Shown: positions 1 to 64,000 of the stretch, piece after piece | Layout: each line of letters starts with the position of its first letter | Position numbering within the stretch: position 1 is the first letter of the stretch | Origin: Rhodamnia argentea | Lineage: Eukaryota > Streptophyta > Magnoliopsida > Myrtales > Myrtaceae | DNA: 64,000 nt | Assembly: GCF_020921035.1 (NCBI RefSeq) | Contig: NC_063153.1 | Location: forward strand, 7,068,001-7,132,000 | Direction: 5' to 3' | The notes under the pieces: generated by a model | The model's database searches: none | Told to the model about the DNA's origin: nothing | Seen by the model: only the letters and a program-made list of their open reading frames with translations | Made by a program: the position numbers and the translations under genes

Positions 1-123
1 ATAGGTCTGCCCCAAGTTGAAACTGTTCATCGTTGTCATTGTGAGCCGTGTCGGCCTTAGTTGATTTTGCAATTTCCCATTTGAAATGTTGGTTTTTATT
101 TTTATTTTTATTTCTTCTTTTGT

Positions 124-164
<41 letters not shown>

Positions 165-3100
165 GCTGGCTGAGAAATATTCTGACAAGCAAAGGAGACT
201 GATTTGACCCTGACTTTCTTCAGGAGGAAAACACCTGCTCCTTCCTGCGAACGGAATAAGAAAGAGGGTGATACGATACATGCATCGATCGATGTTTTTT
301 GGCAGGGAGTGTGCTGATTTTCAGAGCCAGGGCTCATATTGTCTGGCGACCAACAAAATCATATAGGACATACATGAAAAATATATATAAAAACATATAT
401 GACCGTAATTATTTTCATTCATATAAAAAAAAATTCAAAGATGTGAATTAATTGATGAAGGAGATTAAATGATTGTGAGAAGAGGGAGATTTGAATTCAG
501 ATTTGGGTAAGTAGAATATTTAGCGGATGAGTTGGTAATTAATTAACTTTACTCGGGTTTTACTATAAAATATGTTAACACCGAGCGTGAGCTTTTCATA
601 GAAATTTTTTGTGAAACTTTGAGGTTGAAATAGAACGCGCTAATGGGTTCATCATCGTTCTCGTAGATTGATTTACTTTTTTTTTTTTTGGATTATTCGA
701 AATGCGCTTTTATGAGTGATTATTCACTCGACTTCGATATGGTACATGTGAAATATTTCATTTTTATGTGACGACATGCTACGTGAACAAAATCGTTTAT
801 ATTTGAAGGAATGGATTCTTTTGATACTTGGCAACTTATGGGGAGGGTGTGATAGTGGTTTTTTTAATTTCTTTTCCAACTTTTTTCTCTTGTAGATGAA
901 AATGCTTTTGTAGATTTTTAAGGTACATTATGGGACAAGATCCATTCGTGCCACCAACATTATAAAAACATCTCAATATTTTTACTAGTAAGTAAAACAT
1001 GGAGTCAATTATTTAGTTGAACTTAGTTTTTCTTTGAAATATATTCCTTTTAAGGCTGGTTTTGTTATTTTGCGTTAATTAAAATTTTTTGATAGAGACT
1101 ATTGAAATGTAAAAAGGAGTCAAAATAATTCCTTATTCATTTACCATATTTTAAGACACTTTCCTTTTTAACATAAGTATATTAGGAACAAATTAAAGTT
1201 CACTTCATGGATAAGGGCTTGAGAAGATCTTTTTTCAACGCGATGATTATCGTATGGTTTATTTGTCTAGATTTAATTTCATTTTTCTACTAAACTTTGT
1301 CAAAAAATTAGAATTTTTTTTACGGGAAAAAGATTTTGTTGGCTTTAATTTCCCACGTGATTGGAATAGAGATATATGTACCCCTTAAATTAATCAAGAC
1401 TCTAAGTTGATTCAAGTCTGATTTTGTCAAAATAAAATACTTAGAGGCTCGTTTAAGTACGAAATTGTGGATATGAGCCATCGTTAGTTTATCTTTAAAT
1501 GTGAATGTAAGCATACCACTTTAATTTGCTTGAATTAACAGCGGAAAAAACAGAAGAAAAAAGAAAAAAAGTTTGTACAATCTAATAATTTATTAATTGA
1601 GTTGCGCAATGAAATCGTAGCGTGAAAAAAAAAATTAACACTTGGGATCGCAAGTGCAAAAAGAAAAGTGTGGATCAGATGAGGCTTTCCCTTTTGGTAC
1701 TAATTTAATTCTACTTGATCAATCGCTAATCACAGACAAACAGCCTCATGATGTCTACACGGTTGTGTTGAGATAATTACTTAGCCAATGTAATCATCGT
1801 TTTAAACTTATATTTTCTATTTGGGAAGGGGGTTTGTTCCACTCAATTTCCTTTTAGGGTAATCTAAAATTTAATATCGAAACGAATCACGGTAGATATA
1901 ACTAAGCTTGTCGGAAAGAGACGCAAAATGGGGTTGGAGATTCGGTTTTTTTTTTTTTTTTTTCCTATTAGGGTTAGATATTGCTGATTAATTAGGACTT
2001 TCGCATGTATAAACACGAAATTTTCGTAAAGAGAAAAAGGTAGTCATGTATAATTAAGTATACATGTCCATCATTTAAAAAGATATATCATTCGAATGAT
2101 TTTGTACATTTCTTTAGGGTTTCATCCATATGATACAAGGTGCCGAGTACAAGACGGTGCAACCCCAAATTTCGGAACCTATCATATACTTATCTATTCC
2201 AAAGTTTTGGAATGAAAAAACTTACCCAACCATACGGTCTGCGGGTTTCCCGGGTTATCCTCCAACCCCCTTACTATGATGGTCACTTAAGAGACCACAT
2301 GACCATCGGATGGCCGGAGGGTTCGGGCCTGACCGAGGCGATAGACGAGCTTAACTTGTTACCCGAGGACTCGACACTATTAAAAATTATGCAATACTTG
2401 TACGAGGCCGCCTCACCATATGTTTTTAGGCAAGCATCTGATTTGACCTTTGATCATCTCTTTACTTTTTCTTTTCCACTTTTTTTTTTTTTGGAGTGAT
2501 ATCTTTTATGCCATTGTACCAAATGCCATATAAGATAAATAGACACAAAAATGGATAATGGAACTGGCTTAAAATTTCAAGTAATACCCATAGAGTAACC
2601 TCTATTTTTTTTTTTTCTGGACACAAAAAAAAACCCTCTATTATTTTAAAAATTATGCACATATTTCTTTTGACTAAAATAAGAACATTCTTTAACGAGG
2701 GGTTATCTAGAAAGAAAACGCTCGTAGGTCAATTCTAAACTCACGACCAGAACCGAAAAAAGAAAAAAAAATCATGTGAATTGTGCGAAAGTAAGGCACT
2801 CCAAATTCGGGAGTCTTATAAAACGCTCCCCGCAGAAAAAATAAAATAAAATTGCGAACGAAATGTCTATCACCGAATTGAATCGGATCCGTGAATCTAA
2901 GAAGCAGTGCGAATGATTGCAGTCGGACTCGACTGCGGCGATCTTCGGCAATATATTTAAATATCCGAAGTGCCTGCTTTAATCACATCATGTTTGATCT
3001 TATCCACCACCAACGTTATCTTATGGTGCAATTAAATCTATAAGCAATTGCTCGACAAACTTTTATAATTAAAAAAAAAAGAAATCTTTTTCGGAGTGCG

Positions 3101-6100
3101 TGCGTTTCGTTTCCTCTTTGCCGCCGGGGAATGATTCTTCTTCCGTCGTTTCGTCGGGGTCTCAGTCGTTTTAAGATTATTTATAAAAAAAAGAGAGAGG
3201 GAGAGAGATAAAGCAGAAAAAGCCACCTCCTTCCCTAAAAAAGCAAAAGGAGATGCGCTCGTGCCTCCTCTTTAATCCACCGCTCCTCTGCTTTTTTTTT
3301 TTTTTTCTCCTCTGCTTTTTTTTTTCCTACTTTGTTTTAACTTTTCGCCTTTTTCCCCCCCACTAAATTATTGGTAGAGTTGAGCAAGCGCCACGTGGCA
3401 GTGTGAAATCGATGAATATACAAATGTTAAAATAATAAATCGATAGTTATCTCGAAAAGTGAAAAGGAGATAAAATTTTTTTTTTTTTATGGAGCGAAGG
3501 TAATAATTCAATGAGTGGTGAAGTGAGTGTTTGGATTATAGGAAGAATTCGGTTGTTAATGTTTTTCATAGTACTTCGGGGAATCATTCGCACTGTTTCT
3601 TAAATCGTGTGATTTGACTCGTAACATGTAGAAAAATTAAGTGTCTTCTTTTTTTTTTTTTCCTCTTTTTGGAATACCCGACTAGTCTCGGTAAATCGAT
3701 ATTACTCGCTACCGGAAACAAAAGAAGTAGTCCTATGCGAGTTGCGTTTTGGGGCAATTTGAAGTTCGAGCTCGGATAGATAGAATGTTCTTGGGTCACA
3801 AAGCTCCAATCTCAATAGGATGGTGCTTTCTTCCATGGTTCGATAAACGAATGAAGGTGGAAGGGACGATCGCTATCGGCGACCTTTTAGGGATGTTGGA
3901 ATTTTCGGTTTACGCCGTAACTACTATGCTTTTGCAGAGTCTTTAGGGATCTACTTGGCTGAACGAGTATGCCGTTGCGGTATCAACGAATTCTATTCGA
4001 GTAAGACCCTCTCGAACAACATCCGATTATCGAGAACCACTTCATTAATAAGTGTTTTCGAAGCATGCCCACCGCGGTTAAACTTTGGACATTGCCCTCC
4101 ATCCTTAATTTGAGCTTTGATGGATAGAGAGTCGCATAATTATGTCAAGACATTTTTTGCGGTTGCCGAAACCGCCTAAATCTCATTGCCCCATGAAAAT
4201 ATCAACTGAATTAATTTATATCCACAGATTTTTAATTATAACTTTCTCATAATTATTTGTGAAAAAAATGCAATTTCTAAGGTCAATTAACGACGTCACC
4301 TGTGGAATTACATTAAACATTACTACAAGGATTCGCATGATAATCATTTCGTTTCTCTGTTTTTCTATTTTTCTATTCCCGAAAACAGGTTTGGAATGGA
4401 AATCCATATGGTAATGCAATTTCATTTATCTATTTCTAAAACAAATTTTTAGTCTAAAAATAGGTTTGGGGCAGAAATTAGAAGTATTTTTTTTTATATA
4501 CTTTTCTATTTCTGGGACAGAAACAAAAATAAGAATACTTCTCATCGCTCACCCCATTTCTCTCGAGTGTGGTCTCCCTCTTTGTCGCGTCCATGTCGTC
4601 GGTCGTCGGTCGCCATCCGAGGCTCAACGGCCGGCAACCGTAGAAATTTAAGTTGTCATCAAACAAATTTCTGTTTTGAAAATAGAAATTTTTTATGATC
4701 GTCAAACACATTTTTTTGCTCAAAAACTCGTCAAAGAAAATAAAAATAGAAAAATATATTTCCGGTAAAAAATAGCTCCCGTGTCCTAACTTATAGGCTT
4801 CATTAATTTACAATAACAAGTTTCACATGATATCAATCAATCTTAATAAATCGCGATCCCTCGCAACCGAGGGCAAAACAAGTGATCGTAAGCGAGTTTC
4901 ATTTCGTGGCAATTTGATGTTTGAGTTCAAATCAATCCAACATTCATTCCGTGGTATGATCCTAATAAGTGTACCGATTTGGGTTTCTCCGCAGCACGAT
5001 CCCCGGTTTCTATTATTTAGTCTTCTTTATTTGATTCCGTGATTTGTTTTAACACCTTTAAAAGCTGATTCTCGCGTTTCCTCTTTTTTGCTGCTACTTT
5101 TGGAGCTTGGACCAACTCCCGCTCTCTATGGAAAAAGGTCAGGTTCCTCCTAATCCGGACCGAAGTATCGTGTGCAAAAATAGCATGAAAACGACACCCA
5201 ATGAGAGGAAACGACAGTCGTGATCGTCGACTTTTGACATCTCCATTTTCCATTGAAAAAGAAAGTTTTTAATAGCCTGAATCTCATGCCACGTCAAAAT
5301 TGCAAGAAATTGACAACATTCACACCAGAGCAAAGGTTGTTTTTTTTTTTTCCCCCCCGAGTAGCATTTAAAATATTCTTTCAAATTTCGGAAAAGTTTA
5401 TAAATCAAAACCTCGACTGCGCCGAGAGTTTCGGGAGTTCGATTTTGAAAAAAGTCAAAGTACGTGAACCGCCAAATTTAGATCAAGTGAAAAATGAAAA
5501 AAAAAATAAAATGAAAGTGTGTCCCTACGGGTACATATCTCGCATGTGCAAAATGTAAGGTTCTAAACTTAAGGAGTAAACTAATTATAGCTTTAGAAGC
5601 TTTGCGGCGAAAGGCAAGATGCCCGAGCAGATAGTTCGAAAGATGTTTGTATTCTCCCTCACCCACGGGAAGTAGCATTGCTATAAGCCGTAATAGAGGT
5701 GATCGTGGATTTGACGACTCGATAGATCGCAAGACCCACTCGGGTCTACAAGACCCGAGGCATAAATGAACGGGCCGGGGCAACTAACCCCGGTCCGGTT
5801 AGGTCCGGCCAGCTCCGATCCGTTTGATGTGGGAAATTTAGGTCCGGGCAAGGGTTTTCGGTCTCGGTGTTGATCCCGGGTCGCCCCAAACCCGCTCAGT
5901 GACAGGTATAATGGGCTTTAAGCCCAAGGAATTTGTCTCTCTGTGAGAAAAATAAAGCCGAGGCTTGCTGTCAGTCAAAGCCCACTCTGTTCGTCCTTCT
6001 GGATCCGTGGATGCTTAAGCCCGATCCAGATCTTGCACGGCCCGTGGATTCCCCCTTCAACCCTCTTTCCTCCGACAAACGGTCATATGACTCGCTTGGA

Positions 6101-6248
6101 TCATGGAGCGTAGCTAGCGGTCCGCACAGCATGTGACTGTCCGAATCTCCGAAGGAGCACCCGAAGAAAACGACACCCCCAATCCATACGAACCTGCTCG
6201 CTTCGTGTTGTTGCCGAGCTCCATCTCCTGCATCTCCTCTCCTTCACG
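1..6248. other. Intergenic, AT-rich, repeat-rich
   Basis: No open frame here has a recognisable domain. The stretch holds a (TA)n microsatellite near 126-162, many homopolymer T and A runs, a GA/CT-rich leader-like patch near 3190-3360, and pieces that look like old non-autonomous transposons. One lies near 4380-4740, where blocks resembling 'aaaatagaaat' occur in both orientations around a GC-richer core. Another lies near 5770-5900 and is rich in GGTCCGG-type motifs. The last ~110 bases before 6249 are pyrimidine-rich and are probably the 5' UTR of the next gene. Confidence 0.6.
126..162. repeat. (TA)n microsatellite
   Basis: Uninterrupted TA dinucleotides in otherwise AT-rich intergenic DNA. 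The length is likely to vary between individuals. Confidence 0.9.
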
Positions 6249-7742
6249 ATGGGAGGACCCAACGGTATCTCTCTCTCTCTCTCTCTCTGGTGGATGTATG
6301 AATGCACTTCAATTTGCTGAAGGAATGTCCGTGAAAGACAGACTGATGATAAATCATACCCATGATGCGATTTGCTTGTTTTATTCAGTTATTATATGAC
6401 GCGGATGTTTTACCCTGCTGTTTTTCATGTATATCTTGTTCATTTGACCGGATGAAGAGAGGCAAGGATGGATTTTGTCTGTTTTGGGATTTGGGATTCC
6501 CTTTGCAGCCAAAACAGAGCCTGATTCTCCAGATCTCCTCTCTTTTAACCATGATTTGCTATCCTTATCTTCCTTGTCGTAGCAGATGCAGCAGGAGACT
6601 CCTTCCTCTCCGAAAGATCGGCCAAGGTCTTTGTTGCCGGCCACCGCGGTCTTGTGGGCTCCGCCATCGTGCGGAAGCTCCGGGACCTGGGGTTTGCCAA
6701 TCTGGTCCTTCGCACCCACGCCGAGCTCGACCTCACGCGCCAGTCAGATGTCGAGGACTTCTTCGCCTCCGAGAAGCCGCGGTTTGTGATCCTTGCTGCT
6801 GCTAAGGTCGGTGGCATCCATGCCAATAACACGTACCCAGCGGATTTCATTGCCATCAATCTTCAGATACAGACCAATGTCATTGACTCTGCCCATCGCC
6901 ATGGCGTCAAGAAGCTCCTGTTCTTGGGATCTTCTTGCATTTACCCAAAATTTGCACCCCAGCCGATTATGGAAGATGCTTTGCTAACTGCCCCCCTCGA
7001 GCCCACTAATGAATGGTAATGCCACTAGTCCTCTTCTAACCAAATTTGGGTTTTTTATTCAAGTGCTATCCCGTAAGTCGACCTTAATTTTACATGTGGC
7101 GTCTACCTTATTTCGTACTTATCTTGTTTTTCATTAGTAACTTGGGATCTGTCATGATATGCTGGTTTGTCAATGGTGCTCTGGTCTTTGATTTGGAACT
7201 GTCTGTTTATATTTAGGTATGCGATCGCGAAAATTGCTGGGATTAAAATGTGTCAGGCTTATCGGATTCAGTACAGTTGGGATGCGATATCGGGAATGCC
7301 CACAAATTTGTATGGACCGAATGACAATTTTCATCCTGAGAATTCCCATGTCTTGCCAGCATTAATGAGGAGGTTTCACGAGGCGAAGGTGAGGGGAGCA
7401 AAGGAGGTGGTGGTGTGGGGTACGGGGAGTCCATTGAGGGAGTTTTTGCATGTGGATGATTTAGCAGATGCAGTCGTTTTTTTGATGGAGAAGTATAGTG
7501 GGTTGGGGCACGTAAATGTTGGGAGTGGGAAGGAGGTGACTATCAAGGAATTGGCTGAGTTGGTGAAGGAGGTTGTGGGGTTCGAGGGTCAGCTTGTTTG
7601 GGACTCTTCAAAGCCAGATGGGACTCCTAGGAAGCTCATGGATAGTTCAAAACTGGCAAATTTAGGTTGGACACCAAAGATTTCTCTGAAAGAGGGTCTT
7701 CGCGATACTTATAAATGGTACTTGGAGAATGTGAAGCAATGA
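6249..7742 (+). CDS. GER1: GDP-L-fucose synthase (GER type), three exons
   Basis: Makes GDP-L-fucose from GDP-4-keto-6-deoxy-mannose by epimerisation and NADPH-dependent reduction, in the cytosol, feeding cell-wall and glycoprotein fucosylation. I read exons at 6249-6264, 6586-7015 and 7217-7742, giving 323 residues (Arabidopsis GER1 is about 312). The first exon codes only five residues plus one base (MGGPN). It is chosen because its donor GTATCT and the acceptor GTAGCAG join in phase to the conserved [15 protein letters not shown] stretch; without it the second exon has no ATG before an upstream stop. Visible marks are the Rossmann motif GHRGLVG (about 24-30), catalytic Ser121 in GSSCIYPK, and Tyr150/Lys154 in YAIAK. 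The Ser-Tyr spacing of 29 matches the bacterial enzyme. [16 protein letters not shown] and [12 protein letters not shown] are also typical. Nothing looks broken. Only the tiny first exon is inferred. GER1 and GER2 cannot be told apart here. Confidence 0.95.
6266..6289 (+). repeat. (TC)n microsatellite at the first splice donor of the fucose synthase gene
   Basis: The CT repeat begins two bases after the GT of the inferred donor, so the 5' end of intron 1 is the microsatellite itself. Confidence 0.85.
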
Positions 7743-9492
7743 TGCAGGTGCTTGACTGAGATGTCCATTGCGGTGCTATTTATGTTCTATTTTCTTTGGT
7801 TATTTCACTGATTCGTTGCAGTAGAGATGAACATGTGTACCGATGCTATGGTCCTTCCGATATTGCTGTTCTGCCCTGTATCAATTACAACTTGATGAGC
7901 GTTTGTCTCTAGTTAGCATTATTATTGAGAGAATAAGAGTTGTCCCTACTACCTTGTCAATTACAGACTACACATGATGTTGATGCTTCTGCAGTTATAG
8001 TACTTACTCAACAAATTACCAGGTCCTCATTTTAGAAACATATATATGGCAGGCTGAAGATTGTTTCCATTGACTGCTCTTAGTTCCTGCATCTTGTCAG
8101 TTGCTTAGATGTGCATAATGTATGTTGTTGGATGCTTTAGTCAGTTATTCTTTCCAAAAATTCAACACTGTAATCATTTTGTTATTTTGTCAACAATGGA
8201 GATGGTTGAGGATTTCAACGACTGCGCTGAATTATTCTATGCTGTTCTTCATTCAGACGTGTTGCTATCAAGATATATGTACTATTTTACTTAACCAATG
8301 GAGAAAAAAGAGAGAAAGGGGGTATAATTTTCCTTTCTTCCAATATGCAGTCTGGATGAAACTTTCGCTTGGTTTCTTTGCAGAAATTAGCCGTTTTGAT
8401 AATGTTTTGTCGTTTTAGGGATCTTTTTATAGGTCTTGTATTATGGTAACTTGAGCCTTGGAGTCAATGATATTGAAAAACAGAGCATTGGGTCGGGAGC
8501 ATGGGATTGATGTGGTTGATTGAAGAGCGATGAAGTACAGATTTTGTTTATGGTTGCTGCAACTTGGAGATTTCGTTACCTGCAAGACTACATAGTTTAT
8601 GAACGCTTGTAACGATTCCGGTCATATGCTAGGTTCAAAACCCAGCACAAACAAAAGGGAAGTATGAAGTCTATGTAATGTTCGAATTTCTTAGCTTGAT
8701 TCTACTGTTTTTAGGTTGGATTTTTCTTATCTAATCAGAGGAAGAAACATATACGGGAGATCTCACCCTCATTCTTTCATCCATGGTCTGTTTTGGGCCA
8801 GATTGTCCCTATTTTGCTGCCTTCTTGGCCGTGCCTATCGCCGCTTCCAACACGGCCCTCGTCACCCTCAGACTCCCGCTGCAGTCGTTGCCATGTTGCG
8901 CCCCTCGTCTCTCTTCTCTACCGCGGCTTCTTTGTCCTTCCCCTGGTTATCTCCACTGTGGGTCATATTGCCTTTCGCCACCCATGGCGGGCTGCTACTC
9001 TGAGCCACCGTGGCTCCTCGTGCACAGCCACAACGGTCCTCTCACTTTCGGCATAGCAGCTGCGTGCTGCATTTGCTCGGGTTGACCACACACTCGAAGT
9101 AATAACCGCCTTCCTCGCCGCGGCTCTGTGCTACTCCCCTTAACGGCTCTATGCCGCTATCATCCTTCGACGTCCGGCCCGGCTAGCATCTCACACAAGA
9201 TGCTCCACCTACAGAGATGCAATTGGTTGGGGTTATTGGCTTCTTCACCTGTACCATCTATATACTCATCCTATATTCATAATCTTTCTTCACTGAGCAA
9301 AATAGTTTCTATCTTTCTCATTTAAACAATTGAAAAAAATAACGTAACCATTGATTTTTCGAGGTACATAGTTATTTTATTTCATTAGCATTCCTCTGTT
9401 TCTTTTCAAGACAGAACATATTTAAACGGCTAACGTTATTATGCTTCCTGCTCATCACAAGGCTTCTCCCTCCGCGAACTTTGAGAAGTGCG
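7743..9492. other. 3' flank of the fucose synthase gene and intergenic spacer
   Basis: The first few hundred bases are probably 3' UTR, with AATAA-type words near 7932. A GC-rich patch at 8716-9090 carries overlapping frames of up to 100 codons rich in Pro, Cys, Ser and Leu. They show no domain or start context and look like composition effects. Confidence 0.5.
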
Positions 9493-9627
9493 ATGGCTTT
9501 TTTGTTTCGTTTTCCAAAATTTCAGACAATGACTTCGATTTCGAGCATTCCCTCGCATCTTGCTGACTCGCGGTTCGGACAACTTGGTTGCTACACCGAC
9601 GCCGAAACCGACGTACGGCCAGAATGA
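9493..9627 (+). other. In-frame upstream ORF (44 codons) before the PPR gene
   Basis: Starts MAFLFRFPKFQTMTSISS and ends with TGA at 9625-9627. It lies in the same frame as the PPR gene and is separated from its ATG by only the TGA and one codon. The first half is rich in Phe, Arg, Lys, Thr and Ser and lacks acidic residues, as organelle presequences often are. It could be a translated uORF, or the former N-terminus of the PPR protein cut off by a stop. Neither can be decided from sequence alone. Confidence 0.4.
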
Positions 9628-9630
9628 AAG

Positions 9631-12228
9631 ATGATTGTGCTCGTCATGAACAGAAAACATGCGATCCTGTTCCGCAAATGCTTCGCCACGCTTGTTCCCA
9701 GCGTCGTCATCCCGTTGCCTACCGTGGCAATCCCATCTTTCTCAGCGCACCGTAGAGAAGAGGAGACTCTCACCGGCCACTTCGTCTCTGTGTTGGGGAC
9801 CTGTTCCGGCTCTTGCCATCTCCAAAGAGGTAAGCAAGTCCATGCCCAGTCGGTCGTTCGTGGTATCAGCAGGTGTGGCCTTCTGGGCCCGAAGCTCTTG
9901 GGCATGTACGTTCTCTGCGGTGACTTCTTGGATGCCAAGGACTGTTTTTATCAGCTTGAGGAGGTGCGGGGTTCTGCGCCGTGGAATTGGATGATCCGAG
10001 GGTTGGCCGAGTTGGGCTGGTTCGATTTGGCATTGTCGTTCTGCTTCAAGATGTTGGGTTGTGGGATTTACCCCGATAGGTATACGTATCGGTACGTGAT
10101 CAAAGCTTGCGAGAGTCTGAGAAGGGCTGTTTCCTATAAACTGGTTCATGGCATGACTGACTTGATGGGCGGGGAGGTTGATAGGTTTGTTGCTAGTTCG
10201 GTGATCAAGTTCTATGCGGAGAATGGCTACATAGCTGATGCGCGGAATACGTTTGACAAAATGCCTCATAAAGACTGTGTTCTATGGAATGTGATGCTTA
10301 ATGGTTATCTGAAGAATGGGGATTTGCAGAACGCTGTGGGAGTGTTTTTGGAGATGAGAAGAGGTGTAATAAAGCCGAATTCGGTAACATTTGCTGGCAT
10401 TTTGTCGGTCTGTGCCCCGGAAGGGATGATTGGCTTGGGTGCTCAACTCCACAGTCTTGCTTTTAGATGTGGGTTAGAGTCGGATTCTCTGGTAGCCAAT
10501 ACATTGTTGGCAATGTACTCAAAATGTCGGTGCTTAAATGAGGCACGCAAGTTGTTTGATTTGATGCTGTGGCATGATGTGGTAACATGGAATGCCCTCA
10601 TCTCTGGATACGTTCAGAATGGACTAATGGGTGAGGCTCTGTCGTTGTTCATTGAAATGTTAAATCATGGTGTCAAACCAGACTCTGTTACTTTTTCAAG
10701 CCTTCTTCCTTCAATTACTGAATCGGCAAATCTGAAACGAGCAAAGGAAGTCCATGGGTATGTTATGCGAAATGGAGTGCCATTGGATGTGTTCTTGAAA
10801 AGTGCACTAATTGATGTTTACTTTAAGTGTCGCAATGTGAAATTGGCGTCTGAGATCTTTAAGCAAGAGACAGTCAGTCATGATGTAGTCATCTACACAG
10901 CGATGATTTCTGGATATGTTCTTAATCGTATGAATTCAGATGCTATAGAAATCTTTAGGTTGTTACTTGATAGAAAAGTAAATCCAAATTCAGTAACTCT
11001 GGCCAGCATTTTACCCGCTTGTGCTGGTTTGGCTACTTTAAGACTTGGGAAGGAATTGCATGGATACATTCTCAAGAGTGGTCTTGGAAGCGGATGTTTT
11101 GTTTTAAGTGCAATTACAGATATGTATGCAAAATGTGGGCAAATGGATGTTGCTTATCAAATCTTTAGGAGCATGTCTGAGAAGGATGTCGTGTGCTGGA
11201 ACTCAATGATGACAAACTTCTCCCAAAATGGGAAACCAGAAGTAGCTATCCAACTCTTCCGCGAGATGGGGTTGAATGGAATCAAGTATGACTGTGTTAG
11301 CATTTCTTCTGCTCTCTCTGCTTGTGCAAGCTTACCTGCACTCTATCATGGTAAAGAGATCCATGGCTACATGACAAGATGTTTGTTTTGCCATGATGTC
11401 TATGCGGAGACTGCACTCATAGACATGTATGCTAAATGTGGTCACCTGGAATTTGCTCGCTGTGTGTTTGAGACGGTGGGTGAGAAGAATGAAGTTTCAT
11501 GGAATAGTATGATTGCTGCTTATGGAAGCCATGGTCTCCTAAGGGAATGTCTCTCGCTGTTTTATGAAATGCAAGATAACGGTATCCAGCCTGATGATGT
11601 CACATTTCTGACTGTAATGTCTGCTTGTGGTCATGCAGGCCAAATTGATAAGGGAATACAGTTTTTTCATTGCATGACAGAAAAGTACGGGATTCGAGCA
11701 AAGATGGAGCATTTTTCCTGCATGGTAGATCTATTCGGACGAGCTGGTCGCTTGGATGAAGCTTTTAAAACCATTAAGCGCATGCCATTTTCCCCAGGTG
11801 CTGGTGTCTGGGGGACATTGCTAGGTGCCTGTCACTTATATGGCAACGTTGATCTCGCTGAAGTAGCTTCAAGACATCTTTTTGAAATGGAGCCTGAAAA
11901 TTCTGGATATTACGTGTTGTTTTCAAATTTGCATGCGGGTGCAGGCCACTGGGGTGGTGTCCTTGGTGCACGAAGTTTAATGAAAGAAAGAGGAGTTAAA
12001 AAGGTACCCGGATGCAGTTGGATTGAGGTTGACAACATGACCCATGTATTTGTTGCAGCTGATGAGACTCACCTGCGATCTGCTCATATCTACTCAATGC
12101 TGGAAATTCTTCTGTTAGAGCTGAGAAAAGAGGGTTATGTAACTCAACAGAACATTCCAAGGCACCCACAAACCGAGGGGATGTATGCACTTGAAAAGGT
12201 TTCATTATGCCAGATTCATTCGACATAA
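9631..12228 (+). CDS. PLS-class pentatricopeptide repeat protein, E/E+ subgroup, At4g21300-like
   Basis: An intronless gene of 865 codons, close to the 857 residues of Arabidopsis At4g21300, which I recognise as the nearest family member from overall pattern. Such proteins bind organelle RNA base by base and usually guide C-to-U editing. The N-terminus (residues 1-40; basic, with MNRKHAILFRKCF) suits a mitochondrial or plastid transit peptide. Tandem P, L and S repeats fill about residues 48-720, with recurring phrases such as VVTWNALISGYVQNG, ALIDMYAKCG and KPDSVTFSSLLP. The E motif starts near residue 725 (VWGTLLGACHLYGN). The E+ part runs through PGCSWIEVDNMTHVF to about residue 845. There is no DYW cytidine-deaminase domain, so editing would need a partner carrying one. 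ATG 9631 is the first in the open frame; ATG 9646 is an alternative. Intact throughout. Confidence 0.93.
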   Translation: MIVLVMNRKHAILFRKCFATLVPSVVIPLPTVAIPSFSAHRREEETLTGHFVSVLGTCSGSCHLQRGKQVHAQSVVRGISRCGLLGPKLLGMYVLCGDFLDAKDCFYQLEEVRGSAPWNWMIRGLAELGWFDLALSFCFKMLGCGIYPDRYTYRYVIKACESLRRAVSYKLVHGMTDLMGGEVDRFVASSVIKFYAENGYIADARNTFDKMPHKDCVLWNVMLNGYLKNGDLQNAVGVFLEMRRGVIKPNSVTFAGILSVCAPEGMIGLGAQLHSLAFRCGLESDSLVANTLLAMYSKCRCLNEARKLFDLMLWHDVVTWNALISGYVQNGLMGEALSLFIEMLNHGVKPDSVTFSSLLPSITESANLKRAKEVHGYVMRNGVPLDVFLKSALIDVYFKCRNVKLASEIFKQETVSHDVVIYTAMISGYVLNRMNSDAIEIFRLLLDRKVNPNSVTLASILPACAGLATLRLGKELHGYILKSGLGSGCFVLSAITDMYAKCGQMDVAYQIFRSMSEKDVVCWNSMMTNFSQNGKPEVAIQLFREMGLNGIKYDCVSISSALSACASLPALYHGKEIHGYMTRCLFCHDVYAETALIDMYAKCGHLEFARCVFETVGEKNEVSWNSMIAAYGSHGLLRECLSLFYEMQDNGIQPDDVTFLTVMSACGHAGQIDKGIQFFHCMTEKYGIRAKMEHFSCMVDLFGRAGRLDEAFKTIKRMPFSPGAGVWGTLLGACHLYGNVDLAEVASRHLFEMEPENSGYYVLFSNLHAGAGHWGGVLGARSLMKERGVKKVPGCSWIEVDNMTHVFVAADETHLRSAHIYSMLEILLLELRKEGYVTQQNIPRHPQTEGMYALEKVSLCQIHST

Positions 12229-14780
12229 GTTGGAACAGGGAAGTATAGAGGCTTGTTGGCCATTACAAATTGCATTACCGGTCTGAAGGTCGTGCTTTCA
12301 CATTGGCCAAGGAAAGGTACTGTCATTGTTTTTCATAAACAATACACACATGGTGAACTCTATTTTGGTTAGATTACTCTGACACTCCCTTAATTTTATT
12401 TAAATTGCATGCCCTGCTACTGTGGGAGAGTAAAACATTACATGACAGTCTAAGTTGTTTTGAAATTTATAGGATTTACGAGATGATTCAGTGTCAATTA
12501 CGATTGGTTTGATTAGGTTGACTATTTTATTTTATTCTTTGAATGTGGGAAGTGGTGGTCTTTTTCATGGTAGAATTCCAGCAATGAGGTTAATTTGAAG
12601 GACTTATTTGGGGTACATGGGCTATTTAGCTAGTCCCTGACTATATAGTCACCTTGGGAATGCATTATGTGAGGCATATACCACGTTGATGTGAATGTGG
12701 TGCCATCATCTAATGAAGGGAACTTATACTACCATAGGATTTCTTTTTGGCACGATTTATGCAAGTGAGCATTCCTGAACGTTAGCAGTTTGATGCTTTT
12801 AGGCCACTTTTTAACAGCAATTGTCCAGTTCTTGCAGGAATATGCAATCTGCTGGAAAGAGTTAGCATCTATTGGTTTGGACAATATTGAGGCCTATTGA
12901 TATGCCTATAGACCACGTGCTGACCATGCCGGATTGAGTGGATACATCTCTTGGACCACTATATTTGTGGAGACACTTCAACAACAGTCAGCATGACATT
13001 TGTGGACTGCTTGCACAAGGAGAAATTTCTTCCAGGCATTAAAGTTGACAATGTTTATTTGGAGGGTTGCTACTTTTACGTGTCAACAGTAATGCTAAAT
13101 AGTTACTAATGCATTCATTGTAGGGGTTTGGTTCATCTTGTTGGCTGGATCAAGTAATGAATCTTTGCCCAGGCTTGGATCAATTGGCTTCGGAGGTTGT
13201 TTACTTCATCCTTAAATGAACTTTTTCCTGATCTACTTAGTCTAGCCGTAGTGTATGAATTTGGTACGAATGATTTCTACCACAAATGGAATTGGCTTTC
13301 ACTGTTCTATTGGCTTAGGATGGTGCTATAGAACTCTTTCACAGCTTCTCTGACCTTCCTTGCAATTTAAGTTGTGTAGTTCAGGGGGAAGGCAAATTCA
13401 GATGGACCCTGACCTTGAATAGGACTTTTTCGACCAAATTGTTCTCTCATGAGCTGTTACTGAAATCTGCCGAAGGGTCCTACTTTTCCCTGTAAATTGA
13501 ATCAGAGTCTAGATTTCTGTAAAAGTTGCTTTCTTTATTTGGAAGGCTGTTTAAGAGAATAATCTAGTTTTTTGGATTCTCAGTGTAGACTGCAGTTTGC
13601 TTGATGCTTTTTGTGTAAGTGCGTATCTTAGCCATTTGGCCACATCCTAATTCATTGCCTCAGACTGAGTGCTGCACAATGTTGTATTGGTGGAACTTGA
13701 ATGCATTCAGTGGGCTAAGGCTTCTATGTCAGCAAAGAATTTTAGTCTTGGAAAGGAATTTCTTTTGTAAATAACGAAAATAGAACCTACTTGCTACTAT
13801 CCCTCTGACAATTTTATCATATATGGAGGGAGAGAATTTGAGGGCTTCTAAGAGTCTAGAGTATACTTTTTTTTTCATGTAAAGAATCATGGTTATGAGT
13901 GTTGAATTTCTGAATTATTGAAAAGAACACTTTGTAGTATGGATAGTTAGACTTTCCAGACTTTTTTTTTTTCCTTACATTCGATCGAAAAGGATGGGAT
14001 AAACTCAAATTTCAGTCAATGATGGTCGAGCCACTTTATTAATGCTTACAAGTACACTGTGCAATCAGCTGAATACAATTTCGAACTGGAAAAAGTGGAT
14101 TCTAATGTTAAACAGACATCTAAAATAACTGATTCTGATAAATTAGCACAACTAAAGCAGGTTCCGGTTCATATTCATACATACATTAGGCCAGCACTGA
14201 CCTGTCAGTTCATTTCCGTTGATTTTTCTTTGTCCTGACGACTGCTACTTATGATAGTGCATATTCCATGTTTGATAATCTGTTTACTTGAACAAATAGA
14301 GATACCTTTGTAATTTTAAAATGAAGAAGCACTTAACTGAAAAATGCCGTTTTCATCTGGTATTTGGCTAATTGTTGAGGATGTCCTCGCTGGCAGGATA
14401 ATGGTCTTTTGCCCGTTGGTGAACCTGAGATTATTCTTCATGGGGACAACCTAATTCAGAGGACTCTCCAAGTGGCATAAAAGGTTTTGTCCTGGGGATT
14501 GCTTTGATTTGGCTGAGAAAGATCTTATGTTTAAGGGAGTCATGCTGAACACAAAGAGAAGGCTTCTCCGGAAAGGTGATAGCACCCTCGCAACGCCGAC
14601 GAGGAGAGTTCCTCCTGCTGATCCAGGAATTTTGATATGGAGGCATAAACTTGCAATCATGTGATGAACTCATGTGGATGATTTTATGTCTTTCATCTTT
14701 TCTGAAAAAAATCTTAACTACACGAACAACAATGCGCCGTGGGAAATATTTGCCTATGCCCGTCCAGTTCATTGTGAACA
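12229..14780. other. 3' flank of the PPR gene and intergenic spacer
   Basis: No coding frame with recognisable homology on either strand. Base composition is ordinary for plant intergenic or UTR DNA, with short T runs near 13866 and 13962. The first ~200 bases may be 3' UTR. Confidence 0.5.
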
Positions 14781-14788
14781 CTGCGAAT

Positions 14789-15359
14789 TAAGAGTGAGCA
14801 AATCGGACCGCCTAAACCGGGAATCGCCCGAACCAAACCGGATTGGTGGTCTAGTTCCTGGCTCTAGATGGTCCGGTCCGGTTCCCGGTTCTTAATATTG
14901 GAACAGATGGCCGGACGGTCCAGTTCCCTATTCCAAGGACATAGGACTGGATTGCTCGGACCGGTCATGTCAATTTTTTTTAAAAAAAAATGTAAAAATA
15001 ATGTTTATTCTTTAGGGTTTCTTTCTTTCTTTTTCTATTTTGTGATTGCCTCCTCCTGTTATTGAGGAGGGAAAAATCTTAATGAGTAATTAAATCACAT
15101 TCAAGAACTAAAATTAGAGTAAAGAAATAGCGATGAATCCTAAAAAAGGAAAAGATACTCTATATCTTGGGCACATGCGGAAATTTGTCGTGTTATTGGT
15201 TCTTTGGAACCTATTGGGAACCGGACCGGACCGGCTTGGTTTCTGGTTCCCAAGATGGCCGGTCCGGTCCTAGATTCCGGAAAATGAGAACTGGGACCAC
15301 CTAGTCCAGCTCTCGATTCTTGAGGAGAATCGGACCGAACCGAAAATCGATCACCCCTA
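14789..15359. mobile_element. hAT-like non-autonomous element (MITE)
   Basis: The right end reads TCACCCCTA, which inverts to TAGGGGTGA, a common hAT terminal sequence. The left end TAAGAGTGAGCA is a decayed version. The flanks are CTGCGAAT (14781-14788) and TTGCGAAC (15360-15367), an 8-bp target duplication with two mismatches. The interior is filled with GGTCCGG and CCGGACC words in opposite orientations and has no open reading frame. An old insertion, about 571 bp. Confidence 0.72.
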
Positions 15360-16483
15360 TTGCGAACTATAACCATCGAGTTGGCTGAAAACGTAAATGT
15401 TCGTCTAGCAACTTGGTTATAGGCTTTTCAGTAAGTCATAGACGCATGTTAAAGTGGTTGTTAGACTGTCGAGTTTTCTTTTGAATGTGCATGACAACTT
15501 TGAACAGCTCTTTATACTGTTGAATAATTAAAAGCTTTAACTTTGCAAATACTCGAGCTCTGTTTGAAGAGATCTGAAGAAGAGGGATAGAAAGAGAATT
15601 CTCAAGGATCGTGAGAATAGAGCCCATGGGCATTGGAGGTGGTCAAAAGGAGCTCGCAAACTTTGTGCTGAAGTTAAGGGCGCCAGAGCTAAACTGGAAA
15701 ATCGAATCCGAACCGAAATTTCATACATTTTCGATTTGGTTCGGGTTTCGATTTGGTTAACATAACCGCAACCAAAATTCTCAATAAAAACTGAACATAC
15801 AACTTGAAATCTCTCCTTTTTCTCGTCCCTCTCAAAATCACCTTGAGCCACAGTCTTTCTCTCTCTTCTCCGTTCCGAAGACCCAAACTAAGCATTCGAT
15901 GCGAAAGCTTCTTTTACTCTTTCCTCTCGACTAGACGAGTGACCCCGAAGGCAATTTGGGTGGGTTTGGACAATAGTATCTGGGAAACATGATCGGAGAA
16001 TTAGGAAAACGAAATCGTTTTAGGAAATAGATTTCTGTTCTAAATCTGTTCTCGAAAAAAAAAAAGAAAAAAGTATATGATATGTGAGGCCGTGGCAGAG
16101 AGTCACGGTGAGTGGTGGGGGGAAGTTAGTAATGAATATTTTGACGAGTCACCTCACCCATGTGGGCATGAACAGCAGGAGCGACAGGGCTTGAGATCAT
16201 CTGTCGCTACTGGTCCCAAATTCACCTGCAGCCGGACTTCTATAGGAAATATCATTTACTGCAGCGGCAGTTCATCGAAGAAGAGATTGCGTCTTCTGTG
16301 TGAAATCAGGATGACAACGACGCCACTCGACTCTCACTAACTTGTTCGACGGATCAAAGTGGAACGGTTGGATGACGTGGATTAGAAAATTGCAGCAAAG
16401 GAAAAGGGGCAGAAATTTGTCTCTCTCTTTCTCTCTCTCTTTTTTTTTTTACGGAGAAAAAAAAAAGCCTCTAAAATCTTGGA

Positions 16484-16808
16484 ATTATCATAAATTTTTG
16501 TTGTGATGTCGAGAACTCCAAATTTGTATACCTGTGAAATATTTATGCTTCGTCAAGGTTCTACCGATGAGGACCGTCGGAGAACAAATGGTGTTGACAC
16601 GATGCCGACGTGGTTTCAGGGAAATAAAGATGACGTTTTGGTTGAAAAACCATCTTATGAAACCGTCACGGAGAGTAAATATGTCGTGTGGATACAAGTT
16701 TGTGAATTGTTTTATGTCACGAAAAAAAATTTAGGATAAATATGGCACGGTGGGCATGCTTTGAAATCTTCAATGTCGCAAAAAAAAAAAAAGTTCATGA
16801 TAATTCTA
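16484..16808. mobile_element. Candidate decayed inverted-repeat element
   Basis: The left end GGAATTATCATAAATTTTTG and the inverted right end GAATTATCATGAACTTTT are near copies. Both are followed inward by TGATGTCGA- or GACATTGAA-like words and then by a word like ATATTTATG or ATATTTATCC. No clean target duplication was found. It may be a distant relative of the element at 59898-60504, which shares 'accTGTgAcAAAtttA'-like words. Confidence 0.4.
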
Positions 16809-17399
16809 TCAAAGCAGACATAATTTAAGGATTTTTTTTTTGTTGTGGTCGTTTTCCTTTTTTTTTTTTTTTTTGGTCATCAAATGCGCGATAAAAGTCT
16901 ACCATCACTTATCAAACATGCTTGACCGGTAGAAATTTCGTTTAACGATTGCTTTGGAGAATGCCCTTTTTTTTTTTTTGGTGACTTAGGGAAGTCCACA
17001 TGGCGGGCAAATGGGGGTAAATCCTGGGGGCAACACGTGCTAGCCACCAAACACATGTCACTGGTTAATTCACCCCGCAACGCCTTCGAGATTCGAACAC
17101 TCGACCTTTTGTGAGAGGAAGGTGAGTGGTTCGAGAATGCTTTTTCAATATTACTTAACGAGAAAATATTCGATTTTTCGAAATGTCAATTGTGCACGTC
17201 ACGAGGACAATCGATGCTTTGAAAACTGCAGCATTTCTTTATTTGGTCGCTCCAGTAGCATCGGGTTTTGTAAAGAAATCTTTATTGTAACGCTTCGTTT
17301 CAAAACAAGTTTTTCTTAATCGGTTGTTTGAAAAAGTGTCATTAGGCACTCCAATGTTGAGAGACCTTTTTCTCTCCTCGCAGTCTCTCTCTTCCATGC

Positions 17400-17880
17400 T
17401 TGCCGTTCCGATCCCAACGACGGAGCTGCGATGTGGAAGACCTTCGCCTCGATGGCGAGATTGAGGCGGCGGTTGAGCTCGCCGGCGACGAGGAGGGCCG
17501 CGAGCTCGAGCTGGAGCTCGGTCATGGCTCGCGAGCTTCGAGCTCGGCCGAGGCCGGTGGGCTCCAGCCTCGCCACAAGTGGTGACTTGGTCCAGTCACC
17601 AACGGCCCCGTCACTGTGGTCCTCCCCGAGCATCTTGATGCACCGCAAGTCGTCACACGATAGCCTTTTTCCAGTGCGGGGATCGCGAGCCCCAGCGGCT
17701 CTCGGCCCGCCACCTCCTTCGCCACCACCGCGCAACCGTGCTCCTTCGCCAGGTTGTGGGCGTGTGCGCGCAGAGCGCCATGGCCGAGATCGAGCTCGCC
17801 GGGCCGAGTCATGGCCAATCGCAGGGTGGCCGATGGAAAGAGGAAGGAGCGGCAGCCAGAGGAAGGAGGAAGGAGGAAGA
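17400..17880. repeat. GC-rich block rich in GAGCTCG/GCGAGG words
   Basis: An island of high GC in AT-rich DNA with overlapping long frames on both strands, a sign of composition rather than coding. A similar block (GGCGAGCTTGAGG, CTCGAGCTC) sits at 28510-28620. Both lie next to GGAAAAT/ATTTTC-rich DNA, which suggests the cores of related non-autonomous elements. Confidence 0.45.
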
Positions 17881-19992
17881 CGGAGAAAAGAAAAAGAAAA
17901 AGAAAAAGAAAATTAAAAAAAGGAAAAGAGAAAATATAAAAATATAATTAAAATTTTCGATTTTTAAAAAAAACGAAAAATGAAAAGAAAAAGCTGAAAA
18001 ATAAAAAACTATTAAAAGGCGTTTGTGGAGCAAAATCAAACCTAACTTTTCACGTCAAACGATAAAAAATATATTCTAGTATATTTTCAAATTTTAACCT
18101 AATGCCGGAAAATAAAGTTATTTTCTTGAAAAAAGGACTTGCAGGAAAACATTTTTCGAAAGCCTTTCATTTTTTCTTGAAACAAACGGAGTTTAAATTT
18201 CTAATAAAAGAGAAAGTAAACTCCAAGAATTTAAACTCCAAGTGTATCTTAATGATTGACGACGGATTTACCTATCTCCACCGAAAGCGATTCGCCGTAA
18301 TTTTGTGTTCTGTCACGGTAGAATAAATTTAATTAGGAGGAAAATGACTTTTTTCCAACTTGTGTTGCTTGTCACGACTATTTTGTCGGGGATTGCAACA
18401 AACAACTCGTGTGGAACGGGTTTTTTTCAAAAGAAGTCCCCTCAGATTCGAGTCATTACATCGAAATCACATGCGTATTGAAGCATCCCAAGTGATTATA
18501 TCATGCGTTCAAGACGAATATATTGACAAAACAATCGTGGGTCATCTCAATTCCTAAGTTATAATAACAACATAATGATTCCAACATTGAAAATTCTCGT
18601 GTGCCAATCATAGATGTCTTTAAAAAAAAAAAAAAAAACTATAAATTGGGACAGATGGTCAAACCCCTCCTTTTGATTTCATGATTTTGTCTGCCGGGGT
18701 TCTTCAAATTAGCGACATTTGTCCCGGTTTGCGACTAGAAGTGACACGGCCCCCACTCCCCACTCTTGATGTGAATTTCCAAAGGCATGACGTGATTCGA
18801 TCTTATATGCAGTGTACGAAGTTAAGTTCGGGCCTCAATTTTTCAATGGAATCAACGTGGTCTAAAAAGCCTCGAGTGACAATGTAATCAAACCTACCCG
18901 ACCAGGTCTGGCATGAAATTTCCGACTTGATGATTCGGTCGGTACCGATCGTCGCGCGTGTCCTGACCGTTGTTTACTTCAAACAGTGCCTGAGTTTGAT
19001 GAACTTCAATTCTCGGTTTCACGAATAAACTTGCAAAGGCCGATGTTGCTCAGCTCCACAAGTCATCGCTGTTGCCTAGCCCGCCCTCTCTCAAGTCGGA
19101 TCTTTAACATGGTTACGGGTTTAGCCAGATCTGGCACCTCCTAGAGTGGAGGCTCGACAGTCGGTCTCCGTGGTCTCCAAATGGCCGTCAAGCTCGAAGA
19201 AGCTGAACGTCTGTTGCTTTGAGGCTAACGAAATCTTGCACCACGACGAGCTCAGCTAGATAACATCTCGAGGTGACGACTCTTTCATGGTCGTCGACCT
19301 AGTCTGATATGGCCGGCCCGCCCCCGGTGAAGATCAACTCCTTGAATCCAAAATTGAGTTGTGGTTCCTTTCTCGATTGTCGATAGTCTCTGCACAAAGA
19401 TTGCGATTATCTGTTTTGGATTTCTCTCGAAATTTAGTGCAATCAAGAGCATTGGGTCATTCCTATAAAATTCCAAAATTTAGTAAATTTTAGCGAGCGC
19501 ATTTGAAATTTACCTAATGCTAGAACACGCGAGCTCAGCTCAGGCCGGCCCCAATATGTTTGATATCGCATAAGACCTCTCGGCTTCAATCCATTCATGG
19601 AACGCCTCTGTCTGCGTAGCAATATGTTATTGGCGAATAGATGTGATTAGTCAGTAAGCTTGACCATATATTGAGCCTATAATTTTTTTTCACTTAGGGC
19701 TGCCTAAAATTTAAACACATAAGCATGTCATATAACATTAAGAAGAGGGTTGAGTCGAGGCAAGCCCCGGGTCAAGAATGAAATTTGTTTATCTAAGCTC
19801 GCACATTTATGCTTGTCGGGTCCAGCGAGAATGATCAGATCTACTTACCAAACATCACAGTATGATCGAGTCCAATTCGAAGCATTTTCGTGCCTGGTAA
19901 ACTCGGCCGACCAAGCGCCGAACGCTAGCCATTGTCTTGATGGGTCTTGCATCATCCGACAATGACCGTGTCCCGGCTTCGGGACAAGGTTC

Positions 19993-20654
19993 TTGTTGGG
20001 ACTTTGGTATTCAAATCCCATAAGAAGATAAATGAGAAATAAAGGATGGAGCAAAAATCCGAACAAACATGTTTGCTTGATTTTTTCTTTGAGCAAACAT
20101 GTTCTTTTGAAAGATGTCTATTCGATTTCGTGACTTGTGTCTATTCGATTTCGTGACTCTTCATTCTATTAGAAGATGTTTGTTCGATTTCGTGACTCTT
20201 CATTCTATTGGAAGATGTCCATTCGGTTTCGTAACTCTTCATTCGTTTGAAAGAGAACCTCTCGGATTAGTAACTCTTCGTTCTCAACCTTTAGTTCGTG
20301 ACTCTTTGCATCATTGTCTATAAATAAAGCATTGACCGTCGCATAAAAAAACAACTGTCATTTTCGTCATTTATACTTCATTATTAATCATTTGTGCGAT
20401 TATTCTACGAAGTGTGCTCGAAGGTTTCTTTTGAAGAAGTATCGCTTTAGAGAAAAAGACGATCCGTTCTATCCTGGGAAGCAATTGTCTAAGAACCTTG
20501 GGTATTGATTAAGGGGACAAATTTGTCTCAAGGACACAACGTCATTTCGTTGGGCTCGGATCATTCCTCTACATTTAGATTACTTATTTACGTTTGGTTT
20601 CAGGTTTGTCGATCAACGTTATTCTATATATACGAACACTTATAGGCGACTACA
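19993..20654 (+). repeat. Copia-1 left LTR
   Basis: Contains about four tandem ~39-bp units around TTCGATTTCGTGACTCTTCA, followed by a TATAAATAAAG promoter-like box near 20318. It is about 40 bp shorter than the right LTR, one unit fewer. A weak primer-site match (GGTATTAG) lies ~20 bases inside. Confidence 0.9.
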
Positions 20655-20744
20655 ATCTTAAGACAAATTTCTTCCGGTATTAGTTGCTTGGTTCGTATAG
20701 TTGCCTTTTTTTTTATATATTAAATTCTACTTTCGTATTAGAAA

Positions 20745-23700
20745 ATGACATCAGCATCGATAACGCCTATTACATTGGTTCTGACTCATGGAGAAAAGTC
20801 AGAAAAGTTCAATGGAACTGATTTCAAGAGATGGCAACAGAAGATATTGTTCTATCTCACGACTTTGAATCTGGCAAAGTTCCTCAATGAGGATGCTCCT
20901 AAGTTGGATGAAGGAGAGGTAGATAAGGAAAGGTTTGCTGCAGTAGATGTGTGAAAGCATTCCGACTTCCCGTGTCGCAATTACATCCTTAATGGTCTCA
21001 ACAATTCCCTCTACAATGTTTATAGTCCGCTAAAAACGACTAAAGAATTATGGAAAAGTCTTGACAAAAAGTACAAAACAGAAGATGTCGGGTTGAAGAA
21101 ATTCATCATCACAAATTTCTGGACTTCAAGATGGTAGATCATAAAACTCTCTTGAGTCAAGTTCGAGAACTTCAAGTGATCATGCATGACATTCATGCTA
21201 AATGTATGGTTTTAAGTGAATCATTCCAAGTGGCTGCTTTCATTGAAATTTACTACCGTCTTGAAAAGATTTCAATAATTATCTCAAACATAAGAGAAAA
21301 GAGTTATCACTTGAAGATTTAATTATTCGATTAAGGATAGAGGAAGACAATAGACTTTCTGAAAAAAAAAAAAAGTTGTCAGAAATCCGGAGGTCTCAAG
21401 GGCCAATGTTGTTGAAGAAGGTTCGAAACCCAACAAGAAGAGGAAAAAGTACGGAGAGGGATCCACCCAAGGCTTGAAAAGGTTCATTGGCAAATGCCAC
21501 AATTATGGAAAGTCTGGATATCGTGCCAAAGACTTTAGAGCCAAGAAAAGACATAAGACTCGGACTAATGTGGTGGAACAGATTTCCAATGGCTTTGATA
21601 ATATCAATCTTACTGCTATGATATCTGAATGCAACATGGTAGGAAACCCCAAAGAATGATGGATTGATACTGGAGCAACTCGTCATATCTGCGCCAACAA
21701 GTCGATGTTCTCATCCTATACGCTTGTGGGAGGTGATGAAAAACTCTACCTGGGTAATTCATCGACCTCTAAAGTTGAAAGTCTTGGAAAGGTTGCTCTG
21801 AAGATGATATTTGGAAAAATAATGATGCTAAATAATGTGCTATATGTGCTAAATATACGTAAGAATTTAGTGTCCGGATCTCTCCTCGGCAATAATGGTT
21901 TCAAGTTGGTGTTTGTATTTGATAAGTTTGTACTCTCCAAAAATGAGATGTATATAAGAAAGGGTTACTATAGTGATGGTATTCTCAAGATGAATGTAAT
22001 GACTATTGTATCCAATGATGATATGAATAAAATTGTTTCTGTTTATGTGCTTGAGTCTCCTAATATATGGCATGCTAGATTATGACATGTTAATTATAAG
22101 TCAATAAAGAAACTAATGAATATGGGGTTATTGCCAAAGTTTGACTGTCTAAGTGAAAAGTGCCAAGTGTGTGTTGAATCTAAGTTTGCTAAGCCTCCAT
22201 TTTATTCTATAGATAATAGAATCACAAAACCTTTAGATTTAATATATACCGACATATGTGATATGAAAGCATTACCGTTAAGGGGTGGTAAGAAATACTT
22301 TATCACATTTATAGATGACTGTTCGAGGTATTGTTATGTTTATTTGCTTAGTCGCAAAGATGAGGCTATGAATGCTTTTAGAACTTATAAGTCTGAAATT
22401 GAAACTCAGTTAAATAAGAAAATTAAAATGATCAGAAGTGATAGAGGAGGTGAATATGAATTTCCTTTGAGGAACAGGTATCATTCACCAAATCACCTCT
22501 CCTTATACACCACAAGCTAATAGAGTGGCGGAAAGGAAAAATCGATCCTTAAAGGAAACAATGAATGCATTGTTGAATAGTTCCGGTTTACCACGGAATT
22601 TGTGGGGAGAAGCTGTTTTGACGGCGAATTTTATTTTAAATAGAGTACCCCACAAAAAGACACAACAAACTCCTTATGAGAAATGGAAAGGCAGAATGCC
22701 TAATTTGAAATATCTCAAAGTGTGGGGGTGTTTGGCTAATGTTGCGATTCCTAAGCCTAAAACGGTTAAGATAGGACCGAAAACTGTTGATTGTGTCTTT
22801 GTTGGATATGCTCTTAATAGTAGTGCATATCGATTTCTTGTTCATAAATCTGAGGTCCTAGATATATATGTTAATACGATCATTAAGTCAAGGGACGCTT
22901 CGTTCTTTGAAAATATATTTCCGTATAACACAGTATATGAGCCAATTGACAATGATAAGAATCCTCAGAATACTACATCCGCAAACGATCCTATGGAGGA
23001 TGAATTTCGACGTTGTAAAAGACAAATGACTTCTACGTCTTTTGGACCCGATTTTCTAACATATTTATTAGAGAATGAGCCTCGGACCTTTAAAAAGGTC
23101 GTGACATCCCCAGAAGCCTCATTTTAGAAAGAAGCTATCAATAGTGAAGTTGAATCCATCTTGTCAAACCGTATTTGAGAATTGGTTGACCTCTCTCCTG
23201 GTAATAAATCTCTACAATGTAAGTAGATTTTCAAGAAGAAGATGAAAACGGACAGAACTATTGATAAGTATAAGGCTAGACTTGTAGTAAAAGACTACAA
23301 GTAACGAGAAGGTCTTGATTATTTTGACACCTATTCACGTGTTACAAGAATTACATCTATAAGGATGCTAATTGCCATAGTGGCGGTGTATAGCTTGAAA
23401 TCCATCAAATGGACGTAAAAACGGCTTTCTTAAATGGGAATCCGGAAGAAAAAATATATTTGGAACAACTTGAAGGGTTCATTGTTCGGGGACACGAAAA
23501 AAAAGTTTGTCGACTTGTCAAGTCTCTTTATGGCTTGAAATAAGCACCAAAACAATAGCATGCCAAATTCGATCAAGTCATGTTGTCGAATGGTTTTAAA
23601 ATTAATGAGTGTGACAAATGTGTATATGTTAAAAACACTCATAAGGGCTTTGTTATTTTGTGCTTATATGTAGACGATATGCTAATAATTGGCAGCAGCA

Positions 23701-24610
23701 GTGAGATTGTTAAGGCAATGAAACGTATGCTCACAAGTAAATTTGACATGAAAAACATAGGGGTCGCAGATGTTATTTTGAGAATTAAAATCCATAAAAA
23801 ACATCCGAAGGATTAGCACTATCACAGTCTTACTATATAAAAAAGATTCTTGTAAAGTGCAAGAATCTAGACATTGTACTAGTAAAGAATCCAATAGATG
23901 TTAATCTACATCTTTCAAAGAATACTGGTGAAAGCAAGACTCAAAATGAGTATGCTAGTATACTAGGCAGTTTAATGTATGTCATGAATTGTACTAGGCC
24001 GGACATAGCTTGTGCTGTGAGAAAGCTAAGTCGATTACGGTTAGTCTAAATGAAAATTATTGGAGAGCTATGAAACGTTTATTTGGACTATTTGAAGCAT
24101 ACTGAAAATTATGCTTTGCATTACACGTACTATCCTGCGGTACTTGAAGGATACCGTGATGCAAATTGGATAACCGGCACAAGAGACACAAAATCCACAA
24201 GTAGGTATGTGTTTACACTTGGTGGGGGGCAGTGTCTTGGAAATAATACAAACAAACTTGTATTGCAAGATCTACTATGTAAGCAGAATTTATTGCTTTA
24301 GATAAGGCTAGTGAATAAGTAGAGCGGCTTCGAAATTTCTTAGAAGCCATTCCTAATTGGCCTAAACCAATGCCAGCTGTGTGTATTCATTGTGATAGTC
24401 AAACTGCAATAGGCAATGCAAGGAATGTCATGTATGATGGTAAGTCTCGACATATAAGTCGAAGACACGATCTTGTAAGAAACTACTCTCTAGTGGAATT
24501 ATCACGATTGACTATGTGAAGTCAAAAGATAATATTGCGGATCCATTAACAAAATATCTAACTAGAAAGATGGTTGTGAAAACATCAAGGGGAATGGGTT
24601 TAAGGCCTAA
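20745..24610 (+). pseudogene. Copia-1 gag-pol remnant
   Basis: Gag begins at 20745 (EKFNGTDFKRWQQKILFYL) and hits a TGA near 20952, where the family usually has Trp. The zinc knuckle near 21488 (CHNYGKSGYRAKDF) has lost Cys and His ligands. Protease carries WIDTGATRHIC at about 21660. Integrase spans about 22220-22800, with TDICDMKALP, FIDDCSRY, SDRGGEYEF and VAERKNRSLKETMN. Reverse transcriptase has KARLVVKDYK near 23270 and the active-site box YVDDM near 23670. RNase H remnants run to about 24540. Several stops fall where copia proteins have Trp or Gln. Confidence 0.9.
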
Positions 24611-25172
24611 AATATAAGTCTTCATAGCGGAAACCCTATCTAATTGATTGGAGATCCTATGATCTAGGTTTAAGGGACAACTAAGTTATGCGGGCGATGT
24701 AGAGTCTTGTCAACTCTTAACCATTCTTGTGTGAAGATAGTGCTAATATATGGAGGTTAAGCGTAAGCTTTTAATGATTCTAAATCGGGTATGCGATATA
24801 CCACATATTCAGAAATCACCTATGTGAGTGTGAAGTGAGGGCCGCTTTCGTGAGAATTGGAAAGGCCGAATTCTCTAAAGCACTCATGAAACCAAGTGGT
24901 GTTCATGGCCAAAATGAACACAACAATGAGAACCAACTTTGCTCGAGAGATAATTGTGTGATTTCTATTGTCTAGGCTTACACTAAAGGTCGACGGTTCA
25001 AGGACATCAAGTCTATCGATTGACCGAGTAAGTCCGATAGGTCTTACTAGGGAAAGTTTAAAATCTCATACTACTTATTCCAATGCAATTGTCTCTCATT
25101 GAATAATCGCATACTACATCTCATGCATTTACGAAGAGTCATGATAACCGAACTTCTCATTCATGTAGGGGA

Positions 25173-25874
25173 TTGTTGGGACTTTGGTCTTCAAATCCCA
25201 TAAGAAGATAAATGAGAAGTGAAGGATGAAGCAAAAATCCGAACAAACATGTTTGTTTGATTTTTTCTTTGAACAAATATGTTCTTTTGAAAGATGTCTA
25301 TTCGATTTCGTGACTCTTAATTCTTTTAGAAGATGTTTATTCGATTTCGTGACTCATGTTTATTCGATTTCGTGACTCTTCATTCTATTGAAAGATGTTT
25401 GTTCGATTTCGTGACTCTTCATTCTATTGGAAGATGTCCATTCGGTTTCGTAACTCTTCATTTGTTTGAAAGAGAACTGTTCGGATTAGTGACTCTTCGT
25501 TCTCAACTTTTAGTTTGTGACTCTTCGCATCATTGTTTATAAATAAAGCATTGACCGTCGCATGAAAAAACAATTGCCATTTTCGTCATTCATACTTCAT
25601 TATTCATCATTTGTGCGATTATTCTACGAAGTGCGTTCGAAGGTTTCTTATGAAGAAGTACAACTTTAGAGAAAAAGGCGATCTGTTCTTATCTTGGGAG
25701 GCAATTGTCCAAGAACCTTAGGTACCGATTGAGGGGACAAATTTGTCTTAAGAATACAACGTCATTTCGTTGGGCTCGAATTATTCTTCTACATTCAGAT
25801 TACTCATTTGCGTTTGGTTTCATATTTTTCAATCAATATTATTCTATATTTATGAATACTTATAGGGGATTACA
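25173..25874 (+). repeat. Copia-1 right LTR
   Basis: Same sequence as the left LTR with scattered substitutions and one extra ~39-bp subrepeat unit, so 702 bp. Ends TACA, then the target duplication GGTTC. Confidence 0.9.
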
Positions 25875-26673
25875 GGTTCGTGTGAGAAACTCTCTCCCAA
25901 CTGAGGAGTGGCCCATGGAAATTGGAGCAGCAACATCGGAGGGCACAAGAGGAAAGGGGGAGAGAGAGAAAGAGAGAAAAAGAGGAGAGAGGTTGCTTGC
26001 GCAAATCTAGCTTAATGGCCCCTCTGTCTCTCTCTCTCTCTCCAAGTTTGCTTTCCTTGGCCTCGCTATGTCCTGAGACACACGGACAATAACTCTCTCT
26101 CTCTCTCTCGCACGAACGCACGGACACACAAAACCGAGGAACCCAATTTCTCTCTCATGTCTTCTCTGCGGAAATTCAAAAGGAAAAATCTTCCTCTTGA
26201 CGCTTGTTTCCACACCAGACAAAAGAAGCCATCGCCGCGAAGACGCCCTTTCTCTTGCCGAAGAAGAAATTTGGAGAGAGAGAGAGAGAGGGGAGATTCG
26301 TACAGATCTCGTGAGCTACTGCTGATGAGAGAGCTCTGAGATGGAGTCTTTTCTCGGAACTCCACTGCACTCGAGAAAACAAGGCCCCATCTTTGCGTCG
26401 TTCGCCATTAGAGAACGAAATCTGTACAATGTCGGGTTGGCCGAGCCGGGGATGGTCGTGGCGGCGGAGGCAACGGCGGAAGGCGGCGGCGACAATCTTG
26501 GGTGTGTTTCCAGTATCTTTCTCTTCTCTTTCCTAGGCTATGCTTGTGAAAATGCAGCAATGCAAATTTTCAGTCAGGCCTAGTTCTCGAGAGTTTTTCG
26601 AGACGCACGTGACTCTCTCTCTCTCTCTCTCTCTCTCCCTAGACTAATGACTGATGATGATAGTGGTGGTGAC

Positions 26674-26697
26674 GGTGATATTGGCGGGACGGCTCAA
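26674..26697 (+). promoter_or_regulatory. Candidate miR171 target-mimic site (3-nt bulge)
   Basis: Reads GTGATATTGGC, then GGG (26686-26688), then ACGGCTCAA. Without the GGG it is the exact complement of positions 1-20 of the miR171 form that starts TTGAGCCGTGCC. The extra GGG falls between the bases pairing with miRNA positions 9 and 10, where the slicer cuts. A three-base bulge there is the known design of endogenous target mimics such as IPS1 for miR399: they bind the miRNA but resist cleavage. miR171 normally targets HAM/SCL6 GRAS mRNAs. The flanks do not read as GRAS protein, and no partner arm for a MIR171 hairpin is visible. That the site is transcribed is inference. Confidence 0.65.
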
Positions 26698-28509
26698 TCT
26701 GCAACTCTGCTAATCGCTTCTTCTTTCTTTGTTTCTTCTTCCTATGTATTGATCCTAATCCTGTAAGTGGGGAATTTCCATTTTCGATTAAGAATGTTAT
26801 CAGGAGAGGCCATTTCTCTCTGTCTCTCTCATGGGTCCATGGAAACTACATTGTCATGTTCTTGAAAGAGCCTCAGACGATCAATGCAAAAGAAGAAAGA
26901 CTGAGGCCCCGTTTCCTCCATTTTGAGGAAGAAACTGCAATGAGTTCTGCATATTAGGCACAGCAAAGCTGATCTAAGCAGACGGATGAGTTTGCATTCC
27001 CTTCTAATTTAGCTTAGCATTCGCCCAGTTGAGTGCACGAATTGCAATCGAATGACATCCCTTTGAAAATCCAATCAAAAGTACGATGAAAATCATATTT
27101 TTTTAAGCTCCCTTTCCAATCTATCCATAGAATAGGATAGAACAGAATGGTTATGTACATGTAATTTCTCTGCGAATTGCAATCATATGTGCAAAATGAA
27201 ACTCCATTAAGGGTCAAAAGGAAAGGAAAGGACACTACTTTAAAATTGTTGCTTAATTGCTGATATGGGCTGTGGACATAGATGTCATCTGGTGCTTTGC
27301 TTTGCTTTGCTTTGGCTGTGGTCTAATTTCCTGTTCTCCCTTTTCCTGGGGGAACGTGGAGCTTTTTGGGACAGTGCTTGTTTTTGTTTAGTGAAATGGT
27401 TGTCCTCTTCGAATTGCTAATCTGGGTGGACAGCAGTGCAAGGCTATAATAGCATTGTTCATTGGAGTATTTTATATGATATGATGTACGAAGCTTGGAC
27501 TTTGCTGCTGCTGCTGCTGGTTGCTGCTTGCATCGTTTGGGGGCATTTCTTTCCCTTTTGGTTCTCTCTTATCCTCTCGTGTTGAGCCTCCTTTATGACC
27601 CGCTTGCTAAAACAAGCTTGCCCTCGTCGCGTCGTGAATCGAATCAATCGCAATCTCATGCGACCAGACGAGCTTCGGATAGTAAATTTTTTACTTATGT
27701 GGGGGCGTTTTTTTGCCTTCCCTCGGATTTAGACATGTAAAGATGGGTCATAAATCCCTTTATTAACTTATATACGATGAGCTGAGTTGTTATATGATTT
27801 AGACATATTTAATAAATTGGTCATCAATAAGTTTAAACATAATTTGCGTGCTAAATGATGTTAAATGGGTTGTACATGAGATTACAACTTATTTCGACTC
27901 AACTCACTTCTATGACTCTCTCTTTGTTCTCTTTCGCCCTCGCTTGTCTTGCGCTCATTCACTCTATACTTCCACTTTAATTTAGTTGTGAGTTTTCCTA
28001 AATTAGGTTAAACATGAAAGTGTTTTAGGAATGCATTGCATGGAAATGGAACAAAACGGGTCAAAGGTTCTATTTTGGTCAAACCATTTTTGACTCGATC
28101 CAAACTTGACCCGATCCATCCGTTTGACGGATTTAATTTTACCTTGGTAATTGGCGCATGGCATTATGCAATGGAAATAGGATCTTGTTTGCGCTCTTGG
28201 ACACTTTTTAGTTTGTCTAGTGAGGAAATATTCGTATTCAAAGCATTAATTATTCATGAAACGGTTAAGACTTGTTTTGCAGAAAATGTGGCATTTCTAA
28301 AAAATGTTCTTCAAAAAATCGTTTTTTAGGAAAATGATGATATTTTTTTATGTTTGGCTGAAATCTTAAAACGAACCGGAAAATATTTTCTACCAAATGG
28401 TGAGGAAAATCAATTTTCACTGTATATGCCTTTTAATAATTTTTTTAAAAAATTGATTTTTGAATTATTTCTTTTATCTTTTTTCTCTTTTGTTTTTCGT
28501 TTATCTTTT

Positions 28510-28620
28510 TACCTTTCTTCTTCGGCCGGTGACCAGCTGGCGAGCTTGAGGGTCGCCTCACCGGCCTCGAGCTCAAGGGCGGCGAGGCGAGCCTCGGCCT
28601 CGCTAGATCTGGCGAGCTTG
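28510..28620. repeat. GC-rich repeat core
   Basis: Words like GGCGAGCTTGAGGGTCG and CTCGAGCTC match the composition of the block at 17400-17880. The AT-rich left side (28230-28420) has GAAAATGTGG and GGAAAATATTTTC words seen at the ends of other elements here. Probably a decayed non-autonomous transposon. Confidence 0.4.
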
Positions 28621-28996
28621 TGACTGCGAGTGAAGTACGTATGGAGGAGCTCGAACAAGTTGACGATGGCGAAATGGTGGTGGGACTGGGTTCGTAGAGA
28701 GGTGAGGCTGTTGGGCGGCGACGGAGGTCGCTACGAGAAAGGAGAGGCGGCGGCGGCGGCGGAGATGATGCTGCTGTGGGGGGGATTCAACAGCCGACTC
28801 TCGCCCAACCCAACGCCTTCGTCTCGCAGTCGTTTCTTGCCCTCGCCATCGAAGCTTGCGGTTACTCTTTTCTCCATCCTCCAATCTCCTTCTCTGGTAT
28901 AGCCTTCGTTCTCGCTAGGGTTTACTGGAAGTGAAACTTTTCTTTGATCGATCGACGCGATGATCTAATTGAGCCACTTATCGAACTGTTATTAGA

Positions 28997-29296
28997 ATGG
29001 CAATCGAAAGTCGTGTGAGGAGAGAGTACGGGGATGGAGGAAGAGGGAGAGAGAAAGGAAGATTTTCTTCGTTTCAGAAAGTTACTCGCGAGAGGAACAA
29101 ACGCAGCCAAAGTCCGCGACGCCGGTCAGCAGTCGACGATAACGAGGAAGTGAACGAAGATCTGAGCCTGAAGATCGTCGAGAAAGCGCTCTCGGCGCGC
29201 GCGGTGAAGATTGCTTCCACTCCCCCGAGCGTCGTCTTGTCGGAGGAGGATGGTTGGTGGCGGCGTTGTTGTTTTGCAGAAGAACGATGTGGTTAA
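28997..29296 (+). CDS. Unrecognised charged ORF (99 codons)
   Basis: Starts MAIESRVRREYGDGGRGRE and is rich in Arg, Glu, Lys and Ser, including NKRSQSPRRRS and DNEEVNEDLSLKIVEKALS, the latter possibly a short acidic helix. A GCTAGGGTTTA word about 80 bases upstream resembles the telo-box leaders of plant genes. I recognise no family. It could be a first exon whose rest is missing, or chance in a GC-rich repeat neighbourhood. No downstream exon was identified. Confidence 0.2.
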   Translation: MAIESRVRREYGDGGRGREKGRFSSFQKVTRERNKRSQSPRRRSAVDDNEEVNEDLSLKIVEKALSARAVKIASTPPSVVLSEEDGWWRRCCFAEERCG

Positions 29297-29676
29297 GGAG
29301 GAAAAAGTGCAGAATAAGGAGTGGAAGAAGAAGAAGAAGAATAGGGGCCGAGAAAATCAAAAAGCAATTGTGAGGTTTTTTGTTTTTGTTTTTTTTTTTT
29401 CGTTTTTCTAATTATTGATTGATTTCCTATTTGCATGCCGAGGCAGGCAACGGCGGGCAGCGGTGGCGCGGAGGTGGCGAGCATTACAATAGCAGTCACC
29501 TATGTTCGAGAAATTTATTCGGCAATCCGATGGGGAAATTTATTAGGACACTAACGTTACTTTATAAAATAACCAATATTAATCGAAAGAAAATATAACA
29601 TTTCAATTTGTAATTATTCAAAAAAATTGTAATTAATTTCACAAAAATGGTATATGTGATGAATTTTGCTACCCAT

Positions 29677-29677
<1 letters not shown>

Positions 29678-29708
<31 letters not shown>
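29678..29708. repeat. (TA)n microsatellite
   Basis: A run of AT dinucleotides in intergenic DNA. Confidence 0.85.
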
Positions 29709-29710
<2 letters not shown>

Positions 29711-30112
29711 ACTATAATAAAATAGCTGTCTTCCTAAAATAAAAATGGCAAACCAGTCAGACATAAAGTATTATAACCGGTTTTCGCAAATTAAATTGAT
29801 CTTCATTTGTGATTTTCAAGAAGATTGCAACATAGGAAATTGGGCATTGATAACGAAGAAAACGATCCCTAGCTATGGAGAATAGAATAGTTAATTCAAA
29901 ACCATCTTCACTTGATTTCCTAGAGCAGCACAGGGCATAAGCTGAGAATGATAACAAAATGTTCAAAACGCCTTTGGAATTTTTGTCATTATCATAATCA
30001 AAGCCTAATTTCTTTTACAATCCCGTTTCTGAAGAATGATCATAAACAATATTTGTACTTATGAACGAAAATTATAGCAGTTTTCGTGTCTAACTATTAA
30101 TATAGTGTCTGA

Positions 30113-30491
30113 TGGATGTGTTAACGAGTCGGGTCTTGGCCCGGCCCGAAACTTAACAGTACCGGGCTCGAACAGGCCCGACTAGGCCCGAGCTCGAATT
30201 GCATGTGCCCCAACTCTTCGGGCCGGGTCGGGTTGGATTCTTTTTTTCCTTTTTTAATTTTAATTTTTTAATTTTTGAAATCAAAATCACTTCACAAATC
30301 CATTGAAATGATTGAATGAAAGAATATAAAAAAGAAAAAATAAAAATAAATTAAATTAAAAAGAAAACATGAGTGTTAAAAAAAGCTGGGATCACCCGGC
30401 CTGAGTACTAGCCGGCTCGAAAAGGCTAAAAAATTAGGTAAATTTTCAAGCCTGGTCGGTCGGGCCGGCGTAGACTTTTTTGACACCCCTA
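30113..30491. mobile_element. hAT-like non-autonomous element (MITE)
   Basis: The right end TTGACACCCCTA inverts to TAGGGGTGTCAA, a typical hAT terminus. The left end TGGATGTGTTAA is a decayed copy. Flanks GTGTCTGA (30105-30112) and GTATCCGA (30492-30499) form an 8-bp target duplication with two mismatches. The interior has GGCCCG/CGGGCC words at both ends around an AT-rich middle and no coding frame. Same terminal type as the element at 14789-15359. Confidence 0.72.
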
Positions 30492-31646
30492 GTATCCGAC
30501 GTATAATTTATTAGCACTCTTTCGATATCTTTGTTTTAAAATCATAAATTATATTTAAGTGCACACTTTGTAATTATCATTAGCAAACTTTAAAGTCACA
30601 TTGACTCTTGTTTAATGTTTGGTCTTTCATGTAAGCATCATTTTATTTACGACCTTTGGTTTTTTGCCACTTATTTAGATATTTAGCAGTAATTGTCATT
30701 CCTTTTATATAAGTCTGTCGATAGTTTTTTAAAATAGGTTTAAATCCACACTATCAAAATTTTTAGACTTTGGCTTTTAATTCCGATATAATATATTTAA
30801 AATTAATTCGATCTACAAATATTTCATTAAATGTTTTTTTTGTCATTTATAATTTAATATGAAATTATGTATTGACTATAAATACGTGACAAACTTAACT
30901 CTCAACTTATACGACCAATCACATACGCAGTTTCCGTTGCTTTTTTGATCAAATATAACGGCACGGTACAATTTGATAAAAAGTCGTGTTGTGATAATTC
31001 TGACTTATTTATTTTATAATCAATTATTTCAAATGCAAGGTCATTTTAACCGAACTACAAAACCCATCGCCTAAGCCGGTCCAAATCATCAATCTCACTT
31101 CAGATTGGATGGGTTCGAACGAACTGAATTATTGTCAATGCTCGTGACTGTAAGTGCACAACTGCAGCTATTCGATGGCAGAACTCCAGCACAAACATCG
31201 AAAGACTACTACGGCTAAAACCACAAATTTTAACGAGTACAGAATCACGCAACTGATTGATCGTTAGTAAATCAGCTGCCAGGATTGAACAAATCATAAT
31301 ATTACCACTCATCGTCAGATCAAAGTCAAAACTACAATTAGCAGGAGGTCCGGTAAAAAAACTTAAGAACATAGGAACTTAAAAGAATACAAGGGAAGTG
31401 GGAACCAAACTGAAGGAAACAACCAATCTCTCATACATGATTCAGATGGTCGGTACTCATGCAAATCCATCCAAAAAACTGCAGATGAATCAGATGGAAT
31501 TCCAATGGTGTGGACGGGCTCGTATTCTCTGGAAGGAAAGCTTCATCTTGGTGACTGACTAAGAGTCTCTTTGGCTTGTCAAGCTCGTTATATATATTTT
31601 ATTTCTGTTCATCGTAAAGAATGTACAACATTGATGTTGTGGTACA

Positions 31647-34600
31647 TCACAAAGTTAAAATGGCTACACAAGCAGCCGTTGTTCTTCTGCGTTTCGAACC
31701 CCAGCAAACCTCTAACTTGGCAATCTTCTTTTTGGTTCCCAGATATCCTTGGCAGTTTTGAGATCCACAGTGGCACTCCACCTCGGGACCAAATTGTACA
31801 AATCTTTACAAAGAGAGAAAAGTTAAGAAGCCATTGCAGGGGCATTTCACTTATTCAGTTTAAGTGGAGCAAGGTAAAAGTATATCAATGTATGTTTATT
31901 TCAAGGCTGCACAAGCATAAAACATGGATAATACTTTTTTTCAATCATTAAAGCCTCACTAACCTGTAATCATATGTTAGCGGCTCACCAACTTTTATTG
32001 ATCGAGCCGCAAAAACACCCACCCTTGTTTCCCCCTCAACTTGCCTGAAAAAGTCAATTTATTTGAGTCCCATCATTCAAAGATTGGGAAACGGTATCTC
32101 CATCACAGAGAGAAGCCATTACCAATAGGAAAGACGATAAAACCAAACATCTAGCAAGAAGTTAACAACCGTTACGTCTCATCAGATGAACCAGAGGCAA
32201 GAAAGGATCACTGAAAGTGAGGAGGAGACTTTGGACTGATTGGGGAAACTAACAGCTATATGAAAATGAGATTTTATTGATGCCTTTCCTCAGGCCAAGT
32301 GGCGCCTGCAATTTTTTAGTTTGTCTATACTAGAAAGCTCATGCCAGAAATATTGTTTTGAGAGTACTAAATAATGCATGTTAGTCTCACTTTATACAAG
32401 AAGCCCCAAAGAAGACAGTTGCTGGTGTAACATTTGATATACTTAACACATAATAAAATAGTCAACTACGACATTTGGAATGTTAAATCACTAGGAGGAC
32501 CGAAAATGCATCATATATCATTCTGTAGAGATTAGTGTGCGGCTCCCAGTAGACAGACCCGGTAAAATTGAATCTAAAAAATCCTAGCCAGGAAAATTGT
32601 TTGATTTGACAAAAGCACAGGGGGAACTTTTTAATGGTAGCATATATATCGAACAGCAACTTATAACATTTCTTTCCTAGAAATGGCAAAACAGCAATAC
32701 AATCATGAAGTGTAATTGACCAAACTAACCACTTTTCCAGGAAACAGTTAGGATCGCAGCTGTGGTTAAGAAAGCGAGATGCATTTCCCTTGAATGTTGC
32801 ATCAATTGTGAAGTCCTTTCGTACCTCACACATGTAGAAATTCTTCATGCCTCCGAATTTCATATCCCAAAGCCTTTTTTCACATTGAGCATCATCGATA
32901 ACTGAAGCAGAGACAGTGACTGACGAAGTAAGTAAATTGAAGAACATATAAACAATCAGCTATTTTTTTTTTTTATCACCAAAATAATCAGCTATTTAAG
33001 AGCAGACAAATCAGAGAACTCATTGTGAGTGAATAATAAAAGACCAACCGGATAAATGACTGATGATATTACAAAGTTCAAGAAAATCTACCTAACCCAA
33101 TATGTTTAGTCTTGAAGGAAAAGAATGACCAAGTTCAATATCCCATAAAGGCCAATTTAATTCATGAAAAGGTTTTCAGTTTTTCCTTCAAGTGAAAATG
33201 AAAACAGTTTTTTTTCTTTCTATTTTTGGTTTTCTGTTTTCTTTAAAGACATGGCCCGGTTACTGAAATTTTCAATAGGCACGAAAACCTTGAAAACGTA
33301 TGTGTTTTCAAATTTCTGTTTCAATCAAGTTACACTAAAAAAAATACATGTTTTAATTTTAACATAAATTGTTAAACCAAAATTAATTCTCTGAACAGCT
33401 GTTTTGAAACGTACAGGATGCTTCGCTGATCTTCAGAGACCTATGCAAATTGACATAACAAAACCCCTGAAACGGAAGCTTTCCCTATAAACATGGCAAT
33501 GGCGAGTCTGTGATAATGTTGAAGCACTTCTCTCTATCACGAGTTGATCGAGTTGATTGACACATTGGCAACTCAACTCCGCAAAAATGAAGGGTCTCTC
33601 TCTCTAAGTTCGGAGTTGGTTACACATTTTGTGTTGAGATGTTCTGTTTTACGCAATGATTAATTGTACTTGAATGGAATAAACTGTTTTCCTTTACATT
33701 TTGAGATAAGAAGTTGCAGTTGCCATGGAGAGGACCAACTCAGTCCAGAATGAAACGTGGGAATCTTGTTTTGACTGAAAATTATGAAAACAGGAAAAAG
33801 GTGTTTTCTTTTCTCCAGACCATACATAAAATAAACCTATGGCGTTATCTATTGAAAATATTTCCAAAACCATCCCAAACACATTATCGTGCTGTTCTGT
33901 CATTTCTCAAATGAGAATGAAAATGAAAACTTTGAAACCTTCCATATACCAAACAGGCCATAAAATCTTCATTAACAACAATGTGAAACAACAAAGAGAC
34001 ATATACTCAATCTGGCATAGACGTTGCATAAAACTCACCAATATAAAGACAAGACAAACATCAATGATCTCGACTACCGACAATCCAGGAAAGAGAAAAG
34101 ACGACAAAAACACCAATAATATTGGCCGCAGACATTGTTTACCTTCTCCGATATATTCAACGATAAATTCCCCTTTATTTATGGATTCAGCTGCCTCTAC
34201 TCCCCAACCACATAATTCTGTCTGAGATGGAAAATAATACTTTCCATTTAAGTCATCAAATACAGAACTTCAATTAATAATGAAAGTACTATCGTAAAAT
34301 ACTGTATCTTCTCGTTCTTAGAAACGATATACAAGACAGATAAATTAATTCGGGGTAACTGAAGATGCTATCTTACCTTAACGATCTTTATCTTCTTGTC
34401 CTTCCGAAATGGCCTGTTGTTGCAATTTTCTGGGCAACGACAAGCCTTTGAGCAGCTTATGCATTGGACTCTATCAGAAAAATTATATATGCATCATTTG
34501 CTTGGACAGAATGTAATAAAAGAATGCTATACAAGTAATGGATAAAGCATAGCATCAGAATAGAAATTTCACGAACACAGTTTTGAGTCACATTCACACC

Positions 34601-37600
34601 TAGCTCACTTGTAGAGTACACCATGTTAGAGTCCAAATGACCAGATAATATCATGCAATACTAAATTTCCACAAGCTTAAGCTGATCGAAGCAGTTCAAT
34701 GACAGCACTATCAGCAAATTAGTAGTTTGTCGTTGAGCAATTTATACAATTTTGTTATTCACGCCATGTATCCCTTGCACAGTAAATGATCCTAATGAGC
34801 ACTAGAGCAGCGCTAAATGCATTCCAGGATGCACCATTGCAGTCTGCCCGGCTACCCATAAAACATTCGTAAGTCATGAGGCACATGAACAATACAAGAT
34901 GCAAATTTATCAAATGGAGAGAACCCTATCAATCAGTTGAGATGGAAGAACTTGATTTCCGGTCTTGAATTTATTTCTGAGGCCTCGTAAACTGTGTTGA
35001 TAATAAAAGGAAGAGTGCGCTGTCAAATTTCGTAAGTAAAGAAGCTAAATGTGGGGCTGGAGTAGTGACCTCCTGATGCATCCCCAGTTTCTCCTTCCTC
35101 TGTGAGCGTGGACAAGTACACAAGAATTTAATTAAGCTTCTTTTCAACCATCAAAGAAAGGATACATATGGTAGAATTTAATAGTTTAAGAGTGTTCGTT
35201 CACAAGTACCCAGCCTAAAACTATCAGTGAAAAAGCTACACATGTAGAAATTAATATGGTATTAATGTATACTTCTTGCAAACTGTAAAATTCTTGGATT
35301 GCCCTTAATGTTGTATGAGCCGAAGATCCCAAATACAAGTGCAGGAAGACTGGTGGCAACACTGGAGTAGGTAGAAAGATCCTTACTAATACCTGCACAC
35401 ACAATTATCAGAGCACATGGAACTGCAACTTGAGCATCCAATACCATCTCCAACATCATCACGCTTCTTCCTGGTTAGATAAATATCTGATTCCAGTAAA
35501 GGCCAGTATCATTCGAGTGATGACTGCAAAATGACGGGTGAATGAAACATCAACCAGTATGGATACTACGTATCTTTTGTCATCCTGAATTCTGTGCTAT
35601 AACATTTTGACTGTAATTGACAACATCACCATGTCGCACTACTATAAAAAATATAACGCAATGCAACGCAAAGGATACTTCGCCTGATGTGCACGTATGG
35701 AGGTGGCTCCATCTTATTTTCAATCATGTCTTTCATTGTTATGTCAAACTTAAACTCCTCTTCGTCGTAAGGAGTAGGCAAGTGACTGAAAATTTCCTAC
35801 AGTAACAAGTATATAAAAGTTAGCATCCCAGGAATAACACTTAGAGAGATCAATACGCAGCTTCCAATCAATGGGACATCAGACTGCAAAGAACTGGTCT
35901 GTTTACTGCTATATGGCTATCTAGAAGAACTTGTATGAACACTAAATGATCAAACATAGGAAGGTTAATGGTGTTGGGACACATGCATATTAGGGCAGGA
36001 TAAGCAAGATTTGTATTAGAACAGATACGTAAAATTGTCTCCAAAGACTACCTAATTTCATTTCAGACACCACGGTTACAAAAGCTGCACTCAATATCAG
36101 TTCCAGGGAATATTCGTAAACCACAAAATAGGCCGCAAGTACATGTAGCAACTTGCCTATAAGCTATAAAGCATTACAATATGCTTAGGAGGAAGTAGGA
36201 ACAAGGTAATAATATAAGAAAACAGCAATTTCAATGGCAAATGTAGCAGTAAAAAAACTAGAATGTGAAGACTTTTGTTGAGAAAACAAAGGGTAATGTT
36301 GTCAAAAAGAGATGGAACAGAGGATTAGAACACACATAGCTGTTGTCCCACTGCCTCCACGAGGGAGAAATACATTATTACCATTTCACTCAGTAGATGC
36401 AGTGTGCTGAATACTAAGTGCTAGTAGTGACTTATATATTCAATTTAGTTCACAGGAATTAGATATGTATAACATAAGAATGGCAAAATGGATGTCTCCT
36501 TACACCCGGTGGATCTAAAGATGGTGTTCATGAAAGCCAAAGTGACTGCATTCAGAAAACACCTTTCAGAACATTCGTTGAGGCCATGACTAATTCTCTA
36601 GTATTTTCTTTTGGAAGTGCAGTTTCATTGGATTTCAATCCCATGCCATAAAAATGGGTTTGTAATGTGCACTAGGTGCCATAGTTAAATCACAATATAT
36701 AAAACTACCCCATATAACTTAATAATAAAGGTTATCCAATGGCTGACCTCTATGTCTGATGTCGAAACAGCATGCTGCTCATTCATCAAATATGTAATCC
36801 TGTCAGCCAACCCGACCAGTAAACTATAGGGGCAATATAGAAATTCAGAACAAATATACAGATAACCAAAAGAACAATTCAAGGTAACTTGAATGTTTAA
36901 AAAACAAAGAACGAAAATGGGTTGGAAATTTTGAATACTCGTACCATTGGATATCGTCTAAAACTACTCTATCGTCTAGTAGCATGAAAGTGTTGTTAGA
37001 GCTTCATGCTCTTTGAATGAAAACATCCTAAAGTGGTTTTGTCAAATAGCTTCACCAGAAAAATAACCTCTCTGATGAAGCAAAGAGATTGACCTTCTTA
37101 ACCAACCGTGAATTAGTCAGATGCCTCCAACAGACAGCTCGCCCTGGTGCATTCTTCAAATGCATCACCTTTTCTGGCCATGCTGCACACTTATAATGCG
37201 AGGCTATTGTGCACAGCACACATCGCCAGTGTGGTGGTCTCTGTTTGCAGATGAAGCATGCCTTCGCAAATAAAACACAAACGCATAAAACAAAAAATTA
37301 CTTTTATACCACGCAAAGGAAAACGACACGTACCTTGCTAAATTAAAATAATAAATAAATAGGAAAAGCATCAAATTGTAGAAGAAAAAGAGAACTTACA
37401 TGCTGTGGACACTTGAAACTCTTCAAATTGGATATCCCAAGCCTTTCCTTGGCACATGACGAGTGATAGGTCCCATTACAACCACGAACTACACACTGCA
37501 ACTCCTCATCAGGGCATATAAAATGATGGCAAATGACGCATTTGGCCTGACATGGAGTGGAATGTCATTCAAACAAGACCATGCTTATGACTGGAAAGTC

Positions 37601-38375
37601 CTCTCTTGCTGAAAGAACAGAGACTGGCAGAAAAATCTTTGTAGCACTACTCATTTGTTGCCCACAGAATTAATTAAGTTACTTGCGAGTATTTTTTTGT
37701 TCTATAGTTCGAAAATTTACCCATATAAAGACCTAAGCGGTGACTCGATTAGTACAGTAAAAGTGATCAGAATCTGCAGAACCTGGTTAATGTCCTACCA
37801 TAGTTCATGTAACAGTAAGTCTCAAGCACATACAACACTATTCCTCACATAGATCCTTAGAAACTGCTAAAGACGAAGAATACAATTCAACGAACTTCAT
37901 GGATTCACAGAATCAGGCACATTTTGTCACCTACTCCAACTTTTTGTTTTTGGTCAGACACCTACTCCAACTAATAAGCAAGAGAAATTGAAGAAAGAAA
38001 ATGAACACCGAACAGAGATTACCGAGCTCTTACCATTCTCTTGGCGCCAACGAGGAACGGAAGGAAGCACCCGGACCGTGCCTCGCCCGACCCCATCTTC
38101 CGCTCGGCCCAGTCCCCCACATAATCCTCCAGCGTCCTCGCCCCGTTCCTCCTCGGCGCAGCGCCTCCGTTCTGCAGATGCAGGTTCTTTTCCCGCGCTG
38201 GCTCGCAGCCGGGGGCTCCGCCTAGGGATTTCGGTGAGCTTGGGAGAGGGGCCTCGACGGAGGCTCGAGGAGGGGCCGCGACGGAGGCTCGAGGAGGGGC
38301 CGATTTGAAGTCCGAGCCGCCGTAAGCGACCGCAAGAGGCGAGGAGAGGGGTGGATTGTTGCCCAAGTCCGGCAT
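31647..38375 (-). CDS. ASHR3: ASHR3-like histone-lysine N-methyltransferase (PHD-AWS-SET)
   Basis: A nuclear methyltransferase expected to act on histone H3 lysine. Minus-strand coding exons I can join in phase: 38034-38375, 37400-37546, 37094-37261, 36748-36774 (27 nt), 35679-35796, 35070-35099 (weak), 34377-34470, 34143-34221, 32730-32901, 31964-32044 and 31647-31803. Start MPDLGN resembles the Arabidopsis start; an in-frame ATG at 38528 is an alternative. The PHD-type zinc cluster is CVICHHF...CVVRGC...CPQHACFICK (about 117-180). AWS residues are VQCISCSKACRCPENC; SET shows CGWGVEAAESI, FKGNASRFLNHSCDPNC and LTYDYR; post-SET is CHCGSQNC. The exon between 35070 and 34470 coding the first AWS cysteines was not found. 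The listed exons total 1415 nt, so one more exon of 3n+1 nt is needed to keep frame. Either I missed it or the gene is broken. Expected length is about 490 residues against 497 in Arabidopsis. Confidence 0.8.
33150..33959. mobile_element. Candidate TIR element in an ASHR3-like intron
   Basis: The left end GGCCAATTTAATTCATG and the inverted right end GGCCTGTTTGGTATATGG agree at most positions and continue inward into AAGGTTT words. The direct repeat ATAAA flanks both sides (33145-33149, 33960-33964). Five bases is not the usual duplication for the common plant superfamilies, so it is left unclassified. Lies wholly within the intron between the exons at 34143-34221 and 32730-32901. Confidence 0.5.
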
Positions 38376-39090
38376 GATTTCCGCTTGGACTCTGACCCCC
38401 TTGTTGCTTACAGAGAAAACCCTAGACGATCGGATGAATATGTCTGAATGAGCCGACGAGAGAGGAAGAGGGAGGGAGAGGCTTTTGGTTTTGGCGGGAA
38501 ACGGGAATTTATTTAATTTTTTTTTCATCCGGCGGTGCGAATTTACGGAGCGGGGGCTTTCGGATCGGTGTATTTACGAGATCGCCACGGCCTTTTTTAC
38601 AGGGCAAAAGACCAGAGGAGGCGTGCGATGTCTTCTTCTTCTTCCTTTTTTTTTTTTTTTTTTTTTTTTTTTGATATTTTTCTACGGCCTCGACCAATAT
38701 TGGCGTGAATGAATCCTGATAACCCGAACTGGAGGCTCGCTACCGGCTAGAGCGGACCGGTCGGGGCCCGGACTTGGTGCTCAAGGGTCGGGGATAGATC
38801 CTTGACAATCAAACTCTGTACGTGTACGTGAACGTTAGATCGGGTCTCCAATCGGAAGTCCGTGACCGACAGGTAGAGATTTTGGCATCACGGTCTTTGA
38901 GAATTATAACTTTTGTACGTAAAATTAAGATGTATTGCTCACATAAATGAATGAACGAAAAATATATTTATCTTACAGAGTTCAAAGACGATCATCGTCG
39001 TCCCCTATCGATGAGATCGGAGGATTAATCTAAATTAAACCACGAATGAAATTTTGAGAATCGCTCACCGATGAATAGTATAAATTTTGA

Positions 39091-39800
39091 GATCTCTGGC
39101 TTCAACTCTCATCCTCTCTTTCCTGTGCTATGCAGTATAACTTTATTCCTTTTCCTTTTTTTTTTTTCTGCTTTTGATTGTGTATTAAGATAAAAGTTAT
39201 GCTCGAAGGGACCGTGTATAATACTAAAATTTCGTACACTACGCACCCCTCTCGCTCATGGCGAGGAGATTCACCTCCACACCAGTTGGAATGACGATCT
39301 TCTACCGCGCTCGTAAAAAAAGGAGTCTATGCGCCAATATCTACGAATGATTATTCTAACTTTCCCCACTTTATGGAATATGTCTACCTTGTTCTGCAGT
39401 ACACAAACATATCTAGTCAATGAAAAATATTTCCATTACCGACAGTAAATCATGTTCAAACATTTGCGCGGGCGATAAAAAAATATTTTTCGTTCATTCT
39501 CTTTTTTAAGTGATATTATGGATTATTTTTTTTTAAAAAGATACATTTCAAATCGCTCATTTTTCACGAAACAAATCTTAATCGGTCGGTTTGTGCAACC
39601 GCAGGTTATTTAACAGTTTTGCATGGAGGTGTCACTTGTAGTATCTCATACTACATAAGATCTCTCTAATTGCTTTGCGTCACACAACACGTGACGTCAA
39701 ATTATTCAAAACTACTACGATATCAAGCTTGTGACCATATAACAAATTTAGTTATTCATGACAGTATTGTCCTCGATGCTCACCGGAAAGGGAAAATGGC
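39091..39800. repeat. Duplicated DUF4220-flank segment, copy A
   Basis: Blocks such as CTTCAACTCTCATCC...TTTCCTGTG, TATAATACTAAA, ATGTCTACCTTG, TTTTGCATGGAGG, TCACACAAC, GATATCAAGCTTGTGAC and GGAAAGGGAA occur in the same order in 42651-42850 and 43736-43930. No DUF4220 gene lies on its ASHR3 side. Confidence 0.75.
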
Positions 39801-39856
39801 TGTGACAGACAATATATTGTGCCTATCTTTTATCTTTGTCCCATAGAAATTTACCA

Positions 39857-40105
39857 TTTGGGTTTCGTTTGTTTCGCGAAAAATGAATGATCCGGAGAAT
39901 GTTTTCTGAAAAAGATTGTTTGTACCGCTTATAAAAATGAACGAATGGCAAAATATTTTCGTCGTCCCACGAAAATATTTTGACATAAATTATTGTCGAT
40001 AATGAAAATATTTTTAATTGACTAATTATGCGAAACGGTATAAGAAATTATTTTTTTAAAATATTTTTTAAATAATTTATTTTTCGCAAAATGAAGGCAA
40101 CATTA
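39857..40105. mobile_element. Candidate MITE with GTTTGTTTCGCGAAAAATGA-type ends
   Basis: The left end GTTTCGTTTGTTTCGCGAA and the inverted right end TGTTGCCTTCATTTTGCGAA are imperfect inverted copies around an AT-rich core. A further copy of the left end occurs at 47694 (CTCCGTTTGTTTCACGGAAA). Target duplication not resolved. Confidence 0.5.
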
Positions 40106-40256
40106 GATGTAAAACTTTATGGCAAAGAGGCAAAGGAGGACAGGATCATTGGTTTCATTTCCTAGCCCCAAAGAGAGAGATATAAAGGTTGGGCTCTACC
40201 ATTCACAACCAGTTATAATCACAACACATGAATCAATCAATCAATCAATCAGTTTT

Positions 40257-42182
40257 CTAACCACACTTGCCCAAGTTGAACCTGTCAGTCTGGTGAGCTA
40301 GGAGGAGCCAAACGAGAGTAATGAACTCCCCACCTCTCCTCAGCTGCTGTGCATGGGTATCAAAATCACAGTTATATGCAGCATAACACAGCATCTCTGT
40401 CCACACACTGCTAATGATTTCCCATTTTTTATCTCTGTGCATCATCAATTTCACTGAGAGTTCCTGTGCATCAGGCAATATGAGCCACCCTAGTTCAACC
40501 ACAGGATCTTTTCGCTTTCGGGCCGCACCGTCGTGGGGTTGATCCGTATGTAGGAATCGGCAGGCTGAATGTTCGTCCTTCATTTCCGGTGACAACTTGA
40601 TGACCTCGGATAAATGCTTATAGATAACGTGCCCAGAAGGGACTGATAGCATTTCGGGGAGATTAACCAGGAGATGCATCATGTATTCTGAGACCCATTT
40701 GCTCATGTCCTTAAGTGAAGCTTCTCCGCTTGTGTCGGCCTCATCTAGATGGTGACAAATGCTGGTGGCAACGTGCCATATGGCGATACTCCTGCCGAAC
40801 TCCGTACGGATGCTCCATTGCAGTTCTTGGCAGCAATCGTGCCTCTCGAGCGCCCATTCACCTCTTTTAGTGAAGGGCTTAATGCCTCGTTGACGTTCCA
40901 CTGCCTTTATCTCATGGAGTACAAGTTCTTGCAGCTCTTTAGGAACTTTTTCCTTGTATGCCAGGAATCTGTACTTCTTCCATTCTTCTTCGAGGCAACA
41001 GCATTTCACGATCATAGATATTAAGCTGCTCGAATCAGGCTTGAGGCAAAAACGAAGGAGATTGAACTGAGGCAAGCGATTCGACCATCTTTGCTTTGCC
41101 AGACAGAATTGGACTAGAAAGTGAAGGAGTCTTTCCATTCGCAGTTGATGATGGTGTCCGATTGCCCATATTATTGCCCTGTCTGAGAAGAGCAGTTTCA
41201 AGTCCGAATACAGTTCAAGGATCAAGGCTATAGCCAACACCGAAAAAGTGAAGGTGACATTCTTGCGATGCAAGAAGTCTTTGCTGAACATCACTGCAAA
41301 TCCGGAAAAGGTCAATACAATGCACAAAAAAGTAAGAAAACGGAGCATAAAACCCAGCTTAGTGTAGATAATGGGCGTTTTTGTATAGAGGGCATCGTAC
41401 ATGAGTCCTAGTTCGATCTCGGTAATCTTGAAAACCTCAATAGGTGAATAATCCTCTATCGATAACGAGGGAAAGGAGATGTACAATGGGTGGTAGATCC
41501 AATTTTTCAAATGTGGTTTTATGCGGTCGAAGCGGTAAAATGCTTTTAGAATTAGATCTGCTCCATGAATATCTTGAGGTAAGTTGCTAAACATCACATG
41601 GAAGGCATTCTCTTCATCGATCCTTGAAATGGCCATGCCCGCCTCCTGGTCAAGAGCAGATTTCAAAGCCCATGCCCTCTCGCCGTATTTGATGAACCCG
41701 GCCAGAAACATTGGCAAGGTTAGGAATGAGAGGCTAGTGTAAGTCCAGCACCTGATGAGAATCCAAATAACTAGACCCGCTTGGGCAACTGTTTCAACTA
41801 TTTCTCTCGCCCCCAACTGATTATCTTGAATCGAATAGGCAGTAATGGTGTCGGGGCTTCCTAGGTGCAGCAAGAGAATTGGGGCAAGAAGGGCCTTAAG
41901 TGAAGTGTTTGTATCGGGTAAACTAGGGTCGCCGACGCTAATGTCGCTAAGCTTACCGATACCAACAGTAGCGACCCAGCCTGCCATTAAGTAGCTCGAC
42001 CAAACGGTGAGTCTGATCAAGAATCCCGTGATGTAACTCCGGCGACGGCCAAAGGCCAAAAGGATGATTTGGAAGGTAAGGCTCAATAGTACCAAAGTCT
42101 GAATGTCCCACGCATTCCAGAATCTCTTGGCCTGCTTGATAATTGGGTCCCAGAACATGTCCATCTTCTTTCCCTCTTTCAA
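40257..42182 (-). CDS. DUF4220/DUF594 membrane protein, array gene 1
   Basis: A single open frame of 641 residues, the normal size for this plant-only family, whose function is not established. DUF4220 occupies roughly residues 50-390 and DUF594 the last ~60. Membrane-like segments are visible near residues 28-45, 52-75, 96-108, 132-146 and 150-165, with another pair about 280-330 (FLTFLCIVLTFSGFAVMF and VTFTFSVLAIALILELY). The family signature LLAPILLLHLG-SPDTITAYS spans about 98-117. DUF594 shows LCYAAYNC near 598, LRRGGEF near 614 and VWLLLAHQ near 624. Arg-rich GRRRSY follows the first membrane segment, suggesting a cytosolic loop. ATG 42180-42182 is the first; Met7 is an alternative. Intact. 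Same strand as, and paralogous to, the next two genes. A 5' UTR intron is possible but not shown. Confidence 0.92.
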   Translation of the reverse strand: MKEGKKMDMFWDPIIKQAKRFWNAWDIQTLVLLSLTFQIILLAFGRRRSYITGFLIRLTVWSSYLMAGWVATVGIGKLSDISVGDPSLPDTNTSLKALLAPILLLHLGSPDTITAYSIQDNQLGAREIVETVAQAGLVIWILIRCWTYTSLSFLTLPMFLAGFIKYGERAWALKSALDQEAGMAISRIDEENAFHVMFSNLPQDIHGADLILKAFYRFDRIKPHLKNWIYHPLYISFPSLSIEDYSPIEVFKITEIELGLMYDALYTKTPIIYTKLGFMLRFLTFLCIVLTFSGFAVMFSKDFLHRKNVTFTFSVLAIALILELYSDLKLLFSDRAIIWAIGHHHQLRMERLLHFLVQFCLAKQRWSNRLPQFNLLRFCLKPDSSSLISMIVKCCCLEEEWKKYRFLAYKEKVPKELQELVLHEIKAVERQRGIKPFTKRGEWALERHDCCQELQWSIRTEFGRSIAIWHVATSICHHLDEADTSGEASLKDMSKWVSEYMMHLLVNLPEMLSVPSGHVIYKHLSEVIKLSPEMKDEHSACRFLHTDQPHDGAARKRKDPVVELGWLILPDAQELSVKLMMHRDKKWEIISSVWTEMLCYAAYNCDFDTHAQQLRRGGEFITLVWLLLAHQTDRFNLGKCG

Positions 42183-42650
42183 GATGGCAGAAATCTGAAC
42201 AAGTACATATCATTTTGAGAATAATCACATCTTTTTTCAATGTTGATTTCGTCAAAAGGAACCCCAATTCAGGTGAACAGAAGATAATCTAACAAAAGCA
42301 TTAGTCTTACACTAAAATTGAACAGCATGAGCAAGTAAAATGCTCCAAGATAATTGAACCAGGAAATCGATAACAGAGAACGAAGCATTGGAGTGCACCT
42401 TACCTGGCCGGGAAACTATTTGTTGGGCTATATACTGGAACTACAAAAGCGGAAATACAGAGCATTTGGAAGGCTGCCCTTCTTGTTCTTTTTTTTTTTT
42501 TTTTTGTTGGTAAATTTTGAGAAGCATCAGATAGGTTTCTGTCAGCTGTTACATGAGCACAGGACAGGACGAGCGGTTGAGAGACATCTTATATATATGT
42601 TCCTTAAGGGTCTCCCAAACAACGAAAACCACAGGTGAACTTCACAGAAG

Positions 42651-42850
42651 AATAGATCTCTTGCTTGAACTCTCATCCTATCTTTCCTGTCCTGTGTATA
42701 ACTTTTCTCGTTTTCCTTTTTCTGCTTTGGTTATGTACTAAGTTATAAAGATGCTCGTATGGACCCTGCATAATACTAAAGTAACGCACAGTCGAGATTG
42801 TCTCAACTTTCCTAATTTATGAACATGTCTACCTTGCTTTACAATAAAGA
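42651..42850. repeat. Duplicated DUF4220-flank segment, copy B, first half
   Basis: Corresponds to the first part of 39091-39800: CTTGAACTCTCATCCTATC, TTTCCTGTCCTGTGTATAAC, CATAATACTAAAGTA and GAACATGTCTACCTTG in the same order. Confidence 0.75.
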
Positions 42851-42957
42851 AGCAGGGGGGGTTTATTTGATATTCAGTTGAATGCCGTGTTCTCTTTATA
42901 CTTTTCCTTTCTTGCTACATCACAAACAGATCCCATTTTACAATAATGGAGATGGAT

Positions 42958-43672
42958 GGCCCTTTTTGGTTCAGCATTGAGAATGAGTATTGAGACTCTA
43001 AAGTTCTTTGGCCAAATATAAATGGTGTTTGGTTCATTTTTTGACTTACTTTGGAGAGATGCAATTGCATCTTAAATGCTGTCTAAAGTCTTTTTGCCCA
43101 AAGTACCCATAGAGATACTCCAGGCTAAAGGACTTTTGCGAAATACAACTAATTTTTTTTCTTTTAAATTTATCACATTAACTTGCCGCCACCTGTCGCC
43201 GCCGCCACCGCTGCCGCCGCTGCCCACCGCCACCAGCCACTCGCTGCCCGTCATCTGTTGCCGCCTGCCGCTGCCACCCTCAAATCGCAGCCTCCCGCCC
43301 GCCGTCGCCTGCAACAGCCACCAGCCGACCGCTGCCAGCCGCGGTCCACCATTGCCCGCCAACCGTCGCCGCCCGCCGCCTCCCCCCACCGATCGCCACC
43401 GCTCGCTGACCGTCACCCGCCGCCATCGCCGCCGCCACCACCGATTGCTACCGCCTCCCACCTCTGTCTACTGCCACCTTTTTTTTCTAAAAAGTAAAAG
43501 TACTTTACAAAGTTCATTTTTCACCAAACAACATTTACGTCAAAGTTGTTTTTTAATGTGTTTTTAAAATACACTTTACCAAACACTACTTGCATTTTGG
43601 AAAAGGTCTTTAGCCCAAAGATATTTGCATTTTCTCAAAGTCCCTTAGTCAAATGCTGAACCAAAAAGGCCC
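42958..43672. mobile_element. TIR element with GC-rich core
   Basis: The left end GGCCCTTTTTGGTTCAGCAT and the inverted right end GGGCCTTTTTGGTTCAGCAT are almost identical. Inverted similarity goes further inward (TTTGGC/TTTGCCCAAAG and ACCAAACA words). GAT flanks both sides, a possible 3-bp target duplication. The ends resemble Harbinger/Tourist-type termini, but the 715-bp size and the core (43190-43460, CCGCCGCC-type) are unusual for those MITEs. It separates two halves of a segment that is continuous at 39091-39800. Confidence 0.75.
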
Positions 43673-43735
43673 GATATAGTTATTTGATTGTAGCTTGATT
43701 TACTTCCTTCTTCATCTGTCAGTTTGGACAAGCGC

Positions 43736-43930
43736 TGGTCGTTTATCAATTTTGCATGGAGGCGACGCTTGTAGTATCTTATACTCCTGAAGACCTCTCA
43801 AATTGCTTTGCTTCACACAACCCATGATATCAAATTATTCAAAGTGTCATGATATCAAGCTTGTGACATGTAGCAAATTAGCTGTTCCTGATTGCATAAT
43901 CCTTGATTCACACTGGAAAGGGAAGTAGTT
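43736..43930. repeat. Duplicated DUF4220-flank segment, copy B, second half
   Basis: TTTTGCATGGAGG, TTGTAGTATCT, CTTCACACAAC, GATATCAAGCTTGTGAC and CACTGGAAAGGGAA match 39600-39795 in order. Confidence 0.75.
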
Positions 43931-44510
43931 TAGGCTTGGCTGTTTCTTTTAATTGCGTTTCAAGTGCTTTTCCGAATGTCTCTTCTTTCTCTAGTTGAGA
44001 GTGATCTCATTCCCAATAGAAACCTACTCAAATTGAGGCGTCTAATACGAAGAATAGACGGGTAAAATGCAGTCGCGGATATATTTGCAGTATAGTTTGC
44101 CGAAAATCGCTTCATTGGGCTTAGTCGAACTTTCTTATGTGTTTTCTGGTATCCTTGACAAACTGACTTTCTAGGAAAGTAACCAGTTCAACAAACAGTA
44201 GTCCGAGAACAAAAATATGAGAAAACAAATGAGCAAAAGAATGAAAAATCAAAGACAATGCGACCCAAAGAAACGATCTTTAACTCCAAATTGAACTTCA
44301 ATGCATATTACATGGACTGACTGAGCAAGTTGCACCGAATCGTCAGCTGCAGTCCCTGCATATAAGTAGAACTAGGAAAACAAATAAAGAAATAACTGAT
44401 GAAAGAGATCAGGCACAATTGTTCGAATGATGAGAACTGAGTATCGGTTATTATGAATGTCAAGTGAACTGTTGTGGTTCCTGTTTACTCTTGGACACCC
44501 CAGCTTAAAC

Positions 44511-46436
44511 TCAAATCTCTTGACTCATGAGTTTCATAGAATGAAACTTGTCCGTCCTGTGTGCTAGCAGAAGCCACACATGTGTTAGAATGTCTCCGCC
44601 TTGCCTCAAAAGCTTCGCATGGTTATAAATCCGGCAATTATAAGCTGTGTAACACACGATCTCCACCCAAACGCTGCTTATAAGCTTCCATGGATCATTC
44701 ATCTTATTCAGCAGGCCTGCGAGTCTTTGCGCCTCCTCAAGGACATGCCACTTTTTGAAGATTATATCGCCCATGCCAGGCTCTGAGTCAAATTCTTGCA
44801 AATGGTCGGCCGATAACTTTTCCAAGGCGCTGTCTCTGTTGCCTGAGATTGAAACCTCCAGAAATTTCTTGACCTTGGAGTAAGCACGCTGAAAGGTGAT
44901 CTCATAGGTGGTGAGCGACAATACATAAGGCCGTATTGCAAGGAGGTACATCATGTAATCCGACAGTAGCTTGCTTCCCAAGCAATTCTTCGTGTCCTGA
45001 AAATTCAAGTGATAGCAAATATCTGTTGCGATGTGCCACGTGATGATGCTTCTGTCGAATGCCATCTCGATGCTCCATCCTAGTTCATCCCATGAATTGT
45101 GAAGCTCGAGTGTCCATCGGCCTCTATTAGTGAAGGGTTTTACACCTCTTTTCCTCTCCAAATCCTTTATGCCTTCTAGGAGCAGTTCTTTCAGATTCGT
45201 GTTGATTGCTTCGCGAGTGGATTTCCAAGATCTCTTGAACTGCTCCTCCTGGCCAACAAATCGAAGGACTTTGATGCACTTTGACCATTTCTTATCCAGG
45301 CAAAATTCTAACATATTGAACTGCCCGATCATACCTGTGGATCTCTTCTTTTTCATGGACATTTTCACGAGAAAAGGTAGAAGAGTTGACACCATCGGCT
45401 TCCTGCAATGCTCAACGATCCTCACTATTGCCCAATCTGAGAATGGCAGAATCAAGATTTGGTAAATTTCCAAAACTGTCACCCCGATCAGCAGAGCATA
45501 TGTATAGGCCACATACATGTCAAGCAAGAAAGAATTTTGAAAAATTCCTGCAAACCCACTTAAGGTCGATACCAAACTGAAGAAACTAATCAACCGCAAC
45601 ATGATGCCGAGCCTAGTATAAAGAACTGGACCCTTAGTATAGAGGACGTCGTACATAAATCCTAGCTCGATGGCAGTTGTCAAATAGGCATTCTCCGCAT
45701 TGTATTCTTCTATCGATGTCCAGGGGTGCGACATGAACATGGGGTGGTATAGCCAGTTCTCAAGGTGGGGCTTCAAAGTGTTGAAGCGGTAATAAGCCTT
45801 CACGAAGATATCTAAGCCTGGGATGTTGGTGGGTAGGTCTTGGATCAACTTGGGGATGTTCTTTTCTTCATCAATGTTCTTCAATGTTATACTCATGTTT
45901 TGGCTGTACACCGATTTGAGAGCCCGAATCGTTTCTCCATACTTAATCGTTCCAGCAACAAAGATTGGGAAGTACAATGAAGCAGCGGCTGAGGTGGCCC
46001 AACAACGGATAAGGATCCAAACCACGAAACCTACGGAGAAGACAAAGTTTAGTACTTTTCTTATCCCTAGCCGGTCGTCTTCAACCGAGTACGCGGTTAT
46101 GCTATCTGGGTTCCCGAGCTGCATCAGAAGCAACGGCGCTAAGAGTGCCTCTAGCTCTGTTTCGTGTTTGGGTTTTTCCGGATCATGGACACGGATTACT
46201 GTGAGCTTGCTGAGAGCTAGGGTGGCGACATAAGTCGCAAGCAAGTAGGAGGACCATACAACAAACCTTATCACTAGGCCAGTCATATATCTCCTCCGGC
46301 CGCCAAGGATGGCCAGAGTGATTTGAAACACGAGGCCAGACAGTACTAGTAGTTGGATGCTCCAAGCTTCCCAAAGATCCATCAGCCGTGGAAAGAATTT
46401 CGTAATTACTTGGGGAACCCAGCCGAAAAAGTTCAT
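44511..46436 (-). CDS. DUF4220/DUF594 membrane protein, array gene 2
   Basis: 641 residues, the same length as gene 1 and collinear with it: the signature GNPDSITAYS falls at 108-117 in both. Marks are WSIQLLVLSGLVFQI (first membrane segment, about 25-40), GGRRRY, SSYLLATYVATLALSKL, IKYGETIRALKS, and paired hydrophobic segments about 280-330. The DUF594 end has VWVEIVCYTAYNC, LRQGGDILTHVWLLLAH and a short tail. It shares more wording with gene 3 than with gene 1 (ATLALSKLT, GNPDSITAYSVED, VLYTK/RLGIMLR), suggesting 2 and 3 are the younger pair. Start ATG 46434-46436 is the first in frame and matches the N-terminal length of gene 1. No breaks. Cellular role unknown. Confidence 0.92.
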   Translation of the reverse strand: MNFFGWVPQVITKFFPRLMDLWEAWSIQLLVLSGLVFQITLAILGGRRRYMTGLVIRFVVWSSYLLATYVATLALSKLTVIRVHDPEKPKHETELEALLAPLLLMQLGNPDSITAYSVEDDRLGIRKVLNFVFSVGFVVWILIRCWATSAAASLYFPIFVAGTIKYGETIRALKSVYSQNMSITLKNIDEEKNIPKLIQDLPTNIPGLDIFVKAYYRFNTLKPHLENWLYHPMFMSHPWTSIEEYNAENAYLTTAIELGFMYDVLYTKGPVLYTRLGIMLRLISFFSLVSTLSGFAGIFQNSFLLDMYVAYTYALLIGVTVLEIYQILILPFSDWAIVRIVEHCRKPMVSTLLPFLVKMSMKKKRSTGMIGQFNMLEFCLDKKWSKCIKVLRFVGQEEQFKRSWKSTREAINTNLKELLLEGIKDLERKRGVKPFTNRGRWTLELHNSWDELGWSIEMAFDRSIITWHIATDICYHLNFQDTKNCLGSKLLSDYMMYLLAIRPYVLSLTTYEITFQRAYSKVKKFLEVSISGNRDSALEKLSADHLQEFDSEPGMGDIIFKKWHVLEEAQRLAGLLNKMNDPWKLISSVWVEIVCYTAYNCRIYNHAKLLRQGGDILTHVWLLLAHRTDKFHSMKLMSQEI

Positions 46437-49158
46437 GGCAACGACTTCCTTCTTGTGTTGCTCTCTTTAAAATGAAAGATAAGTTGCTGGAAAAATAAAA
46501 GTAGACAAGGGAGTCAAACCTTAATCAACTCTAAGATTTAGTGTGAAACAGCAGCATTTGCGAGTGAGATAAAGAATTCAATTTTGTGGATAACTTAATC
46601 AACAGGTAATGAATCTTGTTCTTCAATAGTAATTCAGATTAATTTCACTACTTTTGATCAATAAACTATAGTTAGTGTTGTGGATTGCTCATTGAACATT
46701 AGAAATGTCGGTCGGGGTCGGTTCATTTCGTTGTGGTCATAGACTTCTGAAGTCTAAGCTTCTACCCCAGATTCCGAATTTCTAACAGAAAACTATCCCT
46801 GACATGCAATGCATTCAAATGATACATGTGATAATCATGAGCAATCCAGATCTCCATCATCTTCCACATTCGGTATGATTTTTCTGTGTATTCGATTTCT
46901 CTTTGCAATTTTGTTTTCCATAAAGAAACTGATGATAGACATGTCTTGCAGGTTCATAGCTCAATATTACCCATCATCGAATCTTGGGAGAAGAATTTTA
47001 AACTCTTGTCACCTGTTCGGTAATGTCTTATGCATGGTGCATCGTTAGAGCATGTTAAAATGTGCATATTTACCCGTCAATAACACAAAATTTTTCATGC
47101 AGATTCGAAAACCCGAATGTCGAAAGCTCGGCTTTTGATCTAGCCTTGCGGCAGTTCTCGTCGTAACTTTCAACATGCAGATAGGAGGCCAACAACTGAA
47201 ACAATGGCCTGTTTAATTCGACATTCCAGAACAAAAGCAAGAATTGAGCCAGCTAGAGCACTGACCTCTCAGCGAAGCGATGCTGTACCGATATGGAACA
47301 AAAAATGCTGTCCGAAATCCTTAGATCGAAAGCTGTTCAGAGAATTGAGACCCTGCTTTCATTTCCAGAGAGCAAAGAACACTTCCATGTAAAACATTCT
47401 TTTATAGCATAAGATTGCTTAAAGTGTTCATGAGCACGTGCATGAGAACAAAAAGGACCAAAGAATAACAGAATAGATTATGTACTTGTGACTTTCCCTT
47501 TTCAACATTTCGGCACAAGTTCATTCGGATTTTTGCTGCTTTACCGATCATAGAAGTAACCTCTTAGTCCTTTTCCATTATTCTAACAACACTTTCGGCG
47601 GACACGTGGTTCTCCTCGTCCAGCTATACTGAAGCATCGGTCGCAATTTTCTGCTCCGTTCATCACTAAGCTTTCCCAATTATTAGTAGCTAGGCTCCGT
47701 TTGTTTCACGGAAAATGAGTGATTTGGCTAAAAATGATTGCAGACCCCCACACCACCGAGCCTCCGCCCCCACGCCAACATCACCACTGTAGCCGAACTG
47801 ACATTGATGCCCTTGCCTCCGGCTCCCATCACTATTTGTGGCAAGCTTAATTGTGTCGTAATGATCATGCGAGCTCATGATCACTGCGGACTGTGCACAG
47901 ATCGGCCTAGTGCTCATAAGAGCCACCGCAGGCCTCGCAACCTCCGTAGCAAAGCTCAGCCATGGCCGCAAGAGCTCTGTTACATAGCTTTGCCTTGGTT
48001 TCGAGAACAAGTCCTAGAAAAAAACATAGATGAAAAGTTATCGAAATTATAAAATAATTTAAACTCATGGCCCTAGAGTCCCCTGGGCTTTCATTTGTGT
48101 CTGTGTTGTCTTCAAATAAATTCCTAGAACAGCACATAGGTGTATTTTCTGCGGAAGTGTAGGAGAAAGCCAAAGAATAGGAACATGCACGATCCATTTG
48201 GTTTTACAGGGTGTTAGGATAATTGTCCAACATCTTGTACGACTCTGTTTCTTTCCAAAACCATGAGGCATATGACACGGACTGTCAGCTCTGAGTCCCA
48301 ACGGGCAAGTCCTCTTATAGTCGTGTATGCTTGTGAGTGTAGCTTGCTGGTGTCGTCACAGTGAGTGAGCGATGCAGAGAGAAAGATGCAACTGGTTCGA
48401 GGGAATGACGTTAGTTTGTATTGGGAGTTTAGGTTAGAATAAATATAACCTTAGAGCTTTGAAAGGAGGGTTTGCCTTCCGTGTATAAATTGGTCGGGAG
48501 CTGATGTCGTTCTTGTGATGAAGCCTTGGTAGGCCGAAACCAGTTGTGGTGCCTATATTGCTATGCTCGTCTCGTTTGATGGACCAGATGCCCGAGCTTA
48601 GCTGAGTGTGGTACGATCCGATACGGGGAAGTTATTCGCCTTATTGTTCTTAGGAACAACTATAGAAGGAAGGCTAGCCTAGAGTGTTCTCGGCTCGTTA
48701 GACGCCGCACGAGGCTAATTTCGCTGCCAAATGTGCCGGCCTGTGACACATAAGTCCAGGAGTCAGCTTCTAATGAGCCCATACAAAACCCAACTAATGA
48801 GCAGCAACTCATTATTATAGAATTACATGTCCCTTCCCCTATATTGACTGGTTTTTCTCTCTGGTCTGAAGATCCAGTCTTGAATCAGCCAGGAAAATAA
48901 GCAATCCGATGTTAGCACCATGTCTTGAGTCCTCAATCTAACCGGACATGTGAAGTGAACTCAGGACATACAAAAAGTGCTTAACCAGATTACAGGAAAT
49001 CGTTCTGCATTCGCGCTGAAGAGAGAACAGACAAAACGAAACGAAAGAAAGTCAGTTGATTGACTGCACCTTATCTAGGACAGGACAATGCATAATCCGA
49101 GCAGAAAATAAGATTTGTAAGAAGTAGTTTGATATGCAATAGCAATATGCCATCATCT
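46437..49158. other. Spacer between DUF4220 genes 2 and 3
   Basis: Upstream DNA of gene 2 and downstream DNA of gene 3. Contains the duplicate segment 47251-47599 and, from 47694, a transposon-like piece that begins CTCCGTTTGTTTCACGGAAA and continues into GC-richer DNA up to about 48000. Nothing coding is supportable between 48000 and 49158. Confidence 0.6.
47251..47599. repeat. Duplicated upstream segment, copy C (gene 2 side)
   Basis: Shares AGCTAGAGCACTGACCTCTC, ATCGAAAGCTGTT, CCATGTAAAACATTCTT, GATTGCTTAAAGTGTTCATG, GCATGAGAACAAAAA, GAAGTAACCTC and TTATTCTAACAACA with 52883-53230 in the same order. It lies about 0.8 kb upstream of gene 2. Confidence 0.85.
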
Positions 49159-51249
49159 CTATTCGATCTCCCTGTTCTGATCCGCACACTTCATGGTGTT
49201 GAACTTGTCCGTCTTGTGAGAAAGGAGGAGCCACACGTGAGTGATGATTTCTCTGCCCCGCCTGAGCAGCTTCGCGTGGTGGTATTGCTGGCAGTTGTAC
49301 GCCGCGAAGCATAGCATCTCTGCCCAAACGCCGCTGATGAGCTCCCATGCGTCTTCGGTACCTTGCAGCTCTCTCGCAAGCCTTCGCACCTCCTCAAGGA
49401 CATTCCACCCTTCGGTGATAACTGCTGATAATGCGCCACTTTCTTGCGCGGGCACGGGCTCGGACCCCAATAGAACTTTCAGGACGTCCTCTTCCGGAAA
49501 TTTATTCGAGAGCATCTTGAGATTCGTGTAGGCATGATGGTAAGTGATCTCGGCCGTGGTCAAAGAGAGCATTTGAGGATGTTGTACCAGAAGGAACATC
49601 ATGTAATCTGATATCAGTTTGCTTGCCTCCTTACGTTTTGAGTTTTCGTGGCACGAGTAGTAGCAGACATGGGTTGCAACGTGCCATAAGATGATGCTTC
49701 TATCAAATGCCATCTCGATACTCCATTCGAGCTTATCCAGAGACTTGTGAATCCCAAGCGACCACTCGCCTCTTTTCGTGAAGGGTCGATGGCCTCTCTT
49801 TGTTTCAAATTTTGTCATGTCTTCAAGCAATAATTCTTTCAAGTATGAGGGAATCGGCAAAGAACTTGGTGCTGAATATCTCCTGAACTTCTCGGCCATG
49901 CCGCAGACTTTGAGGATCCTGAAAAACCAGGGCCGTTTATTGGATTGGCACAAATCCAGAAAATTGAGTTGCCGAATTCTGTCAGACCACCTTTTCTTTT
50001 TCAGAGATCGTTTGACAAGAAATTTCAAATATTTCAGGACCATTGGATTCTCAAGGTGGTTCCTATTCATTATAATCACCCAATCTGAAAAGAACAGCTT
50101 CAACAACTGATAAGTTTCCAGAAACACGAGTCCGATCAGCAGCCCGAACGAGTAGATAACATACGGACCTCTCCAGTGTTTATCAAAGAAAAGCCCCATG
50201 AATCCGCTCAATGTCAACAGCAAACTGAAATAACCGACGGTGCGGAGCATGATCCCGGGCTTGGTATAAAGAACTGGTGCTTTAGTATAGAGGATGTCAT
50301 ACATGAACCCGAGTTCCATATCAGTTGTCAAGAATACATCTTTAGGAGTGTATTCTTCAATCAACATATTACTATGCACCATAAAGAAAGGGTGCTTCAG
50401 CCAGTCCGCAAGATGAGGCTTTAAGCAATCAAACCGGTAGTAAGCCTTCAAGAAAATATCCAGACGCGGAACGTGGAAGTTCTCCAATTCAGAGAAGATC
50501 TTCTTTTCTTCATCGAAATCCTCTTTTCTCATGTTTGTGTTCTCGTCGTACACGGAGTAGAGCGCCCAAATCGTTTCTCCGTACTTGATTATCCCGGCAA
50601 TGAATATCGGAAAGTATAGTACCATTGGGATGGAGGTCTTCCAACTTCGCCAGAGGATCCAGACCACGAAAGAAAATGCCATGACCAGGTTCAATACACG
50701 CCTCGTGCTGAGCCGGTTGTCTTCCACTGAGTATGCGGTGATGCTATCTGGATTCCCCAGTAGTAGTAGGATCAAAGGCGCCAACAATGCTTTTAGTTCC
50801 GTATCACACTCTTCCTTGGACTTGCTGAGGCTGGCTGTTGTGAGCTTGCTGAGCGCAAGCGTTGCGAAATAAGAGGTGAGCAAATAAGAAGCCCAAATAA
50901 CAAATCTGATCATGTCGCTACTTGATGTTTTCCTGCGGCTTCCTAATACAGCAAGAAGTGTCTGGAAAATCAAGCCGAGTAGAACAAAAACTTGAATGCT
51001 CCAGTTGTCCCAGAGCCACGTCATCTCCGATGCCCACCCTGTGTGATCGCATTCCGTACGCATCATAGAACAGTGCCTTGTACGGCCCCCTCCATGTGTG
51101 GTTGTTCCGTGCATCATTATCATGACAAGTCTCAGTGAAATAACCTTGATAAGAAGAGAAAAGAAGGCGGTGAGAGACCCTCTTTCCCTGAACTTAAGAC
51201 TCTCAAGATCCTTCTTCAAGCTGACAAAAGATGATCCCCCGATGAACAA
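49159..51249 (-). CDS. DUF4220/DUF594 membrane protein, array gene 3
   Basis: An open frame of 696 residues. The conserved part starts near residue 80 (WDNWSIQVFVLLGLIFQTLL), with GSRRK after the first membrane segment. GNPDSITAYS is at about 165-174, IKYGETIWALYS follows, and the DUF594 end has MLCFAAYNC, LRRGREIITHVWLLLSHKTD and a tail like gene 2. Relative to genes 1 and 2 it has about 58 extra N-terminal residues without family resemblance. Met62 or Met63 (ATG near 51066 or 51063) would give the same length as the paralogs and is the likelier start. Otherwise intact. Closest to gene 2 by eye. Function unknown; multi-pass membrane location is predicted from the hydrophobic segments. Confidence 0.9.
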   Translation of the reverse strand: MFIGGSSFVSLKKDLESLKFRERGSLTAFFSLLIKVISLRLVMIMMHGTTTHGGGRTRHCSMMRTECDHTGWASEMTWLWDNWSIQVFVLLGLIFQTLLAVLGSRRKTSSSDMIRFVIWASYLLTSYFATLALSKLTTASLSKSKEECDTELKALLAPLILLLLGNPDSITAYSVEDNRLSTRRVLNLVMAFSFVVWILWRSWKTSIPMVLYFPIFIAGIIKYGETIWALYSVYDENTNMRKEDFDEEKKIFSELENFHVPRLDIFLKAYYRFDCLKPHLADWLKHPFFMVHSNMLIEEYTPKDVFLTTDMELGFMYDILYTKAPVLYTKPGIMLRTVGYFSLLLTLSGFMGLFFDKHWRGPYVIYSFGLLIGLVFLETYQLLKLFFSDWVIIMNRNHLENPMVLKYLKFLVKRSLKKKRWSDRIRQLNFLDLCQSNKRPWFFRILKVCGMAEKFRRYSAPSSLPIPSYLKELLLEDMTKFETKRGHRPFTKRGEWSLGIHKSLDKLEWSIEMAFDRSIILWHVATHVCYYSCHENSKRKEASKLISDYMMFLLVQHPQMLSLTTAEITYHHAYTNLKMLSNKFPEEDVLKVLLGSEPVPAQESGALSAVITEGWNVLEEVRRLARELQGTEDAWELISGVWAEMLCFAAYNCQQYHHAKLLRRGREIITHVWLLLSHKTDKFNTMKCADQNREIE

Positions 51250-52279
51250 TTCTGCTCAGTACCTGTAAGATATGCAGAAATGTGCCAATCGCCATCAGGG
51301 GACCATTATTTGGAGAAGTTTCATTTCCTATTTGAAGTAAGATTCCTTTTTTGCTTAATTTTCGATTTAGGAAAATAGTTCAAAACCAGTTGCTTTCCTA
51401 GTCTTTTCCTAGGCGCAGCCTTTGATTGGCAAAATCCCAGGTGCTACAGCGATAAAAGATTATTCCTGTTACAACCTTTCATCCTGGAAAAGTTTGATTG
51501 AGATAATCAAACGGATTACTATTCTCATTATGTGGAATGTGGGAACGTTGTCTGCACAAAAAGTAACCAAGTTTACTGATGATAATATAATATACATTCT
51601 CTTCCATGAGGGAATTGCTGCAAATTAGTTCCTACAGGTTTGTGGTGGAAAATTTTTGAGCTCTCCTAGAACACAACATCCCATAAACTCAGAGTTAAAT
51701 ATTACTAGCCAAGTACTATGAACTTATTTACTTTCAAATTCAGGATGAACCTTCACAAAAGGTGATTAACTTGGATAGATAGAGAGAGATCATTAAGTAC
51801 TTCGAGCGGACCATGTCTCCCGTTCATCCTGTTGGCGGAAGCTTCACGAAAGTTCTGTTCCTTCGTAGTTGGGAGATGTAAGAAACATCCCACGACTTGA
51901 ACCCGATAATCTAGTTTTACCTGTACCTACGTTCGAAAGATTAAGCCACTGTATGGGCCAACTAGTTGTTATTGATGGCTTCTTTAAACTCCAGACAAAA
52001 AATGTGGGATTTCACTTTTAACACAATCCGGATGTATGTTTAACATTCTCCCCTTCAAGTGTAAGTCCCTACCACACCAGGCCAGCTTGTTAGAGACTTT
52101 GTAATTTCAATGTGAAAAAAAAGGGTTCCACATAGGAAAAGTTGGAGGAAACTAGTTGGACTAGATGTGAGAACGCCTATGGGGGTTTTGCTTGGAGGCA
52201 TGGTCTCTCAAACGGACATTTGGGTTTCACTAGATGTGAACTTTTCAGACGGACATGTCTTCTTTCAGGCATTGTGAAG

Positions 52280-52770
52280 AAAAATAGGCATTGCTTTCAT
52301 TACGGAAAGAAAATGGCGCTACGTCAAGGAATGCATGTCCATAAATGCTACGAAAAATGGTGCATTCGGTTCAGAAGATAGCAACAAGGAAATCTGGTCG
52401 AGAACGAATCTCATCAACTTGTTTGCGATGGGGGTCCCAAAATGAAGATAGATATGATCACCGAACTGCACATGGCTGCTCTGATAAAATGTTTGGAAGA
52501 AACATGCAGAGTCGAAGGAACGGGAGGAAGTGCATATGGGAAATCATCTTGCTGCCAAAGTACTTGGAAAAGGAAGCATTGAATTCATATTCACTTCTGG
52601 GCAGAAGTTTGCTTAATGAATTTCCTGTTCCCGATCTTAGCAAGAACTCTGTATCTGCAAACCTGCTGTGTAAGAAGGGCCTTAAGATTGTTTACGAGTC
52701 TGATTCGGTGGTGAATTCCAAGAATGGTGTGTTTCATGGCGACGCAAATATAAAATATGAACGCAATGGC
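52280..52770 (+). pseudogene. Fragment of a copia gag-protease/pre-integrase region
   Basis: A zinc-knuckle-like HCFHYGKKMALRQGMH lies near 52290. Further on come MGNHLAAKVLGKGSIEF in one frame and, in another, PVPDLSKNSVSANLLCKKG followed by IVYESDSVVNSKNGVF. These match the segment between protease and integrase in Ty1/copia proteins (compare LVSGSLLGNNGFKLVF in Copia-1 at about 21870). No LTRs and no pol. Several frame changes. Confidence 0.7.
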
Positions 52771-52882
52771 AATGATAAGAGACAGACAAGTAGATGAATC
52801 ACTGCACGAACGTGACGGATTTCGGCGTGAATAAATCATGGAAAATAATATGAACCCTCGAAAATCACTTTAAAGTCAAGCT

Positions 52883-53230
52883 AGCTAGAGCACTGACCTC
52901 TCAGCCAAGTATTCTGCGGGATTCCGAGATCAAAAGCTGTTAAGATGTCTAGAAATTGAAGCTCATCCAAAATGTCTGCATGAATGATGACTTTGCTTAC
53001 AATTCCATGTAAAACATTCTTCTTTAACCTGTGATTGCTTAAAGTGTTCATGAGTTTGTGCATGAGAACAAAAAAATGAACCAAAGAAGGAAACAATTGA
53101 TTATTTACTTCGTACTTTCCCATTTCAACAATATTCTACATGCTCATTCTGCTTTCACCCTTTATGCAGCTTTAGCGATTATTGAAGTAACCTCCCGTCT
53201 TTTCGCTTTATTCTAACAACATTTTCGACC
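52883..53230. repeat. Duplicated upstream segment, copy D (gene 3 side)
   Basis: Collinear with 47251-47599. It lies about 1.6 kb upstream of gene 3; the extra distance relative to copy C is partly explained by the copia fragment at 52280-52770. Confidence 0.85.
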
Positions 53231-53557
53231 GAAATAGTCATCTTCAAGCTTAAGATGGAACAGACCGTCGAAGCTGGAGGTCCATCTTCGAGCTTCCGAT
53301 TGATCTGCATTCATTACCCATTTCCACCTTAAGCTGGGAGGTGTTGTTGCTCGATCAATCCCAAGCAGGGATAGAGAGTGTTGCTGCTCGATCAATTTCA
53401 GATAGCTAGGATTGTCATCAGCATTTGTTCAGACAAATCCGTTTATCGGCAAAGAAATGGTCCAAATAGTCACCTGCTTTCTTCTTTGTCGGGCCTATTA
53501 TTATCGCCAGACCCATGATGTTAGAAGGATAATTTCTTCAGATTAGTGCTTTAAGTT

Positions 53558-53700
53558 TGTCGGAACATTAAGTATTGGGCTTATTTGCTAGTAAGGATAT
53601 TTTCGTCTTCTTTATTGTTAGTGAGATATACATATTGATATTGATGTAATCCATTATTATCAGAATACAATTTTCTTCTCTCTTCCTGTTCACGTTTTCA
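53558..53700 (+). repeat. Copia-2 left LTR
   Basis: TGTCGGAACATTAAG to CACGTTTTCA, followed at once by the primer site TGGTATCGGAGC (53701-53712). Differs from the right LTR by scattered substitutions and a 6-bp ATTGAT duplication. Confidence 0.9.
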
Positions 53701-54249
53701 TGGTATCGGAGCGTCAGGTTAAAACCTAAACCTAAAATAGCCACTCGTCACCGCCGATCGCCAGCAATCGTGTGGCGTTTTGGAATTTCGAGGTTTGTAA
53801 AAAAAAAATAGATTCGATGGATTTTAATCTCGAATTCCGGCCCGATAAACAAATTTGGATTTTTAAAGATTTAAGAGACAATATTTAGATTGTTATGAGA
53901 TATCGGTTATAGAAAATCAGACTAGGATAGTTGAGTCGTCGAGTTATAGTATCGAGACCCCTCGCACTTGAACCTAGTCCCGACTAAATCATAATCGTAA
54001 GATTTTCAAAAATACCTTTAGTTTTAGTACCGATAATTTAATTTACTTCCGATTAGTTAAATTATCGTTTTGTCTTTAAATATTATTCGTAGAAAACAAA
54101 ATTTTTAAGTGAGATGTGACCCGTGAGCCCCCTCCCCTTCAAATCAGCCGCCCCCCGTACTCCCCTATTCTCTCTCTCTCTCTCCCAGTCTTCCCCCCTC
54201 CCACCGGACGCGACAAACAACACCCCCCCCGCCCCGCCCCAAAAAAAAC

Positions 54250-54678
54250 GGCTTAAGTACACCCCAAGTGTCATAAGTTATGTACGGCGCTCACTTTAGT
54301 GCCAAAACTTTCAAATCGATCACTTTAGTGCTAAGTTTTTGTAACTTCGATCACTTCAGTGCCAAAACTTTCAAAACGATCACTTTAGTGCTAAGTTTTT
54401 GTAACTTCGATCACTTAAGTGCCAACTTCTTTTAAAAACGATCACTTTAGTGTCAAATTCACCGAGCCACGTCATCTCAAATATTAATAAAAAAATAACA
54501 CGTGTCGAATTTTCGGCAAGCCACGTTAGCTTTGGCACTAAAGTGATCGTTTTTAAAAGAAGTTGGCACTTAAGTGATCGAAGTTACAAAAACTTAGCAC
54601 TAAAGTGATCGATTTGGAAGTTTTGGCACTAAAGTGAGCGCCGTACACAACTTATGGCACTTGTGATGTACTTAAGCC
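54250..54678. mobile_element. Mutator-like MITE with long inverted arms and tandem subrepeats, copy 1
   Basis: A perfect 10-bp target duplication CAAAAAAAAC (54240-54249, 54679-54688). The ends GGCTTAAGTACACCCCAAGT and, inverted, GGCTTAAGTACATCACAAGT match. The arms, about 150-200 bp, carry repeated units around GATCACTTTAGTGC and run almost to the centre, so a transcript would fold into one long hairpin. No coding capacity. Same family as 63282-63626. Confidence 0.85.
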
Positions 54679-54689
54679 CAAAAAAAACT

Positions 54690-55690
54690 CTCTCCTCCTC
54701 TTCTGCTTCTTCCTCTGTTTTTCCTTTTTTTTTTTGGGTTGGTCGACCCCCACCCCTTTCCTTCCTCACCCGACGCCGACGCCGACGCCATCACCACCGC
54801 CACTCACGGTGCCCGGCCGTCGCTCCGTCCGCCATGGCGTCGCCGGCCCGTGCTCGGCCGTGCTCCGCTAACCCGAACCCCACGAATCCGCGACCTTCCT
54901 TCTCTTCTTCCCGAGCGGTTGCTGTCGTTGTTCCGCGAGCCGTCGGCCACCAGCTCGCTCGGCCGGCCGAGACCTGAGCTCGTCGCGACCCAACCCGACG
55001 CCCGATCGACCCCCGCCCGCCGAATCCCCATCCGCCGCTGCTCGCGAGCCCCCAATCCCCGACGCCGCTGTCCCGCCTCCGCCTGAAGCCACCCGCGAAC
55101 CGAACCCACTGCTCCGAGAGCTCTTGGACCCGAGAACGCTCCCCCTGTTCCGAGACTCACGCACGCCGTGAGCCGTTGCTGCCACCGCTTCCTCCCCTCT
55201 CCTTCTGTTTCGGTTGCCGACCATCACCCCAGCCTAGCCACCGCCGAGCCGGGCGGCTATCGACCCCAGCCAACCCGAGCCCAGCAACCACCCCCGCCGA
55301 CCCACGACCAGCAGCCTCCGCCCGAACCGCGAGACCCCTGAACCGGCAGCCCCTTCACCCCACGTCCACCACCACCTCCGGCCGTCGTCTCACCATCGTC
55401 CCGGTCAAGCTATTGCCGCCGCCGAGCCGCCGTTTTGCAGCCCGAGATCCGAGCCCACGCCGCCCCTTGGACTCGAAACCCTCAAGCTTCACCGCCCATG
55501 ACACCCGAACTCGAGTTCCCGACCCGAGGCCACACCGACCCGACCTGCGAACCCCAAAGTTGCCGTGAACCGAAACCCACAAGCCGCCTATTGGCCGAGG
55601 ACACCCGAACTTGCACGCCGCCGTTTGTCGTCTTTGTCATGGCCATGGACCGCCCTTGTTGTCGTCGTCGACGCCGCGCCCGAGTCGTCT
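54690..55690. repeat. GC-rich block within the Gypsy-type LTR
   Basis: A kilobase of high GC with overlapping long frames on both strands, rich in Pro, Arg, Ala and Ser codons. No domain is visible. The two-strand openness shows this is composition. Not annotated as a gene. Confidence 0.55.
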
Positions 55691-57328
55691 TCGAATGTTG
55701 ATTAGTTTGTAAGTTAACCGCTAACCCTTGGTTAGGTTGTTAATTACGTTTAGGGATAGTTAATTAGTGTTAATTATGATTTATGTAATTAATTGTGGTC
55801 GGATTAAGTTAGTAACTCCGGTTAGGTTAAATGACCATGATTAATTAAGTTAGCCTTGATTAGTTTGAGTGGATCGTGGCTAGTTGATGTTAGACTGGAT
55901 TTGATGGACTAACCGTGATTGTTTGATTACGAGCGAGTGATTAGTTGGAGCAGAGTGGGCTGTTAATTGTTGGGTTAATTAGGCAAGACATGCTTAATTA
56001 ACTATAATTGGATTAGTTAATTATAGTCGGGATAATTAATCATAACCAAAGTAATTAATTATATTGGGTTAATTAGTACTACTGATTGCTCGATTGATTG
56101 TTGGGTGATTATTAGTTGACTGCTATGTGCACCGATGGGTATATATTACATATAAACGAGAATTAATCACCCCGTATGAGATACAAAGTCTAATGGATAA
56201 ATCGTGCATTCATGTGATTACGTGTGGATCAAACTGCATATTTGAGTATGAAAATGACCTTGGGTCGAGTATTTAAACATGATCGTGTGAGTATTTGACT
56301 AAATGCAAAGATAAGAATTGGTTGGTTGCTTGGGATGCTTGTGTGGTCACATGATGATTTCCTTGACAAACTCGTGCCGTGTCGATCAGAATCACACGAC
56401 TTGTTAGATGCACGACAATTCGTGTCGCCGGGTTGATCGGATGTTGGTCGCATCTTGTGATGGACCAAAGCCCCTATAGGGATTCCCGATAAGTTTTGTG
56501 CTGTGCCGACCATAATCACACAGACTATCGGATGTCGTCGCCGAAAGTAAGGGACGATGTCCGGTCATGCCAGTAGAGCACCAATTGCCTAGTGTGCAGG
56601 CACCAACCGCCTAGTGTGCTAGGCCGAATGATCATTGATAACTGAAATACGTGTTGTGTACTATGCATGCAAGTTGTGTGGTACTCTGGTTGTTTGCCTT
56701 GGTTATTATGATTGTTGAGTCGTGTCAAGTATTGCATTATGTGTGAACCAAGGCGTAGTAATCCTACATATGATTGAGAATGTACTGTTGGGTTGTGCAT
56801 ACTCTTGTGATAGCTAGAGGTTGTGTAGATCATATGCTATTGATCTATTATCGGCCGTTGCTGTATGTTTAGGCCGCCCCGAGCGAATCAACACCCTAGC
56901 CTGGTTTAGGCGTTGACTTATTAAGATTTATTTCTCACCTCGTTAATCATTTTTAGGCCCTTAGTCGTAGAGAGTTGGAAGTGGACGTGGATCCGTTTTG
57001 AGTTAGCATGGAGTAGGGTCGACCCCTAACCCCGACCTAATATTTTCTTGGGTTGTATAAAGTAGCCTTGAAGTGGGGTTTGCATGTATAATCGTACTTC
57101 TTGGGGTTAATGAATGTCCGTTAATTGAATGGTCTTTTGCCGTTGTTGTTGTGATGGAATGTCTTGCTTTCCTATCCTTGCTTATTGTTTGTTGTTTGCG
57201 AGTCGAATGTTCCATGTGCTTAATAAAGAGTTACGAAGTAATGGGTCGATGGCGTGCTTGGGATGTCGTCGTTTATGACCCGAGGCGTTTGGTAGGGTTG
57301 TGGCGTACTCGAGGATCGGGGTGTGACA

Positions 57329-58190
57329 CATTGGGAATCTCTTCGGAATCGTCGGATTTGACCGGTGGCCCGTCGTTTGATGATGTTTGGGTCCGCGAGC
57401 CCAAAAACCGACGTGGTCCAGCCCCTGCCTGTGCTCGGTCGCGAAGTTTCTTTGTGAATTTCCTTCATGATGGTCCTCTAGAGCCGATCAATGGCCTTCA
57501 ATGATCTCAATTAGCGTTGATACCTTGGGATTCTATTCACAAGGTGTTGATTTTGTTGGCCTCATTCTTCAATTGCTAGTGATTTGGAGAAAAAAAAAAA
57601 ATACACCCCCGCTTGTTTTTCATTGATAATGCAGTGGTATGTCAAAATGGTGGTTTTGAAGAAAAATATGCCACGAAGGCTGAGTCAAAACGGTATTTAG
57701 AGGAGAGACCAGAATTTTTATTTATTTATTTTGAATTGGTGAATGCTTTTGCAAGGAGCACTCTGAGTGAGAATCCATATTTTGTTCGCTAGGGAGCATC
57801 ATGAATGGTTCTGTTGCTACATTGGTGTTGAGTTTGGTTTTACACGATCAAACTTGTAAAAAAAAAAAAAAAGGGAGCTGGTCGGTACATGTTGGATTAG
57901 GCTAAGTCGGGCGCTCAGAGTGATGGAGTTCAACCTGGTGAGAGCGACGTGCGGTGATTATTGATTACAAGCGGTTGGTCAATTTGCTTCGTGTTATTGA
58001 TTGTGATTATTTGTGGCTGATTGTGATAGTGGAGTTAAGTTCTTGATTTTGGTAGTGATTTTGACGGTGCTCATTATTATGTGGTGATTCTGAGAAGTGC
58101 ATATATTCATGCTGGTGCACTTAATTGTTCATGGTTGAGGGGAGTGCAAGGTTACTAATATTAGTTAAGTTTGTTGTTTATTATTGAGAT
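57329..58190. other. Copia-2 leader sequence
   Basis: Lies between the Gypsy-type LTR and the gag ATG. Contains poly-A stretches (near 57588 and 57860) and no conserved frame. Part of 57329-57500 could instead belong to the Gypsy insertion if its real end lies further right. Confidence 0.4.
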
Positions 58191-61100
58191 ATGGTTGGAA
58201 ACTCGAGCACGGATACCGGTCTTACTAATTTGAAGTCGAGTTCTATTAAGCTAGATGGGACCAATTATCCTTCTTGATCAATGGCGGTTGAGACATATCT
58301 CTTGGCCACCAAACAATTGAGTTATTTGACTTCACTTTCACCTTTAGATAAAATGAAGGTGGATGATTGGCCTTCTGGAGATGCTGCCATTCGGACGTTG
58401 CTGTGGAATGCCATGGATTCCAAGATTAGTCCTCGGTTTATGCGGTGTACATTAGCCAAAGCCATTTGGGATAAGTGTGCTCTTATGTTTTTGGGTCGGA
58501 ATAAAATGACTCGTGTTTGTGATGTTTGGGAGAAGCTATTTGATCTATGTGCATGAGAAATATCTATATCCAATTACTATTCTAGATTCACCACTCTTTA
58601 TGAAAGATTGAACACTTATTTACCTGCCATTGATGACATTAGAGAGTTGTCCAAACATCAGCAGGATATGAGAGTTATGTTATTTTTTCGGAGGCTTGGT
58701 CCTACTCGTTCTTCTCTCCGACAGCAAATTACTTCTCAAGATACTCTTCCATCAGTTGATGAGGTCTTTATCGAATCTTTTGGTGCGTGCATAACTCATC
58801 ATCTACATTTACTTCCGCACCTAGAGCAAGTGCTATGGTTTCTCAATCGTCTAGTGGTCGTGGAGGCCGGGGGCGTAGTCTTCGTGGCCATGGCGGATCT
58901 AGCTTCTCTCCCGGTCGTGGCCGTGATGGCGGTTGGAGTACTGGAAGTTCTCGTTATTGCCATTGTGAGCGAGCTGGCCATATTGAGGCTTATTATTGCT
59001 ATACCATACATCCCGAGTTTCGTCCATAGATTGCTTATGCCAATGTTGTTGAGTCTCCAATGAAGAAGGTTGCTGATCGATTACGAGAACTACCTAGCAC
59101 CATTATAATGTCTCGCGCCGAGTATGAGTCCTTAGTGCGTCCCAACTAGGTGGTGGTGGATTCCTCTGCTCCTACCACTACATTGGCAGAGACTTCTTTA
59201 GGTAGTTTGTCTTGTTTGCTCTCTACCGGTTCCACTTTTTGGGTCGTAGACTCGGGTGCCGCCAATCATATGACTAGTAACTCTAAATTATTGTCTAATA
59301 TTACCTCTATGTCTCCTAGTTCTACTACACTGGCCGACGGTTCACGGTTTCATATCACTGGTCAAGGGGATGTAACCTTGGTCCCTCTCTTTCTTTCATC
59401 TGTTTACCATTTACCAGCTTGTCCATATAACATCCTTTACGTTAGTTCCTTTACTAGAGATTTGAATTGTTACGTGACATTTACCTCTACCCCGTTGCGT
59501 CTTTTAGGATTTGAGGATCGGATGGATGATTGGTGGGGGGCATGAGCCCCATGGGCTGTACTACCCGAACAAAGATCTTATTGTCTTTGCTATTCAGAAG
59601 AGCACCACCTCGGACTTCTTTCGGATGCATTGTCATTTGGATCATCCATCGCTCGACATACTTCATTATTTCTCTTCCGTTTTAGCGTCTATGAGTCCTA
59701 TCCAGTGTGATGCTTGTCAATTTGGTAGCATCATCGGGTATCTTTTCCTTCATGTGTCCAAAGTCATGTGTCAAGTCTTTTTGAGTTGGTCCATTATGAT
59801 GTTTGGGGATCGTGTCGTGTCAAAGATATGTATAGTTACAATACTTTGTTACATTTGTGGATAATTATTCTCGCATAACGTGGTTATATTTAATAAATGA
59901 TTAATATCGCGAAAAATCATAAATTGGTACACCTGTAACAAATTCACCCCAAATTATTTTTTTGACCACGAAAACCCTAAACCGATACGGTTGTGACAAA
60001 TTTACCCCAAACTATTTTTTTGTGGTAAAGTAAGTATGTATAAACTTTTCAAACTGCCAAGTAACAAAAGGAGGCCGAACACAAAAACCTTACCTCAAAC
60101 TATTTTTTTAACCACAAAAAATCCTAAAATGGTAGACTTGTGATAGATTTACCATAAACTAATTTTTTTGACCATGGAAAACCTAAAATAGTATACTTGT
60201 GACAAATTTACGTTTCGTTGAATTGGGTTAATATCACAAAAAATTTCAAACTATTACACATGTGACAAACGACGGATAAAAATCCCAAGTCGGTACACCC
60301 GCCAATTGCCATGTGTCATACAACTTAGCACTTTAATAGTTAGATTTAACGAAAACTAACGAATGGTAAATTTATTACGGATGTACCAGTTTGGGGTAAA
60401 ATTATCATAAGTGTACTAGTTTCAGATTTTTTGTGGTTAAAAAAATAGTTTGGGGTAAATTTGTCACGGGTGTACTAGTTTGAAATTTTTTGTGGTATTA
60501 ACCCTTTAATAAAAGATCGAACCGAATTCTTTTCCTGTTTCCGTATGTTTTACTTTGAGATTTTCAATCAATATCATGTTTATGTTAAATGTCTCATGTT
60601 CGATAATGCCAAAGAATATATGGCTACTTCCTTTGGTTTTCAATCATTTCTTATAGCTCATGGGGTTCTGCATCGGATATCTGGTTCCTATACCCCTCAG
60701 CAGAATGGGGTGGCGGAATGGAAAAATCGTCATTTCTTGGATGTTGCTCGTTGTCTACTTTTTCATATGAACCTCCCCAAAATGTTCTGGGGGCATGCTA
60801 TCTTATAAATCGTCTACCATCTGCTATACTTCGTGGGGGCATACCGTTTTCTACTCTCCATCCTACGAGTCCACTTTTTTCTTTACCACTCCGTGTGTTT
60901 GGGTGTGTTTGTTTTGTGCATTGTCTTAGTCCTAGTCATGATAAGCTCGATCCACGGGCGAACAAATGTGTGTTTTATTGGGTACTCTTGAACTCAAAAA
61001 GGGTATAAGTGTTATAGTCCGGTTAGTCGGCGGTTGTATGTCTCGATAGATGTGACCTTTTTCGAGGACCAGTTATTTTACTCATCTACCGACCAACCGG

Positions 61101-63050
61101 TAATCCCTTTGAAAATACTTTGTCCTCGGCCACGGCTCCACCGCCGCTTGTCCCCTTAATGGGGGTACCCGGGCAATTGCCCGATTTTTAGTTTTTCGAT
61201 TGGACCTATCAACGACGCCGATCTGTTCAACGTGAGATAGTACGGTCGCCGCCCACATTGGACATGCATGTTTCTCCACCAACTCATGCCCCGGTCTCTG
61301 ATTCGCCAGTTTCTTCTGAGCCCGATTCTACTACTAGTATTCCCATTGCATTGCGCAAAAGTTAGCATTCTTGTATTGGTCAACCCAATTCCTAATTTGC
61401 TCCCTACAATGGTTTGTTTTGTCGTACACATACTTGTCACCTTCTTTCTCAGTTTTTATTCTACAATTATTTTTCTCCTACACATTCCTCGTTTGTTGCT
61501 TCTTTATCCGTTGTGTCCGTGCCAAGTATTATTGTAGAGGCTCTTACCCATCCAGGTTGGCGGTGGGGTATGGAGGATGAAATGCGGGCGCTATAGGATA
61601 ATGGGACATGGCAGCTTACATTGTTACCTAATGGCAAACAAGTTATGGGGTGTCGTTGGGTTTTCACGGTGAAGTTTCGATTGGATTGGTCTGTCAAACG
61701 TCCGAAGGAGTGTTTAGTTGCCAAAGGTTACACCTAGACCTATGGAATTGATTCTGATGATACATTCTCTCCTATCGCAAAAATACTTTCCGTTCGTGTT
61801 TTCATCTCTCTTGCTATTCGATATGGCTAGACTCTCCATAAGCTAGATGTTAAGAATGCCTTGCTTCATGGAGACTTGACAGAGGAGGCATATATGGAGC
61901 AACGCTCGGGATTTGTTGCTCGGGGGGAGTCTACTAGTGTTTGTCGCTTGTGCAAGACATTATATGATTTGAAACAGTCTCCTTGTGCCTGGTTTGGCCG
62001 TTTCGGTGATGGAGTTATTTGGTTTGATTTGCAGCGTTGTACCGTGGACTATTCTATGTTTAGCTCCACTTCTCCTAGAGGGTGTGTGCTCCTAGTTGTA
62101 TATGCGGACGATATTATCATCACTGGTAGTGATTTTGTGGGTATACAAAAGTTGAAATAGTTTTTACTGACATAATTCAGTACAAAAGTTATGGGTTCTC
62201 TACGGTATTTCTTGAGCATTGAGGTGGCCTACTCACGTGATGGTATCTCATTATCACAACGAAAATATGTTTTGGATATTCCGAGGAAGATTGGTTTTCT
62301 CGGAGCGAAGCCTGTCGATACTCCAATGGATACTAATGTAAAGCTTGATGCAGAGCATGGCGACTTACTTCATGATAAGAGTAAGTATCAGAGGTTAGTG
62401 GGTAAGCTCAACTATTTAACCGTCACTCGACCAGATATTTCCTTTACTGTTAGCGTGGTTAGTCAATTTATGAGTCCTCTTTGCAATACACATTGGGAAG
62501 CAGTACTTCATGTTGTTAAGTACTTGAAGGGAGCACTTGGTAAAGGGCTTCTATTCAAGAATCATGGACATCTTAGTGTCATTGGTTACTCTGATGCTAA
62601 TTGGGCTGGGTGTCCTATTGATAGGAGATCAATTTCTAGTTATTGTGTGCTCTTAAGAGGCAATCTTGTGAGTTGGAAAAGTAAAAAGCAACAAGTTGTG
62701 TCTCGATCGAGTGCAGAAGCGGAATAGCGGGCCATGGCTCATGTGACTAGCAAGTTGCTTTGGTTGAGGATGTTGTTATCCGAACTCAACATGCCATCCT
62801 TAACTCTCTCGGTTCCGTGTTGTGATAACCAATCCGTTATGCATATTACTTCAAATCCAATCTTTCATGAGCGCACGAAGCATATTGAAGTAGATTGCCA
62901 TTCTGTGCGAGAAAAGATTCAAAACAAGAAAATAACATTTCAATATACACGGACCGAAGATTAACTTGCTGATCTTTTTACTAAGTCATTGCGGGGTAGT
63001 AAAGTGATTACTTTGTGTAACAAGTTGGGGCTTTTTGATGTTTATGTACC
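58191..63050 (+). pseudogene. Copia-2 gag-pol remnant, interrupted by a MITE
   Basis: Gag starts at 58191 (MVGNSSTDTGLTNLKSSSI). It has an early TGA near 58275, another at about 58554, and a frameshift before the zinc knuckle RYCHCERAGHIEAYYC (~58965). Protease shows WVVDSGAANHMTSNS at about 59240. The pre-integrase zinc region follows (MHCHLDHPS...CDACQFG). Integrase is cut by the MITE at 59898-60504 and continues with YTPQQNGVAEWKNRHF. RT shows WVFTVKF, LDVKNALLHGDLTEE, YDLKQSPCAW and the catalytic YADD near 62100. RNase H has YSDANWAGCPIDRRSISSY and ends with LADLFTKSL. Of the in-frame stops, those near 61594, 61735, 61828, 62158 and 62962 sit where the family has Gln or Trp. Confidence 0.9.
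59898..60504. mobile_element. Mutator-like MITE inside Copia-2 integrase
   Basis: A perfect 9-bp target duplication TTTAATAAA (59889-59897, 60505-60513) interrupts the integrase frame between LYL and KDRTEFF. The ends TGATTAATATCGCGAAAAAT and, inverted, GGGTTAATACCACAAAAAAT correspond. Inside, several copies of a unit like GTACACTTGTGACAAATTTA with CCCCAAACTATTTTTTTG occur in both orientations. No coding frame. Confidence 0.85.
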
Positions 63051-63064
63051 AACTTGAGGGGGAG

Positions 63065-63201
63065 TGTCGAAATGTTAAGTATTGGGTTTATTTGTAAGTA
63101 AGGATATTTTAGTCTTTTTCATTAGTAGTGAGCTATACATATTGATGTAATCCATTATTATTAGAATACAATTTTCTTCTCTCTTCCCTTTTACGTTTTC
63201 A
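63065..63201 (+). repeat. Copia-2 right LTR
   Basis: TGTCGAAATGTTAAG to TTACGTTTTCA, preceded by a GGGGGAG tract and followed by the target duplication AAGTT. Confidence 0.9.
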
Positions 63202-63281
63202 AAGTTAATAGTCGCCTACTTGCCTCTCGACATTGTTATCATAAATTCTGGTCCAAGCCGGCACGCTTTGAGTGATTCGAC

Positions 63282-63626
63282 GGGAAAAGTATACTAAAAG
63301 TGCCATAACTTTTGTACGGCGTTCACTTGAGTGCCATAACTTTCAAAACGTTCACTTAAGTGCCATAACTTTAAAAAATCGTTCACTTGAGTGCCATGTT
63401 GACGTGGAAGTCGGAAAAGGCGACGTGACAGCCGGAAAGCTGATGTGACTTGCCGGAAAGATGATGTGGCACATTGGAAAGCTAACGTTGCACGCCGGAA
63501 AAGTTGTTGTAGCACTTAAGTGAACCATTTTGCTTTGACGTGGCACTCAAGTGAACGATTTTTGAAAATTATGGCATTCAAGTGAACGCCGTACACAAAT
63601 TATGACACTCATGGTGTACTTATCCC
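63282..63626. mobile_element. Mutator-like MITE, copy 2 of the CACTTAAGTGCC family
   Basis: A perfect 10-bp target duplication GTGATTCGAC (63272-63281, 63627-63636). The ends GGGAAAAGTATACTAAAAGT and, inverted, GGGATAAGTACACCATGAGT correspond. The arms hold GTACGGCGTTCACTTGA and repeated CACTTGAGTGCCAT units. The centre has four or five CCGGAAAG/GACGTGG-type short units. Relative to copy 1 the arm units read GTTCACTT rather than GATCACTTTA. Confidence 0.88.
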
Positions 63627-63636
63627 GTGATTCGAC

Positions 63637-64000
63637 ATTCCTTTAACGTTCTGCGCTGTGGTTTGGCCAGTAATATGAAACTGAAACCATCTTATGATCA
63701 GCTTTAGCTATGAATATGAAAATATGAAAATTGTTTCTCTAATGTATTCCAATCAACCTGATAGCAGGCAAGTAGATTGACGACATATATTGGCAATTTT
63801 GATGTCCACATCTAAGAAGAGCAGAAATAATGAATCCTAATGAACTTAGCTACAATGCATGGTATGATACAATGCATATTAGAGTGATCATGGCAGCCGC
63901 GGCAGTCGCCTTGGCCCTCACGAGTTCTGTTACAGAGCTCGGCCATGGCCCCAGGAGTTCTATTGTAGAGCTCAGCATTAGTGTCTAGGGCACCGCGAGC
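63637..64000. other. Intergenic; repeat fragment at the edge
   Basis: 63637-63880 shows nothing. 63890-64000 (GTTACAGAGCTCGGCCATGGC and similar) resembles 47940-47990 (CAAAGCTCAGCCATGGCCGCA), so it is probably part of an interspersed repeat that continues beyond the window. Confidence 0.45.

Follow-up and report, generated by a model that had tools for sequence, protein, structure and literature searches.

Analysis of a 64,000-nucleotide stretch of Rhodamnia argentea DNA (hereafter the window) revealed a real, well-formed candidate decoy site for miR171, of a kind already known from other plants, in which complementarity to the microRNA is interrupted by a 3-base bulge. We tentatively read it as a miR171-binding site that would resist slicing, set in the non-coding DNA that separates a Copia-type retrotransposon from a SET-domain gene. 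Judged from the sequence, this reading falls just short of an even chance of being right, and this confidence refers to the biochemical reading and not to physiological function. Regulation of miR171 by decoys is already known; what is new here is the position of the candidate site beside a Copia-type element.

The plus strand reads GGTGATATTGGC (26674-26685), GGG and ACGGCTCAA, followed by TC (Table 1). Against miR171b/c (UUGAGCCGUGCCAAUAUCACG), positions 1-20 are all paired (20/20) with the GGG bulged between positions 9 and 10, exactly as the original prediction had described, while base 26674 forms a mismatch to position 21. Against miR171a (UGAUUGAGCCGCGCCAAUAUC), 20 of the 21 positions are paired in a register where the TC (to 26699) provides two additional paired bases and GGA is bulged between positions 11 and 12. 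The letters used for miR171a and miR171b/c agree with those given in PMC8910752. The predicted energy of the duplex with miR171b/c is -32.6 kcal/mol, or 84% of the -38.7 kcal/mol obtained for a perfect miR171b site, and across six miR171 forms the predicted values range from 72 to 85% of the perfect site.

Endogenous target mimics (eTMs) are described, in the excerpted text of PMC5148581, as pairing perfectly at positions 2-8, with a 3-base bulge within positions 9-12 and at most three mismatches, and the model for IPS1-type mimicry given there has its bulge between positions 10 and 11. The R. argentea site has no seed mismatch at positions 2-8 in any of the 11 listed combinations of miR171 form and register, three unpaired bases within positions 9-12 (GGG at 9/10 for miR171b, GGA at 11/12 for miR171a), and a single mismatch outside the bulge in the best register, for miR171a and miR171b each. 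MicroRNA-guided slicing falls between positions 10 and 11, one base off the bulge in either register. The match had been said to be split only at the slicing point; this is accurate to the extent that the bulge lies inside the published 9-12 range, but not to the base. Similarly, the proposed IPS1-type geometry agrees with the published mimic rules, whereas the bulge at 9/10 or 11/12 departs from the 10/11 position of IPS1, a difference that we count against the decoy reading.

Table 1. Coordinates of the candidate site and of neighboring features in the window.
Feature	Position	Strand	Basis or remark
Full-length Copia-type LTR retrotransposon	19993-25874	+	Self-comparison, domain, target duplication
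LTRs of the retrotransposon	5' 19993-20654; 3' 25173-25874		
TATA-like box TATAAATA in the 3' LTR	25538-25545	+	Points towards the site
Stretch of higher GC content with CT/GA repeats, immediately 5' of the site	26013-26639	+	Composition
Open frame of 80 codons preceding the site	26341-26583	+	No Pfam family
miR171-complementary site with 3-base bulge	26674-26697	+	Sequence and pairing
Pairing halves of the site	26675-26685 and 26689-26697		Bulge GGG at 26686-26688
Candidate splice donor CCT/GTAAGT	26763-26768	+	Crude matrix; not evidence of splicing

Chance is the main rival to the decoy reading. When 37 miRNA sequences were compared with both strands of the window, with three bases allowed to bulge out after position 9, 10 or 11, the site was the best bulged site for the whole panel (1 mismatch), and the sole other place with at most 3 mismatches was found for miR1446 (position 480, 3 mismatches). 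Simulations and shuffles never reached fewer than 3 mismatches. Among 40 order-1 Markov windows, the best value was 3 mismatches in 3, 4 in 26 and 5 in 11 of them, and 600 shuffled versions of miR171b matched the window with, at best, 4 (12 shuffles), 5 (76), 6 (357) or 7 (155) mismatches. With five miR171 forms, a 6 Mb order-3 simulation contained no site with 2 mismatches or fewer and three sites with 3, and a 3 Mb simulation with the local composition contained none with 3 mismatches or fewer.

Assuming uniform bases, 2.8e-5 sites with at most one mismatch are expected per window with the five miR171 forms and 2.1e-4 with the whole panel, so that the original assertion of a match very unlikely by chance holds for the window. 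Owing to the selection of the site from a scan of unknown extent, genome-scale expectations also matter, and here the assertion fails: a genome of 300 Mb, a size that we assume, is expected to contain 0.13 equally good sites for the five miR171 forms and 0.97 for the panel. A match without function, noticed since many windows and miRNAs were in effect scanned, is therefore a serious explanation despite the rarity at window level, with a probability somewhat below one half. The 5' half of the site ends a GAT/GGT-rich stretch, which also speaks for chance, while the placement of the bulge inside the narrow mimicry zone speaks against it, although that zone was itself part of the search.

Several searches indicate that the site does not belong to a MIR171 precursor. 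No Rfam family matched any part of the window at gathering score, and relaxing the threshold to E values up to 10 over 26200-27200 (1001 bases) returned only an unrelated lncRNA model, TCL6_1 (E 8.7). With up to 3 mismatches allowed, the window lacks any mature sequence like miR171, and for 35 miRNAs it contains neither a miRNA-like sequence (at most 3 mismatches) nor an unbulged target-like sequence (at most 4). In a scan of 25875-27800, the longest stem is a weak one of 32 pairs (26649-26741) that carries the site on one arm. Its partner arm is not miR171, and its energy of -19.7 kcal/mol is close to the shuffle mean of -19.6 kcal/mol, 90 of 200 shuffles being as good (z -0.03, 103 nt). Folding of 26500-26900, suggested originally as a check for a precursor, likewise gave a shuffle-like result over its 401 nt (z 0.39). 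Taken together, the missing Rfam match, the missing mature sequence and the shuffle-like folding lead us to reject a MIR171 gene, and they bear out the earlier observation that no partner arm of a MIR171 hairpin is visible. Two structural properties are counted against the decoy reading, namely the position of the site on an arm of the longest local stem and its ordinary openness, with a mean unpaired value of 0.40 compared to 0.39 (sd 0.13) at 40 random places.

The coding potential of the region was assessed in 22 frames at 25.6-32 kb, a subset of all frames, none of which matches a protein family above the curated cut-off; three of them show matches to unrelated families far below the cut-offs (E 0.065, 0.2 and 0.41). 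GRAS matches are absent from the frames tested around the site, consistent with the original view that the surroundings do not encode a GRAS/SCL6 protein. One frame through the site, 20 codons long, reads ILAGRLN, which looks like ILARLN, the box of HAM proteins, plus one inserted residue. This resemblance would suit a tiny relic, the site being all that is left of a decayed HAM/SCL6 coding sequence or MIR171 star arm. We consider such a relic very unlikely, given that the ILAGRLN frame is closed by stops on either side, that no GRAS match was obtained in the tested frames (this one included, though it is too short to be telling), and that the Rfam searches returned no MIR171 hairpin and the local stem is no better than shuffles. 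A GRAS pseudogene was rejected on the lack of GRAS matches in the tested frames, the ILAGRLN frame being too short to decide.

Upstream of the site lies the retrotransposon, overlooked in the original prediction, which we assign to the Copia type by its frames. It is flanked by a 5-base target duplication, GGTTC (19988-19992 and 25875-25879), and its frame 22471-23127 encodes a retroviral SH3-like domain. Self-comparison shows 25401-25874 to be repeated at 20182-20654 (89%); for the stretch up to 28300 it revealed no similarity within the window other than the LTR. In an alignment of 662 sites, 50 transitions and 9 transversions separate the two LTRs (59/662, ~9%; K2P distance 0.097), and a CGATTTCGTGACTC-type repeat makes up 39 bases of the 3' LTR that the 5' LTR lacks. 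With the rate of 1.3e-8 per site and year used in PMC5599236, the divergence corresponds to an age of about 3.7 My, and with an assumed 5e-9 to 9.7 My. The site is located 800 bases downstream of the 3' LTR, outside the element. The presence of an element ending at 25874 bears on the nature of any RNA that spans the site, and the TATA-like box in the 3' LTR, also present in the 5' LTR, may represent a candidate start of read-through transcription. Retrotransposons nearby usually attract silencing, which we count against the decoy reading. Far from the site, broken frames at 58557-62727 suggest by eye a second Copia-type element; the one tested (62176-62727) has no Pfam match.

Between the element and the site, the GC content rises to 49-52% (26000-26599), compared to 33-44% in the other 300-base steps of 24500-28399, and the CT/GA-rich stretch resembles a plant 5' leader, a resemblance only. 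Both features that had been noted upstream, the CT-rich sequence and the 80-codon frame, are real. A homologue search with this frame gave two candidates, none of them scoring, although such a search would overlook full-length relatives if the frame were a fragment of an exon. Downstream, the donor at 26763 is the best-scoring GT of 25900-27800 and among the top 3% of all GTs in the window. A second rise in GC, to 54%, occurs at 28700-29299, where the tested frames have no protein family.

The CT-rich leader and the 80-codon frame, together with splice-like acceptors at 26537 and 26643 and the donor, could alternatively mark a protein-coding gene that escaped detection, with the site in its 5' leader, its first exon or an intron, in which case the miR171 match would be incidental. 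As the 22 frames gave no family above cut-off, the 80-codon frame gave no homologue within the reach of the search, and the splice matrix is crude, such a gene appears highly improbable. With respect to the decoy reading, the leader, the TATA-like box and the splice-like signals are compatible with transcription of the site. The pattern GTGATATTGGC-NNN-ACGGCTCAA was found neither in the viral contigs nor in the prokaryote genomes searched (0 matches in each), a result that is uninformative on plants.

The window contains several other genes. Downstream of the site, the exons of the SET-domain gene are on the minus strand (32483-34269), with the SET domain in 32483-32959; the frame 33907-34269 has no Pfam match but, by eye, seems to be related. 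Three long, similar open frames, also on the minus strand (40257-42209, 44511-46466 and 49159-51255), possibly form a tandem array, the first encoding a DUF4220/DUF594 protein according to Pfam and the other two being alike by eye only. At 6555-7742, Pfam Epimerase matches in two frames define a gene that we take to be a likely GDP-L-fucose synthase. For the pentatricopeptide gene at 9.6-12.2 kb, the nearest named relative among the best 120 of 2930 matches is from Eucalyptus grandis, a member of the Myrtaceae (88%), with other named plants at 48-65%, including Melastoma, of the same order as Eucalyptus, at 62%; by this protein, the DNA is most likely that of a Myrtaceae species distinct from E. 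grandis.

MiR171 controls HAM/SCL6 factors in meristems. The sequence, the way it pairs, the absence of a MIR171 hairpin and the place of the retrotransposon are observed, and on these the following mechanism can be proposed. The plus strand would be transcribed, either from its own promoter or by read-through from the 3' LTR, and miR171 would pair with the resulting RNA to either side of the cut, next to which the 3-base bulge would lie. Binding without cleavage would then tie up miR171 in the manner of IPS1 and rice MIKKI, and HAM/SCL6 mRNA would be raised. The steps of this scheme differ in strength. Such an RNA would probably bind miR171 without being cut; transcription of the site at all is a matter of even chances; and it is rather unlikely that the site matters in the plant. 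The original reading as an endogenous target mimic is supported in part: it keeps its mimic geometry and the absence of a MIR171 hairpin, but loses part of its chance argument at genome scale. A more specific version, in which an RNA with the bulged miR171 site is made by read-through from the Copia 3' LTR, would constitute an independently evolved parallel to MIKKI in a woody eudicot, and has only a slight probability.

Mimics of miR171 and of other miRNAs provide the framework for comparison. In Arabidopsis IPS1, as here, pairing is near-perfect apart from three bases that bulge out in the cut zone, although the partner of IPS1 is miR399 and not miR171. In Lilium pumilum, lpu-eTM171a/b are endogenous target mimics of miR171 itself, acting on SCL6; their overexpression cuts miR171 by about half and that of site mutants does not, according to the excerpted text of PMC9171120. 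The poplar lncRNA MSTRG.13550.1 restored the miR171i target PcCDL1, and not SCL6, upon coexpression in Nicotiana benthamiana (excerpts of PMC9135444), and both this RNA and the entries of PeTMbase have sites found, like ours, by computed pairing. These comparisons differ in the nature of the evidence: IPS1 was transcribed and tested, the lily mimics were obtained as full-length cDNAs that were overexpressed and site-mutated in lily (PMC9171120, excerpts), and the PeTMbase and poplar sites were predicted within known lncRNA transcripts, whereas the R. argentea site, also when set against MIKKI, is known from genomic DNA alone.

The closest parallel is MIKKI of rice, a retrotransposon-derived RNA whose spliced transcript contains a miR171 site mismatched at positions 11 and 14; panicle degradome data show no cleavage signal, and overexpression lowers miR171 (PMC5599236, in the parts of the text available). 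The microRNA is the same, and here too the decoy would be the RNA of a retrotransposon locus, but the MIKKI site arises within the element through splicing, whereas ours is contiguous in the genome, lies outside the element and has a 3-base bulge. The insertion of Osr29 is dated to about 3.7 My in the same excerpts, equal to the age of the LTRs here at the same rate, which is a coincidence of number and not homology. In the excerpted literature examined, the experimentally tested natural miR171 decoys are those from lily, poplar and rice, and none of the matches listed, judged by titles and abstract openings, describes a miR171 mimic in Eucalyptus or elsewhere in the Myrtaceae. A decoy in Myrtaceae would, if true, suggest that such decoys arise repeatedly, all the more so with a retrotransposon as its driver; in that case, transcription of retrotransposons would have captured miR171 on two occasions.
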